Assembly: GCF_028069655.1 (NCBI RefSeq)
Contig: NZ_JAMCOS010000001.1
Span: 4,680,001 to 4,744,000, forward strand
Source of the DNA: Acidovorax sp. NCPPB 4044
Lineage (GTDB): Bacteria; Pseudomonadota; Gammaproteobacteria; Burkholderiales; Burkholderiaceae_C
Length of the DNA: 64,000 nucleotides
Direction: 5' to 3'
Positions 1 to 64,000 of the stretch are shown piece after piece (position 1 is the stretch's first letter; each line of letters starts with the position of its first letter). Below the pieces are notes generated by a model. The model was not told the origin of the DNA and ran no database searches. It saw nothing but the letters and a program-made list of their open reading frames with translations. The position numbers and the translations under genes are program-made.

Positions 1-200
1 TACACGGCCAGCATGAAGACACAGGCTTTCGGATTCATCAGGCAGGTCAGCAGCGCCCGGACGAAGGTCGCGCCGAGCAGACGCGCATCGGTCGTCACCG
101 CAGCACCCTCGAAGGCCGACCGGCTGCGCAGCAGCGACACACCCATCCAGGCGACATACAGCGCACCGGCCACCGGCAGCAGGTGAACGCGGCCGGCAAG
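1..200 (-). pseudogene. LysE-family exporter fragment, probably decayed
   Basis: Read on the minus strand, this edge encodes a stretch typical of the LysE/RhtB exporter family. It contains VAGALYVAWMG followed by the signature LLTCLMNPKACVFM (the L-x-NPK motif) and runs off the window. Upstream, around position 190-200, the frame breaks: the matching sequence RLLPAAF continues in another frame, so one base seems to be missing, and I find no convincing N-terminus. I therefore read it as the central part of a frameshifted or 5'-truncated exporter gene. It lies divergently from an XRE-cupin regulator, a usual arrangement for LysE exporters. A sequencing error could also explain the break. Confidence 0.5.
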
Positions 201-365
201 AGCCGAACCACGGCGCCCAGACGCTGTTGCGCCAGGCGATGAAGGGCCGCGGCAGCCTGCAGGGTGCGGCCTGTCCAAGGCTTGGAGGGGAACCAAGAAC
301 ACTTGCAGGGGCAGCACCTGTTCATATCCATTTTTCTGGAAAAATATTCCTGCAAACTGGATTGC

Positions 366-956
366 ATGGACATCACCACTTTGCTCGCCCAGCGCCTGCG
401 CACCCTGCGCGATGCGCGCGGGCTGTCGCTCGAGGCACTGGCCGAGCGCAGCGGCGTGAGCCGCTCGAACATTTCCCTCATCGAACGCGGCGAGAGCAGC
501 CCGACCGCCGCCGTGCTCGACAAGCTGGCCAGCGGCCTGGGCGTGACGCTGTCTTCGCTGTTCGAACGCGAGGCGGCAGACGACGAAGCCGCCTCGCCGG
601 TGGCCCGCGTGGCGCAGCAGCCGGTATGGACCGACCCGGCCTCGGGGTATGTCCGCCGCAGCGTCTCCCCCGGCGTGCCCTCGCCGCTACAACTGGTGGA
701 CGTGGTCTTCCCTGCCGGGCAGCGCGTGGCATACGACAACGCGCCACGCGGGATGGAGATCCACCAGCAGATCTGGATGATCGAAGGCGCCATGGAGATC
801 ACGGTGGGTGGCACGGCCTGGCGGCTGGAGGCGGGCGATTGCCTGGCCCACACCCTGGGCAGCCCCATCGTGTACCGCAACCCCGCCCGGCAGGCGGCAC
901 GCTACCTCGTGGCGCTGGCCACTTCCGGTCCTTTCTTCAACAAGAGGTCTGCATGA
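366..956 (+). CDS. XRE-family regulator with C-terminal cupin domain
   Basis: This is a 196-residue transcription factor of the XRE-cupin class. Residues 4-60 form the helix-turn-helix, with LRDARGLSLEALAERSGVSR and the recognition segment SNISLIERGESSPT. Residues 105-185 form a cupin fold in which a small ligand probably binds. Family members often control the exporter or catabolic genes beside them. The start is placed at 366 because the conserved HTH begins directly after it; an in-frame ATG exists upstream at 264. The stop overlaps the start of the acetyltransferase gene as ATGA, so the two are translationally coupled. The exporter relic lies divergently upstream, so the original target may have been lost. 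Confidence 0.85.
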   Translation: MDITTLLAQRLRTLRDARGLSLEALAERSGVSRSNISLIERGESSPTAAVLDKLASGLGVTLSSLFEREAADDEAASPVARVAQQPVWTDPASGYVRRSVSPGVPSPLQLVDVVFPAGQRVAYDNAPRGMEIHQQIWMIEGAMEITVGGTAWRLEAGDCLAHTLGSPIVYRNPARQAARYLVALATSGPFFNKRSA

Positions 957-1495
957 ACTTTCCCGCTCCCACCGCCCTCCCGACCGTGCGCCGCGTCGGC
1001 ACGAACGAGGCCGCTGCCTGCATCCCCGCCCTGGCCGAAGTGCTGGTGGACTGCGTGGAGGGCGGGGCATCGGTGGGCTTCATGCTGCCGCTGGGCGCGG
1101 CCAAGGCCGAGGCGTTCTGGCGCGGCGTGGCGGATGGCGTGGCCTCCGGCGCCCGCGCCCTGCTGGTGGCCGAAGATGCCACCGGCCAGGTCGTCGGCAC
1201 CGTGCAACTGGTGCTGGCCCAGCCTGACAACCAGCCGCACCGTGCCGACCTGGCCAAGATGCTGGTGCATCGCCGCGCGCGCCGGCAGGGGCTGGCGCGG
1301 CGGCTGCTGGAGGCAGCCGACACCGTGGCCCGCGACGAAGGAAAGACCGTGCTGGTGCTCGACACCGTGACCGGCGGGGACGCCGAACGCCTGTACACCC
1401 GCGCCGGCTGGCAGCGCGTGGGCACCGTGCCTGAATACGCGCTGCTGCCCGACGGCACGCTCTGCGGCACCACGTTCTTCCACAAGCGCCTGTAG
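953..1495 (+). CDS. GNAT-family N-acetyltransferase
   Basis: This 180-residue protein has a GCN5-related acetyltransferase fold. The acetyl-CoA-binding motif A is visible near residue 105-125 as RRARRQGLARRLLEAAD (R-x-x-G-x-A pattern), preceded by the beta strand ADLAKMLVHR and followed by the late motif YTRAGWQRVG. It would transfer an acetyl group from acetyl-CoA to the amine of an unknown small molecule. The gene is coupled to the XRE-cupin regulator by ATGA, so the pair forms a two-gene operon. The substrate cannot be read from sequence. Confidence 0.85.
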   Translation: MNFPAPTALPTVRRVGTNEAAACIPALAEVLVDCVEGGASVGFMLPLGAAKAEAFWRGVADGVASGARALLVAEDATGQVVGTVQLVLAQPDNQPHRADLAKMLVHRRARRQGLARRLLEAADTVARDEGKTVLVLDTVTGGDAERLYTRAGWQRVGTVPEYALLPDGTLCGTTFFHKRL

Positions 1496-1555
1496 CGGCG
1501 CCTGCCCCCCGGCCTCCCACCGGCTTCCTTGTTGATGCACGGCAAGCGCATGCGC

Positions 1556-1585
1556 GCGCGGTCGGCCCACAATGGCCGACCGCGC
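1556..1585. terminator. 12-bp perfect hairpin, terminator-like
   Basis: A perfect inverted repeat, GCGCGGTCGGCC / GGCCGACCGCGC, has a 6-base loop and lies between the acetyltransferase and the ubiM-like gene. No uridine run follows, so it is either a weak or factor-assisted terminator or an mRNA processing/stability element. Confidence 0.35.
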
Positions 1586-1623
1586 CTTCCAGCGCTTCAC
1601 CCCGCCGCATTGCGATCCTGTCC

Positions 1624-2913
1624 ATGCACCACACCACCGAGCCGCAGACCCACCGCCGTGACAGCGACGTCCTCATCGTGGGCGCTGGCCCGGCCGGCCT
1701 GTCGCTGGCAACGGCGCTGGGTCAGGCCGGTTTCCAGGTGACGGTGATCGACCAGCAGAGCGAGGCCGCGCTCGCCGATCCCGCGCCGGACGGCCGCGAG
1801 ATCGCCCTCACCCACCCCAGCGGCGACACGCTGCGCCGCCTGGGTTCGTGGCAGCGTCTGGCCGCGCACGAGATCGGCCGCATCACCGAAGCGCAGGTGC
1901 ACGACGGGCCCGTGGGCCGGCATGCCGCACTGCAGCTGGATGCGCAGCGCAGCGGCACCGGCCACCTGGGCTGGATCGTGCCCAACCACGCATTGCGCCG
2001 CACCGCGTGGCAGGCGGCATCGGCCACGCCGGGCGTGCGCATCGTCAGCGGGGCGCAGGTCGGCCGCGTCGCAGTACAGGCCACGCGCGCGGAACTGGAC
2101 TACACCCCGGCCGGCAGCGCTCCCGGGATACCGGCCACGCGCCTGCAGGCCGCGCTGGTGGTGGCCGCCGACAGCCGCTTCTCGGCCGCCCGCCGGCAAT
2201 TGGGCATCGGCGCGCAGATGACCGATTTCGGCCGCACCGTCATCGTCTGCCGCATGCGCCATGCGGCGCCCCATGGCGGCGTGGCCCACGAATGCTTCGG
2301 CTACGCACGCACGCTGGCCGTGCTGCCGCTGCCGGACGACCCGGGGGACGGCGCCCCCCAGTGCTCGATCGTGGTCACCGCCGGCACGGCGGATGCCGCC
2401 GCGCTGATGGCGCAGGACGGCAATGCCTTCGCCGCCGAAGTCGCGCAGCAGTTCCAGCACCGCCTGGGCGGCATGCAACTCGTGGGGGAGCGCCATGCCT
2501 ACCCGCTGGTGGCCGTCTACGCGCACCGCTTCTCCGGCACCCGCTGCGCACTGCTGGGCGATGCCGCCGTAGGCATGCACCCCGTGACGGCCCATGGCTA
2601 CAACCTGGGCCTGGCCGGGGTGGAAGGCCTGGCGCGCACGGTGGCAGATGCCCGGCTGCGCGGGGAAGACATCGGCGCGGCCTCGGTGTTGGCGCGCTAC
2701 GCCCGTGCCCACCATCGCCATGCGCTGCCGATCTACCAGGGCACGAACGCCATCGTGCGGCTCTATACCGACCCGCGGCCGCTGCCCCGGTTGGTGCGGC
2801 AGTGGGTGCTGCAGGGTGCGCGCCGCCTGCCGCCGCTGCAGGCGGCCATCACCCGCCAGCTGACGGGACGCGCGCCGCCACGCAGCCCGCAGGCGCAGGC
2901 GCAGGGCGGGTAA
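1624..2913 (+). CDS. ubiM: FAD-dependent ubiquinone hydroxylase, UbiM-like (UbiH/UbiF family)
   Basis: This 429-residue flavoprotein belongs to the UbiH/UbiF/UbiM aromatic hydroxylases, which add the ring hydroxyls of ubiquinone. The N-terminal Rossmann motif is DVLIVGAGPAGLSLATALG (residues 15-33). The segment DPAPDGREIALTH matches what I remember of UbiM proteins, and the second FAD motif is CALLGDAAVGMHPVTAHGYN near residue 310-330. UbiM is described as an alternative C5-hydroxylase found patchily in Proteobacteria. The assignment to UbiM rather than UbiH rests on recalled sequence resemblance. The gene stands alone between the acetyltransferase and an ABC transporter. The low-complexity tail PPRSPQAQAQGG is probably not structured. 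Confidence 0.65.
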   Translation: MHHTTEPQTHRRDSDVLIVGAGPAGLSLATALGQAGFQVTVIDQQSEAALADPAPDGREIALTHPSGDTLRRLGSWQRLAAHEIGRITEAQVHDGPVGRHAALQLDAQRSGTGHLGWIVPNHALRRTAWQAASATPGVRIVSGAQVGRVAVQATRAELDYTPAGSAPGIPATRLQAALVVAADSRFSAARRQLGIGAQMTDFGRTVIVCRMRHAAPHGGVAHECFGYARTLAVLPLPDDPGDGAPQCSIVVTAGTADAAALMAQDGNAFAAEVAQQFQHRLGGMQLVGERHAYPLVAVYAHRFSGTRCALLGDAAVGMHPVTAHGYNLGLAGVEGLARTVADARLRGEDIGAASVLARYARAHHRHALPIYQGTNAIVRLYTDPRPLPRLVRQWVLQGARRLPPLQAAITRQLTGRAPPRSPQAQAQGG

Positions 2914-3060
2914 GCCCCCCGCCGGAGCCGCCCTGGCACGACACACACGTTGCGCGGGCCGCGTTCACAAGGCCTCCACGGAACCCGCGTACGCTTGCGG
3001 CCTTTCCGGCACGCGGCTGAAATCCCTCGGCGCGGCCCAGCCCCAGCTACCGGCACCGCC

Positions 3061-4797
3061 ATGACCCAGCCCCAGCGCCGCGAGTTCCTTCCCCGCCAGA
3101 TCGTGGACGCGCCACCGAACCGCTGGGACTGGGCGCTGCTGCCCCTGGTGCTCGCCGGCGTGGTGCTGCTGGCCTATGGCGCGGCGCAAATGGCCCAACC
3201 CTTCCACATGGGCGATGCGCTGCCGCTGTCGCTGGACCCGTGGCAGTTGCCCTATTACCTGCTGCGCACCACGCTGCGCATGTTCATCGCACTGGGTGCC
3301 TCGCTGGTCTTCGCCTGCGTGTTCGCCGTGCTGGCGGCCAAGTACCGGCTGGCCGAGCGGGTGCTGGTGCCGCTGCTGGACATCCTGCAGTCCATTCCCA
3401 TCCTGGGCTTTCTGTCGATCACGGTGACGGGCTTCATCGCGCTCTTTCCCGGAAGCCTGCTGGGCGTGGAGTGCGCGGCCATCTTCGCCATCTTCACCTC
3501 GCAGGCCTGGAACATGGCCTTCAGCCTCTACCAGTCGCTGCGCACCGTGCCGGCCGAACTGCAGGAAGCCGCGCGCGTGTTCCAGCTTTCGGGCTGGCAG
3601 CGCTTCTGGCGGCTGGAGCTGCCCTTCGCCATGCCGGGGCTGCTGTGGAACATGATGATGTCGATGTCCGGCGGCTGGTTCTTCGTGGTGGCGTCGGAGG
3701 CCATCTCCGTCTCGCACCAGGACATCAAGCTGCCCGGCGTGGGCTCGTACATCGCCATGGCCATCGAGGCACGCGACCTCTGCGCCATCGGCTGGGCGAT
3801 TGCCTGCATGCTGGTGGCCATCCTGCTGTACGACCAGCTGCTTTTCCGCCCCCTGGTGGCCTGGGCCGACAAGTTCCGCTTCGAGGAGGGCAGCGCCGAC
3901 GCCGCCCCACGCTCATGGCTGCTGAACTGGCTGCGCCGCGCGCGCGGCACGCAGCGTCTGGCGGGCTGGTGCCAGCGGCAACTGGGGCGCACGCTCACGC
4001 TCTTCAGGCGCAGCCACGACGGCACCTCGATCCGCGCGCGGCCCGCCGCGCCCTCGCCCCGCGCGGAGAGGGTGTGGGATGCCGTGCTCGCCGCGGGCGT
4101 GCTGTTCGCCATCGCTCGGCTGGTGCAGTTCGTGCACTCCGAGGTGGGCTGGCACGAGGTGGCCCACGTGTTCCTGCTGGGGAGCTACACGCTGGTGCGC
4201 GTGCTGGTGCTGATCGCGCTGGCGGCACTGGTGTGGGTGCCCATCGGCGTGTGGATCGGCATGGACCCGCGCTGGTCGGGGCGGCTGCAGGCGGTGGCCC
4301 AGTTCCTGGCGGCCTTCCCCGCCAATCTGTTCTTTCCGGTGGCGGTGATGCTGGCGGTGCACTGGAAGCTGAACCCCGACGTGTGGCTCTCGCCGCTCAT
4401 GATCCTGGGCACGCAGTGGTACATCCTCTTCAACGTGATCGCGGGGGCCTCCAGCATTCCGAACGAGCTGCGCCTGGCCGCTCGGAACCTGGGGCTTTCG
4501 GGCTGGCTGCGCTGGAAGCGCTACCTGCTGCCCGCCGTGTTTCCCAGTTTCGTGACGGGCGCCATCACCGCCAGCGGCGGCTCGTGGAACGCGAGCATCG
4601 TGGCCGAGTACGTGACCTGGGGCGACACCACGCTGCAGGCGCAGGGCCTGGGCAGCTACATCGCGCAGATGACGGCCAGCGGCGACTTTCCGCGCATCGC
4701 GCTGGGCATCGGCGCCATGGTGGTGTTCGTGATGGGGCTGAACCACTTCCTCTGGCGCCGGCTCTACCGGCTGGCCGAGGACCGGATGCACTTCTGA
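3061..4797 (+). CDS. ABC transporter permease, two fused permease domains
   Basis: This is a 578-residue inner-membrane protein with two binding-protein-dependent permease domains in one chain. Each half carries the EAA-type cytoplasmic loop: VPAELQEAARVFQLSGWQRF near residue 165-185 and IPNELRLAARNLGLSGWLRW near 465-485. About twelve membrane segments are expected. A charged linker of about 90 residues (near residues 275-360) joins the halves. Its closest relatives are the nitrate/sulfonate/bicarbonate-type transporters. The ATPase follows 53 bases later. No periplasmic binding protein is encoded nearby, so the substrate is undefined. The ATG at 3061 is used because the upstream extension is arginine-rich and unlike the family. 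Confidence 0.85.
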   Translation: MTQPQRREFLPRQIVDAPPNRWDWALLPLVLAGVVLLAYGAAQMAQPFHMGDALPLSLDPWQLPYYLLRTTLRMFIALGASLVFACVFAVLAAKYRLAERVLVPLLDILQSIPILGFLSITVTGFIALFPGSLLGVECAAIFAIFTSQAWNMAFSLYQSLRTVPAELQEAARVFQLSGWQRFWRLELPFAMPGLLWNMMMSMSGGWFFVVASEAISVSHQDIKLPGVGSYIAMAIEARDLCAIGWAIACMLVAILLYDQLLFRPLVAWADKFRFEEGSADAAPRSWLLNWLRRARGTQRLAGWCQRQLGRTLTLFRRSHDGTSIRARPAAPSPRAERVWDAVLAAGVLFAIARLVQFVHSEVGWHEVAHVFLLGSYTLVRVLVLIALAALVWVPIGVWIGMDPRWSGRLQAVAQFLAAFPANLFFPVAVMLAVHWKLNPDVWLSPLMILGTQWYILFNVIAGASSIPNELRLAARNLGLSGWLRWKRYLLPAVFPSFVTGAITASGGSWNASIVAEYVTWGDTTLQAQGLGSYIAQMTASGDFPRIALGIGAMVVFVMGLNHFLWRRLYRLAEDRMHF

Positions 4798-4850
4798 ACC
4801 CAACCGCGCCACCCGACCCCACAGAAAAAGAAACCGGAGCCGTTGCCACC

Positions 4851-6173
4851 ATGACGCAATCCATCATCGAACTCCAGGGCGTGGGCAAGACCTTCCGCTC
4901 CTCCGATGGCCGCGAACGCCCCGTGCTGCACGGGGTGGACTTCACGCTGCGCGAAGGCGAGATCGTCGCGCTGCTGGGCCAGTCGGGCTCGGGCAAGAGC
5001 ACGCTGCTGCGCATCATGGCGGGCCTGGTGCCGGCCGACCAGGGCACGGTGCGCTACCGGGGCCAGCCGCTGCACGGGCCGGCACGTGCGATCAGCATGG
5101 TGTTCCAGTCGTTCGCGCTGTTTCCGTGGCTCACGGTGCAGCAGAACGTGGAACTGGGCCTGGAGGCGCGCGGCGTACCGCAGGCCGCGCGCGCCGCGCG
5201 GGCGGGCGCGGCCATCGACCTGATCGGCCTCGCGGGTTTCGAGGGTGCGCTGCCGCGCGAACTCTCGGGCGGCATGCGCCAGCGCGTGGGCATCGCCCGC
5301 GCCCTGGTGACCGAGCCCGACGTGCTGCTCATGGACGAAGCCTTCTCCGCGCTCGACGTACTCACCGGCGAACGCCTGCGGGAAGACATCCTGCAGCTGT
5401 GGCGCAGCGGCACCATGCCCACCAAGGCCATGCTGGTGGTGTCGCACAACATCGAAGAGGCCGTGATGATGGCCGACCGCGTGCTGATCTTCGCGAGCGA
5501 CCCGGGCCGCATCCGCTGCCAGCTGTCGATCCAGCTGCCCCGCCCGCGCGACGCCGACAGCGCGCACGTGCGCGCCCTGATCGACGAGGTCTACGCGCTG
5601 ATGACGGCCGGTGCCGCGCGCCACACCGCGGTGGCGGGCGGGGCCCCGGCCGAGCAGACCGCGCCCGCGCTGCTCACCGACCGCCTGCCCGCCGCCGACG
5701 TGGCGCGCATGGACGGCCTGCTCGAACTGCTGGCCGAGCCGCCGTTCGACGGGCGCGCCGACCTGCCGCAACTGGCCGAGGAAACCAGCCTCACCGATGC
5801 CGAACTGCTGCCCGTGGCCCACGCCGTCGCACAGCTCGGCCTGGCGGCGCTGGCGGGAGGCGACCTGCAGATCACGCCGCTCGGCCGCCGCTACGTGGAC
5901 GGCGGCCACGGCCTGCGGCAGGACATCTTCGGCCAGCAGTTGCTGGCCCACGTGCCGCTGGTGGCCCACATCCGCCACAGCCTGGAGCAGGAAGCCACCG
6001 GAGAGCTACCGGACGTGCCTTTCCTGCGCCTGCTGAGCGAACAGCTCGACGCCCAGGAAGCCGAAAGCGTGCTGCGCACGGCCATCACCTGGGCACGCCA
6101 TGGAGAGGTGTTCGAGTACGACTTCCGCACGGGCGTGATGCGGCTGCCCACGGGCGACGAAACGCCCACCTGA
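4851..6173 (+). CDS. ABC transporter ATPase with AAA-associated C-terminal domain
   Basis: This 440-residue ATP-binding subunit pairs with the fused permease just upstream. The nucleotide-binding domain shows Walker A GQSGSGKST (about residues 44-52), the signature LSGGMRQRVGIARAL, Walker B VLLMDEAFSALD and the switch histidine in VVSHNIEEA. After residue 260 comes a helical C-terminal extension of about 180 residues. It resembles the AAA-associated domain of the nitrate/sulfonate-type ATPases and probably has a regulatory role. With one ATPase and one double permease, the transporter would be a homodimeric ATPase on a fused membrane unit. An oxyanion or sulfonate substrate is only a family guess. 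Confidence 0.87.
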   Translation: MTQSIIELQGVGKTFRSSDGRERPVLHGVDFTLREGEIVALLGQSGSGKSTLLRIMAGLVPADQGTVRYRGQPLHGPARAISMVFQSFALFPWLTVQQNVELGLEARGVPQAARAARAGAAIDLIGLAGFEGALPRELSGGMRQRVGIARALVTEPDVLLMDEAFSALDVLTGERLREDILQLWRSGTMPTKAMLVVSHNIEEAVMMADRVLIFASDPGRIRCQLSIQLPRPRDADSAHVRALIDEVYALMTAGAARHTAVAGGAPAEQTAPALLTDRLPAADVARMDGLLELLAEPPFDGRADLPQLAEETSLTDAELLPVAHAVAQLGLAALAGGDLQITPLGRRYVDGGHGLRQDIFGQQLLAHVPLVAHIRHSLEQEATGELPDVPFLRLLSEQLDAQEAESVLRTAITWARHGEVFEYDFRTGVMRLPTGDETPT

Positions 6174-6429
6174 GCCCCTTCGTGCTCTTTCGTGCCCTGT
6201 GTCCGGCAGGCGCCGGCCCGGGGAACTCAGGCCGTGGGCATGCCGCCGGCGGCGGGGCCGGACTGCGGCGCCGGAGCCCGCTGTGCGCGGGCCGGATGGC
6301 CGGTGGCGGCAGGCGCCGCGCTGGTGAGCGGGCGCACATGCGCGGCACTGCCGCAGCCGGCTGGCTGCGGGCCGCCATGGAGAAGGCGCTGGATGGGGAG
6401 AACGCGGCTGAACATCGTTGGCCCCTCCT

Positions 6430-7482
6430 TCACGCCGCGGCCGGCACGGCATCCGCACGCCACCAGGGCTGCGTGCCCGCCGGCGCCGCGATGGCCACCC
6501 GCTCCCCCATCGCCGGCGTGACCAGGGGAACCCCCCGCTCATCGGCCAGCGCGGAGATGCGCTCGAAAGGGTCGGTCCAGGCGTGCATCGACAGATCGAA
6601 AGTGCCGTTGTGGATGGGCAGGCAATGCCGCCCCCGTACGTCCAGGTGCGCCTGCAGGCTTTGCTCGGGCTGCATGTGCACATCGGGCCAGTCGGCGTTG
6701 TAGGCACCGGTTTCCATGAGCGTGAGATCGAAGGGGCCGAAGCGCTCGCCGATGGCGCGGAAGCCGTCGAAGTAGCCGGAATCGCCGCTGAAGAAAACGC
6801 GCGTCCCGCCCGCGATCAGCACCCACGAGGACCACAGCGTGCGGTTGCCGTCGGTGAGCCCCCGGCCGGAGAAATGCTGTGCCGGCGTGCAGACCAGCCG
6901 CACGCCCGCGAAGGTGGTGCCCTGCCACCAGTCGAACTGCCGCACCTTCGCGGCAGGTACGCCCCAGGCGATCAGCCGATCGCCCACGCCCAGCGGGGTG
7001 ACGAATTGCGCCACCTTCGGTGCCAGCGCCAGGATGGCGGCGCGGTCCAGGTGGTCGTAATGGTCGTGCGAGAGCACCACGCCGCGGATCGGCGGCAGAT
7101 CGTCGATGGAGAGCGGCGGCGCGTGGAAACGCTTCGGCCCCGCGAACGAGACCGGCGACGCGCGCTCGGAAAACACCGGGTCCGTCAGCCAGAAGCCGCC
7201 CTGCAGCTTGAGCAGCACGGTGGAATGCCCCAGCCGCCACAGCCCCATGTCCGGCGCCTCGAGCAGGGCCTGCCGCGTGAGGGGCTGCACCGCGATGGGC
7301 TGGCGCGGCACCGTGTCGGCCGGCTTGCCGAAGGCGACGCGCCAGAGGAGCCGCAGCCCCTTCAGCCAGCCCATGCGGTGGCGCGGCGCTGCATTGCGGA
7401 AGCGGCCATCGGATGCGGGTGGCGGCCGCAGGGAAAAGGAATCGGCCGGGGCGGCGTGGCTGTAGGCGGACGGTCGGGCCAT
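6430..7482 (-). CDS. MBL-fold metallohydrolase (UlaG/NAPE-PLD-like)
   Basis: This 350-residue protein belongs to the metallo-beta-lactamase superfamily. The metal-binding motif is SHDHYDHLD (HxHxDH), preceded by GHSTVLLKLQGGFWLTDPVF, with later ligands in TPAQHFSGRG, FSGDSGYFDGF and PIHNGTFDL. This layout is that of the UlaG-like and N-acylphosphatidylethanolamine phospholipase D-like hydrolases. It has no signal peptide and is probably cytosolic. It is transcribed divergently from a TetR regulator, and a short inverted repeat between them is a candidate operator, so the hydrolase is the likely TetR target. The substrate is unknown. Confidence 0.85.
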   Translation of the reverse strand: MARPSAYSHAAPADSFSLRPPPASDGRFRNAAPRHRMGWLKGLRLLWRVAFGKPADTVPRQPIAVQPLTRQALLEAPDMGLWRLGHSTVLLKLQGGFWLTDPVFSERASPVSFAGPKRFHAPPLSIDDLPPIRGVVLSHDHYDHLDRAAILALAPKVAQFVTPLGVGDRLIAWGVPAAKVRQFDWWQGTTFAGVRLVCTPAQHFSGRGLTDGNRTLWSSWVLIAGGTRVFFSGDSGYFDGFRAIGERFGPFDLTLMETGAYNADWPDVHMQPEQSLQAHLDVRGRHCLPIHNGTFDLSMHAWTDPFERISALADERGVPLVTPAMGERVAIAAPAGTQPWWRADAVPAAA

Positions 7483-7522
7483 GGCAGTGGAGCGGAGTGG
7501 AGGGGGGATGCACCACAAAGTG

Positions 7523-7534
7523 CACTGCACAGTG
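7523..7534. promoter_or_regulatory. Inverted repeat CACTG-CA-CAGTG, candidate TetR operator
   Basis: This dyad sits in the 99-base gap between the divergent hydrolase and TetR genes, in one of the few AT-rich stretches here. On the minus strand a plausible -35/-10 pair (TTTACT, 16-base spacer, TACACT) overlaps it, so repressor binding would block the hydrolase promoter. Assignment to the TetR protein is inferred from position. Confidence 0.45.
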
Positions 7535-7581
7535 TAGTGTTGTTTTCTAAAAAGTAAACCGTGCGGTGTAAAATTCGCCGG

Positions 7582-8205
7582 ATGACTGTTTCCGCCGTGC
7601 CCACCCGCCTGACCGACCGCAAGCGCGAAGCCATCGTGCAGGCCGCCATTGCCGAGTTCCGCGAGCATGGATTCACCGGCACCAGCATGGACCGCGTGGC
7701 CGCCGCGGCCGATGTCTCCAAGCGCACCGTCTACAACCATTTCCCCAGCAAGGACGAGCTGTTCGCCGCCATCCTGGACCACCTCTGGAGCCGCAGCCAG
7801 TCGCAGGCGGAGGTCGTGCACGACCCGGACCGGCCGCTGCGGCCGCAGCTCCTGGAGCTGATCGGCCAGAAAATGCGGCTTTTCACCGACGCCAGCTTCA
7901 TGAACCTCTCGCGCGTCGTCATGGCCGAGATGCTGCACACCCCGGCACGTGCGCTGGAGATGTCGGCACGGCTGTCCGAGAAGGAAAAGAGCCTGCCCGC
8001 CTGGATCCGCGCCGCGCAGGAGGCCGGGCGCCTGCGCGCGGACGTCGATCCGCTCTACGCGGCCAAGCAGCTGATGGGATTGCTCAAGACGAACGCGTTC
8101 TGGCCCCAGCTCGCCATGGGCCAGCCGCCCCTGGATGAAACCCAGCAGGCGCAGGTGCTGGCCGATGCGGTGGACATGTTCCTGGGTTTCTACGGACGGG
8201 CCTGA
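7582..8205 (+). CDS. TetR/AcrR-family transcriptional regulator
   Basis: This 207-residue repressor has the classic N-terminal TetR helix-turn-helix. Residues 12-55 contain KREAIVQAAIAEFREHGFTG, then TSMDRVAAAADVSKRTVYNHF, then PSKDELFAAIL. The C-terminal ligand pocket has the PALDH/AefR-type layout (MNLSRVVMAEMLHTP). ATG 7582 is chosen because the motif starts directly after it and seven residues of an alternative start at 7561 would lie in the promoter. It is divergent from the MBL hydrolase, which it probably represses along with itself. Confidence 0.85.
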   Translation: MTVSAVPTRLTDRKREAIVQAAIAEFREHGFTGTSMDRVAAAADVSKRTVYNHFPSKDELFAAILDHLWSRSQSQAEVVHDPDRPLRPQLLELIGQKMRLFTDASFMNLSRVVMAEMLHTPARALEMSARLSEKEKSLPAWIRAAQEAGRLRADVDPLYAAKQLMGLLKTNAFWPQLAMGQPPLDETQQAQVLADAVDMFLGFYGRA

Positions 8206-8221
8206 CGCCCCTGCGCCGCGT

Positions 8222-9112
8222 TCACAGAGCGCGCCGCGCCGCGGCCATCGCGCTGCGGGCCAGGCGCTCCAGCCGCGGCGGCTGCTGTTGCCAGCTATGC
8301 CAGAACAGGGGGACGTCGGTGGCGGCCTCCGGCAGCACGTCCACCAGTTCGCCGCTTTCGATGGCGCCTTCGATCTGCAGCTCGGGCACCATGCCGTAGC
8401 CCAGGCCGCAGCGCACCGCCGCCACGAAGGGCTCCGACGCGGGCACGTGGTGGCAGGGGTAGGCGCTGGCCTGGAGCCCATGGATGCGGCGCAGCGCCTC
8501 GGCATGCAGCGCATCCTTGCGGTTGAAGACCACGGCGGGGGCGCGCCGCGCGGCGGCGCGCGTGACACCGCGCGCAAACCACTCCTGCACGAAGGCGGGC
8601 GACGCCACGAGCCGGTAGCGCATGGTGCCGAGCAATTCGGCAGCGCAGCCGCGCATGGCATCCGGCTGCGCGGAGATGCAGGCATGGGCCAGGCCCGCCT
8701 CCAGCAGCGCATGCGTGTGCTCCTGGTCGTCCACGATCAATTCCAGTGCGATGCGCTCGCGCTGCAGTGCCGGCGCCAGGGCCGGGAGCAGCCACGTGGC
8801 GAGCGAATCCGCGTTCACGGCCAGCGTGAGCGGGGAGAACGCCGCGCCGTCCCCTCCATCGGTGAGGTCGGCCAGCAGTTCCCGCTCCATGAGCCGCGCA
8901 CGTTGCAGGTGCTGCAGCAACTGCCGCCCTGCCCGCGTGGCGCGGCAGGGGCGGCCGCGCACCAGCAGGGGCTGGCCGAGCCCGCTCTCCAGGGCGCGCA
9001 CGCGCAGCGACACCGCCGACGGCGTGAGGTGCAGCGCCGTGGCGGCCTGCTCGAAACTGCCTGCCTCGGCGACGGCAAGAAAGGCTTCGCATTGCTTGGA
9101 ATCGAGCGGCAT
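8222..9112 (-). CDS. argP: LysR-family regulator of ArgP/LysG type
   Basis: This 296-residue LysR regulator closely follows ArgP, the basic-amino-acid-sensing activator. The helix-turn-helix at residues 5-60 includes FEQAATALHLTPSAVSLRVRALE, and the effector domain contains AVNADSLATWLLPALAP, nearly identical to the segment I recall from E. coli ArgP, followed by VPCHHV-like and PELQIEGAIESGELVDV elements. ArgP activates the divergent LysE/ArgO exporter when arginine, lysine or toxic analogues accumulate, and exactly that gene lies 95 bases away on the opposite strand. Start ATG 9112 gives the normal family length. Confidence 0.9.
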   Translation of the reverse strand: MPLDSKQCEAFLAVAEAGSFEQAATALHLTPSAVSLRVRALESGLGQPLLVRGRPCRATRAGRQLLQHLQRARLMERELLADLTDGGDGAAFSPLTLAVNADSLATWLLPALAPALQRERIALELIVDDQEHTHALLEAGLAHACISAQPDAMRGCAAELLGTMRYRLVASPAFVQEWFARGVTRAAARRAPAVVFNRKDALHAEALRRIHGLQASAYPCHHVPASEPFVAAVRCGLGYGMVPELQIEGAIESGELVDVLPEAATDVPLFWHSWQQQPPRLERLARSAMAAARRAL

Positions 9113-9134
9113 GGCGGCTTCGGGCGTTGAAATT

Positions 9135-9145
9135 GAGAAATTCTC
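9135..9145. promoter_or_regulatory. GAGAA-A-TTCTC dyad in argP/exporter gap
   Basis: A short AT-rich inverted repeat lies between the divergent argP and exporter genes. LysR regulators bind imperfect dyads in this position, so it is a candidate ArgP contact site. The motif is short and could be chance. Confidence 0.3.
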
Positions 9146-9207
9146 GGCCATGCCGATGAATTTCCAAGTTGGGCTCAGATTCTGCCCCCGGTTCCGACAA
9201 TGCCGCC

Positions 9208-9840
9208 ATGTGGTGGACAACTCCCTTCCTGCAGGGCCTGGGCATGAGCGCCGGCCTGATCATCGCCATCGGCGCGCAGAACGTGCACGTGCTGCGCACG
9301 GGGCTGCGGCGGCGCCATGTGGCGCTCACGGTGGGCACCTGCATTGCGGTCGATGCCGTCGCCATCGTCGCGGGCGTGGCCGGCATGGGCCTGCTGATCC
9401 AGGGGCAGCCGCTGCTGCTGGCCGCGGCCCGCTGGGGCGGTGCCGCGTTCCTGGCGTGGTACGGGCTGGCCGCGGCACGGCGGGCCCTGCGCGGCGGCGC
9501 CCGCCTGGCGGGTACGGGCGAAGGGCCGACGCCCGGGGCGCGGCAGGCCCTCATGGCCGTGCTGGCGGTGTCGCTGCTGAATCCCCACATGTACCTCGAC
9601 ACGGTCGTGCTGCTCGGCGCGCTCGGCGGCCAGCGCCCGCCGGCCGAGCGCACCGCCTTCGCCGCCGGGGCGGTGGCCGCATCGACCGGCTGGTTTCTGG
9701 CACTGGGCTTCGGTGCCCGGCTGCTGTCGCCCTGGTTCGCCCGGCCCTCGGCCTGGCGTGCCCTCGATGCCTTCGTGGCCGCGGTGATGCTGCTGCTGGC
9801 CGCGCTGCTCGTCGCCACACCCCTTCCTTCCGCACCATGA
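9208..9840 (+). CDS. LysE/ArgO-family basic amino-acid exporter
   Basis: This 210-residue inner-membrane protein has about six hydrophobic segments and family hallmarks: the N-terminal GLIIAIGAQNVHVLRTGLRRRHV (GAQN motif) and SLLNPHMYLDTVVLLG (the L-NPH-YLD motif of ArgO/LysE). It would export arginine or lysine using the membrane potential. Its divergent partner is the ArgP-type regulator, which fixes the subfamily better than the intact protein alone. The last codon overlaps the start of an ACT-domain gene as ATGA, so exporter and ACT protein are co-translated. Confidence 0.88.
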   Translation: MWWTTPFLQGLGMSAGLIIAIGAQNVHVLRTGLRRRHVALTVGTCIAVDAVAIVAGVAGMGLLIQGQPLLLAAARWGGAAFLAWYGLAAARRALRGGARLAGTGEGPTPGARQALMAVLAVSLLNPHMYLDTVVLLGALGGQRPPAERTAFAAGAVAASTGWFLALGFGARLLSPWFARPSAWRALDAFVAAVMLLLAALLVATPLPSAP

Positions 9841-10241
9841 ACCTCCCACGCATCACCCTCGCCGCGCTGCCTGCGCTCTATGCCGTCGCGCGCCTCGCAC
9901 CCACGGCACCTTTTCCGGCCTGGGCGGACGGCGAGGGATTCGTCTCGCTCACGCGCACGGCCGACGAGCTGTCGGTGGTGTGCAAGGAAGACCGCGTGCC
10001 CGCGGCGGTGCAGTCCGAGCGGGGCTGGAAGGCCTTCCGCTTCGTCGGGCCGTTCGCGTTCGGCGCCACCGGCATCGTGCTGTCGGTGATCCAGCCGCTG
10101 TCGGAGGCGGGCATCGGCATCTTCGTCGTCTCGACCTTCGACGGCGACCACCTGCTGCTGCAGGAGCGCGACGTGCCGCGCGGTCGCGCCCTGCTGGTGG
10201 AGGCCGGGCACACGCTGCTGGATGCGGCGGCGCCGGGCTGA
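9837..10241 (+). CDS. ACT-domain protein coupled to the amino-acid exporter
   Basis: This is a 134-residue protein of the CASTOR-like ACT family. Residues 50-75 contain ELSVVCKEDRVPAAVQSERG and residues 85-125 contain GIVLSVIQPLSEAGIGIFVVSTFDGDHLLLQ, the two half-domains characteristic of these small amino-acid-binding proteins. It has no enzyme domain. Because translation is coupled to the LysE/ArgO exporter, it probably senses the exported amino acid, or binds to limit exporter activity; that role is inference. The start overlaps the exporter stop as ATGA. Confidence 0.75.
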   Translation: MNLPRITLAALPALYAVARLAPTAPFPAWADGEGFVSLTRTADELSVVCKEDRVPAAVQSERGWKAFRFVGPFAFGATGIVLSVIQPLSEAGIGIFVVSTFDGDHLLLQERDVPRGRALLVEAGHTLLDAAAPG

Positions 10242-10313
10242 GCCGCGCGGCAGGCCGGCGTGCCGTACGCTCGCGGCTTCGCATCTCCGCTTTTCGGCCC
10301 TGCCGCTTCTGCC

Positions 10314-10865
10314 ATGCCCCTGTCCCCCTACCTCGACGCCACGCCCACGATGGACGGCGGCGCATACGTCCACCCGTCCGCCCAGATGATCGGCGATGTC
10401 CACCTGGGCCGCGACGCCTCGGTGTGGTGCAACGCCGTGCTGCGCGGCGACGTCCACCGCATCACCGTGGGCGAGGGCTCCAACGTGCAGGACCTCACGA
10501 TGGGCCACGTATCGCACCGCCACCCGGGCAAGCCGGACGGATCGCCGCTCGTGATCGGCAGCCACGTGACCATCGGGCATTCGGCCATCCTGCACGGCTG
10601 TCGCATCGGCGACGAGTGCCTGATCGGCATGGGCAGCATCGTGATGGACGACGCGGTGGTCGGCGACCAGGTGATGCTGGGCGCGGGCAGCCTCGTGCCG
10701 CCGGGCAAGGTGCTGGAGCGCGGCTCGCTCTACATCGGGCGCCCGGCGGTGCGCCAGCGCGCGCTGACCCCGCAGGAGATCGCCTACCTGCGCTATTCGG
10801 CGGAGCACTACATCCGCGTGAAGAACAACTATCTGGCCACGCCGCAACCCTCCCCGGACACCTGA
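10314..10865 (+). CDS. Gamma-class carbonic anhydrase family protein
   Basis: This 183-residue left-handed beta-helix protein is built from hexapeptide repeats. Metal-ligand histidines are visible in MGHVSHRHPGKPDG and in HVTIGHSAILHGCRIGDECLIGMGS, the arrangement of the gamma-carbonic-anhydrase/YrdA group. Members form trimers with zinc or iron at the subunit interface, though many lack measurable anhydrase activity. It has no export signal and is cytosolic. ATG 10314 gives the usual family length; an in-frame GTG at 10260 would add 18 residues. Confidence 0.85.
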   Translation: MPLSPYLDATPTMDGGAYVHPSAQMIGDVHLGRDASVWCNAVLRGDVHRITVGEGSNVQDLTMGHVSHRHPGKPDGSPLVIGSHVTIGHSAILHGCRIGDECLIGMGSIVMDDAVVGDQVMLGAGSLVPPGKVLERGSLYIGRPAVRQRALTPQEIAYLRYSAEHYIRVKNNYLATPQPSPDT

Positions 10866-10885
10866 GAGCCCGACAGTGGCTGCCA

Positions 10886-10891
10886 GATAAT
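10886..10891 (+). promoter_or_regulatory. GATAAT -10 box before diguanylate cyclase
   Basis: GATAATC lies 9 bases before the ATG at 10901. If it is a sigma-70 -10 element, transcription would begin almost at the start codon, giving a leaderless or ultrashort leader. No clear -35 is seen. Confidence 0.4.
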
Positions 10892-10900
10892 CGTCCGCGT

Positions 10901-11935
10901 ATGAACCCACTTCTCGAGCAACTGTCCGCTTCGGTGTCCGCAGACCAGACGGTGGAAGGCCTCACCCGGCCGCTGCTGGAAATGCTGGAAGCCGTGACGG
11001 GGATGGAGTCCACCTACCTCACGTCCGTCGATGAGGAGCGCGGCCTGCAGCAGGTGCTGTACGCCCGCAACTCCCGCAGCATGCAGATTCCCGAGGGCCT
11101 GGCCGTGCCCTGGAACGACACGCTGTGCAAGCGCGCGCTGGACGAAGGCCGCTCTTTCACCGACGACGTTCCGGCCTGCTGGGGCGATTCGCAGGCCGCG
11201 CGGGACCTCGGCATCCGCACCTACGCTAGCATGCCCGTGCGCACGGGCGACGGCGCGCTGTACGGCACCCTGTGCGCGGTCAGCACGCAATCGCGCCCCA
11301 GCACGCCCGAGGCCGAGCGCATCCTGTCGCTGTTCGCTTACCTGATCGGCCAGCAGGTCGAGCGCGAGCGGCTCATCGGCGAGCTGCTCGCCGCCAACGA
11401 GCGGCTGGCCCGCCATGCCGCCACCGACCAGCTCACGGGCCTGCCGAACCGCCGCGCGCTCATGGAGGCGCTCGCGCGCCTGCTCGCGCAGGGCCGGCGC
11501 CGGCAGATGGGGGTGCTCATCGCGTTCATCGACCTGGACGGCTTCAAGTCGGTGAACGATGTCCACGGCCACGATGTGGGCGACCAGTTCCTGGTCGCCA
11601 TCGCGGAGCGCCTGCAGGCGGCGCTGCGCGCGGAGGACATGGCCGCGCGCCTGGGCGGGGACGAGTTCGTCGTGGTCAGCTTCAACGCGCATGCCGGCGG
11701 CGCCGCACGCACCGCGCAGGACACGCTCCAGCAACGCATCGCGCAGGCCACGCAGGGGCGCTTCGAGCTGCCGGGTGCCTCGCTCGATTACGCGGGCGCG
11801 AGCGTGGGCGTCGTCACCGTGCCGCCGGACAGCCGGCACACCGCCGAAGATGCCCTGCGCCTGGCGGACCAGAGCATGTACCAGGTCAAGGTCGCGCGGC
11901 AGCAGCAGGCCCGGCTGGCGCTGCCCCGGCCCTGA
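10901..11935 (+). CDS. GAF-GGDEF diguanylate cyclase
   Basis: This is a 344-residue soluble signalling enzyme. Residues 20-155 form a GAF domain that senses a small ligand or redox state, and residues 172-335 form a GGDEF domain that makes cyclic di-GMP from two GTP. The active site is intact: DQLTGLPNRRAL at 176-187, FIDLDGFKSVND around 209-220, and GGDEF at 252-256. An RxxD product-inhibition site (RAED, 243-246) sits exactly five residues before GGDEF, so feedback inhibition is expected. There is no EAL domain and no membrane segment. The gene stands alone, and the ligand is unknown. Confidence 0.9.
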   Translation: MNPLLEQLSASVSADQTVEGLTRPLLEMLEAVTGMESTYLTSVDEERGLQQVLYARNSRSMQIPEGLAVPWNDTLCKRALDEGRSFTDDVPACWGDSQAARDLGIRTYASMPVRTGDGALYGTLCAVSTQSRPSTPEAERILSLFAYLIGQQVERERLIGELLAANERLARHAATDQLTGLPNRRALMEALARLLAQGRRRQMGVLIAFIDLDGFKSVNDVHGHDVGDQFLVAIAERLQAALRAEDMAARLGGDEFVVVSFNAHAGGAARTAQDTLQQRIAQATQGRFELPGASLDYAGASVGVVTVPPDSRHTAEDALRLADQSMYQVKVARQQQARLALPRP

Positions 11936-11980
11936 CGCCGGGAGCGGCGCTCGCGCCGGGCGGAGGAAGGCGGGTCCGGA

Positions 11981-12970
11981 TCAGTCGGCGGTCATGCGGG
12001 CGCGCGCCGCCACGGCGCGCATGAGCGGCAGCTCACGCTCCAGCAAGGCGTTGGCCTGCGCGGAGGAGCCCACGACGGCTTCCACGCCCTGGTCGGCCAG
12101 GGCCTTGCGCACGCCGGGGTCGGCCATGGTCTCGGCCAGCGCCTTCTCCAGCCTGGCGTGCACCGCGGGCGGCAGGCCGCGCGGCGCGATCAGGGTGCCC
12201 CAGGATTCGAGCACCACCCCAGGAAAGCCCGCTTCGGCGAACGTGGGAACCTGCGGCAGCGTGGCCAGGCGCTGCGGCGACGCCACGGCGATCGCGCGGA
12301 CCTTGCCGGCCTTGATCTGCGGCGCGGCGGTGACCACGGTGTCCATCGCCAGCGGCAATTGCCCGCCGATCAGGTCCGTGAGCATGGGCGCGCTGCCCTT
12401 GTAGGGCACGTGCAGCAGTTGCACGCCCAGGGCCAGCCACGCCATCTCGGCCGCGAAGTGCGACGCGGTGCCGGCGCCGAACGAGGCATAGGGCAGCTGG
12501 CCCGGCGCTTTCTTCGCGGCGGCCTGCAGCTGCGCCAGCGTGCCGAAGGGCGCGTCCTTGCCCGCCAGCAGCACCATGCCCGCGCGGCTCACCATGCCGA
12601 TCTGCTCGAAGCTCCGGACGGAGTCGTAGGGCAGGTCGCGGCGCACGGCCGGGTTCAGCGTGAGCATGGAGCCCGAGCCGATCAGCAGGGTGTAGCCGTC
12701 GGGCGCCGAGCGCGCCACATAGCCGGCCGCCACGGCCGTGCCGCCGCCGGGCCGGTTGTCGATGATGACCGGCTGGCCGAGCTTCTCGCCCAGCTTGGGC
12801 GCGATGGCGCGCCCGATCGTGTCGCTGCTTCCGCCCGGCGGGAACGGCACCACCAGCGTAATGGCCCGGGACGGATAGGCCGGCTGCGCCAGCGCGCCGG
12901 CGGCGCCCACCCATGCCGCGGCCGCCACGGCCGCCGCTTTCCAGGCCCAGGCCCGACGTTGCATCTTCAT
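11981..12970 (-). CDS. Bug-family (TctC-like) periplasmic solute-binding protein
   Basis: This is a 329-residue exported binding protein of the Bug/TctC family. A signal peptide occupies residues 1-29 (KAAAVAAAAWVGAAGALAQ, cleavage after the last A-Q region). The mature protein opens with YPSRAITLVVPFPPGGSSDTIGR, the conserved ligand loop, and continues with NRPGGGTAVAAGYVA and HVPYKGSAPMLTDLIGG. It binds a carboxylate, often a dicarboxylate or aromatic acid. No TctA/TctB membrane genes lie nearby, as is usual for the large orphan Bug sets of Comamonadaceae and Bordetella. The ligand cannot be predicted. Confidence 0.88.
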   Translation of the reverse strand: MKMQRRAWAWKAAAVAAAAWVGAAGALAQPAYPSRAITLVVPFPPGGSSDTIGRAIAPKLGEKLGQPVIIDNRPGGGTAVAAGYVARSAPDGYTLLIGSGSMLTLNPAVRRDLPYDSVRSFEQIGMVSRAGMVLLAGKDAPFGTLAQLQAAAKKAPGQLPYASFGAGTASHFAAEMAWLALGVQLLHVPYKGSAPMLTDLIGGQLPLAMDTVVTAAPQIKAGKVRAIAVASPQRLATLPQVPTFAEAGFPGVVLESWGTLIAPRGLPPAVHARLEKALAETMADPGVRKALADQGVEAVVGSSAQANALLERELPLMRAVAARARMTAD

Positions 12971-13098
12971 GGAAACACTCTCTCTTGCGAAAAAACCAAA
13001 CCGCCGATGGTAGGCAAGGCCACAGATGCATCCGGCATATCGATAGATGCTTGCGCAGGCCAGTACCCCCGGCCCGGCGCGGGCCGCGCCCCCGCCGG

Positions 13099-13104
13099 GA
13101 TAAT
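13099..13104 (+). promoter_or_regulatory. GATAAT -10 box before radical SAM gene
   Basis: GATAATCG lies 26 bases before the ATG at 13131, in a GC-rich gap between divergent genes. It matches similar boxes at 10886 and 22790. A convincing -35 element is not visible. Confidence 0.4.
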
Positions 13105-13130
13105 CGGGGGCCCCACCACCCCACGCTCCC

Positions 13131-15041
13131 ATGCCCGCCTCCGCCTGCCGCGTGCTGGCCGTCATCCCGCCGATGACGCAGCTGAACACGCCCTACCCGT
13201 CCACGGCCTACCTCACCGGCTTCCTGCGCTCGCGCGGCGTCGAGGCGTACCAAGAAGACCTGGCGCTGGCGCTCGTGCTGCGGCTGCTGTCGCCGGAAGG
13301 CCTCGCGCAGGTGGCGGAACGCGTGCAGGCGCTGCCCGAGGCGCGGCGCAGCCCCGCCGTGCGGTCGTTCGCGGCACAGCAGGAGCGGTACCTCGCCACC
13401 GTCGGCCCGGCCATCGCTTTCCTGCAGGGGCGCGACAGCACGCTCGCGCACCGCATCGCGGGCCGGCATTTCCTGCCGGAGGGGCCGCGCTTCGCTTCGC
13501 TGGACGTGTATGTCGACGACGAGGGCGGCGACCCGCTCGGCTGGGCCTTCGGCGCCCTGGGCCTGCAGGACAAGGCCAAGCACCTGGCCACGCTCTACCT
13601 GAACGACCTGGCCGACGTGCTGCGCGATGCGGTGGACGAGCGCTTCGAGTTCGTGCGCTATGCCGAATCGCTGGCCGGCAGCCAGCCGACATTCGACCCC
13701 TTGGCGCGGGCCCTGGCCGCACCGCCCACGCTGGTGGACGAGATGCTGCAAGCGCTCGCGCTGGACGCCGTGGAACGCCACCGGCCCACGGTGGTGCTGC
13801 TGTCGGTGCCGTTTCCCGGGTCGGTCTATGCGGCCTTCCGCATCGCGCAGGCCATCAAGGCGCGGCACCCGCACATCGCCACGGTGCTGGGCGGCGGCTT
13901 CGTGAACACCGAGCTGCGCGAGCTGGCCGAGCCGCGCGTCTTCGACTTCTTCGACTACGTGACGCTGGACGCGGGCGAGCGCCCGTTGCTCGCGCTGCTG
14001 GAGCACCTGCAGGGCCAGCGCGGGCGCCAGCGGCTGGTGCGCACCTTCGTGCGGGCAGACGACGGCGCCGTGCAGTACGTGAACATGATGGAGGCCGACA
14101 TCGCCTTCGCCGAGGTGGGCACGCCCACCTGGGACGGCCTGCCGCTGGACCGGTATCTCTCGCTGCTGGACATGCTCAACCCCATGCACCGGCTCTGGAG
14201 CGACGGGCGCTGGAACAAGCTCACCGTGGCGCACGGCTGCTACTGGAAGAAATGCAGCTTCTGCGACGTGAGCCTCGACTACATCGGCCGCTACGAGGGC
14301 GCCAGCGCCCAGGTGCTGGCCGACCGCATCGAGCAGATCGTGCGCGAGACCGGGCAGACGGGTTTCCACTTCGTGGACGAGGCCGCGCCCCCGAAGGCGC
14401 TCAAGGCCCTGGCCACCGAACTCATCGAGCGCAACGCGGGCATCTCGTGGTGGGGCAACGTGCGCTTCGAGAAAACCTTCACGCCCGAGCTGGCCGAACT
14501 GCTGGCCGATTCGGGCTGCATCGCGATCTCCGGCGGCCTGGAGGTGGCCTCCGACCGGCTGCTGCAGCTCATGAAGAAGGGCGTGTCGGTGGACCAGGTG
14601 GCGCGCGTGACCCGGGCGTTCTCGGACTCCGGCATCCTCGTGCACGCCTACCTGATGTACGGTTTTCCCACGCAGACGGTGCAGGACACGGTGGACGCGC
14701 TCGAATACGTGCGCCAGCTGTTTGCCAACGGCTGCATCCAGAGCGGCTTCTTCCACCGTTTCGCGTGCACCGTGCATTCGCCGGTGGGGCAGAACCCGGC
14801 CGAATACGGCGTGTCGCTCGCGCCGCTGCCGCCGGGGGATTTCGCGAAGAACGACGTGGCCTTCATCGACCCCACGGGCGTGGACCACGACGCGCTGGGC
14901 GGCGCGCTGAAGAAGGCGATTTACAACTACATGCACGGCATCGGGCTGGAAGAGGACGTGCGCACCTGGTTCCCTTTCAAGGTGCCCAAGACCACGGTGG
15001 GCCGCCGCCGCATCGAGCAGGCGCTGGCGGCACGCGCCTGA
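13131..15041 (+). CDS. B12-binding-type radical SAM protein, CX4CX2C cluster motif
   Basis: This is a 636-residue enzyme. Residues 210-290 look like a cobalamin-binding Rossmann domain (TVVLLSVPFPG and IATVLGGGFVNTE). Residues 360-560 form a radical SAM barrel with HGCYWKKCSFCDVSLDYIG. The cluster cysteines are C370, C375 and C378, a CX4CX2C spacing instead of the canonical CX3CX2C. Some B12-dependent radical SAM families share this GCYW..C.FC form. A further segment, GIGLEEDVRTWFPFKVPK, closes the protein. The gene stands alone between a binding protein and a chemoreceptor, so no substrate can be named. Methyl transfer to an unactivated carbon is the typical reaction of the class. Confidence 0.8.
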   Translation: MPASACRVLAVIPPMTQLNTPYPSTAYLTGFLRSRGVEAYQEDLALALVLRLLSPEGLAQVAERVQALPEARRSPAVRSFAAQQERYLATVGPAIAFLQGRDSTLAHRIAGRHFLPEGPRFASLDVYVDDEGGDPLGWAFGALGLQDKAKHLATLYLNDLADVLRDAVDERFEFVRYAESLAGSQPTFDPLARALAAPPTLVDEMLQALALDAVERHRPTVVLLSVPFPGSVYAAFRIAQAIKARHPHIATVLGGGFVNTELRELAEPRVFDFFDYVTLDAGERPLLALLEHLQGQRGRQRLVRTFVRADDGAVQYVNMMEADIAFAEVGTPTWDGLPLDRYLSLLDMLNPMHRLWSDGRWNKLTVAHGCYWKKCSFCDVSLDYIGRYEGASAQVLADRIEQIVRETGQTGFHFVDEAAPPKALKALATELIERNAGISWWGNVRFEKTFTPELAELLADSGCIAISGGLEVASDRLLQLMKKGVSVDQVARVTRAFSDSGILVHAYLMYGFPTQTVQDTVDALEYVRQLFANGCIQSGFFHRFACTVHSPVGQNPAEYGVSLAPLPPGDFAKNDVAFIDPTGVDHDALGGALKKAIYNYMHGIGLEEDVRTWFPFKVPKTTVGRRRIEQALAARA

Positions 15042-15359
15042 GCGGACAGCCGGCGGAGGGCCCCGCCCGCCCGGCATATGCTATTTATTTAATAGCAAAC
15101 TATTGAATGAATACGGCGGCATGGAGGGGTTTTTACTTTTATCCCGTGCATCGGGGGCACCGGCACCCTCCATCCCCTGCCGCCGCACGCCTGCTCGCGG
15201 TTGTGGCCTGCGCGCACCACGCACCACCGGCGGCGGCCCCTCGGGCGACAGGGCTGCCGCATTTCGTCACATACTGGCCGCGGTCCCCGCGATCCACACG
15301 GAATGCCGTGTGTCCGCCCCCCTCCTTCCCTGCTTCCTGCTCCCGCTCCGAGGTTCCCC
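15042..15359. other. 318-base gap between radical SAM and chemoreceptor genes
   Basis: Apart from the AT-rich repeat at 15079-15110 I see no coding signal, hairpin terminator or convincing promoter here. The remainder is ordinary GC-rich spacer upstream of the chemoreceptor. Confidence 0.5.
15079..15110 (+). repeat. AT-rich palindromic repeat, copy 1
   Basis: The unit begins with the hairpin TGCTATT-TATTT-AATAGCA (15079-15097) and continues with TATTGAATGA. A second copy at 41049-41080 on the other strand matches 26 of 32 bases across the whole unit. It stands out as AT-rich in a very GC-rich context. It follows the stop of the radical SAM gene. Confidence 0.6.
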
Positions 15360-17192
15360 ATGCAATTCCTCCGCCGCCTTTCCCTGGGTTCCCGGCTGGC
15401 ACTGGGCTTCGGCCTGCTGCTGCTGCTCCTGGCCCTCATCACCGGCATCGGCATCGCGCGCATGTCCACGCTGGACCACACGTCGCAGCAGATCACCAAC
15501 GAGATCTACGGCAAGGTCAACGCCAGCCAGCGCATGGGCTACCTGGTGCTGGACATCGCGCGCGCCGCCCGCAACATCATCATCCTGGAGGACCAGGCCC
15601 AGATGGCCTCCAACCAGACCGCCATCGACAAGAACACGGCCGAGTTCGCCACCACGCTGGCCCGCCTGCGCCAACTGGAGACTTCCGCGCAGACGCGCAG
15701 CCTGATCGACGCCACCGAGGCCGTCGGCAAGGACTACCTCGCCTTCACCGCCGACGTGACCGCGCTCGGCTTCCGCAACGCCAACGTGGAAGGCCAGCAG
15801 CTGCTGTTCGGGCCGCGCTACAAGACGCAGGGCGACCTGCTGGGCAACCTGAACAAGCTGATCGCGCAGTACGAACAGGAGATGCAGCAGGCCAGCGCGC
15901 AGGCGCACGCCACCTTCGTGCAGTCGGCCACGCTGCTGGGCCTGACGGCGCTGGTGGCCGTGCTGGCCGGCATCGGCGGCGCGCTGCTCATCACGCGCTC
16001 CATCACCGGGCCCATGGCCCAGGCGGTGGAAGTGGCGCAGGCGGTGGCCGAGGGCGACCTGACGCGCACGGTGCAGGACACCGGCCGCGACGAGGCTGCC
16101 CGGCTGCTGCAATCCATCCAGGCCATGAACGGCAACCTGACGCGCGTGGTCCACCAGATCCGGCAGGCGAGCGATTCCATCGCCACCGGCTCCTCGCAGA
16201 TCGCCAGCGGCAATACCGACCTTTCGCAGCGCACCGAGTCGCAGGCCTCCAGCCTGCAGCAGACGGCCGCGTCGATGGAGCAGATGAGCGCCACGATCCG
16301 CCAGAACGCCGACACCGCGCGCACGGCCAGCCAGCTCGCCGCCACCGCCAGCCAGGCCGCCACCCGCGGCGGCGACGTGATGGGCCAGGTGGTCTCGACG
16401 ATGCAGGACATCTCGGGCAGCTCCAGCAAGATCGCCGACATCATCGGCGTGATCGACGGCATCGCCTTCCAGACCAACATCCTCGCGCTCAATGCCGCGG
16501 TCGAGGCTGCCCGCGCGGGCGAGCAGGGCCGCGGCTTTGCCGTGGTGGCCAGCGAAGTGCGCGCGCTGGCGGGGCGCAGCGCCGAGGCCGCCAAGGAGAT
16601 CAAGAACCTCATCGGCCAGAGCGTGGAGAAGGTCGGCGCGGGCACGCGGCTCGTGGACGAGGCGGGCACCACCATGGCCGACATCGTGCAGCAGGTGCAG
16701 CGCGTGAGCGACCTGATCGCCGAGATCGACGCGGCCACGCGCGAGCAGAGCGAGGGCATCGGCCAGGTGAATTCGGCCGTGTCGCAACTCGACCAGGCCA
16801 CCCAGCAGAACGCGGCCCTGGTGGAGGAAGCCGCCGCGGCGGCCGGCAGCCTGCAGCAGCAGGCCGTGCGGCTCACCGAAACCGTGGGCGTATTCCGCCT
16901 CTCGGGCATGGCCGAACGCACCACGGCACCGTTCTCGCCGCCGCCTCCCGCACCGCCCTCCACACCTGCCTCTGCACCGGCCGCGGCGCGCGCACCGGCC
17001 CGGGCGCCCGTGCACGCAGTGGGCGCACGCCCGCCTGCGGCTGCCGCCCGGCTGGCAGCGGCACCGGCCCCGCGCCCCGCGCCGCCCCGGCCAGCAGCCG
17101 CCGCACCGGCAACCAGGCCGCCCGCACTGCCTGCAGCGCCCAAAACCAGCACGGCCCACAGCAACGCCGACGACGACTGGACCGCCTTCTGA
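15360..17192 (+). CDS. Methyl-accepting chemotaxis protein with CheR-tether pentapeptide
   Basis: This 610-residue chemoreceptor has a first membrane segment at about residues 10-31, a periplasmic four-helix-bundle sensor to about residue 185, a second membrane segment near 186-208 and a HAMP linker (RSITGPMAQAVEVAQAVAEGDLT). Its long cytoplasmic coiled coil carries the signalling tip GIAFQTNILALNAAVEAARAG. After about residue 515 comes an alanine/proline-rich linker of roughly 85 residues, and the protein ends in DDDWTAF. The last five residues fit the xWxxF pentapeptide (NWETF in E. coli Tar) that tethers CheR. The ligand is unknown and no other che genes lie nearby. Confidence 0.92.
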   Translation: MQFLRRLSLGSRLALGFGLLLLLLALITGIGIARMSTLDHTSQQITNEIYGKVNASQRMGYLVLDIARAARNIIILEDQAQMASNQTAIDKNTAEFATTLARLRQLETSAQTRSLIDATEAVGKDYLAFTADVTALGFRNANVEGQQLLFGPRYKTQGDLLGNLNKLIAQYEQEMQQASAQAHATFVQSATLLGLTALVAVLAGIGGALLITRSITGPMAQAVEVAQAVAEGDLTRTVQDTGRDEAARLLQSIQAMNGNLTRVVHQIRQASDSIATGSSQIASGNTDLSQRTESQASSLQQTAASMEQMSATIRQNADTARTASQLAATASQAATRGGDVMGQVVSTMQDISGSSSKIADIIGVIDGIAFQTNILALNAAVEAARAGEQGRGFAVVASEVRALAGRSAEAAKEIKNLIGQSVEKVGAGTRLVDEAGTTMADIVQQVQRVSDLIAEIDAATREQSEGIGQVNSAVSQLDQATQQNAALVEEAAAAAGSLQQQAVRLTETVGVFRLSGMAERTTAPFSPPPPAPPSTPASAPAAARAPARAPVHAVGARPPAAAARLAAAPAPRPAPPRPAAAAPATRPPALPAAPKTSTAHSNADDDWTAF

Positions 17193-17239
17193 TCCCGGGA
17201 CCGGCGCGCGGTGGGCCCCGAGCGCCGCGCCTGGCCTGG

Positions 17240-18661
17240 CTACCGTGCCGGGCGCGACCGCTGCGCGGGCTTGGGCGGCGGCGCAGCCTCTTCGCCGCCC
17301 CCGCCGAAGATGCGCCGCACCGTCTCGCCGATGCGCGCGCCCAGCGCCGTGCCCACGCCCGGCGCGATGACGGTGCCCACGGCCGCACCCGCGAGCGCGG
17401 CAGCCGGCAGGGTCAGCGTGGGCTCGTCCACGGTACCCCCGAACTCCAGCGGCACACCCACCACGCCATCGACCAGATCCACGGCCACATGCCCGCTCAC
17501 GCGGCGGTTCTGCAGCACCGCATCGCCCGTGGCGGTGAGCACGCCAGACGTCGCCTCCAGGTGGCTGTAGCGCACGATGGTGCCGTCGGCGGCATCGGCT
17601 TCGGTGCGCACCTCGCCCGAGAGGCTGTCCAGCGCCGTGGTTCCGCCCTTGTGCGTCCCGGCGCTGCGCACCGCACGCTCCAGGTCGAAGGTGAGCAGCC
17701 TGGCGCGCACGACCGTGAAGCGGGTGCGCGTGTGCAGGGCCCGCACGGCTTCGGCCGCGTCGGCACCTTCGGCGATGAGGTCGGTGTGGCCCCGGGCCAG
17801 GCCCGAGACGGCCGAGCGCCGGTCGAACGCGCCCAGCAGGGCCACCACATCCACCCCGCTGAAATCGATGGCGCCGGTGACGCGGTAGCGCGCCCCCAGC
17901 ACCTGCAGGCGCAGCGTGCCCTGTTCGGTGCGCCCGCCAGCGCTCACCTCGGCCTTCCAGCGGTCTTCGGTGCCTTCGCGCTCGATGCGCAGGCGCGTGA
18001 GCGGCTGCACGCCCTCGCGCTCCAGCTCGGCCCGGCGCGGCCGCCACTGGGCGTCGAAATCCACGCTGCCGCCGTAGTCCAGCGCGCGGCCCGTGCGGCC
18101 GATCCACCGCACGCCGCTCCATTCCGCGCGCTCCACGGGAATGTCGGCCAGCGTGAACGGCAGGCGGGGCGCCGTCTCCTCCCCGGCCTTGCGCACGTCG
18201 AAGGTGCCGAGCGAACGCTGGGGCACGCGGGCATCTTCCAGCCGCAGCCGGGTCAGCGCCAGCCGGCGGTGCAGCAGATCGGACCAGCGCGCGTCGGCGA
18301 CGATGCGGCCCGCGGTGACGGGCTCCTCCTGCTCGGTGCGCACGCCGAAGAGCTGCACGCGCGGCGAGGGCAGCAGTTGCCACTCCAGGCGCTCCACGGT
18401 GACCGGCACGCCCAGCCAGTCGCCCGCGCCATCGCCGGCCCGGCGCGCCAGCTCCGCATCGGAGGGCAGCCACCACCACAGCGCCGCGGCCGCCAGCAGC
18501 AGGAGCGCGGCCAGGGCCGCCAGCCCGCCCAGCGCCCAGCGCAGCGCGCGGCGTCCCCGGGCCCCGCGGGCGGCGGGACGCGGCGGCACACCGGCCGCGA
18601 CTTCGGCAGGGGCATCGGCGGGCGCTGCGGCCGTCGGGCCGGGCAGAGGGGCGGAAGGCAT
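17240..18661 (-). CDS. AsmA-like membrane-anchored protein
   Basis: This 473-residue protein has a proline/alanine-rich cytoplasmic N-terminus, one membrane segment at about residues 42-65 (LGGLAALAALLLLAAAALWWWL), then a long periplasmic part. The periplasmic part shows AsmA-type features: LGVPVTVERLEWQLLPSPRVQLFGV near the start, repeated beta-strand pairs, and GDAVLQNRRVSGHVAVDLVDGVVGVPLEFGGTVDEP before a glycine/alanine helix near the end. AsmA-like proteins are thought to work in phospholipid transport between the membranes or in outer-membrane assembly. It is shorter than full AsmA or TamB. The assignment rests on layout and local resemblance. Confidence 0.65.
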   Translation of the reverse strand: MPSAPLPGPTAAAPADAPAEVAAGVPPRPAARGARGRRALRWALGGLAALAALLLLAAAALWWWLPSDAELARRAGDGAGDWLGVPVTVERLEWQLLPSPRVQLFGVRTEQEEPVTAGRIVADARWSDLLHRRLALTRLRLEDARVPQRSLGTFDVRKAGEETAPRLPFTLADIPVERAEWSGVRWIGRTGRALDYGGSVDFDAQWRPRRAELEREGVQPLTRLRIEREGTEDRWKAEVSAGGRTEQGTLRLQVLGARYRVTGAIDFSGVDVVALLGAFDRRSAVSGLARGHTDLIAEGADAAEAVRALHTRTRFTVVRARLLTFDLERAVRSAGTHKGGTTALDSLSGEVRTEADAADGTIVRYSHLEATSGVLTATGDAVLQNRRVSGHVAVDLVDGVVGVPLEFGGTVDEPTLTLPAAALAGAAVGTVIAPGVGTALGARIGETVRRIFGGGGEEAAPPPKPAQRSRPAR

Positions 18662-18975
18662 GGACACGCTGCAATCCAGACAGGAGGGCGACGACGGAAG
18701 GGGGTGGCGGCAGATATCTGGGAGGGGGCAAAGCGCCGGCGGATGCCCGTGAAGGCCCGGCCGCACGGCGTTTCCGGACGACCTTACCGCAGGCATTCCG
18801 CAGCGCGGGTCGTCCCATTCCTACTCCGGTGTGGGCGGGGGGCGCCAGCGCCTACACTCGCCACGCCCTCCCCCACAACAACCACCCCACCGCGCGGCCC
18901 GGCCGCCAGCGGGCAGGCCGCCGCGCACGACCGCGGGGCGCGCCCGGCCGCGCGGGGTTCCAGGAGCCTCCAGCC
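18662..18975. other. 314-base gap between divergent AsmA-like and NCS2 genes
   Basis: This gap must hold both promoters. Toward the permease, CCTACACTC near 18850 resembles a -10 box. Nothing else stands out: no repeat, terminator or small gene that I can support. Confidence 0.4.
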
Positions 18976-20307
18976 GTGTCCTCTCCGTCGCCCTCGCCCT
19001 CCTCCGCCCCGGACTCCGGGTCGTCCTACTTTCCCCGCTGGCGCGTGACCACGCCCACCGAGGGCGCCGTGGTCGCGCCCGACGAGCGCCTGCCCTGGGG
19101 CCACACCACCGCCATGGGCGTGCAGCACGTGATCGCCATGTTCGGAGCCACGGTGCTCGCGCCCATCCTCATGGGCTTCGACCCCAACGTCGCCATCCTC
19201 ATGAGCGGCCTGGGCACGCTGATCTTCTTCCTCGTCACGGGCGGCCGCGTGCCGAGCTACCTGGGTTCGAGCTTCGCTTTCATCGGCGTGGTGATCGCGG
19301 CCACGGGCTACGGCGGCCAGGGGCCCAACGCCAACATGGCCGTGGCGCTGGGCGGGATCATTGCCTGCGGGCTGCTCTACACGGTCATCGGCGCCGTGGT
19401 GCAGGCGGTGGGCACGGGCTGGATCGAGCGCTTCATGCCGCCCGTGGTCACGGGCGCCGTGGTGGCAGTGATCGGTCTCAACCTCGCGCAGGTACCCATC
19501 AAGAACATGGCGACCAACAATTTCGAGAGCTGGATGCAGGCGGCCACCTTCGTCTGCGTGGGCCTGGTCGCCGTGCTCACGCGGGGCATGCTGCAGCGGC
19601 TGCTGATCCTCGTGGGCCTGATCGCGGCGAGCGTGCTCTACGCGCTGCTCACCAACGGCCTGGGCCTGGGCAAGCCGCTGGACCTCTCGGGCGTGCTGGC
19701 CGCGCCGTGGGTGGGACTGCCGCGCTTCGCCGCCCCCGTGTTCAGCGCGCCGGCCATGCTGCTGATCGCGCCCGTGGCCATCATCCTCGTGGCCGAGAAC
19801 CTGGGCCACGTGAAGGCCGTGACGGCCATGACGGGCCGCAACCTCGACCGCTACATGGGCCGGGCTTTCATCGGCGACGGCGTGGCCACCATGGTGAGCG
19901 GCGCGGCCGGCGGCACCGGCGTGACCACCTATGCCGAGAACATCGGCGTGATGGCGGCCACCAAGATCTACTCGACGGCCGTGTTTCTCGTGGCCGGGCT
20001 CATCGCGCTGGTGCTGGGCTTCTCGCCGAAGTTCGGCGCGCTGATCCAGGCGATCCCGCTGCCGGTGATGGGCGGCGTGTCGATCGTGGTGTTCGGCCTC
20101 ATCGCCGTGGCCGGCGCCAAGATCTGGGTGGACAACCGCGTGGACTTTTCGGACAACAAGAACCTCATCGTGGCCGCCATCACGCTGATCATCGGCACGG
20201 GCGATTTCACGCTCAAGTTCGGCGACTTCGCGCTGGGCGGCATCGGTACCGCCACGTTCGGAGCGATCGGGCTCTACGCGCTGCTGAACCTCCGACGCGG
20301 CCGCTGA
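18976..20307 (+). CDS. NCS2-family nucleobase permease (uracil/xanthine type)
   Basis: This 443-residue membrane protein has the 14-segment NCS2 topology. Motifs include [27 protein letters not shown] near the N-terminus (the QH motif), [10 protein letters not shown], and [30 protein letters not shown] followed by [23 protein letters not shown] (the NxG-type motif of uracil permeases). The family moves uracil or xanthine with protons; the QH...AEN pattern favours uracil (UraA/RutG). A serine/proline-rich tail of about 18 residues starts the protein. The start is GTG at 18976. Its TGA abuts the TCA of the converging zinc-ribbon gene, with no spacer. Confidence 0.88.
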
Positions 20308-21030
20308 TCAGCGCCGCAGCAGCGTCCAGACCAGCTCGACCCCCGCCGAGAGCAGGTCGAACCCCTCGGACGGGCCGGAGAGCGCGTCGCGCTGGCGTTC
20401 CCGGCGCTCCCGCTCGCGGTCGCGCTCCATGGCGATGAGCGCATCGGCCAGGGCTTCGGGCCGCGCAGGCTCGGCGCTGGCTCTGGCCGCGCGGGCATGC
20501 CGCTCCAGCGCCTTGTCCACCGCCTGCGGATCGAGCAGCGACAGGGCCGAGCGGCAGTAGGGGCAGGCGTGGTCGTTGCGGATGTCCACCGCCCCGCCGC
20601 AGGCCGTGCAGGCGATGGTGCCCACGCGCTGGGCCAGCGCCTCGATTTCCAGCGAGGAGAGGTGCCGCACGAAGCCCTTCTCCACCATGAACGACCCGAA
20701 GGTGCTGAACCGGCCGTGGCGCGCGGCGCAGCGGTACGTGCGGTAGCGCCCGCCCTGCCCCAGGTCGAAGCCGGGCTCCAGCGCCTTCGTGCAGCGGGGG
20801 CATTGCATGCGCTGCGCGAGCGGATGGTGCGCATCGCTTCGGTGCCGGTGCAGCAACTCGAACATTTCCAGCACGGCCGCGGGCGCGAGCCGCGTGTTCT
20901 CCTGCGGGTCGAACCACAGGCCCTGGCACGCGAAGCACAGGTCGATGTGCAGGTCCCCGCCGTCACGGGCCGCGAAGCGGTGTTTCTCGGCGGGCTGGCG
21001 GCAGGAGGGGCAGAGCGTGGGTGCGGGCAT
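20308..21030 (-). CDS. Zinc-ribbon protein (TFIIB-type zf)
   Basis: This 240-residue cytosolic protein contains several Cys pairs of zinc-ribbon type: LCPSCRQ (residue 7-10) with LCFACQGLWFD (about 31-41), QCPRCTK (about 75), and IACTACGG with HACPYCRSAL (about 135-155). The first ribbon with WFD after the second pair is characteristic of zf-TFIIB proteins. The C-terminus is a charged helix rich in arginine (ERDRERERRERQRD) followed by a short hydrophobic end. I recognise no enzyme domain. It converges on the NCS2 permease with no intergenic base, and diverges from the CoA-transferase gene. Confidence 0.75.
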   Translation of the reverse strand: MPAPTLCPSCRQPAEKHRFAARDGGDLHIDLCFACQGLWFDPQENTRLAPAAVLEMFELLHRHRSDAHHPLAQRMQCPRCTKALEPGFDLGQGGRYRTYRCAARHGRFSTFGSFMVEKGFVRHLSSLEIEALAQRVGTIACTACGGAVDIRNDHACPYCRSALSLLDPQAVDKALERHARAARASAEPARPEALADALIAMERDRERERRERQRDALSGPSEGFDLLSAGVELVWTLLRR

Positions 21031-21195
21031 CGCGGCGGATATTACGGCACGGCCCGCAGTGTCGCCTGCGTCACGCTGCGGCAGCGCGGACAGTATCCGG
21101 GCCCTGCCCGGGCGGCGTGGCCGGGCCGGCTGCCATGCGGGGGCGCTAAGATTTTTGGACTCCCGAACACCGTCCTCTTTTCGTCCTGCCCATCC

Positions 21196-22719
21196 ATGTC
21201 TCCTTCCACCCCTTCCCGCATCCAGTGCCCCGTCCTGCGGGACAAGCTCATGACGGCCGAGCAGGCCGCCGCCCTCATCCCGCACGGCGCGCGCGTGGGC
21301 ATGAGCGGCTTCACCGGCGCGGGCTACCCCAAGGCCATTCCGCCCGCGCTGGCCGCGCGCATCGAAGCCCTGCACGCCGCGGGCGAGCCCTTCAGCATCG
21401 GTCTCTGGACGGGTGCCTCCACGGCGCCGGAACTCGACGGCGCGCTCGCCAAGGTGGGCGGCGTGAACATGCGCATGCCCTACCAGTCCGACCCCACCTG
21501 CCGCGCGCAGATCAACGCCGGGCAGATGCAGTACGTGGACGCCCACCTCTCGCACGTGGCACCCTATGTGTGGTTCGGCTTCTGGGGCCGCCTCGACGTG
21601 GCCGTGATCGAGGTGGCCGGCGTGCTGCCCGACGGCCGGCTCATCCCCTCGTCGTCGGTGGGCAACAACAAGACCTGGCTCGACCAGGCCGACAGGATCA
21701 TCCTGGAGGTGAACGCCTGGCAGCCCGAGGGGCTGGAGGGCATGCACGACATCTACTACGGCACCGACCTGCCGCCCAACCGCGTGCCGATCCCGCTGGT
21801 CAAGCCCGGCGACCGCATCGGCGAGCCCTACCTGCGCTGCGATCCCGCCAAGGTGGTGGCCGTGGTGGCCACCGACGCGGCCGACCGCAACTCCGTCTTC
21901 AGCCCGCCCGACGACACCTCGCAGCGCATCGCGGGCCACATCATCGAGTTCCTGCAGCACGAGGTGCGGCGCGGGCGCCTGCCGCCCACGCTGCTGCCGC
22001 TGCAATCGGGCGTGGGCAACATCGCCAACGCCGTGCTCGCGGGCCTGGATGCCGGCCCCTTCCAGCACCTCACGGCCTACACCGAGGTGCTGCAGGACGG
22101 CATGCTCGACATGCTGCGCTCGGGCACGCTGGAGAGCGCCTCGGCCACGGCTCTCTCGCTCAGCCCCGCAGCCACGGAGGAATTCACGCGCAACCTCGGC
22201 TTCTACCGCGACCGCATCGTGCTGCGGCCGCAGGAGATCAGCAACCACCCCGAGCTGATCCGCCGGCTGGGCCTCATTTCGATGAACGGCATGATCGAGG
22301 CCGACATCTACGGCAATGTGAACTCCACGCACGTGATGGGCTCGTCGATCATGAACGGCATCGGCGGCTCGGGCGACTACGCGCGCAACGCCTACCTCTC
22401 GATCTTCATGACACCCTCGCTCGCCAAGGGCGGCAGCATCTCGTGCATCGTGCCCATGGCCTCCCACGTGGACCACACCGAGCACGACGTGCAGATCCTC
22501 GTCACCGAGCAGGGCCTGGCGGACCTGCGGGGCCTCTCGCCCTCGCAGCGCTCGCAGGTGGTGATCGACCAGTGCGCGCACCCCGACTTCCGCCCCGCCC
22601 TGCACGACTATGTGGCCCGGGCCCGCGCGAGCGGCTGCGGCCTGCACACGCCGCACCTGCTGGGCGAGGCGCTCTCGTGGCACGAGCGCTACCTGCGCAC
22701 GGGCACCATGCGCGGCTGA
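21196..22719 (+). CDS. Acetyl-CoA hydrolase/succinyl-CoA:acetate CoA-transferase family
   Basis: This is a 507-residue class I CoA-transferase-type enzyme. Landmarks are GARVGMSGFTGAGYPKAIP at residue 32-50, the glycine-rich LQSGVGNIANAVLAGL near 272-287, and the catalytic glutamate region LTAYTEVLQDGMLDML near 294-309, where the Glu attacks the thioester. The second CoA-binding element is SGDYARNAYLSIF with ISCIVPMASHVDHTEHDV. Relatives include AarC and ScpC/Cat1. It may turn acetyl-CoA plus succinate into succinyl-CoA plus acetate or simply hydrolyse acetyl-CoA; sequence alone does not decide. It has its own promoter region and is followed by a thioesterase on the same strand. Confidence 0.88.
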   Translation: MSPSTPSRIQCPVLRDKLMTAEQAAALIPHGARVGMSGFTGAGYPKAIPPALAARIEALHAAGEPFSIGLWTGASTAPELDGALAKVGGVNMRMPYQSDPTCRAQINAGQMQYVDAHLSHVAPYVWFGFWGRLDVAVIEVAGVLPDGRLIPSSSVGNNKTWLDQADRIILEVNAWQPEGLEGMHDIYYGTDLPPNRVPIPLVKPGDRIGEPYLRCDPAKVVAVVATDAADRNSVFSPPDDTSQRIAGHIIEFLQHEVRRGRLPPTLLPLQSGVGNIANAVLAGLDAGPFQHLTAYTEVLQDGMLDMLRSGTLESASATALSLSPAATEEFTRNLGFYRDRIVLRPQEISNHPELIRRLGLISMNGMIEADIYGNVNSTHVMGSSIMNGIGGSGDYARNAYLSIFMTPSLAKGGSISCIVPMASHVDHTEHDVQILVTEQGLADLRGLSPSQRSQVVIDQCAHPDFRPALHDYVARARASGCGLHTPHLLGEALSWHERYLRTGTMRG

Positions 22720-22789
22720 GCCGGCCGGACCGAAAGACACACGGCAGCACCGCGCCCCTCGGCGACACGGGGCCCGCCCGGCGGGCTCG

Positions 22790-22795
22790 GATAAT
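22790..22795 (+). promoter_or_regulatory. GATAAT -10 box before thioesterase
   Basis: GATAATCG lies 38 bases before the ATG at 22834 and matches the boxes at 10886 and 13099. A ribosome-binding site (AAGGAG) follows at about 22819, consistent with a normal short leader here. Confidence 0.45.
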
Positions 22796-22833
22796 CGAAC
22801 GCACTCCCACCAAGATCCAAGGAGACACCGCCC

Positions 22834-23256
22834 ATGCCGATCTGGAAGCAGCCCATCGACCTGCAGACCCTGAACCACCCGCCCACCCCCAATGCGGTGA
22901 CCCACCTGGGCATCGAATTCACCGAAATCGGCGACGACTTCCTGCGCGCCCGCGTGCCGGTGGACGAGCGCACCAAACAGCCCTTCGGCCTGCTGCACGG
23001 CGGCGTGAGCGTGGTGCTGGCGGAAACGCTGGGCTCGGTGGGTGCGTTCTATGCGTCGCCCGAAGGCTGCCGCGCCGTGGGGCTGGACATCAACGCCAAC
23101 CACCTGCGCGCCGCCACCGAAGGGTGGGTGACCGGCACGGCCCGCCCGGTGCACATCGGCCGCACCACGCACGTGTGGCAGATCGACATGGCCAACGAGG
23201 CGGGCGACCTCACCTGCGTGTCGCGCATCACCATGGCCATCCTCGCGCCGCGCTGA
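22834..23256 (+). CDS. Hotdog-fold thioesterase (PaaI/YbdB/MenI type)
   Basis: This 140-residue hotdog thioesterase carries the motif KQPFGLLHGGVSVVLAETLGS (residues 49-69). The HGG turn and the following glutamate are the active-site features of the EntH/YbdB/MenI subgroup that cleaves aromatic and acyl-CoA thioesters. The dimer-forming helix and C-terminal strand (TCVSRITMAILA) are complete. A clear AAGGAG ribosome-binding site precedes the ATG. It may share function with the CoA-transferase upstream, but a separate -10 box suggests independent transcription. Confidence 0.88.
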   Translation: MPIWKQPIDLQTLNHPPTPNAVTHLGIEFTEIGDDFLRARVPVDERTKQPFGLLHGGVSVVLAETLGSVGAFYASPEGCRAVGLDINANHLRAATEGWVTGTARPVHIGRTTHVWQIDMANEAGDLTCVSRITMAILAPR

Positions 23257-23278
23257 AGCGCCCGGCGCCCGCGCAGCT

Positions 23279-23917
23279 TCAATCGCCCCGGCGCTCGATT
23301 CCGGCCACCGAACGCGCGCCGGCGGTCCACACATCCAGGCGGAAATCCGCGTCCGTGGCCTGCAGCGCGCGGCGCAGTGCCAGCTGCTGCGCCAGCCGCT
23401 CGTGCACGGCATCGCCCGCAAGCGCACAGCCGGCGATGGGCGGCCGCCAGTGGCAGGCCGCAACCACGCCGTCCGGCGCCAGCGCGCCACGCACACGCTG
23501 CGCCAGGCGGTCGATGGCCTCCGGCGCGAGGTAATAAACGAATTCGCTGAGCACGATGAGGTCGAACGTGCCCTCCGGCCACTCGTCGGGGACCCACATG
23601 CGGGCCAACGACACGTGCGGATGCTGGGGCCTGAGCCGGCGGGCAGCGATGGCCAGTGCCCGGTCGGCGCCGTCCGTGGCGAGCAGGCTGTCGCAGCGGG
23701 CCGCCAGTTCCGCCGTCAGCAGGCCCGTCGCACAGCCAGGCTCGAAGGCGCGGGCATAGCGCTCGTGCGGCAGGGATGCCAGCAGCAGCCTTCGCTTGCG
23801 CGCCTCGTACCAGCTGCCGTCGAAACGCCACGGGTCATCGCTCTGCTCATAGAGCGCTTCGAACTGCGGCGCGGCGATCCCGCACGGCCCGCGAACGTCG
23901 GCGGGGCGCAGCGTCAT
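23279..23917 (-). CDS. NodS-like class I SAM-dependent methyltransferase
   Basis: This 212-residue methyltransferase has the SAM-binding motif RAFEPGCATGLLTAELAARCD (residues 58-78, E-x-G-x-x-x-G), the acidic ribose contact LLATDGADRALAIA and the post-II strand FDLIVLSEFVYYLAPEA. The N-terminus, ALYEQSDDPWRFDGSWYEARKR, has the form of the NodS family. NodS N-methylates the deacetylated end sugar of rhizobial Nod factors. Here the gene is the last of an operon and begins inside the PIG-L deacetylase stop as ATGA. A deacetylase followed by an N-methyltransferase is chemically sensible: the free amine made first is the acceptor. The real substrate is unknown. Confidence 0.82.
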   Translation of the reverse strand: MTLRPADVRGPCGIAAPQFEALYEQSDDPWRFDGSWYEARKRRLLLASLPHERYARAFEPGCATGLLTAELAARCDSLLATDGADRALAIAARRLRPQHPHVSLARMWVPDEWPEGTFDLIVLSEFVYYLAPEAIDRLAQRVRGALAPDGVVAACHWRPPIAGCALAGDAVHERLAQQLALRRALQATDADFRLDVWTAGARSVAGIERRGD

Positions 23918-24687
23918 GGCCCCGGCGCGAAGAAATACTCGAGCGGCCAGCGCGACCGCTCCAGGATGGCATCGTCCAGCACCGGCGGCAGGCCGGAGGC
24001 CCGTTCCGCGAGCTGCGAACGGTGGCACGCGATGGCCGCCTGCTTGGCGGTCGCCCCGGCATCGCCCCCGGACTGGAACGCCGCCAGGCGGGTCCACGGA
24101 ATCCGGGAGTGCTCCGGCTCGGCCCAATGCCACATCCAGACCGGAGCCTCCCACAGGGCCGCGCCCACTGCGCGGGCCGCACCGGCCGCCGCGTGGCCGC
24201 AGGCCTCGTGGTCCGGATGTCCATCGAACCGCCAGGTGGTCACCACCACATCGCCGGGGCGCAGCAGGGTGCGAAAGGTCTGTTCGAGGCCATGCCGGCA
24301 TGGCGCCAACCCCCCGTCCGGCAACCCCAGGGACAGCAGTTCGGCAGCACCTGCGCCCAGCACGCGCAGGCCTTCCGAGCGCTCCTGCCGGCGCCGCGCG
24401 GCGGTGGCCACGGCCGACCCGCCGGGGTCTCCACGGTGGCTGGCCTCGCCGTCGGTCACGCCGACGACCAGCATGCTGCCGCCTTGCAGGGCATGTGCGC
24501 GCAGCAGCATGCCGCAGGCCAGGACCTCGTCATCGGGGTGCGGTGCGATCACCACCAGCCGCTGCCGAGCGCCGACCACCGCGGAGACAGGCCGGCACAC
24601 GGGCCCGAGCGCGGCCAGCCAGGACTGCCATGCCTGCGGCGAGCGGCGTGGCCGGTCGATGTGCCGGGTGCCGGACGGCGCGTCCAT
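23914..24687 (-). CDS. PIG-L family (LmbE-like) N-acetylglucosamine-type deacetylase
   Basis: This 257-residue zinc-dependent deacetylase has the metal site PHPDDE at residues 49-54 and the second signature WRFDGHPDHEACGHAA near 155-170, both intact. PIG-L enzymes remove the acetyl group from GlcNAc-linked substrates such as GlcNAc-PI, GlcNAc-inositol (MshB) or GlcNAc-malate (BshB). The start overlaps the acyl-CoA dehydrogenase stop as TGATG and the stop overlaps the methyltransferase start as ATGA. In some genomes deacetylase and methyltransferase occur fused, as I recall, which supports a shared pathway. No signal peptide is present. Confidence 0.87.
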   Translation of the reverse strand: MDAPSGTRHIDRPRRSPQAWQSWLAALGPVCRPVSAVVGARQRLVVIAPHPDDEVLACGMLLRAHALQGGSMLVVGVTDGEASHRGDPGGSAVATAARRRQERSEGLRVLGAGAAELLSLGLPDGGLAPCRHGLEQTFRTLLRPGDVVVTTWRFDGHPDHEACGHAAAGAARAVGAALWEAPVWMWHWAEPEHSRIPWTRLAAFQSGGDAGATAKQAAIACHRSQLAERASGLPPVLDDAILERSRWPLEYFFAPGP

Positions 24688-25751
24688 CAGATCGTCCACG
24701 GCGGTTCCTCCAGTACTGCGAGGCATTCGCCCAGGGCGGCATCGTCGCGGGCCGCGTGGCTCTGCCGTATGAAGACCGGCAGGTCCGCCGCCATGCGCGC
24801 AAAGGCGGCGTCGCGGCAGAACGGCGTCGCGCCCAGGGCGCGGCCCACTTCCTCCAGCACGGTCTGCGCACAGGCTTCGGCCGCCTGGCGCACACGCAAG
24901 GCCACCCACCGTGCATCCGCCTGGGAATGGGTGTCGATCCATTGGGCGGCATCGCGCAGCAGGCCGGCCGTGCCGGCCAGGCAAAGGTCCACGCGGCCCA
25001 GTGCCGCCAGGCGAAAGGGCGTGCGTTGTTCCGCGGGCGCCCTGAGCACCGCGGCATGCAGCGCCCGGCCCAATGCGGTGGCGCCGCCGTGCCAGCAGGC
25101 GGCAACACCGGCGCCGCCCTGCCAGAAGCCCGGCCGGTGCAGGTAATCGCCAGGCCCGCCCACGGCAGCGGCGGGCACGCCATCGAACGACACGGTGGCG
25201 CTTGCGCTGGCGGCCATGCCCACCGCCTGCCAGGCCTCGCAATCCACCCGCATTCCTGGATGCCCCATCTCCACCGCCACGAGCTGCGGCACGTCGGCGC
25301 CGGAATGCCATGCGGTCAACAGGCCGTGGGAGGCATGCTCCGCGCCGGAACACCACGCCTTCTGGCCATGCAGGCGCAGCCCTCCGTCCGCGCCCGGACG
25401 GATCGCCACGCGCTGGCCAGGCGCTTCCGCAGCCCACGTGCCCCAGACCGATGTGCGGGTGCTGCCGGCAATGCCGGCGGGGGCGCGCAATTCGCACAGG
25501 ATGGCCAGCGCGTCCGTGTGGCCCTCGTAGAGCTTTGCAAGGGAAAGATCGTGCGCGGCCACCTCGGCCAGGGCCCGCCATCGCTCTGCCGTGTGGCCCA
25601 GGGCCGGCAACGGAAGCTCGCCGCAGCCCAAGTCGATCAAGCGCCGCAGGCGCGCTGCCGGCGCTGCGGCCCCCACATCTTCCTGGAGGACGGCGCGCAA
25701 TCCGGCCAGGGACACCGCACCGCGGCTGCCGTCGCGCGCGTTCATGGACAT
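24687..25751 (-). CDS. Acyl-CoA dehydrogenase-like flavoprotein of glycan operon
   Basis: This 354-residue protein of acyl-CoA dehydrogenase type has the middle-domain strand GGLRLHGQKAWCSGAEHASHGLL (near 125-145) and a C-terminal helical bundle ending in DLPVFIRQSHAARDDAALGECL. The usual T-E-P-x-x-G-S-D signature is weak (AAEAPGQRV), and I cannot place a catalytic glutamate with certainty. Two starts are possible: 25751, which overlaps the glycosyltransferase by ten bases, and the ATG at 25745, which gives a four-base ATGA overlap like its neighbours. It may oxidise an acyl chain or an amine-bearing intermediate. Its place between a glycosyltransferase and a deacetylase is unusual for beta-oxidation. 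Confidence 0.75.
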   Translation of the reverse strand: MSMNARDGSRGAVSLAGLRAVLQEDVGAAAPAARLRRLIDLGCGELPLPALGHTAERWRALAEVAAHDLSLAKLYEGHTDALAILCELRAPAGIAGSTRTSVWGTWAAEAPGQRVAIRPGADGGLRLHGQKAWCSGAEHASHGLLTAWHSGADVPQLVAVEMGHPGMRVDCEAWQAVGMAASASATVSFDGVPAAAVGGPGDYLHRPGFWQGGAGVAACWHGGATALGRALHAAVLRAPAEQRTPFRLAALGRVDLCLAGTAGLLRDAAQWIDTHSQADARWVALRVRQAAEACAQTVLEEVGRALGATPFCRDAAFARMAADLPVFIRQSHAARDDAALGECLAVLEEPPWTI

Positions 25752-26425
25752 CCTTCGGCCACCGACGCCAGCCCAGGCACGGCCAAGCCGGCGAGATGCG
25801 CTCCGAATCCGCCCGGCGCACGGTACTGGCGGCGCGCGCTGGTGACCACGCGCGGAACGTTGCTCCAGGCGATGCGCGCGCCCAAGGCCTCCAGCGACTC
25901 CACGAGCGCCACGTCCTCACCCGTTCGCAGTTCGCGGAAGCCGCCTGCCCGCACGTAGGCCCCGGCATCCACGCCCAGGTTGGCGCCATGGATGTGGCGG
26001 TGGCCCGGCCGGTCGAGGTATGCCGCGTGGTAGCACTGCTGCAGCGATACGCTGTAGTCCTCCCAATGGCGCACTTCCACGGTGCCGCAGACGGCATCGC
26101 TGACCTGCCCGAGCTGGGCCGCGATCCAGTCCGGCGCCACGGTGCTGTCTGCATCGGTGAAGCCGAGCCAGCGGGCACCCGCCTGCAGTGCAGCCTGTGC
26201 ACCCGCTGCGCGTGCCGCGCCCACGTTGCACCGATCCAGCGAGACGGTTTTCACGCGGTGCCGCTGCGCGATCGCTGCCGACCGGTCGGTGCATGCGTCG
26301 AGCGCCACCACGATGGTCACGCCTTCGCCGCCCAGCGCCGGATGCCTCGCAGCCTCCTGCAGCGATTGCAGGCAGGCTTCCAGGCGTTCTTCTTCGTCGT
26401 GGGCCGGCACCACCACGCCGATCAT
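25742..26425 (-). CDS. Family 2 glycosyltransferase
   Basis: This 227-residue GT-A glycosyltransferase begins with MIGVVVPAHDEEERLEACLQSL, the nucleotide-binding start of family 2. The metal-binding acidic motif is GFTDADSTVAPDW (DAD, near residue 86), and a later acidic motif, ELRTGEDVALVESL, supplies the ED pair. No membrane segment is seen. It is the first full enzyme of a minus-strand operon with acyl-CoA dehydrogenase, PIG-L deacetylase and NodS-like methyltransferase. It may add GlcNAc that the next enzymes modify; donor and acceptor are not predictable. The ribosome-binding site GGAGGG lies 8 bases before ATG. Confidence 0.85.
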   Translation of the reverse strand: MIGVVVPAHDEEERLEACLQSLQEAARHPALGGEGVTIVVALDACTDRSAAIAQRHRVKTVSLDRCNVGAARAAGAQAALQAGARWLGFTDADSTVAPDWIAAQLGQVSDAVCGTVEVRHWEDYSVSLQQCYHAAYLDRPGHRHIHGANLGVDAGAYVRAGGFRELRTGEDVALVESLEALGARIAWSNVPRVVTSARRQYRAPGGFGAHLAGLAVPGLASVAEGCP

Positions 26426-26517
26426 CGGAGATGCCCTCCGCAACGCGCGGCAGATGCCCCATTGCCTGCCACCTCGGCAGGACGCTTCTTCTCCCGACTC
26501 CGATCTTTCCGCGCCAT
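26422..26517 (-). CDS. Candidate 31-residue basic leader ORF upstream of glycosyltransferase
   Basis: A short open frame of 31 codons starts at 26517 with a good ribosome-binding site (AAAGGG, 7 bases before ATG) and ends in an ATGA overlap with the glycosyltransferase start. The product begins MARKDRSREKKRPAEV and is strongly basic, ending near a single cysteine (ARCGGHLR). It has no recognisable domain. The coupling matches the rest of the operon, which supports a leader or small structural peptide, but the length is short enough to occur by chance. Its ribosome-binding site lies within an inverted repeat at 26526-26542. Confidence 0.4.
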   Translation of the reverse strand: MARKDRSREKKRPAEVAGNGASAARCGGHLR

Positions 26518-26525
26518 GTTGTTTC

Positions 26526-26542
26526 CCTTTCGTTACGAAAGG
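26526..26542 (-). promoter_or_regulatory. Perfect inverted repeat CCTTTCGT-A-ACGAAAGG over leader RBS
   Basis: The 17-base dyad lies just upstream of the 31-codon leader ORF, and its right arm contributes the AAAGG of that ORF's ribosome-binding site. As DNA it is an operator candidate. As RNA it could pair as CCTTTC/GAAAGG with a five-base loop and hide the ribosome-binding site. Either would set expression of the operon at 23.3-26.5 kb. Confidence 0.5.
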
Positions 26543-26635
26543 AAAGCTACTGCGCAGGATGCAGCAGGGCCGTAGGAGAGCGGCCTGCCCACACATGCGA
26601 CTCAGCGCCTAGAAGGCGCGAAATCGTGACAGCGG

Positions 26636-27226
26636 CTAGGCCGACGTGCCCGAGTCGCCGGCGGCCTCTTGCGCGCGCGCCATGCGGTCGCTCTTCCAGT
26701 ACACGTCGTCCCCGCCTTCCATGCGATTGAGCACGCGCGACAGCACGAACAGCAGATCGGACAGGCGATTCAGGTAGCGCCGAGGGGCAGGCCGCAACGC
26801 CTCGGATTCGCCCAGGGCGACGACGGCCCGCTCCGCGCGGCGCGCCACCGTGCGGCACACATGGGCCTGCGCCGCGGCGCGCGTGCCGGCGGGCAGGATG
26901 AACTCCTGCAGCCGGGGCAGCGCCGCGTTGTAGTGCGCGAGGGCCGCATCGAGCTGCGCCAGCGCCTCGTCCTTCAGCAATTCGAAGCCGGGGATCGACA
27001 ACTCGCCTCCCAGATTGAAGAGCTGGTGCTGCACATCGCCCAGCAGGGTGCGCACGTCGGGCGGCAACCGCTCGCACAGCAGCAGGCCGATGTGGGAGTT
27101 GAGCTCGTCCACATCGCCCATGGCGTGCGGACGGCCGCTGTGTTTGGAGACGCGGGTGTTGTCGCCGAGGCCGGTGGTGCCGTCGTCGCCGGTGCGCGTG
27201 GCGATCTGTGTCAATCGGTTGCCCAT
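26636..27226 (-). CDS. pduO: PduO-type cob(I)alamin adenosyltransferase
   Basis: This 196-residue ATP:cob(I)alamin adenosyltransferase converts reduced cobalamin to adenosylcobalamin. The N-terminal ATP-binding motif is TRTGDDGTTGLGDNTRVSKH (residues 10-29), followed by GDVDELNSHIG, and the second conserved segment is RRYLNRLSDLLFVLSRVLNR near residue 150-170. Members are trimers with the active site between subunits. It lies 19 kb from the cobalamin operon and upstream, same strand, of the glycosyltransferase operon, separated by about 120 bases from the leader ORF. Co-transcription with that operon is possible but not shown. Confidence 0.93.
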   Translation of the reverse strand: MGNRLTQIATRTGDDGTTGLGDNTRVSKHSGRPHAMGDVDELNSHIGLLLCERLPPDVRTLLGDVQHQLFNLGGELSIPGFELLKDEALAQLDAALAHYNAALPRLQEFILPAGTRAAAQAHVCRTVARRAERAVVALGESEALRPAPRRYLNRLSDLLFVLSRVLNRMEGGDDVYWKSDRMARAQEAAGDSGTSA

Positions 27227-27414
27227 GGGGACACTCCTGGGAAACTTTGGGGAGGGAGGGGCGATTCTGCGTTACATCCCGGGCACGAATGTGTACCTGG
27301 GCAACAACGGGCAAAACTGCTGGCGGGCAGGCGCCTGCTGCAGTGCAATGAAGGCCTGTTCAACTTCTACGGAGCCTGACCTACATGCCAGCTACGCAGC
27401 AACGACGAATCGCC

Positions 27415-27789
27415 ATGCCCTTCGATGCCCGCAGCGTGATGCTTTTCGCGGCCATCGCCATGGGAGGCGCCGCCGCGCAGGCGCAGACCGCCTCCGCACA
27501 GACACCCGCCACGGGCACCACGAGCCCCTCGGCACAGCACCGCGCCAGCACCACCACCCAGGGCGCGCAGGGCCTCACGGCCACGCCGGGCGGTGGCGCC
27601 GGAGCCACCTTCGGCGGCACCGCGTCCGCCAGCGCCTCGTTCGACCGCGCCGATACCGACAAGGACGGCCAGCTGAGCCCCAAGGAAGCCGCCCGCCTCC
27701 CGGCCATCAGCCAGAATTTCAAGCAACTGGACAGCAACCACGACGGCAGCCTGTCCCGCTCCGAATTCGAAGCCGGCGCGAAGTCCTGA
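27415..27789 (+). CDS. Exported EF-hand calcium-binding protein
   Basis: This 124-residue protein has a signal peptide at about residues 1-24 (SVMLFAAIAMGGAAAQAQ), a threonine/serine/glycine-rich spacer and two EF-hand loops at the C-terminus. The loops are DTDKDGQLSPKE (about residues 81-92) and DSNHDGSLSRSE (about 104-115), both with the Asp/Asn/Asp-Gly/Glu positions needed for calcium. It probably sits in the periplasm and binds Ca2+. Small proteins of this kind are common in Burkholderiales and their function is unknown. The ATG at 27415 is preferred over 27385 because the signal peptide begins there. Confidence 0.8.
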   Translation: MPFDARSVMLFAAIAMGGAAAQAQTASAQTPATGTTSPSAQHRASTTTQGAQGLTATPGGGAGATFGGTASASASFDRADTDKDGQLSPKEAARLPAISQNFKQLDSNHDGSLSRSEFEAGAKS

Positions 27790-27868
27790 CGCGCACACCC
27801 CTCTCCGGCTGACGTTCGTGTGATTGCGCAACTACCACGAAGAACTCCAGCTTTTCCCTCAACGATCG

Positions 27869-27896
27869 GGCCCGCATGGCAGGAGGCATGCGGGCC
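27869..27896. terminator. Strong hairpin between convergent EF-hand and ABC genes
   Basis: GGCCCGCATG / CATGCGGGCC forms a ten-base-pair stem with an 8-base loop in the gap between two converging genes. It is not followed by a clear uridine run on either side, so I call it a bidirectional terminator by position and stem strength only. Confidence 0.55.
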
Positions 27897-27950
27897 TCTC
27901 CGTATGTGGATGCCGCCGGCCCAGGGCCCGATTCGCCCCACCGTGCGGCT

Positions 27951-28746
<796 letters not shown>

Positions 28747-28760
<14 letters not shown>

Positions 28761-29397
28761 GGAATTTCCTTTCGAGGCGTTGTGCGGCCAGGCTCACGGG
28801 GAAGCACAGCACGAAATAGAGAAGCGCCACGCAGGCGAACACGGTGAAGGGCTGGAAGGTGGTGTTGGCGATCATTCCGCCGGCTTTGGTGAGTTCCACG
28901 AAGCCGATGACGGACGCGAGCGCCGTGCCCTTGATGACCTGCACCAGAAAGCCCACGGTGGGTGCGGTGGCCAGCCGCGCGGCCTGCGGCAGGATCACGT
29001 GGCGCAGCTGCTCGCCGAACGAGAGCGCCAGGCTGCCCGAGGCCTCCCACTGCCCGCGCGGCACGGCCGCCACGCAGCCGCGCCAGATCTCGGCGAGGAA
29101 GGCGCTGGTGTAGAGGGTCAGGGCCACGGCGGCCGAGGTCCATGCCGAGACATCGAGCCCAATCAGCGCCAGGCCGAAGTAGGAGAGGAACAACTGCATC
29201 AGCAGCGGCGTGCCCTGGAAAAGCTGCACGTACAGCCCCACGGCGCGGTCCGCGAAGCGGCCGCCCGACAGGCGGGCCACGAGCAGCAGTGCCCCCACGA
29301 GGCCGCCGCCCACGAAGGCGATGAGCGAGAGGGCGACCGTCCAGCGCGCTGCCAGCAGCAGGTTGCGCACGATGTCCCAGAGCGAAAAATCGACCAT
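28747..29397 (-). CDS. Polar amino-acid ABC permease
   Basis: This 216-residue permease of the HisMQ family has five membrane segments. The EAA-type loop is WRGCVAAVPRGQWEASGSLALSFGEQLRHVILPQA near residue 100-135, with the family motif FQGTPLLMQLFLSYFG before it. It pairs with the second permease 24 bases upstream to form the heterodimeric membrane channel, and its 3' end overlaps the ATPase start. Substrate is an L-amino acid of polar or opine type, not more precisely known. Confidence 0.9.
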
Positions 29398-29421
29398 GGT
29401 GTCAAACCTCCGCCGCTGCGT

Positions 29422-30084
29422 TCAGCGGCCGAAAAGAAAACGCGGGCCTGCCCAGTGCAGCAGCCGCCGCACCGCGATGGACAGCAGCAGGTACACCGCC
29501 GTCGCCACGATGAAGGATTCGAAGGCGCGGAAGTTGCGGCTCTGGATCAGGTTGGCCGCGTAGCTCAGTTCCTGCACCGAGATCTGGCTGCATACCGCCG
29601 AGCCGAGCATCACGATCACGATCTGGCTCACCATGGCGGGCCACACGCGCTGCAGCGCAGGCGGCAGCACCACCCGCGTGAACACCTGCACGCGAGAGAG
29701 CGCCAGGCTCACGGCCGCTTCGATCTGGCCGCGCGGCGTGGCCTGGATGCCCGCGCGCACGATCTCGGTGGCATAGGCCCCCAGGTTGAGCACCATTGCG
29801 ATGAAGGAAGCCAGTTCGGGCGAGAGCTTCACGCCCGCCGCCGGCAGCCCGAAGAAGATGAAGAAGAGCTGCACGATGAACGGCGTGTTGCGCACCAGCT
29901 CCACATAGGCCCCTGCGGGCCAGCGCAGCCACCCGGGCCCGCTGGCGCGCGCCCAGGCGCAGGCGATGCCCACGGCCATGCCGGCCACGGTGGCCACCGC
30001 CGTGAGCGCCAGGGTCCACAGCACGCCGGTGGCCAGCAGCGGCCACTGCGACAGCACGGCCATGAAGTCGAAATCGATGCGCAT
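29422..30084 (-). CDS. Polar amino-acid ABC permease
   Basis: This 220-residue permease of the HisMQ family has the motif RNTPFIVQLFFIFFGLPAAG and the loop YATEIVRAGIQATPRGQIEAAVSLALSRVQVFTRVVLP. It forms the other half of the channel. ATG 30084 is used; an in-frame ATG three codons upstream at 30093 is equally possible. About 170 bases separate it from the binding-protein gene, the longest gap in the operon. Confidence 0.9.
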   Translation of the reverse strand: MRIDFDFMAVLSQWPLLATGVLWTLALTAVATVAGMAVGIACAWARASGPGWLRWPAGAYVELVRNTPFIVQLFFIFFGLPAAGVKLSPELASFIAMVLNLGAYATEIVRAGIQATPRGQIEAAVSLALSRVQVFTRVVLPPALQRVWPAMVSQIVIVMLGSAVCSQISVQELSYAANLIQSRNFRAFESFIVATAVYLLLSIAVRRLLHWAGPRFLFGR

Positions 30085-30257
30085 GGGAAACACCCAGGGG
30101 TCAAAAAAGACGAATCAGGAATCCATGGTCCACACCGCCATACATACGGCGCGGCTTACGAAAAAGCACAGCCTCACAGATCAGACGGCCGCGGAGCAGG
30201 CCACGCCAGCAGACGCCGTGGAACCGGCTCCGCCGGTGGCGACTCAGGGGGAGTCCG

Positions 30258-31085
30258 TCAGTTCGGCAGATCCCCTGCAGGCCGGCCCAGCCACTTCTTG
30301 GCGATGGCATCGAGTTCGCCGCTCTTCTTCGCGCCTTCAATGATCTCGTTCACCTTGGCAAGCAGCGCGTCCTCGCCCTTGGCCAAGCCGATGTAGCAGG
30401 GGCTGTCCTTGAGCAGCAGCTTGTATTCGGCCTGCAGCTGCGGGTTCTTCTGCATCATGTTGCCGGCCACGGAAGCGCTGGTGGCCAGCACCTGGGTCTG
30501 GCCCGCCACGAAGGCGGCGATGGTGGCGTTGTTGTCCTCGAAGCGTTTCACGTCGGCACTGGCGGGGGCCACCTTCGACAGTTCCTGGTCCTCGATGGCA
30601 CCGCGCGTGACGGCCACGCTCTTGCCCGCCAGATCGTTCCATCCCTTGATGGGCAGGGATTTGGCAGCGAATACCGCCTGGTAGAACGGCGCATAGGCGG
30701 CGCTGAAGGCGATGACTTTCTCGCGCTCGGGGTTCTTGCCCAGCGAGGAGATGACGAGGTCCGCCTTGCGCGTCTGCAGGTAGGCGATGCGGTTGGCGCT
30801 GGTGACGGTGACCAGGTCCACCTCCACGCCGAGCTTGGCGGCGATGAGCCGGGCCATGTCGATGTCCAGCCCCTGGGGCTTGAGGTCGGTGCCCACGAAG
30901 CCGTAGGGCGGGAAGTCCGTGGGGATCGCGATCTTGATCGCCTTGGCCTTCTGGATGCCTTCGAGGGCGTTCTGCGCATGGGCGGGCACCATCGCGCAGG
31001 CCATGCCCACGGCGGCGGCCAGGCCCAGCACCCGGCGGCGGGCGAGCACGGAAAGGGAAGAAGAGGAACGTTTTACGGCGGTCAT
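30258..31085 (-). CDS. Periplasmic amino-acid-binding protein (SBP family 3)
   Basis: This is the 275-residue solute-binding component of the downstream ABC system. A signal peptide with a twin-arginine-like start (LARRRVLGLAAAVGMACAMVPAHAQ) covers residues 1-38. The mature protein has the family 3 pattern IKIAIPTDFPPYGFVGTDLKPQGLDIDMARLIAAKLG, the hinge ADLVISSLGKNPEREKVIAFS, and GKSVAVTRGAIEDQ. The arginine pair may simply be a positive n-region rather than a Tat signal. Its start overlaps the GntR stop as ATGA, so regulator and binding protein are translated together. Confidence 0.9.
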   Translation of the reverse strand: MTAVKRSSSSLSVLARRRVLGLAAAVGMACAMVPAHAQNALEGIQKAKAIKIAIPTDFPPYGFVGTDLKPQGLDIDMARLIAAKLGVEVDLVTVTSANRIAYLQTRKADLVISSLGKNPEREKVIAFSAAYAPFYQAVFAAKSLPIKGWNDLAGKSVAVTRGAIEDQELSKVAPASADVKRFEDNNATIAAFVAGQTQVLATSASVAGNMMQKNPQLQAEYKLLLKDSPCYIGLAKGEDALLAKVNEIIEGAKKSGELDAIAKKWLGRPAGDLPN

Positions 31086-31915
31086 AGCAAGGCTCCCAGG
31101 TAGGTGGAGGGGTCGTCGTCGGAGGAGGAGGAGGAAGAAGGGGCGGCCGCCGGGGAAGTGCGGCGTGCGCTGCGCGGGGGCTTCGGGGCCGGCTCCGCAC
31201 CGGTGCCCGCTGGCGCGGTCTGCGGCCCCTTGGCCAGCGGGGCGAGCGCACCGCGCAGCTGCGCGAGGGGGTCGTTCTGCACCGGCAGCCGCAGATGCGC
31301 CTGCACGGTGCCGATGTGGTCGGCCATGAGCGCCTCGGCCTGCGCGAAGTCGCCCGCTTCGAGCGCGGCGACGATGCGCACGTGGTCCTCGCAGGACTGC
31401 GCCGCATCGTGCGAGGACTGGTAGCGCATGGCGATCAGCGTGGTGCGCGCGGTGAAGTCGCGCAGCGTGTCGGCCAGCAGGGTGTTGCCCAGGCATTCGG
31501 CCAGGCACACATGGAAATCTCCCAGCAGGAAACTGCGCGCGCCCACGTCGGCACCGCGCAGCGCGGCCTTTTCACGCGCCAGGTGCCCCTTGAGCGATTG
31601 CAGCGATGCGCGCGCCAGCGGCTGCCGCAAGCCGCGGATCAGTCCCATCTCGATCACCCGCCGGGCCTCGAAGGCCTCGCGCGCCTCGTCCAGCGAGGGC
31701 TCGATCACATACCAGCCGCGCCGCGCACTCACGGTGACGATGCCGCGCGCGGCCAGCCGCATCAGCGCCTCGCGCACGAGGGTGCGGCTGCAATCGAACA
31801 GCATCGCGAGCTGCTGCTCGCCCAGCCGCGTGCCGGGCGCGAGCTTCTGTGCCAGCACCGCTTCCATGATGCGGTCGCTGATGGTGGTCGATGTGGGGCT
31901 GGAGGCGTTGGCCAT
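31082..31915 (-). CDS. GntR/FadR-family regulator with FCD domain
   Basis: This 277-residue regulator has an N-terminal winged helix at residues 12-75 (ISDRIMEAVLAQKLAPGTRL followed by GEQQLAMLFDCSRTLVREAL) and a C-terminal FCD helical ligand domain to about residue 235. FCD metal/ligand histidines are likely in GDFHVCLAE and in CEDHVRIV. A low-complexity tail of about 45 residues (PPRSARRTSPAAAPSSSSSSDDD) ends the protein. It is the first gene of the amino-acid ABC operon and overlaps the binding-protein start, so it probably controls its own operon in response to the transported compound. Confidence 0.87.
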   Translation of the reverse strand: MANASSPTSTTISDRIMEAVLAQKLAPGTRLGEQQLAMLFDCSRTLVREALMRLAARGIVTVSARRGWYVIEPSLDEAREAFEARRVIEMGLIRGLRQPLARASLQSLKGHLAREKAALRGADVGARSFLLGDFHVCLAECLGNTLLADTLRDFTARTTLIAMRYQSSHDAAQSCEDHVRIVAALEAGDFAQAEALMADHIGTVQAHLRLPVQNDPLAQLRGALAPLAKGPQTAPAGTGAEPAPKPPRSARRTSPAAAPSSSSSSDDDPSTYLGALL

Positions 31916-32316
31916 GCCCGGGTGACAGCATGAACCGTGCCCGCTTGTATGCAAGCGGCGTGCACAAAGGTGGTTCATTCGCGCCGGGACTCTCCCCAGG
32001 GCGGCACCAAGCTGGCGAACAAGGTGCCCAGGAGCGTGCACACGGGCCCACGGCACCGGGACCTGGCGCGAAGGTGGTGACTGGCGGAGTGCGCGGCCGG
32101 GCGGTCTAACCGGTCCAGGCCAGCCCGTACCAGCGCCGCGAGGCCCGCACCTTCGTGGATGCACGGAGCAAGGGTGCGCAGCAGATGGGTCATGGTGTTC
32201 TACATTTCAAACGCAATGCAAATAAGCCTCTGCAGTGCCGCCAATCTCGGCCACCCCCTGAACGGAGCTGCTGCCTACAATCAAAACCGCCCCGCCAACG
32301 CCCGGAGACAAGCCCC
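31916..32316. other. 401-base gap between divergent gntR and oxidase genes
   Basis: This gap holds the promoters for the amino-acid ABC operon (minus) and the FAD-oxidase (plus). The latter has a -10-like TACAAT at 32276-32281. An AT-richer stretch at 32195-32225 is likely to carry regulatory sites. I see no coding sequence or terminator. Confidence 0.45.
32276..32281 (+). promoter_or_regulatory. TACAAT -10 box before D-lactate dehydrogenase gene
   Basis: CCTACAATC lies 35 bases upstream of the ATG at 32317. The same nonamer core recurs at 59448 before another start. No clear -35 box is seen. Confidence 0.45.
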
Positions 32317-33741
32317 ATGAACGCCCCTACCGCCACGCCCCACCTGCTGCCCGAAACCGCCCTGCGCCCGGTTCCCCAGGCCCTGATCGACGCGCTGCGG
32401 GAGCGCTTCGGGGAGCGGTGCTCGACGGCGCTGGCCGTGCGCGAGCAGCATGGCCGCGACGAAGGCTCGCTCAAGGCCCCGCCGCCCTCGGCCGTGCTCT
32501 TCGCCGAAAGCGCCCAGGACGTCGCCGAGGCCGTGCGCCTCGCCGCGCAGTACGACGTACCGGTGATTCCCTACGGCGCAGGCTCGTCGCTGGAGGGCCA
32601 CCTGCTGGCCGTGCAGGGCGGCATCAGCATCGATGTCTCGCGCATGAACCGCATGCTCCGCGTGGACGCCGAGGACCTCACCGTAACGGTGCAGCCCGGC
32701 ATCACGCGCAAGCAGCTCAACGAGGCCATCAAGGACACCGGCCTCTTCTTCCCCATCGATCCCGGCGCCGACGCGAGCATCGGCGGCATGACCGCCACGC
32801 GCGCCAGCGGCACCAATGCCGTGCGCTACGGCACCATGCGCGAGAACGTGCTCGCGCTAGAAGTGGTGACCGCGCAGGGCGAAACCCTCCGCACCGGCAC
32901 GCGCGCCCGCAAGAGCGCGGCCGGCTACGACCTCACCCGTCTGATGGTGGGCAGCGAAGGGACGCTGGGCATCATCACGGAGATCACCCTGCGGCTCTAT
33001 CCACTGCCCGAAGCGGTGTCGGCCGCCATCTGCTCGTTCCCGAGCATCGAGGCCGCCGTGCGCACGGTGATCCAGACCATCCAGCTCGGCGTGCCGATCG
33101 CCCGCGTGGAACTCATCGACAGCCACACGGTGCGCATGGTCAACGCCCACAGCCGGCTCACGCTGCGCGAAGAGCCCATGCTGCTGATGGAATTCCACGG
33201 ATCCCCCGCGGGCGTGAAGGAACAGGCCGAGACGGTGCAGGACATCGCGGGCGAATGGGGCGGCAATGCCTTCGAATGGGCCACCACGCCCGAGGAACGC
33301 ACGCGCCTGTGGACCGCGCGGCACAACGCCTACTTCGCCGCCGTGCAGAGCCGCCCGGGCTGCCGCGCCATCAGCACCGACACCTGCGTGCCCATCAGCC
33401 GCCTGGCCGACTGCCTGCTGGACTCCGTGGTGGAGGCCGACGCGAGCGGCATTCCCTATTTCCTCGTCGGCCACGTGGGCGACGGCAATTTCCACTTCGG
33501 CTACCTGATCGACCCCGACAGCGCCGAGGAACGCCGGGTGGCCGAGCAGCTCAACCACCAGCTCGTGGCGCGCGCACTTTCCATGGGAGGCACCTGCACG
33601 GGCGAGCACGGCGTGGGCATCCACAAGATGGGCTTCCTGCTGGACGAGGCCGGCGCAGGCGCGGTGGACATGATGCGGGCCGTGAAACTGGCGCTGGACC
33701 CGAAGAACATCCTGAATCCCGGGAAGATCTTTGCGCTCTGA
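32317..33741 (+). CDS. FAD-linked D-lactate dehydrogenase/glycolate oxidase-type oxidoreductase
   Basis: This 474-residue flavoenzyme is of the vanillyl-alcohol-oxidase superfamily. Residues 52-230 bind FAD: VPVIPYGAGSSLEGHLLAVQGG, FFPIDPGADASIGGMTATRASGTNAVRYG and GYDLTRLMVGSEGTLGIITE. The C-terminal cap contains the active-site stretch FLVGHVGDGNFHFGYL and GTCTGEHGVGIHKMGFL, which carry histidines typical of D-2-hydroxyacid dehydrogenases (DLD/GlcD). It oxidises a D-2-hydroxyacid, probably D-lactate, and passes electrons to quinone or cytochrome c. It lacks the Fe-S partner GlcF, which favours a DLD1-like enzyme. The last codons overlap the next gene. Confidence 0.87.
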   Translation: MNAPTATPHLLPETALRPVPQALIDALRERFGERCSTALAVREQHGRDEGSLKAPPPSAVLFAESAQDVAEAVRLAAQYDVPVIPYGAGSSLEGHLLAVQGGISIDVSRMNRMLRVDAEDLTVTVQPGITRKQLNEAIKDTGLFFPIDPGADASIGGMTATRASGTNAVRYGTMRENVLALEVVTAQGETLRTGTRARKSAAGYDLTRLMVGSEGTLGIITEITLRLYPLPEAVSAAICSFPSIEAAVRTVIQTIQLGVPIARVELIDSHTVRMVNAHSRLTLREEPMLLMEFHGSPAGVKEQAETVQDIAGEWGGNAFEWATTPEERTRLWTARHNAYFAAVQSRPGCRAISTDTCVPISRLADCLLDSVVEADASGIPYFLVGHVGDGNFHFGYLIDPDSAEERRVAEQLNHQLVARALSMGGTCTGEHGVGIHKMGFLLDEAGAGAVDMMRAVKLALDPKNILNPGKIFAL

Positions 33742-34198
33742 CGCCCTTGCGGGCCGCGGACCCCATCGGGCCGCCCTGGTCTTCGAAGGAGAGATCCGGT
33801 TCGGCCCCGAATATTTCCGGCTGTCGGTCGATGGCCGCGCCGTGCCGCACCGGATCTTCGGCAGGCCGCTCCAGTGGTCGGCCGATTCGCGCTTCCTCGC
33901 AGTGCAGGAATGGCTCACCACCGACTACGGAAGCGGGCCGATCACCTGTGCGGCACTGATCGACCCCGCCGGGTGGAAGATCGCCCGGCTTGCCGTGCAT
34001 CCGAAGGGGTTCGCCGCAGAATTCCGCTTCGATGGTGGACTCTTCCGGTACCAGGCCACCTTTCCCGCCCGGTCCGCCGTCCGCGAAGCGGCGGTGGAGC
34101 TCGCGGCCCTCCGATCGTGGGAAGACATCGACGCCGCGCCGCAGCCCCCTGCAGACGCCTCTCCATCGTCCCTTGCCAACCTTCAGGAGACACCATGA
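33731..34198 (+). CDS. Hypothetical protein, coupled to oxidase
   Basis: This is a 155-residue soluble protein with no recognised domain. It is rich in short beta-strand-like stretches (LVFEGEIRFGPEYFRLSVDGR, GPITCAALIDPAGWKIARLAVHP, GFAAEFRFDGGLFRYQATFPA), suggesting a small beta sandwich. It may start at TTG 33731, overlapping the end of the oxidase gene by 11 bases, or at a later start. Its stop overlaps the start of the following gene as ATGA, so three genes read as one unit. Confidence 0.55.
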   Translation: MRSDALAGRGPHRAALVFEGEIRFGPEYFRLSVDGRAVPHRIFGRPLQWSADSRFLAVQEWLTTDYGSGPITCAALIDPAGWKIARLAVHPKGFAAEFRFDGGLFRYQATFPARSAVREAAVELAALRSWEDIDAAPQPPADASPSSLANLQETP

Positions 34199-34572
34199 AG
34201 TGCTTCGTACACCACGGTGCGGACGCGGTCGGCACCTGCCGCGCCTGCAACAAGGGGCTGTGCCCGGCCTGCGCTCAGGACCTGGGCCACTCCCTGTGCT
34301 GCCGGGGCGATTGCGAGGCCAAGGCGCACACGCTCCATTCGCAGGTGGCGCAGAACGGCGTCATCCTGGCCGCGCAGCGGCGCAACCGGTTCATCGCGCC
34401 CGTGTTCTTCATCGTGGCAGGGGCGCTGTTCATCGCGTTCTCCAGCACGTCCTCCAGGGCGGGTTTCGGTTTGGGTTTCGGCACGGCCTTCGGGCTGGGG
34501 TTCATCGCTTTCGGCATCGTGGTGGGCATCGCCGGCCACCGGCATGCCAAGGAACTCCAGCGCAACGCCTGA
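34195..34572 (+). CDS. B-box-like zinc finger protein with membrane segments
   Basis: This 125-residue protein starts with a metal-binding N-terminus: CFVHHGADAVGTCRACNKGLCPACAQDLGHSLCC. The spacing C-x2-H ... C-x2-C ... C-x2-C ... H resembles a B-box zinc finger as found in bacterial membrane proteins. Two hydrophobic segments follow (FIAPVFFIVAGALFIAF near 70-86 and a glycine/phenylalanine-rich second one near 90-118). Its function is unknown. It is coupled by ATGA to the hypothetical gene upstream. Confidence 0.65.
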   Translation: MKCFVHHGADAVGTCRACNKGLCPACAQDLGHSLCCRGDCEAKAHTLHSQVAQNGVILAAQRRNRFIAPVFFIVAGALFIAFSSTSSRAGFGLGFGTAFGLGFIAFGIVVGIAGHRHAKELQRNA

Positions 34573-34624
34573 AGGCGCATCGGGCCTGCACGCCGCGCTC
34601 GGCACGCAGGCCGCGCTTCGCTGG

Positions 34625-35539
34625 CTAGGCCTTGGGCCTGCGTGCGAAGGCGAACCACGCACCCACCCCTGCCATCAGCGCGCACAGCCCCGACGTCCCT
34701 GCCGTGACCACGAGCTGGAAGACGAACAGCCCGGGCCCGCTGTTCCAGTCATAGTGCCGCGCGCCACCCCATTTGCCGTAGGCGACGAGGTGGCCGGTCT
34801 GCAATGCACCGGCGAACTGCAGCGCTAGGAAGGCCGCGAACAGGCCGGCCAGCGCCGCCCCGGCGGCCGCCATGCAACGCCCGGGCCAGCGCAGCCCCGG
34901 CACGTCCACCGGCGGCTCGGCCACCTTCGGCAGATCGCGCTGCGTCGGCCTGCGGGCCCGGCGCAGGCGTGGCAGGGGCTCGCCCGTGCGGGCCACAGGT
35001 ACGCCCAGGAAGGCGCCGACCGCGCGGGCGGCTTCTTCCAGCGCCGCGGGCGCGCCCGCCCCGCGCACGGGCACCCAGGCGATCACGCGCAGGCCGGAGT
35101 GCCTGTCGCGCACCGCCAGTTCCTCGCGCAGCACCAGCCCCCGGCCGCGCGGGAGGCGCTGCACCCGCACGGCGTCGATGCGCTGCAGGATGACGCCGGC
35201 ATCGCGCACGCTCGGGGCGCCCCAGAAGTGGCGCAGTGCCTCACCGGTGCCCTCGCGGTGCGATAGCCGCGCTTCGCGGCTGCGCGGCGCAAAGCGCACG
35301 AGGGCGATGCCCGCGCCACCGATCAGCACGGCCCAGAGCGCGAACACCGCCAGTGCCCAGGGCCCGGCCGCAGCCACGCGCGCCAGGGCTTCCGGGCGGC
35401 CCGCCACGAGCAGCGCGGCGGCTATCGGGAGCAGGGCCAGGCCGATGCCGGCCAGCAGCATCGCCGCCGCCTGCAGGCGCGGCCGGACCACGATGCGCAG
35501 GCATTCGCCGTCCTGCAGCTCGATCGCTACACCCGGCAA
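34625..35539 (-). CDS. Integral membrane protein of unknown function
   Basis: This 304-residue protein has two hydrophobic segments near residues 20-45 and 58-82, a cytosolic middle of about 140 residues rich in arginine, and two more segments near 225-250 and 272-298. The middle includes RIDAVRVQRLPRGRGLVLREELAVRDRHSG, which looks like a beta-rich module. I do not recognise a family. The start reads as TTG 35539, so the true start is uncertain. It sits downstream of, and on the same strand as, the MFS transporter gene. Confidence 0.6.
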   Translation of the reverse strand: MPGVAIELQDGECLRIVVRPRLQAAAMLLAGIGLALLPIAAALLVAGRPEALARVAAAGPWALAVFALWAVLIGGAGIALVRFAPRSREARLSHREGTGEALRHFWGAPSVRDAGVILQRIDAVRVQRLPRGRGLVLREELAVRDRHSGLRVIAWVPVRGAGAPAALEEAARAVGAFLGVPVARTGEPLPRLRRARRPTQRDLPKVAEPPVDVPGLRWPGRCMAAAGAALAGLFAAFLALQFAGALQTGHLVAYGKWGGARHYDWNSGPGLFVFQLVVTAGTSGLCALMAGVGAWFAFARRPKA

Positions 35540-35603
35540 CGCGCCGCGCCCCCTGGTGGCAGGCCATGGACGATGCTGCGGCCGGTGACTATGACTATCT
35601 GGC

Positions 35604-36869
35604 TCATGCCGCCGCCACGCGCTGCGCGCGCGCCCTGGCCGCCACGCCGATGCCGACCACGCCCGCCGAGGCCACGCCCAGCACCAGGGCCGCGGCCGAT
35701 CCGTAGAAGATGCCGGAGGTCATGCCCGCGTCCAGCATGGCGCCGAAGACCGGGGCGGCCACGCTGAAGCCGAGGTCCAGGCCCGAGTACACGGTGCCGT
35801 ACACGCGGCCCGTGGCGCCGGGGGGCGCAGCGCGCTTGATGAGCATGTCGCGCGAGGGGCCCGCTAGCCCGGTGCCGACGCCGGCCAGTGCCACGAACAC
35901 CATGGCGGCCACGCCCGGCAGCACGCCGGTGCCGGCGATCACCAGCAGCGCGGCCGTGGCCAGCAGGCACACGGTGATGGTGCGCTCCAGGCGCGCCACG
36001 CGGCCCGCCAGGAAGCCGCCCACGACCATGCCCGCGGCGCCGCACAGCATGTAGCCCGTGACCACCATGGAGGTTTGCGACAGCGGCAGGCCGTACATCT
36101 TCTGCAGCGTGGGGCTGGCGAAGCTCTGGATCACGCTCAGCGAGCAGGTGGTCCAGAAGAAGAACGAGAAGCACAGCCACACCGACGGCAGCCTGAGGAA
36201 GGCCATCGGGTGCTCGGGCGCCAGCGCAGCCGTGGCGGCCGCCGCCTTGCCGGCGGGCGCCGCACCCGCCGCCTGCCGGTCGTCGAGCGCGTCGCGGTTC
36301 CAGACCATGACGGCCAGCACGACCAGCGCCAGCAGGCCGCCGCAGAGGCAGGCCGTGCGCCACGAGCCCGTGGCCGCGGTGATGCCGGCCATGAACACCG
36401 GCGCGGTGGCCCAACCCAGGTTGCCCGAGATGCCATGCACCGAGAAGCCGTGGCCCAGCCGCTGCGCCGACACGCGCTTGTTGAGGATGGTGAAATCCAC
36501 CGGGTGGAAGGGCGCATTGCCCAGGCCCGCGAGCGCCGCAGCCGCCATGAGCCCGGCATAGCCGGTGGCCGTGCTGGCCACCAGACCCGCCGCCACGAAG
36601 CTCGACAGCGCAAAGAACATCACGGGCCGCGCACCCACGCGGTCCACGATGAAGCCCGACAGCGCCTGCCCCACACCCGAGATGACGAAGAACACCGACA
36701 CGAGCAGCCCCAGCTCCGAATAGCTGTAGCCGAACTCCGCGATGAGGAACGGGAACAGCGGCGGCAGCAGCAGGTGGAAGAAATGCGAGGAGCCGTGCGC
36801 CAGGCCGATGAGGCCGATGGTGCGGGCGTCCTGCCGCAGCGTCGCGGTAGGGGCGTTGATCGAGGTCAT
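35604..36869 (-). CDS. MFS transporter, fosmidomycin-resistance (Fsr)-like
   Basis: This 421-residue major facilitator has twelve membrane segments. The first half shows GLAHGSSHFFHLLLPPLFPFLIAEFG near the N-terminus, typical of the Fsr subfamily, and the motif-A-like loop GFIVDRVGARPVMFF. The second half begins after a charged loop near residue 215 and includes GVGTGLAGPSRDMLIKRAAPPGATG. Members extrude antibiotics or metabolites. It is divergent from an AraC regulator, 64 bases away, arranged like the E. coli nimR-nimT pair, so that regulator likely controls it. The substrate is unknown. Confidence 0.85.
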   Translation of the reverse strand: MTSINAPTATLRQDARTIGLIGLAHGSSHFFHLLLPPLFPFLIAEFGYSYSELGLLVSVFFVISGVGQALSGFIVDRVGARPVMFFALSSFVAAGLVASTATGYAGLMAAAALAGLGNAPFHPVDFTILNKRVSAQRLGHGFSVHGISGNLGWATAPVFMAGITAATGSWRTACLCGGLLALVVLAVMVWNRDALDDRQAAGAAPAGKAAAATAALAPEHPMAFLRLPSVWLCFSFFFWTTCSLSVIQSFASPTLQKMYGLPLSQTSMVVTGYMLCGAAGMVVGGFLAGRVARLERTITVCLLATAALLVIAGTGVLPGVAAMVFVALAGVGTGLAGPSRDMLIKRAAPPGATGRVYGTVYSGLDLGFSVAAPVFGAMLDAGMTSGIFYGSAAALVLGVASAGVVGIGVAARARAQRVAAA

Positions 36870-36933
36870 GCGGCGATCTTAAGAACCGGCCCGGCGTCCG
36901 GATTACGATAGCCGGCCAAAGATTGTCGCGACC

Positions 36934-37839
36934 ATGCCAAGCCCCGCACTTTCCGATCCTGCAGCGCCCCGGCAGGGCCCCCCCGCCCGGGCGAGGCGCC
37001 CAATTTCGTACGTGGATTCGCTCACGCCGCACCTGTTCGTGCCCAACGCGGCCCGGCCGGTGCGCGCCAAGAACCGCCATCTCTTCGCCGACACGCAGGT
37101 GCTGCCGCACAGCCACCCCTGGGCGCAGGTGGCCGTGTCCACCACCGGCGTGATCCGCCTCACGGTGGCCCAGGGCACCTACATCGTGCCGCCCTCACGC
37201 GCGCTGTGGATTCCGCCCGGTGTGGAACACGCGGTGACCATGGTGGAGAGCGCGGACCTGCGCACCCTCTACATCCACCAGCCGCGCGGGCGCTACGGCC
37301 CCGGCGTGCCGCGCGCCGACGAGGCCCCCTGGCGGCAATGCCGCGTGCTGGAGGTGTCGGACCTGCTGCGCTCCGTGGTGCGCGAGATGCCCTGCGACCC
37401 CGACGGCGGCCCGCCGCTGTCCGGCGAGGCGCAGTTGCGCGAGCGCCACCTGAGCGCGCTGGTGCTGAGCGAGCTGCGCCGCGCGCCGGTGGTGCGCCTG
37501 GGGGTGGACCTGCCGCGCGACAAGCGGCTGCGCCACCTGTGCGAAGCGGTGCTGGCCGACCCCACGCGCCATGAGACGCTGGCCGACTGGGCGCGCGACA
37601 CCGGGGCCAGCCCGCGCACCGTGGCCCGGCTCTTCCGTACCGAACTGCGCTCCACCTTCACCCAGTGGCGCCACCAGGTGATCCTGGCCAAGGCCGTGGC
37701 GCTGGCCGCCTCGCGCCAGCCCATGGGCCAGATCGCGGCCGAGCTGGGCTACAGCCCCAGCGCATTCAGCGCGATGGTGCGGCGCACCGTGGGTCAGCCC
37801 CCGGGGCGGTTCCTGGGGCAGTCGAGCACGGGCGGCTGA
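36934..37839 (+). CDS. AraC-family regulator, NimR-like
   Basis: This is a 301-residue regulator. Residues 45-130 form the cupin-type sensor (LPHSHPWAQVAVSTTGVIRL and VPPSRALWIPPGVEHAV). Residues 195-290 form the double helix-turn-helix: TLADWARDTGASPRTVARLFR, then MGQIAAELGYSPSAFSAMVRRTVGQPPGRF. The divergent gene is an MFS exporter, so it probably activates or represses it. The 64-base gap contains the palindrome GTCGCGAC (36925-36932) just before the start. The 3' end overlaps the converging surface-protein gene by 46 bases, so the last fifteen residues share DNA with its C-terminus. Confidence 0.87.
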   Translation: MPSPALSDPAAPRQGPPARARRPISYVDSLTPHLFVPNAARPVRAKNRHLFADTQVLPHSHPWAQVAVSTTGVIRLTVAQGTYIVPPSRALWIPPGVEHAVTMVESADLRTLYIHQPRGRYGPGVPRADEAPWRQCRVLEVSDLLRSVVREMPCDPDGGPPLSGEAQLRERHLSALVLSELRRAPVVRLGVDLPRDKRLRHLCEAVLADPTRHETLADWARDTGASPRTVARLFRTELRSTFTQWRHQVILAKAVALAASRQPMGQIAAELGYSPSAFSAMVRRTVGQPPGRFLGQSSTGG

Positions 37840-40800
37840 AAACGCCGTCGACACGGTTTGGCAGGCCGCCGCCTGCACCGCATCGCATGCGAGGCGCCCA
37901 GCAGGCATGCCAGCAGACCGGACGCGAAAAGGCCGAGGGCAGGTACGGCCTGCGGGATGCTGACCAACAATGCCAGCGTGGCCGCAGCGCCCGTGCCTTC
38001 GGGATTGCCTTCGGCACCCGTGGCAAGCTGCACAGAAGCGGTGACTCCTGCAATGGGCACGCCCTCGACCAGGCAGACCACCGTGGCGCCCGCGGGTATC
38101 GGGTCCCCCGCGGACCAGGATGCTCCAGTGCGGCTCAGCGTACAGGTGCGCAGCGACACGCCCGCAGGCAAGCCGCTCTCGACAGTGCACCGTGTGCCGC
38201 GCAAGGCGTCGAGCAAGCCGGTATTGGTGCATGAGAAGGTGCCGGAATAGCGCTGGCCCTGCATCGCCACCCCGGGCAGCCCATCCAGGTTGACGACCAT
38301 ATTCACGGTCCTGACCAGCACGGTGGCGCTCGCCCGGTTGTTGCTCGCGTCGGCATCGCCCACGCCATCCACGGCTGCGCGCACCTCCACGCGGCCCGAC
38401 GCCGGGGCAGTGAAGCGGAAATCCAGCGAGAGGAACTGGCCGTCTGCCAGCACGGCCGGCCAGCCCGTGAATATCGCCGTGCAGGTCGCGGAATCGAAGC
38501 CTGTCACGCTGACGCCCTGGGGCAGCCGGGTGAAAGCCACGGCGGAAGGACAGCTGCGCTCTGGCGTGCCGATGGCCAGAGAGGCCGTCCATCCCGCCGC
38601 AGGCTCCGTTCCCAGGTTGGCGAACCACGCACTGCCGGATACGGTGTCGCCCGGCAAAGCGCTGGCCGTGACAGTCACGCGCGCCTGGACATCCACTGGG
38701 CCGATGGCCGTGCGGCCGCTGGCGGTTTCCTGCACGGGAGCGCCACCAGCGGACGTTGAAACGGCCTTGACCGAGGCCACCACGGCCACGACGCCAGATG
38801 CCGGGGCGGCGTAGCTGAAGGACATCGGGGCATCGGCATTCGCGCCCTGAACCCTGTCGCCGCCGGCCAGGGTGGAGGGAAAACCTGAAAAGCGATAGAG
38901 CCCCGGCCCTTGCCCGGGCACGCATTCGACGGACGCTCCGGCAGGCAGGTTGGCGAAAGACAGCGCGGGCACGTTGCAGCCCTGGCCCGCAGCCAACTGG
39001 TATTCCATCCCGCCCAGCGCAGCGGTACCGGAATTGGCGAATTCGAAGCGCCCCTGGACCAGGGCTCCCGGCCGGGCACTGCCAGGTACGGACACGCGGG
39101 CAACTGCACCACTGGCCAGTGGCTCGATCTGCAGGCGGCCTTCGAGTGCATTCGAGTCCAGATAGGCCCAAAGGTCCAAGCCCTTGGAATCGCCCCATCC
39201 ACCTGTGGCGGCGCAGTCGCCATTGGCGTTCGCCCCCGGCAGCCACCAGCGATAGAGGCGCGCTGCAGAACCATAGGCCAGTGTCGAATCCACACCGTCC
39301 AATGCGTGCGCGGGCTGGGGCGCCTGGGGCGGCGCAGCAGGGCACAGCGTGCCATGGACTTGTCCCACGGCGGTCCCGCCCTGGGTCACGTAGCCACGGT
39401 CATCGAAGAAGACTCTGGTACTGCCGGCCTGCGGACCATTGAGCCGGGTGACGGTAGGGCCGCCGCCGAAGGTCGCCGTGGCCGGGCTGGTGCCGTTGCC
39501 GTTGTTTTCGGCGTCGATCATCGGCAGATGGATTTCTCCGGCCCGCACGGTGGCGCGGTACGCATACGGCTGGGCCCGGCCGGGAAAGGGGGTGCCCGTG
39601 GTGTCGGTGCCATCCCAATCCACCACCTGCGTCCCCTGGCCGGCGATCCCGCCAAGCACCGCGTTGGCGTTGTTGGCGGCACTGAAATCGATACCGTCGC
39701 GGCTCACGACGATCTGGAAGGTGGATGCATCGGCGGTCGTGATCCGGAAGGTACCGCCCGCACCCGGGCGGGCGCGCTCTTGCGCGCCCTGGCCCTGGAA
39801 CTCCACGGCCTGCAGCACGGGCTGACGGGGCACGGTAGGAATGTGCAGGGCAGACAGAACCTTGTCCACCTCGGCCGCATGCGGTGCCGCAGGATCGACA
39901 CTGCTGAAGAACAAGGGAAACTCCGCCCGCTGCGCCGAGAGACCGGGAGCGAGATCCGCCACGTACGAGTCCCGGCCACGCACCCCCTTGTACAACGGGC
40001 GCCCACCGTCCAGGAAACCCAGGCGGTTGGCATAGAGCGCGAAGCCATTCGGATCGAGCCCCGCGAGAGACTGCGAATAGCGAAACCCGTCGAGCGTCAC
40101 GTAGTGGTGTCGCGAGAAGATGGGCCGGTTGTTCACGCCAGCGAAGGCCACCCAGGCATAGGTGAAGAGCCGGCCGTCGCGGTCGCTCACACTGCGGGAG
40201 GAAGAGCGCACCGTCACGTCCCAGGCCGCCACCGTGCTGGTGCTCGCCAAGGGATTGAAGATGTCCGCATTCAGATTCGTGTTGCCGCTGGCAGCCCCCG
40301 TGAATTGCACCCCGTGGATGCCCGTCGTCGCGGCACGGTAAGCGCAGGGCACGTAGCCACCAGCCACGGTGACCGCGCCATCCGCGCTGTGCGGGCCCGC
40401 CAGTTCCTGGGCACGCGATGCGATCCGGCCCCGGCTGCCTCCGCCGAAGCTGCCCTCAGGCGCATTGGCAGACGCACAGGAGAAATCGGCTCCGGCAGGC
40501 ACCGTCTCGTCGCCGGGCGTGCCGAAATCCTGGGGGCGGTAGACCAGGATGTCGCCCCCTGCGGCCCGGTTGCTCGACCCCAGCAGCAGGTATTCACCCG
40601 CTTCCGCATAGACATACAGGAAAGTGCGCCGCTGGACCCGGTTGGCATAGCGATTGCCGGGCTGGAGATCGAGGTTGGCGCGGCAGCCTCGGGTGGCAGC
40701 GTTGGCACAGGTTCCGCCCGCCGTCGGATAGCTGCCCGGATAAAGCGTGCGGCTACCCTCTGCGTGCGCAGGTAAAAGCCCCGAAGATGCCGACAGCAAA

Positions 40801-40868
40801 GCCAGCAGGAGTGCAAAGCGACATGCCTTCGCAGCCCGCACGGCACCAGGGGAAAGCAGAGACGGCAT
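37794..40868 (-). CDS. Large cell-surface protein with IPTL-CTERM-like anchor
   Basis: This is a 1024-residue exported protein. A signal peptide covers about residues 1-36 (ALLLALLSASSGLLPAHAE). The body is beta-rich, aromatic-poor, and from about residue 590 contains three or more repeat units of DUF11/Ig-like type with pairs of cysteines, for example VARVSVPGSARPGALVQGRF and VTVTASALPGDTVSGSAWF. Near the end, IPQAVPALGLFASGLLACLLGA is followed by MRCRRRP. That is the arrangement of an IPTL-CTERM/PEP-CTERM sorting signal (short motif, helix, arginine cluster). A further 22 residues follow the arginines, longer than usual. An adhesin-like role is inferred. No sortase-like gene is in view. Confidence 0.6.
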   Translation of the reverse strand: MPSLLSPGAVRAAKACRFALLLALLSASSGLLPAHAEGSRTLYPGSYPTAGGTCANAATRGCRANLDLQPGNRYANRVQRRTFLYVYAEAGEYLLLGSSNRAAGGDILVYRPQDFGTPGDETVPAGADFSCASANAPEGSFGGGSRGRIASRAQELAGPHSADGAVTVAGGYVPCAYRAATTGIHGVQFTGAASGNTNLNADIFNPLASTSTVAAWDVTVRSSSRSVSDRDGRLFTYAWVAFAGVNNRPIFSRHHYVTLDGFRYSQSLAGLDPNGFALYANRLGFLDGGRPLYKGVRGRDSYVADLAPGLSAQRAEFPLFFSSVDPAAPHAAEVDKVLSALHIPTVPRQPVLQAVEFQGQGAQERARPGAGGTFRITTADASTFQIVVSRDGIDFSAANNANAVLGGIAGQGTQVVDWDGTDTTGTPFPGRAQPYAYRATVRAGEIHLPMIDAENNGNGTSPATATFGGGPTVTRLNGPQAGSTRVFFDDRGYVTQGGTAVGQVHGTLCPAAPPQAPQPAHALDGVDSTLAYGSAARLYRWWLPGANANGDCAATGGWGDSKGLDLWAYLDSNALEGRLQIEPLASGAVARVSVPGSARPGALVQGRFEFANSGTAALGGMEYQLAAGQGCNVPALSFANLPAGASVECVPGQGPGLYRFSGFPSTLAGGDRVQGANADAPMSFSYAAPASGVVAVVASVKAVSTSAGGAPVQETASGRTAIGPVDVQARVTVTASALPGDTVSGSAWFANLGTEPAAGWTASLAIGTPERSCPSAVAFTRLPQGVSVTGFDSATCTAIFTGWPAVLADGQFLSLDFRFTAPASGRVEVRAAVDGVGDADASNNRASATVLVRTVNMVVNLDGLPGVAMQGQRYSGTFSCTNTGLLDALRGTRCTVESGLPAGVSLRTCTLSRTGASWSAGDPIPAGATVVCLVEGVPIAGVTASVQLATGAEGNPEGTGAAATLALLVSIPQAVPALGLFASGLLACLLGASHAMRCRRRPAKPCRRRFQPPVLDCPRNRPGG

Positions 40869-41048
40869 GGGCGGTTACGGGGTTGGAAAAGCAAAGATGT
40901 GCAAGATGCCTCGCGCCGTAAGTGCCCCGCCGAAATGTGTCAGGTTGAAACAAAAAACACAAAAGTCAACGATTCCGCTCCATGAAACTGCCGCCCCCGG
41001 ATCCGCGCCAAAGAGCATGGAAGAGTTTTAACCACCATGCCGCCTACT

Positions 41049-41080
41049 TCATTGAATAATTAGCTATAAAAAATATAGCA
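41049..41080 (-). repeat. AT-rich palindromic repeat, copy 2
   Basis: On the minus strand this reads TGCTATATTTTTTATAGC followed by TAATTATTCAATGA, matching 26 of 32 bases of the copy at 15079-15110. The hairpin is GCTATA/TATAGC with a five-base loop. It sits between the divergent surface-protein and flavin-reductase genes, in one of the most AT-rich spots of the window. Confidence 0.6.
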
Positions 41081-41121
41081 ATCGCATTGCAACTCACCGC
41101 TCTCGGTGTACCGTGGCACCC

Positions 41122-41751
41122 ATGACCGCAACCGCCCGCACCCTCCACAGCTACGAGCCCCGCCAGGGCCATGGCCTGCCGCACGACCCGTTCAACGCCA
41201 TCGTGGGGCCGCGTCCCATCGGCTGGATCAGCACCCGCAGCGCGGCGGGCGCCCTGAACCTCGCGCCCTACAGCTTCTTCAACGCCTTCAACTACACGCC
41301 GCCGATCGTCGGCTTCGCCAGCATCGGCGCGAAGGACACGCTGGCCAACATCGAAGCCACCGGCGAATTCGTGTGGAACCTCGCCACCCGCCCGCTGGCC
41401 GAGGCCATGAACCAGACCTGCGCGGCCGTGCCGCCCGAGGTGGACGAATTCGCGCTGGGCGGGCTCACGCCCCTGCCCTCCCGGCTCGTCGCGCCGCCGC
41501 GCGTGGCCGAGAGCCCGGTGACCATGGAATGCCGCCGCACGCAGATCGTGCAGCTGCAGGGCGCGGACGGCCAGCAGGTGCCCACCTGGCTGGTGCTGGG
41601 CGAGGTGGTGGCCGTGCACATCGACACCGCGCTGCTGAAGGACGGCATCTACGACACCGCGAACGCCGGGCACATCCTGCGCGCGGGCGGCCCGGCCGAC
41701 TACTTCACCGTGGGGCCGGAGCAGGTGTTCCGGATGTTCCGGCCGCGGTGA
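41122..41751 (+). CDS. Flavin reductase-like FMN-binding protein
   Basis: This 209-residue protein belongs to the flavin reductase-like family. The FMN-binding split barrel is seen in FNAIVGPRPIGWISTRSAAGALNLAPYSFFNAFNYTPPIVGFAS (residues 22-66), and FVWNLATRPLAEAMNQT follows. It would reduce FMN with NAD(P)H or act as an FMN oxidoreductase. The GTG at 41113 adds three residues and cannot be excluded. It stands alone, downstream of an AT-rich promoter region. The natural partner oxygenase is not apparent. Confidence 0.87.
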   Translation: MTATARTLHSYEPRQGHGLPHDPFNAIVGPRPIGWISTRSAAGALNLAPYSFFNAFNYTPPIVGFASIGAKDTLANIEATGEFVWNLATRPLAEAMNQTCAAVPPEVDEFALGGLTPLPSRLVAPPRVAESPVTMECRRTQIVQLQGADGQQVPTWLVLGEVVAVHIDTALLKDGIYDTANAGHILRAGGPADYFTVGPEQVFRMFRPR

Positions 41752-41776
41752 GCGAATGGGTGCCGGCGGTTTTCCG

Positions 41777-42061
41777 ATGCGCACATTCGCCTCGCTGCTC
41801 GTCTGCGCCCTCGCGGCCCTGGCAGGGGCCTGCGGGGCGATCGTGCTGTCCAGCGAGGTGGCGGCCGTCTGGTACATGCACCGCCACGGCATCGTGGAAC
41901 GGCGGGAACTGTCGGAGGACATGGGGTTCGGCATGCTGGCAGCGGCGGCCGCACTGCTCTCGGCGGCGACCGCCATGCCGCTCTCGCTGGCCCTCGGCTG
42001 GCGGCTCATCCGCCGCCTGCGGCACGGCGCGCGCCCGCCCCTTCGGCCCCCGGAGGATTGA
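41777..42061 (+). CDS. Small membrane protein, unknown
   Basis: This 94-residue protein has two hydrophobic segments (FASLLVCALAALAGACGAIVL near 3-23 and MGFGMLAAAAALLSAATAMPLSLALG near 49-74) and an arginine-rich tail. I know no family. It begins 25 bases after the flavin reductase stop, so it is probably in the same transcript. ATG 41777 is taken as the start because the upstream extension is short and glycine-rich. Confidence 0.5.
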   Translation: MRTFASLLVCALAALAGACGAIVLSSEVAAVWYMHRHGIVERRELSEDMGFGMLAAAAALLSAATAMPLSLALGWRLIRRLRHGARPPLRPPED

Positions 42062-42190
42062 GCCTTCAGGCCACGGCCTGCCCCCTGCGGAACGCACGCG
42101 GGCAACTCGGCAGCGCTTATGCTCGCGCCCAGCGCTTTCGCCCTTCCCCACCTGTACCGCCCCATCTGGCGCCCCTCCGGAGAACCCACC

Positions 42191-42409
42191 ATGAACGCAA
42201 CCCGCCTCGCTGCCATCGCCCTCATCGTGGCCGGCGCGCTCGGCCTGGCCTACGGCGGCTTCAGCTACACCAAGGACACCACCGTGGTGAAGCTCGGGCC
42301 GCTGGAAATCTCCGCCAAGGAGAAGGAAACGGTCAACATTCCGCTGTGGCTGGGCATCGGTGCCATTGCCGTGGGCGGGCTGCTGCTCGTCGTGGGCGGC
42401 AGGAAATAA
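42191..42409 (+). CDS. DUF3185-type small membrane protein
   Basis: This 72-residue protein has two membrane segments (AAIALIVAGALGLAYGGFSYT and IPLWLGIGAIAVGGLLLVVGG) joined by the loop KDTTVVKLGPLEISAKEKETVN. This hairpin with the conserved G-F-S-Y-T and L-G-P-L-E-I segments fits the DUF3185/YidH-like small membrane proteins seen across Proteobacteria. Its function is unknown. ATG 42191 is preceded by a purine-rich AGAACC sequence. It lies next to another small membrane protein gene. Confidence 0.65.
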   Translation: MNATRLAAIALIVAGALGLAYGGFSYTKDTTVVKLGPLEISAKEKETVNIPLWLGIGAIAVGGLLLVVGGRK

Positions 42410-42423
42410 GGCCGGCGAACGCC

Positions 42424-42732
42424 ATGTCCACTCCGTCCCGACGATCCTCCTTCCTGGCCCGCTGCTGGTTCGGCGTGCTGTGCGCGCTACTGGGGCTGGC
42501 GCCGCTCCTGCTCCTGCTGGTGTATTGGCCCATGGCGACGCTGCTGGACTGCGCGGGCAATGAAGGCTCGGGCATCCACTGCGCCAGCGCGCCGTGGCTG
42601 TCCGACGCGGCGTATTCGATGTTCCTCATGGGCGCGTGGGGATCGTTCTTCACCCTTCCCACGGCGTTGACGCTCTATCTGGCGGGGGCCGGCCTGCGCT
42701 GGCTGCTGCGCCGGCCGGCATCCCCGCGCTGA
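42424..42732 (+). CDS. Small membrane protein, unknown
   Basis: This 102-residue protein has two clear membrane segments (FGVLCALLGLAPLLLLLVYWP and SFFTLPTALTLYLAGAGLRWLL) separated by a cysteine-containing loop (LDCAGNEGSGIHCASAPWL) that probably faces the periplasm. It begins 14 bases after the DUF3185-type gene, suggesting one transcript. No family is recognised. Confidence 0.5.
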   Translation: MSTPSRRSSFLARCWFGVLCALLGLAPLLLLLVYWPMATLLDCAGNEGSGIHCASAPWLSDAAYSMFLMGAWGSFFTLPTALTLYLAGAGLRWLLRRPASPR

Positions 42733-42776
42733 AGCGCCCCACACCACCACCCCGCAGCGCCAGGAAGCCGCACCCG

Positions 42777-43163
42777 ATGATTCTCGAAGCCGCCCCCCTG
42801 CACGTGCGCGCCGGCCAGGAACCGGCCTTCGAAGACGCGTTCCGCGTTGCGCAGCGCATCATCGCGTCCATGCCCGGCTACCGGTCGCACCGGCTCGAAC
42901 GCTGCATCGAGCGGCCGGGCGAGTACCTGCTGCTGGTGGAATGGGACACCCTGGAAGCGCACGAGCAGGGCTTCCGCGGTTCGCCCGGCTACCAGGAATG
43001 GAAGCGGCTGCTGCACCACTTCTACGCGCCGTTTCCGACCGTATCGCACTACGCGGCGGTGGAAGGCGCTTCGTCGCCAGGCAGCGGCAGCGCGATGCCC
43101 GACGCGGCGAACACCTCGCGCACCACCGACAGCCCGTTGAGCGCGGCCGGAAAGCCCGCATAG
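42777..43163 (+). CDS. ABM-domain (antibiotic biosynthesis monooxygenase) protein
   Basis: This 128-residue protein has a ferredoxin-like alpha/beta fold of the ABM family: LEAAPLHVRAGQEPAFEDAFRVAQRIIASMPGY, then YLLLVEWDTLEAHEQGFRGSPGYQEWKRLLHHFYAPFPTVSHY. Members are heme-degrading or quinone-forming monooxygenases, or simple dimeric binders, so function is not fixed. The domain ends near residue 97. The remaining 31 residues run antisense through the end of the converging decarboxylase gene and look unstructured (ASSPGSGSAMPDAANTS). That overlap of 115 bases is unusual. Confidence 0.75.
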   Translation: MILEAAPLHVRAGQEPAFEDAFRVAQRIIASMPGYRSHRLERCIERPGEYLLLVEWDTLEAHEQGFRGSPGYQEWKRLLHHFYAPFPTVSHYAAVEGASSPGSGSAMPDAANTSRTTDSPLSAAGKPA

Positions 43164-43489
43164 ACCGCCATCTGCATCACCACCTCGACGATCTCGGCCG
43201 GGGTGCAGCCGACGTGCAGTGCGGCGTGCACATGCACGCGCAGTTGCGGTAGCGCATGGCCCAGGGTGCAGAGCGCTGCGACCGTGGCCAGCTCACGTTC
43301 GCGCAGGCCGAGCGCCGGCCGGGCGTAGATGTCGCCGAACGGAAACTCCACCAGCAGCCGCGCGAAGCCGGGAAACGACTGCGCGAGCTGCTCCACCACG
43401 GCCAGCCCGGCGGGTCCATCCACCTGGGCGAGCATGCGGGTGCCGCGGTCATGGCGTGCGCGGCATTCTTTGGCGGGGCTGCCGTTCAT
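43049..43489 (-). CDS. Carboxymuconolactone decarboxylase-like (AhpD fold) protein
   Basis: This is a 146-residue all-helical protein. FGDIYARPALGLRERELATVAALCTLGHALPQLRVHVHAALHVGCTPAEIVEVVMQMAVYAGFPAALN is the complete carboxymuconolactone decarboxylase core (residues 48-119). The catalytic pattern here is the C-x-L-G-H form of CMD rather than the CxxC of AhpD peroxidases. It probably acts in aromatic or lactone metabolism. It diverges from a LysR regulator that is the likely controller. Its 3' end overlaps the ABM gene by 115 bases. Confidence 0.83.
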   Translation of the reverse strand: MNGSPAKECRARHDRGTRMLAQVDGPAGLAVVEQLAQSFPGFARLLVEFPFGDIYARPALGLRERELATVAALCTLGHALPQLRVHVHAALHVGCTPAEIVEVVMQMAVYAGFPAALNGLSVVREVFAASGIALPLPGDEAPSTAA

Positions 43490-43624
43490 CGCGCGGCTCC
43501 CGGCCGGTAGGGGCAGAGGGATGGTGGATGGGAGGGAAGGGAGTGCATGGCTTGTCCTGAAAAGAGGTTGGAACGGCCGCGACTGTAGGCAGCCCCTGCC
43601 CACGGGGGAATGACCGATTCGGTG

Positions 43625-43639
43625 ATACCTTTTCGGTAT
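43625..43639. promoter_or_regulatory. LysR-type T-N11-A dyad ATACC-TTTTC-GGTAT
   Basis: This inverted repeat fits the T-N11-A LysR box and overlaps the first bases of the LysR gene's ATG. A site there would let the protein block its own translation start region while acting on the divergent decarboxylase gene. The regulator assignment is by position. Confidence 0.5.
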
Positions 43640-44540
43640 GACCCAACGCCTGGATTCCCGGTCTCTCGCACTCTTTCTGGCCGTGGCCGATGCATTGAGC
43701 TTCCGGCAGGCCGCCGAAGCGCTACACCTGTCGCAGCCGCCCCTGAGCCGCGCGATCCGCGAACTGGAGGAGCGGCTGGGCACGCCGCTCTTCGAACGGA
43801 ACACGCGCGGCGTCGGACTGACGGCGGCGGGGCGCAAGCTGGTGCCCTATGCGCGCGGCGTGGCTGAACTGCTCCGGCGGGCGGAAGCCGAATTCCAGGG
43901 CCATGCCCTGCCGCCCACGCTGCGGCTGGGGCTGACCAGCGCGGCCGAGCCGCCCTGGTTCCGGGGCCTGGCCGACCGCGTGCGGGCCCGGCACCCCGGC
44001 GCGGTGGTCACGGTGCTCTCCGATACGTCGCCCCGTCTGGTCCGGCAACTGCGCGCCGGCCAACTGGATGCCGCCGTCATCGCGCTGCCCACGGACGTGC
44101 GCGGCCTCGACGTGCGGGAACTGGACCGCCTGCCCATGGTGGCCGCGCTACCGTCCTCGCACCGGCTGGCCCGGCGAAGGGCTCTGCGGCTGGCCGACCT
44201 GGCGGCAGAGCCCCTCTTCTGGTTCGAGCGGGCCCGCCAGCCCGCGTTCCACGACCACTGCCAGCAGGTCTTCGAGCGGCACCGCTTCGCACCGCCCAAG
44301 CTGCGCGAGCCTGCCGACCACCATGTCCTGCTGGCCGGGGTGGCGGCCGGACAGGGCATTGCGTTGCTGGCGGGGTCGTTCGCCGGCCTGCGGCGCACGG
44401 GCGTGGTCTACCGGCGCCTGGTGGAGGGCGATGCGCTGGCGCTGGGCATCGGGCTGGCCACGCCGCCGGACCGGCCCGCCGTGCGGGCCCTGCTGGGCGC
44501 GGCCAGTGGTGCGCCGCTGGCCTCGCAGGCCGCCGTCTAG
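43638..44540 (+). CDS. LysR-family transcriptional regulator
   Basis: This 300-residue LysR regulator has an N-terminal helix-turn-helix (residues 5-63, FRQAAEALHLSQPPLSRAIRELEERLGTPLF) and a periplasmic-binding-type effector domain (residues 90-290). It is divergent from the carboxymuconolactone decarboxylase-like gene and probably controls it. Its TAG stop (44538-44540) lies in the CTAG that the IS481 element duplicated on insertion. Because the CTAG is present on both sides, the gene is intact: GCC GTC TAG is unchanged from the sequence before insertion. Confidence 0.87.
   Translation: MTQRLDSRSLALFLAVADALSFRQAAEALHLSQPPLSRAIRELEERLGTPLFERNTRGVGLTAAGRKLVPYARGVAELLRRAEAEFQGHALPPTLRLGLTSAAEPPWFRGLADRVRARHPGAVVTVLSDTSPRLVRQLRAGQLDAAVIALPTDVRGLDVRELDRLPMVAALPSSHRLARRRALRLADLAAEPLFWFERARQPAFHDHCQQVFERHRFAPPKLREPADHHVLLAGVAAGQGIALLAGSFAGLRRTGVVYRRLVEGDALALGIGLATPPDRPAVRALLGAASGAPLASQAAV
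44537..44540. repeat. CTAG target-site duplication, left
   Basis: The left copy of the four-base duplication flanks the IS481 element. It contains the LysR stop codon TAG on the plus strand and, as CTA read in reverse, the stop codon of the transposase on the minus strand. Confidence 0.8.
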
Positions 44541-45484
44541 CTGTGGACCGTCAAGAGGTTGTTTGCAGATTTGAGCCTGTGCATCGGAGCAACGCCGCCG
44601 ATGCCGCTATGGGGTCGGTGCCAGTTGTAGTGATGTTGCCATCCCGCCAGGGCCTCGGTTCTCTCGGCTGAGTTCTGATAAGTCCAGCCATAGGCCCATT
44701 CGCGCAGCGCCGACTGGATGAACCGCTCTGCCTTGCCATTGGTCTGTGGACGGTAGGGCCTGGTAAACCTGTGCTGAATACCTGATGCCTTGCAAGCCGC
44801 TTCGAACTCCTTTGAGCGGAACGCCGGGCCGTTGTCGGTCAACAGGCGCTTGATGCCCACGCCGAGCCCAGCGTAGTACGCCACGGCGTTGTGCAGGAAG
44901 GCGACCGCCTCCTGCTTCTTCTCGTCCTGGTGCATGGCCGTGAAGGCGATGCGGGCGTGGTCGTCGATGGCCACGAACAGCGTCTCCCAGCCTGCCCCAT
45001 CGACCGAGTCGCGCCGGTTGCCCGTGACCCGATGGCTGGGCCGCTCGATGCGTCCGAGCTTCTTGGTGTCGATGTGCAGCATGTCGCCGGGGGCGTCGTG
45101 CTCGTAGCGCACCACGGGCTCTGCTGGCGCCAGGTCGCTGAGCCGGGACAGGCCTGCACGGGCCAGCACACGGCTGACGGTGGAGGCCGAGACACCGACG
45201 TAGCGTGCGATGCGCGACTGCAGCATGCGACGCTGGCGCAGCTCGACGATGAGCAGCGCCTTGGACTCATCGATAGTCTTGGGTGAGCGCGCAGGCCTGG
45301 AGGAGGCATCGACCAGGGCGGCTTCGCCGCCACTCAGATACCGACCCAGCCACTTCCTTGCGGTCTGCGCTGTCACGCCATGCGAGGCAGCAGCTTGCGC
45401 CGCATCCAGACCTTCCAAGGTCATTTGTTTGACCATCTCGATGCGGCGGGCGTACGTCAGTCGGGCATGCTTATGGCTGTTCAT
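44537..45484 (-). CDS. IS481-family DDE transposase
   Basis: This 315-residue transposase has an N-terminal helix-turn-helix (residues 10-70: IEMVKQMTLEGLDAAQAAAS, then GVTAQTARKWLGRYL) and a second one near 90-115. The DDE catalytic core has its acids in DMLHIDTKKLGRI (first D), RLLTDNGPAFRS (second D) and NGKAERFIQSALREW (E). All three are present, so the enzyme looks active. The reading frame passes the end of the element and stops in the duplicated CTAG, so its stop codon is supplied by the target site. Confidence 0.95.
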   Translation of the reverse strand: MNSHKHARLTYARRIEMVKQMTLEGLDAAQAAASHGVTAQTARKWLGRYLSGGEAALVDASSRPARSPKTIDESKALLIVELRQRRMLQSRIARYVGVSASTVSRVLARAGLSRLSDLAPAEPVVRYEHDAPGDMLHIDTKKLGRIERPSHRVTGNRRDSVDGAGWETLFVAIDDHARIAFTAMHQDEKKQEAVAFLHNAVAYYAGLGVGIKRLLTDNGPAFRSKEFEAACKASGIQHRFTRPYRPQTNGKAERFIQSALREWAYGWTYQNSAERTEALAGWQHHYNWHRPHSGIGGVAPMHRLKSANNLLTVHS

Positions 45485-45582
45485 CCGGTTGGGCTTCCTG
45501 AGTTGATTGGGTGTTTGGCGACTTCCAGTCTCTCAAACCCAATCCGGATGAACACCGGATACAACCTATTGAAGCTTCACAT
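44541..45582 (-). mobile_element. IS481-family insertion sequence, complete (1042 bp)
   Basis: The element carries one transposase gene and imperfect terminal inverted repeats of about 27 bases. The left end reads TGTGGACCGTCAAGAGGTTG and the right end, reversed, TGTGAAGCTTCAATAGGTTG. Both flanks carry the CTAG duplication that IS481 is known to use as its target. Nothing is interrupted: the insertion is exactly between two converging genes. Confidence 0.92.
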
Positions 45583-45586
45583 CTAG
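45583..45586. repeat. CTAG target-site duplication, right
   Basis: The right copy of the duplication. Read on the minus strand it supplies the TAG stop codon of the ferredoxin gene, so that gene too is undamaged. Confidence 0.8.
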
Positions 45587-45975
45587 CCCCCCGAGGGCCC
45601 CTGGTGGAACACCAGGTCTTCCACGGGCTGGCCTCCCACCAGGTGCTGTTCGATGATGCGGTCCATGTTGGCGGGCGTGACGTCGTAGTACCAGGTGCCG
45701 TCGGGCTGCACGCACATCACCGGGCCGCCCTTGCAGGCCGCGAAGCAGCCCACGCGGCTGCGCTTGACGCGCAGGTCGCCGTCGTTCAGGCCCGCGGCCT
45801 TGAACTTCTCGCCCAGGCTGTCGAACAGGGCCTGGGCCTGGCCCTCCTGCGCGCAGCGCGGGCCGGTGCAGATCAGGATGTGGCGGCGGTAGCTGCCGAT
45901 CTTGGGCTTGACGACCACGCGCACGCCGTCGGGTGCGGCGGCGGTGGCCGTGTTCTCAGGGGCGTCGGTGCTCAT
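45583..45975 (-). CDS. (2Fe-2S) ferredoxin-domain protein of cobalamin operon
   Basis: This 130-residue protein has a thioredoxin-like (2Fe-2S) ferredoxin domain. Cysteine ligands are visible as [13 protein letters not shown] (about residues 34-46, two Cys five apart) and [15 protein letters not shown] (about 75-89, GCxxxC). It is the last gene of the cobalamin operon; its start overlaps the cobJ stop as ATGA. Homologues in Comamonadaceae lie at the same place, as I recall, and could supply electrons to a corrin-ring step. That role is inference. The stop codon lies in the IS481 target site. Confidence 0.8.
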
Positions 45976-46976
45976 GCCTCTTCCTCGGTCGTGGCGGCCT
46001 CGGCGATGGCGAGCGGCTGCGCCAGGGTGTCCCGGATGTAGTCGGCCGGCAGGCGGTGGCGCAGCGCCAGGGCCTCGATGCTCTCGCCGGCCGCGTGGTC
46101 GAGCTGCAGGTTCTCGAGCCAGCCGTTCAGCCCCGTGGAGAGCGAGCGGCCGGGCCGTTCGCCCTCGCGCGTGGCGCCGCCGCCCTCCACGTCGTACTTG
46201 TTGGCATAGCCGCGCGGCGTGACCATGAGGCCGTGCTGCACGATGGTGTTGCTGTTGCCGATGAGCACGGTGCTCAGCATGCCGATGTCGGCATCGCACA
46301 TGGTGGCCAGCGTGGCGAACTCGATGCGTTCGCGGCGGCGGTAGGCGCTCTTGACGATGGCGACCGGCGTATCGGGGCTGCGGTGGCGCAGGAAGAGGCG
46401 CTGCGCCTCCTCGATCTGGCGCGTGCGGCGGCCGCTCTTGGGGTTGTAGAGGGCAACCACGAAGTCGGCCAGGGCGGCGGCGTCGAGACGGCGCGCGATG
46501 GTGGGCCAGGGCGTGAGCAGGTCCGACAGCGAAATGGCGCAGAAGTCGTGCGTGAGCGGCGCGCCCACGCGGGCCGCGCAGCTGTTGAGGGCCGAGGCGC
46601 CGGGCACGATCTCGACCTCGATGCCGCCGGGCTCGACCACGCCGTTCTCGTCGAAGGAGGGCGGCGTCCAGCCGGCCTGGAACAGCACCTCGAACGTGGG
46701 GCCGGCCATGCCGTAGACGCCCGCATCGCCCGAGGAGATGAGCGCGACCTTCTTGCCCTCGCGGGCGCGGGCCAGCGATTCGATGGCGCGGTCCAGTTCT
46801 TCGGTCATCGACTTGCGGATGATCTCCTTGCCCTCGATGAGATCGGCCACCAGCTTGATGTAGGTGACGTAGCCGATGATGGTGTCGGCCTCGGCGATGG
46901 CGGCGCGGGCGCGCGCGGTCATGTGGTCGGTGCTGCCGGGGCCGATGCCCACGAGCATGATCTTTCCTGCGGACAT
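45972..46976 (-). CDS. cobJ: Precorrin-3B C17-methyltransferase with C-terminal extension
   Basis: This 334-residue SAM-dependent methyltransferase contracts the corrin ring while methylating C17. Characteristic elements are [21 protein letters not shown] at residues 7-27, [15 protein letters not shown] near 83-97, and [33 protein letters not shown] near 130-162. The family norm is about 240-260 residues; the last 70-odd residues (from [12 protein letters not shown] to the acidic end EAATTEEEA) are an extra C-terminal segment I cannot assign. ATG 46976 is chosen over an upstream TTG. It follows cbiM and overlaps the ferredoxin gene. Confidence 0.92.
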
Positions 46977-46990
46977 GTGCGTGCGTTCCT

Positions 46991-47647
46991 TCAAGCGGCG
47001 GCCGCGGGCGCGGCGATGCGCTGCAGCGTGCGCTCGTCGATGCAGGCGGCCAGCCAGCGGCGGCCGCGCAGGCGGGCGGCCGCGACGGTGATGCCGATCG
47101 TGAGCAGCGGCTCCACGGCCACGAGGCTCAGGTACGACGCGGCGAACAGCGCCCAGTCGGCCACCGGGGCCGCGTCGCTGCTGATCGACAGCCAGAAGCC
47201 GACCATGAGCGTCACGCCCGCGTAGTACACGGCATCGAGCTTCAGCACGTTGGCGACGTTGATGCGCTGCATGCGCTTGCCCAGGCCGTGGTGCACCGCG
47301 AACAGCGGCACGGCCAGGCTCAGGAAGTTGATGGACAGGTGCGCCAGGTCCTGCGGCTCGAAGACCAGGGCCTGTGCCAGCAGCCCCAGCCCGAAGCCGA
47401 ACAGCGTGGGGATGAAGCCGAACAGCAGGTAGATGGGCATGGCGCCCACGAAATGCAGTTCCGACGGGCCCACGGGCATGTGCCAGACCTGCATGAGCAC
47501 GCTGAAGAAGAACGCGGCCAGCAGCGTGCGCAGCCAGGCGGTAGGGCTTTTGAGCAGGGGCAGCGCATGCGCGCCCAGCAGCGCCGTCGCGGCGACGGAG
47601 GCATAGGCGATCTTGTCCTGCGAGAGGATGCCGATTTCGATATGCAT
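46991..47647 (-). CDS. cbiM: CbiM-like energy-coupling cobalt/B12 transporter membrane component
   Basis: This 218-residue protein has about six to seven membrane segments and opens with [17 protein letters not shown], the MHI-E-G start in which the N-terminal His chelates cobalt or nickel in CbiM/NikM. The motif [26 protein letters not shown] follows near residue 52-78. CbiM is the substrate-binding unit of ECF-type cobalt uptake. The usual partners CbiN, CbiQ and CbiO are absent from the window, so either a minimal system or distant partners are involved. It lies within the riboswitch operon, in line with cobalt supply for corrin synthesis. Confidence 0.87.
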
Positions 47648-47699
47648 GGGATGGAACCTTTCAGGGTGGCGTGAAGAGGAAGGAAAAGCAGGCGCGCCG

Positions 47700-48134
47700 T
47701 CAGCCGGCAGGGCTGGCGATGCGCGCGATGGAAACGGTGGCGTTGCGCCCGTCGGGGCCGCGCAGGCGGTGCTTTTCGACGAGTAGCGCGGAGGCGTCGG
47801 GCGCGCCCGCGGCCAGCAGCGCAGCGGCTTCGCTGACGGACGGCGTGCCCATGTAGCGCAGCACGGTCGCCGACGGGTTGGGCACGGTCACGGCCGCCAG
47901 CTGCGCGGCGCTGTACCAGCGCAGCGGCCAGCCGTGGCGGCCCGCCAGCGAGAGGAACGCAGCTTCGTCGGCCTTGGCCTCGATGCTGGCAGCCACGGCG
48001 ACCTGGGCGATCTGCGCGCCGGCCTGGGCCAGCGCTTCGCGCAGGCAGGCCTCGACCGTGGCCTCGGGCGTGCCGCGGTCGCAGCCCAGGCCGATGGCCA
48101 GCGCGGCAGCGCGGCTGTGGGGCAGCGGCGTCAC
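47700..48134 (-). CDS. cobE: CobE/CbiG C-terminal-domain protein
   Basis: This 144-residue protein matches the C-terminal domain of CbiG, called CobE when separate. LAIGLGCDRGTPEATVEACLREALAQAG opens the fold, and NPSATVLRYMGTPSVSEAAALLAAG forms the end. In the anaerobic pathway CbiG opens the lactone of cobalt-precorrin-5A and releases acetaldehyde. Here that gene is split: the N-terminal and central parts lie directly upstream in the cbiG gene, and GTG at 48134 overlaps its stop by GTGA. The two may act together as one unit. Confidence 0.82.
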   Translation of the reverse strand: MTPLPHSRAAALAIGLGCDRGTPEATVEACLREALAQAGAQIAQVAVAASIEAKADEAAFLSLAGRHGWPLRWYSAAQLAAVTVPNPSATVLRYMGTPSVSEAAALLAAGAPDASALLVEKHRLRGPDGRNATVSIARIASPAG

Positions 48135-48934
48135 GCGGCAGCGTCCTGCGGCGGGCGGTAGACCACCAGCCGCTCGTGCCATGCGGCCCAGCGCTCGGGC
48201 GCCACGTCGTCGTGCGTGATCCACAGTACCGCCTGGTAGCGGCCGGGCTCCACGCCGCTCCAGTCCGTCAGGCAGGTGATGTTGGCGGGCAGCGGCGTGG
48301 GGCGGTTCCACCACGCGGGGCTGCCGGCTTCCTGCACCACGGCGATGGGCTCGCCGTTGACCACGTGGGCCGAGACGCGCGTGATGTTGATCTTGGGCGC
48401 CTCCACGCGCCAGCCCAGGTGCCGGCCGAGGATGTCGACCGGAATGGTCTTGCCCACGTCGGAGGCGGTGGTGAGCACCGGCGTGGCGCCGATCAGCGCG
48501 GCGATGCGCTCGCTCCATTCGTTGGCGCCGCCCACGTGGCCCGAGAGCACGGGGATGACGAACTGGCCCGCGTCGTCCACCACCGTCACGCCGGGGTCTT
48601 CGTCCTTGGATTTGAGCACCGGGGCGATCAGGCGCACCACGGCGCCAAGCGAGACGAAGAAGACCAGCTGGTCGTAGGCCGCGAAGAGCGGCGCGATCTC
48701 GTCGCGCAACGCGCCTTCGTAGGCGCGCACGGTGTTGGGCAGGCCCTCGAAGGCGGCGGCGAACTTGGCGGCGGTGCAGACATGGGCCTGCGGCACGTCG
48801 CGCGCCAATTGGGCAGCCTGCGCGGCGCCGTGGCGGGTGATGGCGACGAGGCAGACACGCACCTCGCTGGCGGGCTGCGCGGGGGCGGAGAGCACCACGT
48901 CGGGGGTGGCGGATGAGGTGGTCGCGGTCGTCAT
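48131..48934 (-). CDS. cbiG: Cobalt-precorrin-5A hydrolase, N-terminal and central domains
   Basis: This 267-residue protein carries the N-terminal and central CbiG domains: VCLVAITRHGAAQAAQLAR at residues 26-44, VFFVSLGAVVRLIAPVLKSKDEDPGVTVVDDAGQFVIPVLSGHVGGANEWSERIAALIGATPVLTTASD near 92-158, then the linking domain to WITHDD. CbiG hydrolyses the ring-A acetate lactone of cobalt-precorrin-5A. The C-terminal CobE domain is encoded separately by the next gene. Together with cbiX and cbiD this marks an early-cobalt route. It overlaps cobI by ATGA at its start. Confidence 0.88.
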   Translation of the reverse strand: MTTATTSSATPDVVLSAPAQPASEVRVCLVAITRHGAAQAAQLARDVPQAHVCTAAKFAAAFEGLPNTVRAYEGALRDEIAPLFAAYDQLVFFVSLGAVVRLIAPVLKSKDEDPGVTVVDDAGQFVIPVLSGHVGGANEWSERIAALIGATPVLTTASDVGKTIPVDILGRHLGWRVEAPKINITRVSAHVVNGEPIAVVQEAGSPAWWNRPTPLPANITCLTDWSGVEPGRYQAVLWITHDDVAPERWAAWHERLVVYRPPQDAAA

Positions 48935-49791
48935 TCGGCAAGCTCCGGTTCGTCGTCGGAAAGGGATGGGCCCGCGGCAGCGGCGGCGGGCGAGGATTTC
49001 TTCAGGCAGCCCTTGATGCGCTCGCCCCGGATGCGGTGCGGGTTCTTCACCACCATGAGCGAGAGGTAGCTGACCTTGGTGCCGCGCAGCGCGGGCAGAT
49101 CCACGCCGGCCACGCAGCGCTCGTCGGGCGCGCCCACGCGCTCGATGAACTGCGTGTGCGGCAGCAGCGCGCGCCGCTCCAGCCAGTCGATCAGGTCGTC
49201 CATGAGCGGCTTGACCTTCATGAGCACCAGGGTGTCGAAGTCGGGCAGCAGGCGGTCCACCGCGCCGACGCCGTAGGCAGCGGGCACGATGGCGATGGTG
49301 TCGTCCTGCTCGGCCAGGGGCATGCCGCGCGCGGCGCAGGCCGCCGTGAAGGCGTTCACGCCCGCGATCACAGGTACCTCGATGCGCGTGTCCAGCGCCC
49401 GCACGGTGCGCGCGAGGTGGCCGAAGGTGGCGTAGGTGCTGGCGTCGCCTTCCACCAGGAAGAGCACGTCCCGCCCGGCATGCAGCCAGGGCAGCACGGT
49501 GTCCGCCGCGCGCATCCACGCACGGGCGAGCTTGTCGCCGTCGTGCGTCATGGGAAAGAGCAGCGTCTGGTGCGTGACGGGCGGCGCGAGGCCGGCGCGC
49601 TGCACGATGCCCCAGGCGTAGCTGGGCGTCTTGGTGCTGCGCGCGGGATAGGTCCACACGGCGTCGCTGCGCTGCAGCTGTGCCCAGGCGGCGCGCGTGA
49701 TGAGGCCAGGGTCGCCGGGGCCCAGCGAGACCCCGATGAGACGGCCCAGGGGGCCCTGGGGCTCCGGCACCAGCGTGTCCAGGTCGGTCAT
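48931..49791 (-). CDS. cobI: Precorrin-2 C20-methyltransferase
   Basis: This 286-residue methyltransferase has the corrin-methylase start LIGVSLGPGDPGLITRAAWAQLQRSDAVWTYPA (residues 18-50), the middle VLFLVEGDASTYATFGHL (near 108-125, the GD-STY pattern of CobI/CbiL), and GVNAFTAACAARGMPLAEQDD. It methylates C20 of precorrin-2 or its cobalt form. It ends with a low-complexity acidic tail. ATGA overlaps with both neighbours indicate translational coupling within the operon. Confidence 0.9.
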   Translation of the reverse strand: MTDLDTLVPEPQGPLGRLIGVSLGPGDPGLITRAAWAQLQRSDAVWTYPARSTKTPSYAWGIVQRAGLAPPVTHQTLLFPMTHDGDKLARAWMRAADTVLPWLHAGRDVLFLVEGDASTYATFGHLARTVRALDTRIEVPVIAGVNAFTAACAARGMPLAEQDDTIAIVPAAYGVGAVDRLLPDFDTLVLMKVKPLMDDLIDWLERRALLPHTQFIERVGAPDERCVAGVDLPALRGTKVSYLSLMVVKNPHRIRGERIKGCLKKSSPAAAAAGPSLSDDEPELAE

Positions 49792-51134
49792 GCGCCCTCC
49801 TCCACGGCCGGCGCCGCAGCACCGGCGCGGCCCGCCTGCGCGCAGACGATCCACACCGGGTTCTCGGCCGCCATGCGGTGCATGTGCAGGATGGGCTTGC
49901 TGCGCGCGGCCTGCAGCTGCAGCACGTCCCACGCGGCGCCGGCGGCCTGCAGGACCTGGGTGGCGGCGGCGAGGTTCTCCAGCGTGACGAAGTTCATCAC
50001 CAGCCAGCCGCCGGGGCGCAGGCGCCCTAGGCACAGCGCGATCAGCTCGGCCAGCTCGCCGCCCGAGCCACCGATGAAGACGGCGTCCGGGTCGGGCCAG
50101 GCATCCAGCCCCTCGGGCGCCTTGCCGTGCACCAGCGTGTGGTTGGAAACCCCGAAATCGCGCACGTTGCGGCGCGCGATCTCCACGTCGCCTTCGTTCT
50201 TTTCGATGGCCCAGACATGGCCCTGCGGGCACAGGCGCGCGGCCTCCAGCCCCACCGAGCCGCTGCCGGCGCCTATGTCCCACACGCGGCTGGTGGCGCG
50301 CAGCTGCATGCGCGCGAGCGAGACGGCGCGCACCTCCTGCTTGGTGATCAGGCCCTTGTCGGGCTGGCGCTGGTGGTAGGCCGCATCGGGCAGGCCGAAG
50401 CTCACGGGCTCGGGCCGCTGGCGCGTGCGCACCAGCAGCACCACATTGGGGTCGGCGAAAGTTTGTGCTGCCGCCTCGGCGGGCGCCATGTCGGCCCATA
50501 CGCGCTCGTCGGGCGTGCACAGGCGCTCGGCCACGCTGATCTGGAAGTCGTCCCCCAGGCCCTCGGCCACCAGCAGGCGGGCGATGCGCGCGGGCGTGTT
50601 GTCGGGGCTGGTCAGCACGGCCAGGCGGTCGTGCCGGCGCACGGCCTGGGCCAGCGCGTAGAGGCCATGCGCGGGCGCGGCGCCCACGGCCCATTCGCCC
50701 GCGTCCTTGGCATGCACGGAGACGATGCGTGCGTCCTGCCACGCCAGGCCCAGGCGCGCGCAGGCGAGCTGCAGGGTGGAGACGTTGGGCATCACTTCCA
50801 GCGCCTGGATGCACAGGCGCGAGGCCAGGTAGCTGGCGATGCCGTGGCAGAGCGGGTCGCCCGTGGCCAGCACCACGCAGGCCTGCTCGGCCGCGCGCGC
50901 CTCGGCGATCCAGCCGGGCACGGACGAAAGGCAGCCGGTCAGGTCGCGCCGCACGGCCTGCGGGGCGATGTCGTCCTCCAGCAGCGCCAGCGTGCGCGTG
51001 CCGCCGATCACCAGGTCGGCGCGGCGCAGCAACGCAAGCGCGGTGGCGCTCAGGCTGGCGGCGCCGTCGTCCAGCACGCCGATCACGCGGCAGGGCTGGG
51101 GGTCTTTTTCAAGCAGGTTCGTCGTCATCGTCAT
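49788..51134 (-). CDS. cobL: CobL-type bifunctional precorrin-6B methyltransferase/decarboxylase (CbiET)
   Basis: This 448-residue fusion enzyme methylates C5 and C15 and decarboxylates the acetate on C12. Residues 14-225 are the CbiE corrin methylase: VIGVLDDGAASLSATALALLRRADLVIGG and VLATGDPLCHGIASYLASRL. Residues 240-430 are CbiT, with SAM site VWDIGAGSGSVGLEAARLCP and GGSGGELAELIALCLGRLRPGGWLVMNFVTLEN. ATG 51134 is used and overlaps the cbiD stop. Both halves are full length. The two-step reaction couples the last C-methylations to decarboxylation before the methylmutase step by CobH. Confidence 0.92.
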   Translation of the reverse strand: MTMTTNLLEKDPQPCRVIGVLDDGAASLSATALALLRRADLVIGGTRTLALLEDDIAPQAVRRDLTGCLSSVPGWIAEARAAEQACVVLATGDPLCHGIASYLASRLCIQALEVMPNVSTLQLACARLGLAWQDARIVSVHAKDAGEWAVGAAPAHGLYALAQAVRRHDRLAVLTSPDNTPARIARLLVAEGLGDDFQISVAERLCTPDERVWADMAPAEAAAQTFADPNVVLLVRTRQRPEPVSFGLPDAAYHQRQPDKGLITKQEVRAVSLARMQLRATSRVWDIGAGSGSVGLEAARLCPQGHVWAIEKNEGDVEIARRNVRDFGVSNHTLVHGKAPEGLDAWPDPDAVFIGGSGGELAELIALCLGRLRPGGWLVMNFVTLENLAAATQVLQAAGAAWDVLQLQAARSKPILHMHRMAAENPVWIVCAQAGRAGAAAPAVEEGA

Positions 51135-52270
51135 ACGGAGGCGGCCGGCCCGGAGGCGGCCTCGGTGATCTTGCTGCCGTCGAAGTCGCAGACCAGCACG
51201 GTGAGGTGGAAGCGGTCGCCATAGCGGTCGGGCGCGGTGAGCGTCCGGACCACGGCCTGCGCCAGCGCATGGTGGAAGGGCTCGCCCAGGCCCAGGGCCT
51301 GCATGCGCTCGGCCCCGAAGCGGGCGGTTTCTGCGGCGGCGATCTCGGTGCAGACCTCGGGCGGCGCGCCCACGCCCGCGGCCAGGTCGGCCAGCAGTTG
51401 CGTATCGACCTCGGCGCGGTTGGCATGGGTGATGGTCTCGCCCTGGGCGATCTTGGTGAGCTTGCCCACCATGCCGCCGATCACCACCGCGCGCAGGCCC
51501 TGCGCCACGGCTTCGTCGAGCGCGTAGCGCAGGAAATCGCCCATCTGCACAAAGCAGGCGGCGGGCAGGTCGGGCCGCTCCTTCATGGCGAACTGCTCGG
51601 TGCGCCCGCCCGTGGTCAGCACCACCACGCCGTGGCCCAGCGTGGCGGCCACCTGCACGCCCTGCACCACACTGGCGCGGTAGGCCGAGGTGGAATACGG
51701 CTTCACGATGCCGGTGGTGCCCAGGATGGAGATGCCGCCCAGGATGCCGAGGCGCGCGTTGAGCGTCTTCTTGGCCATCTCCACGCCCTGGGGCACGGAG
51801 ATGGTCACTTCGAGCCCGGCGTGCTCCAACAGCGGGCCGCCCGCGGCACGCACGTTGTCTTCGATGTTGCGGCGGGGCACGGGGTTGATGGCCGGGCCGC
51901 CCACTTCCAGGCCCAGGCCGGCCATGGTGACCGTGCCCACGCCAAAGCCGCCGCACAGCACCACCTCGCCCGCACGGCCGGGCAGCACGCGCACATCTGC
52001 CGTCAGGTGGGCCTTGTCGGTGCAGTCGGGGTCGTCGCCCGCGTCCTTGATGACCATGGCGTGCGCGGCCCGGGCTTTTTCGCTGTCGGCATCGCAGCGG
52101 CCGTCGTTCACCGCGAAGCGCACCACGTCGCCGTTGGGCAGCAGGCAGTCCACCGCCTCGGGCACGGCGCCTTCGGCCAGGCCCTGCACGGCGGCACGCG
52201 CGGCGGCGGCGGAGCACGCCCCGGTGGTGAAGCCGGTGCGCGTGCCGCGGCGGACGGTTTTTTCCATCAT
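51131..52270 (-). CDS. cbiD: Cobalt-precorrin-5B C1-methyltransferase
   Basis: This 379-residue enzyme methylates C1 in the early-cobalt pathway. The start RTGFTTGACSAAAARAAVQGL and the segments DAGDDPDCTDKAHLTADVRVL, GGPAINPVPRRNIEDNVRA and TTGIVKPYSTSAYRASVVQGVQVA are diagnostic of CbiD. CbiD performs in the anaerobic route what CobF does in the aerobic one, so its presence sets the branch. It lies seven bases downstream of cobH. Confidence 0.94.
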   Translation of the reverse strand: MMEKTVRRGTRTGFTTGACSAAAARAAVQGLAEGAVPEAVDCLLPNGDVVRFAVNDGRCDADSEKARAAHAMVIKDAGDDPDCTDKAHLTADVRVLPGRAGEVVLCGGFGVGTVTMAGLGLEVGGPAINPVPRRNIEDNVRAAGGPLLEHAGLEVTISVPQGVEMAKKTLNARLGILGGISILGTTGIVKPYSTSAYRASVVQGVQVAATLGHGVVVLTTGGRTEQFAMKERPDLPAACFVQMGDFLRYALDEAVAQGLRAVVIGGMVGKLTKIAQGETITHANRAEVDTQLLADLAAGVGAPPEVCTEIAAAETARFGAERMQALGLGEPFHHALAQAVVRTLTAPDRYGDRFHLTVLVCDFDGSKITEAASGPAASV

Positions 52271-52277
52271 GGCGGGG

Positions 52278-52973
52278 TCAGCCTCCGGCAGCGCCTTGCT
52301 GCTGCTGTTTCTGCCGTGCCTCGGCCAGCGCCAGCAATGCGTGCAACGCGGCCACCACCAGCGTGGAGCCGCCCTTGCGGCCGCGGATCACGATCCACGG
52401 CACCTCGGCCACGCCGGCCATCAGGTCCTTGGATTCGGCGGCGGAGACGAAGCCCACCGGCATGCCCACCACCAGCGCGGGGCGCACGCCCTCCTCGCGA
52501 ATCAGGCGCACCAGCTCGATGAGCGCGGTGGGCGCATTGCCGATGCCCACGACGGCACCCTGCAGCAGCCCCTGCCGGTGCGCCTTGCGCATGGCCTGCA
52601 CGGCGCGCGTGGTGTCCTCGGCCTGGGCCTGGGCGATCACGTCGGCGTCGCTGATGAACTGGTGCGTGCGCATGCCGAAGTGCGCCAGGCGCGGCTGCGA
52701 CAGGCCCGAGCAGATCATCTCCACGTCGGCCACCACGGGCGCGCCGCCGCGCAGCAGGGCGGCGATGCCGGCTTCCACCGCGTGCGGGTGGAAGTCGGTC
52801 AGGCCGTTGAATTCGAAGTCGGCGTTGGCATGGATCATCCGCCGCACGATGGGCCACTGCTGCGCCGTGTAGGGGTGCGGGCCGGCCTCGGCGTCGATGA
52901 TGGCGAAGCTGTCGTGCTCGATGGCCTGCCCGGCGCGCGTGAGCTGCTCGGTGACGGTGTTGACGGTGCTCAT
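52278..52973 (-). CDS. cobH: Precorrin-8X methylmutase
   Basis: This 231-residue enzyme moves a methyl from C11 to C12 to give hydrogenobyrinic/cobyrinic acid. The motif AIEHDSFAIIDAEAGPHPYTAQQWPIVRRMIHANADFEF is at residues 17-55, with the catalytic His in RMIHA; VVGIGNAPTALIELVRLI and VGMPVGFVSAAESK follow. It is complete. It overlaps the cbiX stop by ATGA on the 5' side and lies just before cbiD. Confidence 0.93.
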   Translation of the reverse strand: MSTVNTVTEQLTRAGQAIEHDSFAIIDAEAGPHPYTAQQWPIVRRMIHANADFEFNGLTDFHPHAVEAGIAALLRGGAPVVADVEMICSGLSQPRLAHFGMRTHQFISDADVIAQAQAEDTTRAVQAMRKAHRQGLLQGAVVGIGNAPTALIELVRLIREEGVRPALVVGMPVGFVSAAESKDLMAGVAEVPWIVIRGRKGGSTLVVAALHALLALAEARQKQQQQGAAGG

Positions 52974-54025
52974 GCAGCGGCTCCGGCCGGCTGGGGCGCG
53001 ACGTGGCCGTGGCCATGCGCGTGATCGTGTCCGTGGCTGTGCCCATGGCCGTGGCCCGGGTCGGGCGCGTGGGCATGCGTGTGCTCGTGGCTGTGGCCAT
53101 GCCCCAGGTCGTGCGCGATCTCGCGGTACTTGCAGCCGTCGCACGGCAGGCGGCTGTCGGGCATTCCGGCCTGCAGGTCGGCCACGCGCTGCTCCAGCAG
53201 GGTGAAGATCTCGGGCTCCATGCCGAAGTGGCCCGACTGCGCGAAGCGCACCTGCGGGTACTGCGCGCGCAGGTGTTCCACCTGCCGGCCGATGCGCTGC
53301 ATCAGCGTGCCGGTGTAGAGGTAGTACGGCAGCACCACGATCTGCTTCATGCCCAGCAGCACCTGCCGCTGCACCACGCGCTCCAGGCGCGGCCAGGTGA
53401 TGCCGGTGAAGGCGATCTCCACCAGCTCGTGGTGGCCGTCTTCCTGCAGCCAGCGTGCCATCTTGGCGACGTCGCCGTTGGCCTGCCGGTCGGACGATCC
53501 GCGGCCCAGCAGCACCACGCCGGTGGTGGTGGGATCGGGAACGTCCAGCGCCTGCATGCAGTTGCGCAGCTGGCGCTGCAGGATCGCGAGGATGGGCTCG
53601 CAGGCCGTCAGGTGCGGGCCGTAGAGGAATTCGACGCCCGGGCAGTGTTCGCGCGCATGTTCGATCGACTCGGGGATCTCCATCTTCACGTGGCCGGCCG
53701 CATTCAGGATGAGGGGCAGCACCAGCACGCGGCGGCTGCCCCGGGCGGCCTGCAACAGGCCGTCGTGCAGGCTGGGCGGCGCGAACTCGATGAAGCAGAC
53801 CTCGATGCGCCAGCCGGGCTGGCGCTTGCGCCATTGCCGCACGAAGGCGTGGATCTCGTCATTGCCCTCGGGCTCGCGCGAGCCGTGGCCGATCAGCAGC
53901 ACCGTAGTGCCAGCCTGCGCGGGCGCGTTCACGGCCACCGGCGCGTGGCCGTGGGAAGGGTGGGCGGATGGGCCGTGCGCATGGCCATGCGCGGCGTCGT
54001 GGGAGGGGTCGTGCAGATGCGTCAT
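52970..54025 (-). CDS. cbiX: CbiX-type sirohydrochlorin cobaltochelatase with histidine-rich tails
   Basis: This 351-residue long-form CbiX inserts Co2+ into sirohydrochlorin. It has two chelatase repeats, starting TTVLLIGHGSREPEGNDEIHAFV and TGVVLLGRGSSDRQANGDVAKMA; the His of LIGHGS is the metal-binding residue. Between about residues 300 and 315 lies PCDGCKYREIAHD, a C-x2-C motif like the Fe-S site described for Bacillus megaterium CbiX. The N-terminal 30 residues and the C-terminal 45 residues are very rich in histidine (alternating HGH, HSH), which suggests cobalt storage or delivery. It overlaps cobM and cobH by ATGA. Confidence 0.9.
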   Translation of the reverse strand: MTHLHDPSHDAAHGHAHGPSAHPSHGHAPVAVNAPAQAGTTVLLIGHGSREPEGNDEIHAFVRQWRKRQPGWRIEVCFIEFAPPSLHDGLLQAARGSRRVLVLPLILNAAGHVKMEIPESIEHAREHCPGVEFLYGPHLTACEPILAILQRQLRNCMQALDVPDPTTTGVVLLGRGSSDRQANGDVAKMARWLQEDGHHELVEIAFTGITWPRLERVVQRQVLLGMKQIVVLPYYLYTGTLMQRIGRQVEHLRAQYPQVRFAQSGHFGMEPEIFTLLEQRVADLQAGMPDSRLPCDGCKYREIAHDLGHGHSHEHTHAHAPDPGHGHGHSHGHDHAHGHGHVAPQPAGAAA

Positions 54026-54900
54026 CGTGGGGTGTCCGGCAGGGGGCTGGAGGCGTCCGGGCCGCCCGGCGCATCGCTCGCGCGCCGGAAACGGTGGGTG
54101 AAGCCCGGGTCGTAGAGCTTGGATTTGGCGAGCTGCTGCCAATGGCGCGCACCCAGCGTGGGGCTGGCGATGATCATGGCCTGGCTCACCACCTGCGCCT
54201 CGCGGCAGCACTCGCGCACGTCGGCCAGCGTGCAGCGCACGATGCGCTCCTCGCCGGGCCAGGAGGCCTTGTGCACCACGAGCAGCGGCGCGTCGTCCGC
54301 CCAGCCGGCCTCGCGCAGCCCCGCCTGCACCTTGTGCAGCAGCGTGATCGACAGGAAGATGCACAGCGTGCAGTGGTGCCGCGCGAGTTCGGCGAGCGAT
54401 TCGCCGGGCGGCATGGGCGTGCGGCCCTCCACGCGCGTGAACACCACGGTCTGCGTGACCTCGGGCAGCGTGAAGCTCTCCACTGCCGCCGCGGCCGAGG
54501 CCATGGCCGACGAGACGCCCGGCACCACGCGCACCGGCACGCCGGCCGCGTCCAGCGGCTGCACCAGCTCGACGAGCGCGCCATAGAGGGCGGGGTCGCC
54601 CGTCTGCAGGCGCACCACGGTGCGGTGCTTCTGGGCCTGCAGCACCAGCCACGCGGCCATCTGGTCCAGCGTCATGGATTTGCTGTCGGCGATGGTGCAG
54701 CCCGCAGGCGCCCACCGCGTGGCGGTTTCATCCACCAGCGAACCGGCGAACAGGATGGCCCCCGCGCGCTCGATCAGCGAGCGGCCCTTGACGGTGATGA
54801 GGTCGGGATCGCCGGGTCCGGCCCCGACGAACCAGACCGTACCCGGCCCGGTGCCCGCGGCATCGCAGGCCCCGTGGGCGTGCGCCGAAGAATCTGGCAT
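54022..54900 (-). CDS. cobM: Precorrin-4 C11-methyltransferase
   Basis: This 292-residue methyltransferase is the first gene after the riboswitch. VWFVGAGPGDPDLITVKGRSLIERAGAILFAGSLV (residues 22-56) and VVRLQTGDPALYGALVELVQPLDAAGVPVRVVPGVSSAMASAAAA are family signatures of CobM/CbiF. It methylates C11. An N-terminal MPDSSAHAHGACDAAG stretch precedes the domain. Its stop overlaps the cbiX start. Confidence 0.92.
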   Translation of the reverse strand: MPDSSAHAHGACDAAGTGPGTVWFVGAGPGDPDLITVKGRSLIERAGAILFAGSLVDETATRWAPAGCTIADSKSMTLDQMAAWLVLQAQKHRTVVRLQTGDPALYGALVELVQPLDAAGVPVRVVPGVSSAMASAAAAVESFTLPEVTQTVVFTRVEGRTPMPPGESLAELARHHCTLCIFLSITLLHKVQAGLREAGWADDAPLLVVHKASWPGEERIVRCTLADVRECCREAQVVSQAMIIASPTLGARHWQQLAKSKLYDPGFTHRFRRASDAPGGPDASSPLPDTPR

Positions 54901-55004
54901 GAGATAAGCGACGAAGAAGAAAAGATGCGCCCGAAAGCGCGCCCGGCGCCCTGCTTCCCCGCAGGATCCGCGAATGGAGCGCGCCGGTGAAGCACGCCCC
55001 CCTG

Positions 55005-55215
55005 TCGGCCGGTATCCGGGCTGGCGGTGCGGCAGGTGTATGCCGGGCTCCCGGGCCCTTCCCGGATGCCGGCAGGCATTCCAGTGGGCGTCGTTCCAGG
55101 GGCCGAAGGCGCACCCTTGAAAAAGCGCGCCTTCCATCGCTGACCGTTGCGGGGGCAGCCCAGGCCGGGGCGGATGTCCGTGGCGGACTGGCCCTTCCTG
55201 GTTCCCGTTTAACTG
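55005..55215 (-). promoter_or_regulatory. Cobalamin riboswitch
   Basis: On the minus strand the leader of cobM contains the diagnostic elements in order: the 5' stem with GGGAACCAGGAAGG, the near-invariant GCTGCCCCCGCAACGGT (about 55147-55163), CCCACTGG with GGGAAGG (about 55043-55084), and the closing AGCCCGGATACCGGCC. This arrangement is the adenosylcobalamin/cobalamin aptamer. About 105 bases separate it from the cobM ATG. A uridine-rich stretch on the minus strand just before the ATG (about 54905-54925) could serve as an intrinsic terminator or the expression platform. When cobalamin is ample, the eleven-gene operon would be switched off. Confidence 0.92.
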
Positions 55216-55452
55216 CGCGGCCGGAAGCGGCCGCGCGAGCACCAACGGGCCGGAGTATAGGACGGGTCCGCACCGGGGTTTGCCGGCGCCGGGCGCGGCG
55301 GCCCGGTCCAGAACGATTCAGGAGTCTTCAGGAAGGGTTCATTCCATGAGGCATGCCTGGCCCACAGAATGAAAAGGCCTCAAGCAAGAGAGGGGCGGGA
55401 GGCGCCGATCCACTCGGCGGCTCTCTGGATCAACCAACCATTCCAAACCAAA

Positions 55453-55908
55453 ATGGCACTTACCAATCTGACCGTTCAAGCAGACAACAGCGCAGGCCCG
55501 CTGTACCAGCAGGGCTGGGATTTCTACACCACCGACCTCAACCAGGGCGCGGGCGGCAAGTACATCTACGTCGGCTACCAGCAAGGCACGAACAACCCCA
55601 TCACCGACGTGAACTTCCAGGCCTACGACAGTGCGCAGAGCAACTCCATTCCGGGGTGGGAATGGTCCCCCGTGGATCTGAACGAAGGCGCGGGCGGCAA
55701 GTACATCTACATGTACTGGAAGCGCGGCGGCGCGAAGCCCGTCACGAACCTGATGTTCCTCGCACTCAATGAGTCGTCGCCCCCGTCGATCCCGGGCTGG
55801 ACGCACGTGGGCCCCGACCTCAACGAAGGTGCCGGCGGCGCCTACATCTGGGCCTATTACTCCAACACGGTGCAGCCCTCGGCGGCCAAGGTGAAGGTCC
55901 TCCGCTGA
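55453..55908 (+). CDS. Three-repeat MABP-like protein
   Basis: This is a 151-residue protein of three tandem repeats about 47 residues apart: GW....DLNQGAGGKYIYVGY (from residue 21), GW....DLNEGAGGKYIYMYW (from 68) and GW....DLNEGAGGAYIWAYY (from 115). The G-W...D-L-N-x-G-A-G-G-x-Y-I core matches the MABP fold, a beta-prism module linked to membrane or glycan contact in eukaryotic and bacterial pore-forming proteins. No signal peptide or membrane segment is seen. The following gene encodes a beta-glucanase-like protein on the same strand, 89 bases on, so the pair may be secreted together by a non-Sec route. ATG 55453 is preferred over 55369. Confidence 0.7.
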   Translation: MALTNLTVQADNSAGPLYQQGWDFYTTDLNQGAGGKYIYVGYQQGTNNPITDVNFQAYDSAQSNSIPGWEWSPVDLNEGAGGKYIYMYWKRGGAKPVTNLMFLALNESSPPSIPGWTHVGPDLNEGAGGAYIWAYYSNTVQPSAAKVKVLR

Positions 55909-55997
55909 TGTGGACCGGCCCACGCGCCGCCACGGCCGCGCGGGGGCCGGGATGCCACGCACCTTGTGTTTCCATACCTTGCCCCTGAAAGCCTGCC

Positions 55998-57335
55998 ATG
56001 CCGTCCCTCACCCTGAGCTTCCAGAACAACTCCACCATCGCCGACGACAGCGTCTATATCGGCTTCTGGGGAAGCACCCTCAACGCCACGCTCAACGGCT
56101 CCGCCATGGCGGCCGACACGTGGTATGCGCTGGACACCATCACCAGCCTGACCCTCGGCGCCACGACCAGCGGGCGCATCTATGTGGGGTACGGCATCGA
56201 TCCCGCGACCACCGACCCCAACAGCTCGGTGCTGGCCGGCAACACAGATCGCTTCGACAAGTTCGAGCTGACCTTCGACGGCACGAGCTACGGCGTCGCC
56301 GACCTGACGGCGATCGATTTCTGGAGCATTCCGATGAGCCTGTCCACGCAGCTCAAGGGGCAGGCCGTGGGCCACCTGGACGGCGTGAAGGCCGGTGCCA
56401 GCGTGAGCGGCATCTACACCGCGCTGAGCCAGCTCAGCCAGCCGGTCCGGTCTACCACCACCGCCAAAGGCATCGTCGTGGCCTTCGCGTCCCAGGGCAC
56501 CCCGCTGCCCGCCGGCGTGCAGACCGCGCTCACGCAGCCGGCCTCCGGTGTCGTCTCCAACGCCCAGGGCGGCTTCGTCCGCGTGATCGGCCCCAACAGC
56601 TACCCGCCCTTCGGCGACCCCGCCACCGATGCCTACCCCGGCCTACCTTTCACGCCCTACGACACCTTCGCCGGCTACTTCACCGACCTCATCCACACGT
56701 TCGGGCCGGGCACCGCCTCGCCGGTGCCCGGCTTCGCCAAGCTGGGCAACGGGAAGATCGCCCACCTCCAGGGCCGGTTCGCCGGCAACCCGCAGGGATC
56801 GGGCACGGCCTGCCAGGCGCAGAGCTACGACCTGTGGGCCCACATCGATGCCCGGTGCAACCTGACCCTCATCGGCAAGACGAACCTGCTCAGCCACGTG
56901 TCCATCGCCATCGGGCACTGGGATCTTCTCAACCCTGCGTCCTGCTACGGGGCCAATCCCACCTTCTCCCTGGACGGCGGCGCACCGCAGACCCCGCAGA
57001 ACGACGTGTTCGCCTGGATCCTCGGCGACTTCTTCGCGGGGCTGAACATCGGCGCGATCGGGTCGGGGAAAAAGGTCGGCCAGGAGGCCGTGGGCGACAT
57101 GGCCAGCTCGGACTGGTTCGAGAAACTGCCGCCGCAGGGCCTGCTGTTCGACAAGCTCTGGGGCGCGGGCGTCACCGACCACTGGAACACCTGGGCCCAG
57201 GCGCTGAACCCGCTGTCCGACGCCTACAACTTCGCATTTGCGGAGCGCTTCTCGGCACCGCTGATCTCGCTGGACCCGGCCCGCGTCGACACGCTCACGC
57301 TGACGCTGCTCGATGCCAGCGTGACGCCGTCCTGA
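55998..57335 (+). CDS. GH64-like beta-1,3-glucanase/thaumatin-fold protein
   Basis: This 445-residue protein resembles family 64 glycoside hydrolases, which cut laminarin and fungal beta-1,3-glucan. Landmarks are SGRIYVGYG (residues 58-66), RFDKFELTFDG (85-95) and DLTAIDFWSIPM (102-113), and a C-terminal YNFAFAERFSAPLISLDP. The putative catalytic pair, E90 and D107, is 17 residues apart; the pair in the Streptomyces enzyme is 16 apart as I recall it. No signal peptide is present. It neighbours an MABP-repeat protein. A function against fungi, or an effector role, is a hypothesis. Confidence 0.65.
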   Translation: MPSLTLSFQNNSTIADDSVYIGFWGSTLNATLNGSAMAADTWYALDTITSLTLGATTSGRIYVGYGIDPATTDPNSSVLAGNTDRFDKFELTFDGTSYGVADLTAIDFWSIPMSLSTQLKGQAVGHLDGVKAGASVSGIYTALSQLSQPVRSTTTAKGIVVAFASQGTPLPAGVQTALTQPASGVVSNAQGGFVRVIGPNSYPPFGDPATDAYPGLPFTPYDTFAGYFTDLIHTFGPGTASPVPGFAKLGNGKIAHLQGRFAGNPQGSGTACQAQSYDLWAHIDARCNLTLIGKTNLLSHVSIAIGHWDLLNPASCYGANPTFSLDGGAPQTPQNDVFAWILGDFFAGLNIGAIGSGKKVGQEAVGDMASSDWFEKLPPQGLLFDKLWGAGVTDHWNTWAQALNPLSDAYNFAFAERFSAPLISLDPARVDTLTLTLLDASVTPS

Positions 57336-57382
57336 TCTCTCTGCAGCGGCAAACCCCGCAAGCCGCCGGGCCTCCCGGTAGC

Positions 57383-57424
57383 AAAGAAAAAGGCCGGCCG
57401 TTCCGCCCCGGAACCGGCCGGCCT
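57383..57424 (-). terminator. Rho-independent terminator for csgG-like gene
   Basis: On the minus strand AGGCCGGCCGG-TTCC / GGAA-CGGCCGGCCT forms a long GC-rich stem with a short loop and a one-base bulge, followed by TTTTTCTTTGC. It stands right after the lipoprotein gene stop. The same stem could also act on the converging GH64-like transcript. Confidence 0.8.
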
Positions 57425-57438
57425 GCCCGCCAGTGCGG

Positions 57439-58479
57439 TCAGCGCGAGAGCGCGTCCGCCGTCGCGGTATCGAGCCGGCCCGTCACGGGCAGGCCCTTGT
57501 CCTTCTGGTAAGTGCGCAACGCGTTGGCCGTCTTCGGGCCCAGGCCGCCGTCCGGCGCGCCCACGTCGTAGCCCAGCGCGTTGAGCCGCGACTGCGCCTC
57601 GCGCACCGACATCGCCGTGCCGGCCTTCGTCTGCGACGGCGCCGCGGCGCCGTCCACGCCCAGCCGGCCGCCGCCGCCCAGGCCCTGGCCGCGCACGCTC
57701 TGCGCCTTGTAGTTGCGCAGCGCCACCACCATCTGGTTGTAGGCGTCCATGAACGCGGCCGTGAGGACCTTGCCCTGCGAGGTGTTCTGGTAGCCGCCCA
57801 TGGCGCCGCCGGCCGAGCCGCCGAACAGGCCGCCGAAGCCCGCGAAGTCGCTCTTGGAGGCACTGCCCTCCGACACCGACACCTGCACGCCCGAGCGGTT
57901 GTCCACCAGCGTCAGCATGGCGCTCGCCTCACGGGTCTTGAGCGAGCTGCCCAACGCGCCGATGGCGCGGCCGCTGCCGCCGCCGACCAGCGCACCCAGC
58001 GCGCCGCCGATGCCGCCCGCGTCGCTGTTGGAGAAGATGATCTCGGGCGACATCGCATAGTCCGACGCCACCATCTGGCCCTGGCCGAAGTTGCTGCCGC
58101 CGCGCATCTCGCCCGACTGCATGATCGCGCGCTCGCGGTTCATGGCGCCCATGCCCGCGGCGCTGCGCTCCACCACCACGAAGCAGTTGGACTGCTGCAC
58201 CAGCAGGCGCAGCAGGTTCGCCGTGGGCGGCAGACGGTATTCGTTGCGCAGGATGGTGTACCAGCCCGCCTGCTGGTTCTCCACCAGCGAGACCGTGCCC
58301 AGCGGGGAGGCGCAGCGCTCCAGCTGCGAGCTGGCGTTGGCCGAGGCCTCGCCGGCGGCGGCACCGGTGGCCACGGTCTTCGATTCCGCGCTGCCCATGC
58401 GCATGTTGGTGGTTTCGCAGCCCGCCAGCAGCACGGCGGCGCAGGCAGCAGCCAGCAGGGTCAAGGTCTTTCGGGACAT
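57439..58479 (-). CDS. CsgG-like lipoprotein with C-terminal peptidoglycan-binding domain
   Basis: This is a 346-residue lipoprotein. The lipobox LLAGC (residue 21 Cys) ends a signal sequence. The middle, about residues 60-260, resembles CsgG/HfaB-type proteins with CFVVVERSAAGMGAMNRERAIM and LTLVDNRSGVQVSVSEG. Glycine-rich segments AGGIGGALGALVGGGSGRAIG and FGGLFGGSAGGAMGGY are common there. The C-terminus (residues 288-346) is a peptidoglycan-binding domain, REAQSRLNALGYDVGAPDGGLGPKTANALRTYQKD. It is likely an outer-membrane lipoprotein bound to the wall. No curlin genes accompany it, so a curli role is unlikely. Confidence 0.78.
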   Translation of the reverse strand: MSRKTLTLLAAACAAVLLAGCETTNMRMGSAESKTVATGAAAGEASANASSQLERCASPLGTVSLVENQQAGWYTILRNEYRLPPTANLLRLLVQQSNCFVVVERSAAGMGAMNRERAIMQSGEMRGGSNFGQGQMVASDYAMSPEIIFSNSDAGGIGGALGALVGGGSGRAIGALGSSLKTREASAMLTLVDNRSGVQVSVSEGSASKSDFAGFGGLFGGSAGGAMGGYQNTSQGKVLTAAFMDAYNQMVVALRNYKAQSVRGQGLGGGGRLGVDGAAAPSQTKAGTAMSVREAQSRLNALGYDVGAPDGGLGPKTANALRTYQKDKGLPVTGRLDTATADALSR

Positions 58480-58592
58480 GGATTGAATTCCTCTGGAATA
58501 AGAAAACGGGGGAGATTCGAAGCACCGCGCCACGGCATGCCCGCAGAGGCGGTCCGCCGCCCAGGCGGGCCGGGCCCGGTGGCGGCGCCGGA

Positions 58593-59357
58593 TCATAGCG
58601 CCGCCCCGCCAGCGGCGACAGGGGGCAGGCGGCCCACCCGGTAGACCCACACCGCATGCCCTCCGGGTGGCCGCAGCACGGCCTCCGGCGAGGCGCCCGG
58701 TATCTCGAACGCGAGGCTCACCAGCCAGGCATCGGCCGCCATCTCGGCACGGGCCTTGGCGGCGGCGCGGGCCATGCTCTCGGGCCGCTGGAAGAGGTAC
58801 ACCATGGGGTAGGCGCCCCAGCCCGCGCGCCAGATGTCGCCGCGCCGCACGCGGGCCCAGGGGCAGCGCAATGCGCACAGGCAGCGCAGCGGCCAGCTCC
58901 ACTCCAGGCCTTCCAGCCGCACGGCGGGATAGGCCGAGCGCAACGCCCGCAGGCCGTCGCCCAGGCCGCAGCCGGCATCGAGCACGCGTGCGCCCGGGGC
59001 CAGGGGCGCGGCGCGCTCCAGGCCGGCCAGCGCGCCACGGGGGGTGGGAAACAGCGGCGCGTCGCGCCAGGCATTCAGCGGATACACCAGCAGCAGCACG
59101 CCCAGCGGCGCGAGCCATGCCCAGGCCGGCACCTGCGCGGCCCCCGCCAGCAGGAACGACAGCGGGAAGCCGCCCGCGATGAAGCCCTGCCGCCACCGGG
59201 TGCGCCCCAGCAGGCTGGCGGCCAGCCCGACCGCACAGCCCGCAAGCCCCGCGCCCCACCACGGCAGGCCCGCCGGATCGCTCGACAGTAAAAAGGCGAG
59301 CCATGCGGCAGCCCAGGCCAGGAAGGCAGGCAAAGGCCAGGGCAGGAACAGGCGCAT
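58593..59357 (-). CDS. Class I SAM methyltransferase with N-terminal membrane segments
   Basis: This 254-residue protein begins with three hydrophobic segments (residues 4-98, including PAFLAWAAAWLAFLLSS and LGVLLLVYPL), then a methyltransferase domain with ARVLDAGCGLGDGLRALRSAYP (SAM motif I) and RRGDIWRAGWGAYPMVYLFQRPESMARAAAKA. The substrate is not predictable; the membrane part suggests a lipid or lipid-linked acceptor. It is the last gene before the lipid-pentose cluster, divergent from it, and so may be linked. Confidence 0.72.
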   Translation of the reverse strand: MRLFLPWPLPAFLAWAAAWLAFLLSSDPAGLPWWGAGLAGCAVGLAASLLGRTRWRQGFIAGGFPLSFLLAGAAQVPAWAWLAPLGVLLLVYPLNAWRDAPLFPTPRGALAGLERAAPLAPGARVLDAGCGLGDGLRALRSAYPAVRLEGLEWSWPLRCLCALRCPWARVRRGDIWRAGWGAYPMVYLFQRPESMARAAAKARAEMAADAWLVSLAFEIPGASPEAVLRPPGGHAVWVYRVGRLPPVAAGGAAL

Positions 59358-59447
59358 GGATGGGAAGGAAGGCGAAGGCTTGGACGCCAAGCACTGCCGG
59401 CACGGCAGGCGGCGCGCACCGCAGTGTAGAGAGCCCCGGGGCCCTCC

Positions 59448-59453
59448 TACAAT
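59448..59453 (+). promoter_or_regulatory. TACAAT -10 box before HAD-UbiA gene
   Basis: CCTACAATCC matches the TACAATC box seen at 32276 and lies about 88 bases before the proposed GTG start. No clear -35 is present. Confidence 0.45.
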
Positions 59454-59540
59454 CCCCGGCTGCGCTTGAGGCCCGCGGGCCGGCGCAGCGCCCTCGCCTT
59501 CCCCTCTCTCCCGACTCTTCCTAACGACCCAAGGGCTTCC

Positions 59541-61016
59541 GTGCGTTCGCCTTCCGATCCATTGCCGCCGGCCATGCCGCCTTCTCAGGAGCCCCCTCTG
59601 GTGGTCGACCTCGACGGCACGCTGCTGCTCACCGACATGCTGCACGAGACCTCGCTGCAGTTGGTGCGCGACGCGCCCTGGAAGGCGTTGGCGCTGCCCC
59701 TGTGGCTGGCGGGCGGCAAGGCGGCCCTGAAGCGCCGCATCGCGCAGCAGGTGCGCATGGCCGTGGCCACCCTGCCCTACAACCAGCCGCTCGTCGATTG
59801 GCTGCGGGCCCAGCGTGCCGGCGGCCGGCAGGTCGTGCTCTGCACGGCGTCCGACCAGGTGCTGGCCGACGCCATCGCGGCGCACCTGGGCTGCTTCGAT
59901 CTCGTCATGGCGAGCGACGGCGCGCGCAACCTCGCCGGCCCGGCCAAGGCCGCGGCGCTGGCGGAGCGGTTCGGCGAGCGCGGGTTCGATTACGCCGGCA
60001 ATTCACGCGCCGACCTGCCGGTATGGCGGCGCGCGCGCGCCGCCATCGTCGTGAACGCCCCGCCCGCGGTCGCCCGCCAGGCCGAGGCGCACGGCAATGT
60101 GCTGCGCAGCTTCCCGCCCGCTCAGGCGGGGCTCTCCGCCTGGCGCAAGGCGCTGCGCCTGCACCAGTGGATGAAGAACCTGCTGCTGTTCGTGCCGCTA
60201 ATGGCCGCGCACCGGATCGGCGACGGCGCCGCCTGGTTGCAGCTTGTGATGGCCTTCGTGGCCTTCGGGCTCTGCGCTTCGTCGGTCTACCTCGCCAACG
60301 ACCTGCTCGACCTCGAAAGCGACCGGCAGCACCCGCGCAAGCGGCTGCGTCCCTTCGCGGCCGGCACCCTGCCGACCTGGCAGGGCGCGGTGCTCGTGCC
60401 CGTGCTGGCCAGCGCGAGCCTGTGGCTGGCCTGGGCCACGGCGCCGGCCTTCCTCGGCTGGCTGCTCGTGTATTTCGTGACCACCTGGGCCTACTCGCTG
60501 GCGCTCAAGCGCTGGGCGCTCGTGGATTGCGTGGCGCTCGCGGTGCTCTACACGCTGCGCCTCGTGGCCGGCTCGGCGGCCGTGGCGCAGCCGCTGTCGT
60601 TCTGGCTGCTCGCGTGCTCGGGCTTCCTGTTCCTCTCGCTCGCCTTCGTGAAGCGCTATGCGGAGCTGCTGGTGCAGCAGGCCGCGGGCAAGACGCAGGC
60701 CCATGGGCGCGGCTACCTGACCTCCGACGCGCCCATCGTGCAGAACCTGGGGGTGGCCGCCGGCTACACGGCCGTGGTCGTGCTCGCGCTCTACCTCAAC
60801 AGCGACACGGTGATGACCATGTACCGCGCGCCCGAACTGGTCTGGGCCACGGTGCCGGTGCTGGCGTTCTGGGTGAGCTGGATGTGGCTGCGCGCGGCGC
60901 GCGGCCAGATGCACGACGACCCGCTCGTCTTCGCCTTCAAGGACCGCGCGAGCCTCGTGGCGGGCGCGGTGTTCGTGCTCGCGCTGGCCGCCGCCGGCCT
61001 GGGACGGCCGTGGTAG
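59541..61016 (+). CDS. HAD phosphatase-UbiA prenyltransferase fusion (decaprenyl-phosphate phosphoribosyltransferase-like)
   Basis: This is a 491-residue fusion. Residues 20-220 are a HAD phosphatase with VVDLDGTLLL (nucleophile Asp at about 23), TASD and the final D-region FDYAGNSRADLPVW. Residues 225-491 form a UbiA membrane prenyltransferase with SSVYLANDLLDLESDRQHPRKRLRPFAAG (the N-D-x-x-D-x-x-x-D motif) and a second motif in SLALKRWALVDCVALAVLY. UbiA homologues of this type transfer phosphoribose to decaprenyl phosphate in mycobacteria (Rv3806c); the HAD half could remove the remaining phosphate. GTG 59541 has AAGGG before it; ATG 59574 is an alternative. It begins a four-gene cluster. 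Confidence 0.8.
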   Translation: MRSPSDPLPPAMPPSQEPPLVVDLDGTLLLTDMLHETSLQLVRDAPWKALALPLWLAGGKAALKRRIAQQVRMAVATLPYNQPLVDWLRAQRAGGRQVVLCTASDQVLADAIAAHLGCFDLVMASDGARNLAGPAKAAALAERFGERGFDYAGNSRADLPVWRRARAAIVVNAPPAVARQAEAHGNVLRSFPPAQAGLSAWRKALRLHQWMKNLLLFVPLMAAHRIGDGAAWLQLVMAFVAFGLCASSVYLANDLLDLESDRQHPRKRLRPFAAGTLPTWQGAVLVPVLASASLWLAWATAPAFLGWLLVYFVTTWAYSLALKRWALVDCVALAVLYTLRLVAGSAAVAQPLSFWLLACSGFLFLSLAFVKRYAELLVQQAAGKTQAHGRGYLTSDAPIVQNLGVAAGYTAVVVLALYLNSDTVMTMYRAPELVWATVPVLAFWVSWMWLRAARGQMHDDPLVFAFKDRASLVAGAVFVLALAAAGLGRPW

Positions 61017-62317
61017 CGGTGCATTCCTGGGGCCGCCTGCGGGCGGCCGAGCACGCGTTCCATCCGCTGGCGGACCATCCGCCCGCGCGCCTGCCGCTGT
61101 CGGCCGGGCAGCACGGCCTGGCCTACGGCATGGGCCGCAGCTACGGCGACGTGTGCCTGAACCCGGGCGGCGCGCTCTGGGCCACGCGCGGCCAGGACCG
61201 GTTCATCGCCTGGGACGAAGCCACGGGCGAGCTGACCTGCGAGGCCGGTGTGCTGCTGCGCGACATCCAGCGCACCTTCATCCCGCGCGGCTGGATGCTT
61301 CCCGTGACGCCCGGAACGCAGTTCGCCACCGTGGGCGGGGCCATCGCCAACGACGTGCACGGCAAGAACCACCACGTGCACGGCAGCTTCGGCGACCACG
61401 TGTGCGCGCTGCAGTTGCTGCGCACCGACGGCCTGCTCGTGCGCTGCGGCCCCGGATTGCGGCCCGACTGGTTCGCCGCCACCGTGGGCGGGCTGGGCCT
61501 GACCGGCGTGGTCACGCAGGCCACGCTGCGCCTGCGCCGCGTGGCCGGGCCCTGGCTCGATACCGAGACGATCGCCTACGGCAGCCTGCAGGAATTCTTC
61601 GCGCTCGCCGATGCCTCGGAGGCCGGCTGGGAATACACGGTGTCGTGGATCGACTGCCTCTCGGGCGCCGAGGCGCGCGGCATCTTCATGCGCGGCAACC
61701 ACGTGCCCGGCCCGGTGGCCTCTGCGCCGCCCGCCCCCGGGGACCGCAAGCGCACCGTGCCGTTCACCCCGCCGTTCTCGCTGGTCAACCGCTGGAGCCT
61801 GCGGCCCTTCAACACGGCTTACTACCACCAGCACCGCCAGCGCGCGGGCCGGCGGCTGCAGCACTACGAGCCGTTCTTCTACCCGCTCGACAACCTGCTG
61901 GAGTGGAACCGCATCTATGGCCGCCGCGGCTTCTACCAGTACCAGTGCGCGGTGCCGCGCGAGGGCGGCGAGGCCGCCATCGCCGCGCTGCTGCGCGAGA
62001 TCGCCGCGTCGGGCCAGGGGTCGTTCCTCGGCGTGCTCAAGACCTTCGGCGCGCGCGCGCCCGTGGGCATGCTGAGCTTCCCGATGCCCGGCGTGACCCT
62101 GGCGCTGGATTTCCCGCACCGGGGGGAGCCCACGCTGCGGCTGTTCGACCGGCTCGACGCCGTGGTGGCCGCAGCCGGCGGACGGCTCTATGCCGCCAAG
62201 GATGCGCGCATGCCCCGCACGCTGTTCGAGGCCGGCTACCCGCACCTGGCCGAATTCCTGCCCTATCGCGATCCCCGCATCCGCTCGGCGATGTCGCTGC
62301 GGCTGCTGGGCGACTGA
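61010..62317 (+). CDS. DprE1-like FAD-dependent decaprenylphosphoryl-ribose oxidase
   Basis: This 435-residue flavoenzyme is of the VAO family. LAYGMGRSYGDVCLNPGG is the FAD pyrophosphate loop, and VTPGTQFATVGGAIANDVHGKNHHVHGSFGDHVCALQLL carries the conserved ND-HGKNHH motif typical of DprE1. FYQYQCAVP and SFLGVLKTFG follow. DprE1 oxidises C2' of decaprenylphosphoryl ribose to the keto sugar. The residue equal to Mtb Cys387 seems to be Ala (context PGVTLALDF). The start may be GTG 61010, overlapping the UbiA stop, or GTG 61019 just after it. It is coupled to the upstream gene. Confidence 0.85.
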   Translation: MVAVHSWGRLRAAEHAFHPLADHPPARLPLSAGQHGLAYGMGRSYGDVCLNPGGALWATRGQDRFIAWDEATGELTCEAGVLLRDIQRTFIPRGWMLPVTPGTQFATVGGAIANDVHGKNHHVHGSFGDHVCALQLLRTDGLLVRCGPGLRPDWFAATVGGLGLTGVVTQATLRLRRVAGPWLDTETIAYGSLQEFFALADASEAGWEYTVSWIDCLSGAEARGIFMRGNHVPGPVASAPPAPGDRKRTVPFTPPFSLVNRWSLRPFNTAYYHQHRQRAGRRLQHYEPFFYPLDNLLEWNRIYGRRGFYQYQCAVPREGGEAAIAALLREIAASGQGSFLGVLKTFGARAPVGMLSFPMPGVTLALDFPHRGEPTLRLFDRLDAVVAAAGGRLYAAKDARMPRTLFEAGYPHLAEFLPYRDPRIRSAMSLRLLGD

Positions 62318-62382
62318 CCGCCCCCCTCCCATTCCTTCCGCCAACGACCGCACGGCCGTTCCGCCCCCCACTTCCGACCGAC

Positions 62383-63147
62383 ATGCCCGACACCTCCACC
62401 CCCCGCACCATCGCCATCGTCGGCGCCACCTCGGCCATCGCGCACCAGTGCGCCCGCCTCTGGCTCGCCGCCGGCGGCGTGGACCGCCTGGTGCTCATCG
62501 GGCGCGACGGTGCCAAGCTGCCGTCCGTCGCCGCGGACCTGCAGGTGCGCCAGCCCGGCACGCGCATCGAAGCCATCGCCGGCGACATGCTGCAGCCCGC
62601 CGCGATCACCGACACCGTGCGCCGCATCTGCGCGGATGGCGTGCCCGGCGTGGTGCTGATCGCCCACGGCAACCTGCCCGACCAGCCTGCCTGCGAGGCC
62701 GATCTCGCGGCAGCGCAGCAGGCGCTGGAAGTCAACGGCATCTCGCCCGTGCTCTGGGCCGAGGCCTTCGCGGGCGCGCAGCAATCCCAGGGGCGCGGGC
62801 GCATCGGGATCATCGGCTCGGTGGCGGGCGACCGCGGCCGGCAGTCGAACTACGTCTATGGCGCGGCGAAGGGCCTGGTGGAACGCTACGCCGAAGGCCT
62901 GCAGCACCGGCTGGCCGCCACGGGCGTGCGCGTGAGCCTCATCAAGCCGGGCCCCACCGACACACCGATGACCGCCCACCTCAAGGCGCGCGGCGCGCGC
63001 CTCGCGACCCCCGACGAAGTGGCCGCCGCCATCGTGCGCGGCATGGCGCGCGGCGCGCCCGTGGTCTACGCCCCCGCCAAGTGGGCGCTCATCATGTGGG
63101 TGATCCGCAACCTGCCCCGCGCGGTGTTCCACCGCATGAAGATCTGA
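62383..63147 (+). CDS. DprE2-like short-chain dehydrogenase
   Basis: This 254-residue SDR enzyme has the nucleotide motif IAIVGATSAIAHQCARLW, the second motif LVLIGRDGAKL and the active site IIGSVAGDRGRQSNYVYGAAKGLVERYAEGL, in which Ser and the Y-x-x-x-K pair are intact. It would reduce the keto intermediate made by the DprE1-like enzyme to give the arabinose isomer, as in mycobacteria. The C-terminus (ALIMWVIRNLPRAVFHRMKI) is hydrophobic and may attach it to the membrane. It follows the DprE1-like gene by 65 bases. Confidence 0.85.
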   Translation: MPDTSTPRTIAIVGATSAIAHQCARLWLAAGGVDRLVLIGRDGAKLPSVAADLQVRQPGTRIEAIAGDMLQPAAITDTVRRICADGVPGVVLIAHGNLPDQPACEADLAAAQQALEVNGISPVLWAEAFAGAQQSQGRGRIGIIGSVAGDRGRQSNYVYGAAKGLVERYAEGLQHRLAATGVRVSLIKPGPTDTPMTAHLKARGARLATPDEVAAAIVRGMARGAPVVYAPAKWALIMWVIRNLPRAVFHRMKI

Positions 63148-63155
63148 GCCCCCGA

Positions 63156-64000
63156 ATGACCGCCCGCGCTCCGATCCCCGCGCCCGCCTGGCGGCGGCGC
63201 CTTCCGCTGGCGCTGCTGCTGGCCTTCGCCACCGTCTACGCCCTCGCCACCGCGGTGTCCGCCTGGCGCACCTACACGGCCGTGCCCATCTGGGACATGT
63301 GGGGCGCGCTGGAGTTCTACGCCGATGTCCAGCGCGGCGCGGGATGGAACGCCTGGTGGCGGCTGTTCAACGAACACCGGCTCGTGCTCGCGAAAGCGCT
63401 GTTCTGGATGGAATACGCCTGGTTCGGCGGCCAGCAGGTGTTCCTGATCGCCGTCAACTACCTGCTCGCGGGCTGCGGGGTGCTGGTGCTGTCGGCCTTC
63501 CTGCGCGCGCGCCTCGCCCCCCTGCCGCGCAGCGCCTGGGCGTTCGGCACGGTGCTGCTGGCCGTGTGGCTGTTTTCGTGGGTGCAGAAGGAAAACCTGA
63601 CCTGGGCCTTCCAGAGCCAGTTCTTCCTGGCGCAACTGGTGCCGCTGGCCGGCTTCTACTGCCTCTACCGCGCAGCGCGCGGCGCCGGCTCGCCGGGCTG
63701 GTTCGCCGCGGCCTGCGCGCTGGGCGTGCTCAGCGTGGGCACGATGGTCAACGGCGTCATGGCCCTGCCGATGATGGTGCTCTATGCGCTGGTGGCGCGC
63801 CTGGGCTGGCGCCGCACGGCCGTGCTCGCATTGCTGGCGGCGGCCTGCGTGGCCGCCTACACGGTGGATTACGCCGCCCCCGCCGCGCACGGCGGCGGCG
63901 TGCTGGCGAACCTGCGCGAGCGGCCGCTGGACATGCTGCACTACACGCTGATCTACCTCGGCAGCCCGTTCCAGCACTTCACGCGGCACACGGGTGCCGC
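63156..64000 (+). CDS. Polytopic membrane protein, 3' end outside window (possible GT-C type)
   Basis: The frame is open from ATG 63156 to the edge, at least 281 residues. The first membrane segment (LPLALLLAFATVYALATAVS) is followed by a loop with VPIWDMWGALEFYADVQRG, then LFNEHRLVLAKALFWMEYAWFGGQQVF and further membrane spans. The layout of many membrane segments with an acidic residue in the first extracytoplasmic loop fits GT-C glycosyltransferases such as those that use lipid-linked sugars. It starts 8 bases after the DprE2-like stop, so it is in the same operon and may be the transferase using the lipid-linked pentose. I do not recognise a named family. Confidence 0.6.
   Translation, partial: MTARAPIPAPAWRRRLPLALLLAFATVYALATAVSAWRTYTAVPIWDMWGALEFYADVQRGAGWNAWWRLFNEHRLVLAKALFWMEYAWFGGQQVFLIAVNYLLAGCGVLVLSAFLRARLAPLPRSAWAFGTVLLAVWLFSWVQKENLTWAFQSQFFLAQLVPLAGFYCLYRAARGAGSPGWFAAACALGVLSVGTMVNGVMALPMMVLYALVARLGWRRTAVLALLAAACVAAYTVDYAAPAAHGGGVLANLRERPLDMLHYTLIYLGSPFQHFTRHTGA

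Follow-up and report, generated by a model that had tools for sequence, protein, structure and literature searches.

What might four overlapping genes of Acidovorax sp. NCPPB 4044, coding for enzymes of four different classes, make together? They occupy a small part of the window, the 64,000-nucleotide stretch of DNA analysed here (contig NZ_JAMCOS010000001.1, positions 4,680,001 to 4,744,000). A leader open reading frame and genes for a family-2 glycosyltransferase (GT2), an acyl-CoA-dehydrogenase-fold (ACAD-fold) flavoenzyme, a PIG-L deacetylase and a NodS-like methyltransferase follow one another on the minus strand, overlapping by ATGA or TGATG. A first-pass annotation had described such an operon, and the sequence bears out its coordinates and junctions:

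26422..26517, minus strand: leader open reading frame, 31 codons (31 amino acids, MARKDRS...), its stop overlapping the GT2 start
25742..26425, minus strand: GT2, a single soluble GT-A domain, 227 amino acids, assigned by Pfam and invariant motifs
24687..25745, minus strand: ACAD-fold flavoenzyme, probably monooxygenase-like, 352 amino acids, with an alternative ATG at 25751
23914..24687, minus strand: PIG-L (LmbE) de-N-acetylase, 257 amino acids, assigned by Pfam and invariant residues
23279..23917, minus strand: NodS-like SAM-dependent methyltransferase, 212 amino acids, assigned by Pfam PF05401 and solved-chain matches
26512..26575, minus strand: predicted hairpins 5' of the leader start, MFE -22.7, z -2.9

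Operon junctions and leader

The overlap is ATGA at the leader/GT2, GT2/ACAD and PIG-L/methyltransferase junctions and TGATG at ACAD/PIG-L. Gene overlaps of these types are common in operons, so the junctions are no anomaly; it is the conservation of the gene set, not its junctions, that stands above chance. The enzymes had been pictured as "fused" into a relay. The overlapping coupling is real, but the genes are separate; PIG-L and methyltransferase share one open frame at locus L213, a single case among 626 open frames that gave a match.

The position of the leader and its coupling are kept in congeners with the same gene order, but its amino-acid sequence is not. The second of the hairpins (CTTTCCTTTCG...CGAAAGGGAAA) is predicted to be able to cover the leader ribosome-binding region. 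Folding yielded similar but weaker hairpins at L003-L008 and no hairpin exceeding shuffled sequences at L009, L010 and L013, and the leader region had no Rfam match at E values up to 1. A sigma-70 promoter scan found no promoter, and 2 terminator-like sites turned up where shuffled sequences averaged 1.6. The sequence TYTYCTACRR is present upstream of the operon, as it is in congeners, and occurs more often in the window than expected (2 occurrences versus 0.1). It was rejected as a shared promoter motif or regulon on its genome-wide count (61 matches versus 134 for the reversed control), as was a longer form (67 versus 84 for the control; no regulon).

Enzyme families and their relatives

GT2 matches PF00535 at 60.9 bits (cut-off 23.3), and D43, D47, D91-A92-D93 (the DxD motif) and E170-D171 (the ED motif) are invariant among 36 sequences. 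For PIG-L the match is to PF02585 at 81.7 bits (cut-off 28.2), with H50, D52, D53, E54, D155, H157, D159 and H160 invariant among 36 sequences and metal-site motifs present. The methyltransferase matches PF05401 (NodS) at 45.7 bits (cut-off 24). Its nearest solved chain is 4isc_A (157.6 bits); NodS 3ofj scores 52.3 bits, and 105.4 bits when searched with the methyltransferase family profile. Two narrower assignments of GT2 were rejected on score, as the arsenosugar transferase equivalog (TIGR04283, 55.7 bits versus 182 required) and as that of mycofactocin (54.4 versus 280).

A like set is found in rhizobial nodC-nodB-nodS, which also join a GT2 transferase, a deacetylase and a NodS-family N-methyltransferase. 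The Nod factor deacetylase acts on a terminal GlcNAc, and NodB has the CE4 fold. The cassette differs in having PIG-L in place of NodB, a GT2 that is a short soluble domain, an added ACAD-fold flavoenzyme and no NodA, and its methyltransferase lies below the NodS equivalog cut-off (66.8 versus 300 bits). No nod genes were recognised beside the window operon.

The flavoenzyme has the full ACAD fold, and in the window protein the only Pfam match is to PF02770, at 30.5 bits, under the cut-off of 33.3; alphaproteobacterial and Deinococcus relatives pass the Acyl-CoA_dh Pfam cut-offs. A profile search ranks DszC first for the family (66.6 bits), and Foldseek ranks 1-8 are all DszC, TdsC and MsuC. 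The DszC/TdsC/MsuC/SfnB enzymes thus resemble it in fold and as best profile and Foldseek matches, and a CSGA motif is common to it and DszC. Identity to DszC, TdsC and MsuC is 17-21%, the four-gene set has no flavin reductase, and the protein is far under all NCBIfam cut-offs (SfnB 29.8 versus 430.9 bits, DszC 20 versus 850). The nitrososynthases and N-oxygenases KijD3, DnmZ and ORF36 are also ACAD-fold enzymes, likened here by fold and profile; they give profile matches of 36-46 bits, Foldseek ranks of 14-16 and below, and mixed structural ranks. These enzymes oxidise amino sugars, and their substrates are dTDP-amino sugars.

The first-pass annotation had called this second enzyme a dehydrogenase, an assignment that does not hold up well. 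At position 329, the presumed site of the C-terminal catalytic Glu (located manually by extending from the RD motif), Glu never occurs among 43 sequences, which carry S in 32, P in 7, C in 2 and T and A in one each. Because this Glu is missing, monooxygenases are the best profile relatives, and the ACAD carries a GH1-like (glycoside-hydrolase-like) domain in all 3 Deinococcus loci inspected, the protein is probably not a usual dehydrogenase; its profile fits DszC-type monooxygenases best, and it is probably monooxygenase-like. That it might be a genuine dehydrogenase, with an aminoglycolipid or acyl carrier supplying the acyl chain to be desaturated, seems quite improbable. The fold would suit such a role, true acyl-CoA dehydrogenases tie with monooxygenases in structural Z, and the nearest solved chain of the alphaproteobacterial relative L240 is an acyl-CoA dehydrogenase (4u83, 55.1 bits). 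The alternative catalytic site on helix G (position 203, placed by hand against a consensus and so, like position 329, presumptive) is Glu in 7 and Asp in 5 of the 43 sequences; it is variable, however (R12, S5, N4, H3, A3, Q2, T1 and G1 in the remainder), and is His in the window. Position 329 and the first rank of DszC also count against desaturation, and the four-gene set has no acyltransferase or carrier.

Conservation and genomic context

That the four-gene cassette is a conserved unit is shown by its recurrence. ACAD and methyltransferase occur together in 108 of 112 ACAD loci, and all four genes in 86 of the 112. Of 20 plasmid regions, 17 hold the complete set, Deinococcus, Kitasatospora and Nostoc among them; the 20 were hand-picked for diversity, not at random, from 32 and 45 matching records, and their genes were called at a lenient 20-bit limit. 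The set is conserved across four phyla in several gene orders, and the Acidovorax genes represent the Comamonadaceae form of a widespread and probably horizontally mobile cassette. Each of the four families is common by itself and the overlaps are ordinary, but in the face of these counts it is scarcely credible that unrelated enzymes came together by chance or hitch-hiking. The proposal of one functional unit, which would have suffered had the genes rarely occurred together, is therefore upheld. The accompanying idea of an enzyme chain fares less evenly: it is plausible that GT2, deacetylase and N-methyltransferase act in a Nod-like order, but a strict relay is weakened because PIG-L goes undetected in some genomes that retain the remainder of the set (at E up to 1e-10, 7 of 11 genomes having the ACAD-methyltransferase pair without adjacent PIG-L lack a family-profile match genome-wide).

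Genes for trehalose/alpha-glucan metabolism, Ku/LigD and catalase are recurrent neighbours of the cassette, a stress-gene context that is well supported. Those of the trehalose/alpha-glucan group lie near it in 39 of 112 loci, of which 32 are Pseudomonas; Ku/LigD do so in 12 and an Lhr/ATP-ligase operon in 3; 60 of the 112 have none of the stress neighbours tested. Since OtsA, OtsB and TreS were outside the queries behind these counts, links such as that at G022 are missed. The gene order in Comamonas endophytica is otsA-ACAD-PIGL-MT-GT2-otsB, and an Acinetobacter locus has catalase, the cassette, an MFS gene and otsA/otsB. Among the 18 annotated plasmid regions (L241 is unannotated and L251 has a resistance-gene prediction only), 9 contain at least one gene of the trehalose/alpha-glucan, catalase or Ku/LigD groups; a trehalose link occurs in 5 and catalase in 6, the latter a count without control. 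This context was not mentioned in the first-pass annotation.

The linked loci are mostly Pseudomonas and share descent. Outside Pseudomonas and its family, 8 of 63 loci are linked (L034, L061, L077, L078, L105, L205, L227 and L228), against 1 or 2 of 63 expected by chance from an approximate manual calculation (some 16 kb in 5 Mb for each locus, and a few target loci); the eight include two Acidovorax and two Achromobacter and so are not independent, and L034 and L105 are linked to the Lhr/ATP-ligase operon only. The count omits the four loci of family f47 (L219, L223, L233 and L234), presumed Pseudomonadaceae, of which three are linked. The window locus is not linked to trehalose genes, and its genome has TreZ, OtsA and Ku at distant sites. 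Outside the genus, TreZ or OtsA is present in 5/5 genomes with the cassette versus 26/78 without it (p 0.006), and Ku in 4/5 versus 13/78 (p 0.006); the congener G009 lacks the cassette yet has TreZ, OtsA and Ku.

PSPTO_3131-3134 of Pseudomonas syringae DC3000 are presumably the four cassette genes, and Freeman et al. in 2010 reportedly treated PSPTO_3125-3134 as one trehalose locus. PP_3256-3259 of P. putida KT2440 presumably lie between Ku and LigD; a literature search for these PP tags found no paper. The DC3000 trehalose locus resembles the cassette context, in which the ACAD gene directly follows GlgX in 32 of 80 loci. That locus, glgA to glgX (PSPTO_3125-3130), is named in PMC8982409, from whose main text the words acyl-CoA and deacetylase are absent.

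Candidate products and roles

The first-pass annotation knew of no described product, and no published description of the cassette, its product or its pathway was found in the literature searched, most subscription journals lying outside it; the product is apparently undescribed, and a description may exist. We infer the substrates, step order, type of oxidation, product and role as follows. GT2 would take an N-acetylhexosamine from a nucleotide sugar and attach it to an acceptor that may be trehalose or a maltodextrin; PIG-L is predicted to take the acetyl group off the transferred sugar; the NodS-like enzyme would place a methyl on the freed amine; and the ACAD-fold flavoenzyme would, most likely through flavin monooxygenase chemistry at or next to the nitrogen, oxidise the product. 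We tentatively favour, at a little under an even chance, a small (N-methylated, oxidised) amino-sugar glycoside made for long-term survival of drying, osmotic stress or stationary phase. Trehalose as a proven acceptor was set aside, as co-location does not identify the acceptor.

The cassette might instead add an N-methylated amino sugar as decoration to a glycan or glycolipid of the cell surface (exopolysaccharide, LPS or a glycolipid head group), and envelope protection would then account for the stress link. An extra glycosyltransferase and UDP-galactopyranose mutase at two Deinococcus loci, four annotated glycosyltransferases at each of the Novosphingobium and Sphingobium loci, and endonuclease/exonuclease/phosphatase-family and phospholipase-D-like genes near some Pseudomonas loci would fit. 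Decoration is nevertheless somewhat unlikely: the window-form GT2 is one soluble domain of 227 amino acids, the four-gene set includes no exporter or polymerase, and many loci have no further glycan genes among their typed neighbours (the annotation being non-exhaustive). The redox cofactor suggested in the first-pass annotation drew no positive support, and a thiol or redox compound akin to mycothiol or bacillithiol is very improbable. Those pathways share the logic of a glycosyltransferase followed by a PIG-L deacetylase, and BshB1 is the best NCBIfam match of the cassette PIG-L; but its 49 bits are far below the 182.5-bit cut-off, the transferase is GT2 and not GT4, and methylation and oxidation are left unexplained. 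Membership of either pathway was rejected on the scores and on the missing cysteine ligase, the four-gene set alone being searched.

A more specific form of the favoured glycoside reading, speculative and on the whole unlikely, is an undescribed anhydrobiosis metabolite in at least four phyla: trehalose or maltodextrin bearing an amino sugar that is deacetylated, N-methylated and, by an ACAD-fold oxygenase, N-oxidised. This charged sugar would act together with trehalose, Ku/LigD and catalase to stabilise cells that are dry or resting. Bacteria are known to survive drying with the help of trehalose, NHEJ and catalase. The size of the four-gene set, the non-pathogenic nature of hosts and the existence of single-operon forms make the product accessible to direct test. 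If true, the "acyl-CoA dehydrogenase" annotation in many genomes would need correcting, and if a distinct small molecule does travel with trehalose, NHEJ and catalase in Proteobacteria, Deinococcus, actinomycetes and cyanobacteria, desiccation biology would have missed a metabolite.

Organization and translation of the operon

The first-pass annotation had described an operon of overlapping frames. Five reading frames, each overlapping its neighbour, are indeed read from the minus strand between 26517 and 23279, and ATGA or TGATG occurs at all four junctions.

Reading frames and their junctions
26517-26422, minus strand: leader; ATGA at the junction with GT2
26425-25742, minus strand: family-2 glycosyltransferase (GT2); ATGA at the junction with ACAD
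25745-24687, minus strand: flavoenzyme of acyl-CoA dehydrogenase (ACAD) fold; TGATG at the junction with PIG-L
24687-23914, minus strand: PIG-L deacetylase; ATGA at the junction with the methyltransferase
23917-23279, minus strand: NodS-like methyltransferase

These overlaps suggest coupled translation, and they are ordinary among operons rather than a special device. Since GT2 begins with ATGA, a stop overlapping its start comes free; it is the open frame with a start that needs explaining. Such a frame, with an in-frame ATG 18-45 codons upstream of GT2 and a TGA overlapping the GT2 start, is found in 10 distinct sequences of the genus (the window, L003-L010 and L013), in all of which a purine-rich stretch precedes the leader ATG. 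L012 has a comparable ATG without that stretch, and a leader of this type is absent upstream in four loci outside the genus (L011, L034, L035 and L036). The leader peptides are dissimilar among genus sequences, so it seems to be the coupling, not the peptide, that is conserved. A strong hairpin (26512-26575, minus strand; MFE -22.7, z -2.9) lies over the purine-rich stretch 5' of the window leader start. A similar but weaker pyrimidine/purine hairpin, which beats shuffled sequences by 0.6 to 1.9 standard deviations, is present in L003-L008, and folding against shuffles gave no outstanding hairpin at the leader in L009, L010 and L013; a translational switch is possible. The motif TYTYCTACRR also occurs upstream of the operon, with a second copy in the window at 35701-35710 (minus strand) and no genome-wide enrichment.

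Conservation, spread and gene order

A search of 100 genomes (the window's own included) with the ACAD protein found matches in 23. Inside the genus, 15 of 17 genomes have a strong match (95 bits or more); among the 83 others, 5 do. One of the 15 is partial (G006, locus L021; query residues 10-198), with no PIG-L found beside it, and is read as a decayed or cut cassette. PIG-L and methyltransferase adjoin ACAD in every one of the loci L002-L020 (19, including that of the window). In a phylum-wide sample ACAD is present in 31 of 398 genomes (E up to 1e-25), and 30 short loci from that sample carry the methyltransferase in every case and PIG-L in 25. A scan of a collection of genomes, described as covering 84,980 species, yielded at least 541 relatives, the best 80 of which were joined with 32 longer regions into a set of 112 loci. 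The methyltransferase is found in 108 of these, PIG-L in 99, GT2 in 95 and all four genes in 86; the methyltransferase is missing from four loci, namely L037, whose contig is 3.4 kb long, L061, L073 and L077.

ACAD also appears in plasmid records, 32 with the window query and 45 with an alphaproteobacterial one. Among 20 regions chosen for diversity, with 20 bits as a lenient threshold for calling genes, 17 have all four genes and 19 have ACAD, PIG-L and methyltransferase; they cover Pseudomonadota, Deinococcota, Actinomycetota (Kitasatospora, L239) and Cyanobacteriota (Nostoc, L241). The proposed co-occurrence of the four families is thus borne out, with ACAD and methyltransferase as the near-invariant core. 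PIG-L is not adjacent to that pair in 11 genomes; seven of these have no profile match anywhere (E up to 1e-10; completeness not given for six), and the other four have one elsewhere in the genome. Where PIG-L is missing, either a substitute deacetylase acts, or the donor sugar supplies the amine, or a different product is made.

Most of the genus shares the GT2-first order of the window, and the order ACAD, PIG-L, methyltransferase, GT2 prevails among the other loci. Two genomes of the genus, G003 and G007, carry this second order with ACADs that share 46% and 48% identity with that of the window. G016 has an ACAD of like kind (48% identity), with GT2 not seen within its short locus. These cases suggest that the unit was replaced or transferred. 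Nineteen Acinetobacter plasmid records, three of chromosome size, contain the ACAD gene (two of the nineteen were inspected). Many fluorescent pseudomonads have another PIG-L gene after GT2, as at L042 and further Pseudomonas loci.

Proposed chemistry of the four enzymes

Catalytic motifs of both PIG-L and GT2 are kept across alignments of 36 sequences per family, and the closest relatives of PIG-L are TT1542 (71.8 bits) and diacetylchitobiose deacetylases (71.1 bits). The methyltransferase profile scores 4isc_A highest (254.6 bits), then NodS (105.4), with phosphoethanolamine methyltransferases well below (59.8). NodS N-methylates deacetylated chitooligosaccharide, so that, by analogy, an amine would be the natural reading for the methyltransferase substrate. 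A genome of the same phylum (locus L213) has PIG-L and methyltransferase within one open frame, a partnership expected of deacetylation and N-methylation.

The ACAD model shows a full ACAD fold with confidence (pLDDT 94.4), and by structural Z the monooxygenases are tied with true dehydrogenases. Foldseek places the flavin monooxygenases DszC, TdsC and MsuC at ranks 1-8 and the amino-sugar N-oxygenases KijD3 and DnmZ at 14 and 16; the family profile gives DszC 66.6 bits versus 49.4 for the best named acyl-CoA dehydrogenase (1rx0), and KHFCSGA of DszC aligns with the family's KxWCSGA motif. The catalytic Glu of acyl-CoA dehydrogenases, placed with the dehydrogenase consensus by extending the alignment with 4u83, a solved acyl-CoA dehydrogenase, by hand from a shared RD motif, would fall at position 329; none of 43 sequences has Glu there (S, P, C, T or A). 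The helix-G alternative, position 203, is variable (Glu in 7 of 43, Asp in 5, His in the window). Invariant residues are E74, H76, W104, K129, R327 and Q328. An oxygenase is more likely than a dehydrogenase. The earlier reaction chain, GT2 to PIG-L to NodS-like enzyme, stands as a fair working model, except for its dehydrogenase step.

Three Deinococcus ACADs are longer.

Deinococcus ACADs with an extra N-terminal domain
L238, 6543-8882: ~420 extra residues
L245, 4579-6927: ~420 extra residues
L246, 4609-6972: ~420 extra residues

At all three loci the extra domain is related to a neighbouring gene annotated as GH1 (identity 24-25%, E values from 5e-16 to 1.5e-17); Pfam gave no match in two stretches tested. 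The presence of this GH1-related domain favours a glycoside over acyl-CoA as substrate.

Neighbouring trehalose and DNA-repair genes

Beside 45 Pseudomonas loci, trehalose/alpha-glucan genes occur at 32, Ku/LigD at 9 and one or the other at 41. GlgX is directly 5' of ACAD in 32 of the best 80 of at least 541 relatives. In an NCBIfam check of one protein per type (two for Ku), GlgX, TreY, MalQ, GlgB, LigD and Ku exceed curated cut-offs, and a TreZ piece cut by its contig scored 103.9 bits. The same trehalose genes are listed for P. syringae DC3000 in PMC8982409.

Genes linked to the cassette at other loci
L078 (Achromobacter), 4431-16165: Ku, LigD, ATP-ligase/Lhr-helicase/phosphoesterase operon
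L105 (Achromobacter): ATP-ligase/Lhr-type helicase/phosphoesterase operon
L205: Ku/LigD
L244 (Bradyrhizobium): Ku/LigD
L227, L228 (window's family): TreZ, MalQ, TreY
G022: OtsA-like gene (403 bits, below family cut-off), 2.5 kb from ACAD on the same contig
L237 (Acinetobacter): catalase, otsA/otsB
L249 (Legionella lytica): otsB, GH65 gene
L250 (Paracoccus): catalase, treZ
L255 (Cupriavidus): maltosyltransferase, catalase
L256 (Comamonas endophytica): one run of otsA, the four genes and otsB; otsA/ACAD overlap ATGA

None of the tested stress neighbours (a query set without OtsA, OtsB and TreS) is found in 60 of the 112 loci, and 9 of 18 annotated plasmid regions have no trehalose, catalase or Ku/LigD gene. 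The window genome has TreZ, OtsA and Ku, but far from the cassette. Outside the genus, genomes with the cassette compare with those without as 4/5 versus 11/78 for TreZ (p 0.003), 4/5 versus 18/78 for OtsA (p 0.016; E at most 1e-60, with some scores under the family cut-off), 5/5 versus 26/78 for either (p 0.006) and 4/5 versus 13/78 for Ku (p 0.006), in small numbers uncorrected for relatedness and genome size. Two genomes of the genus have no ACAD match: G009, with TreZ, OtsA and Ku, and G010, with OtsA only.

A literature search, with most subscription journals outside its reach, found no published description of the cassette or pathway for it. The four-enzyme cassette is real, conserved and widely spread, and it is often carried beside desiccation and DNA-repair genes.
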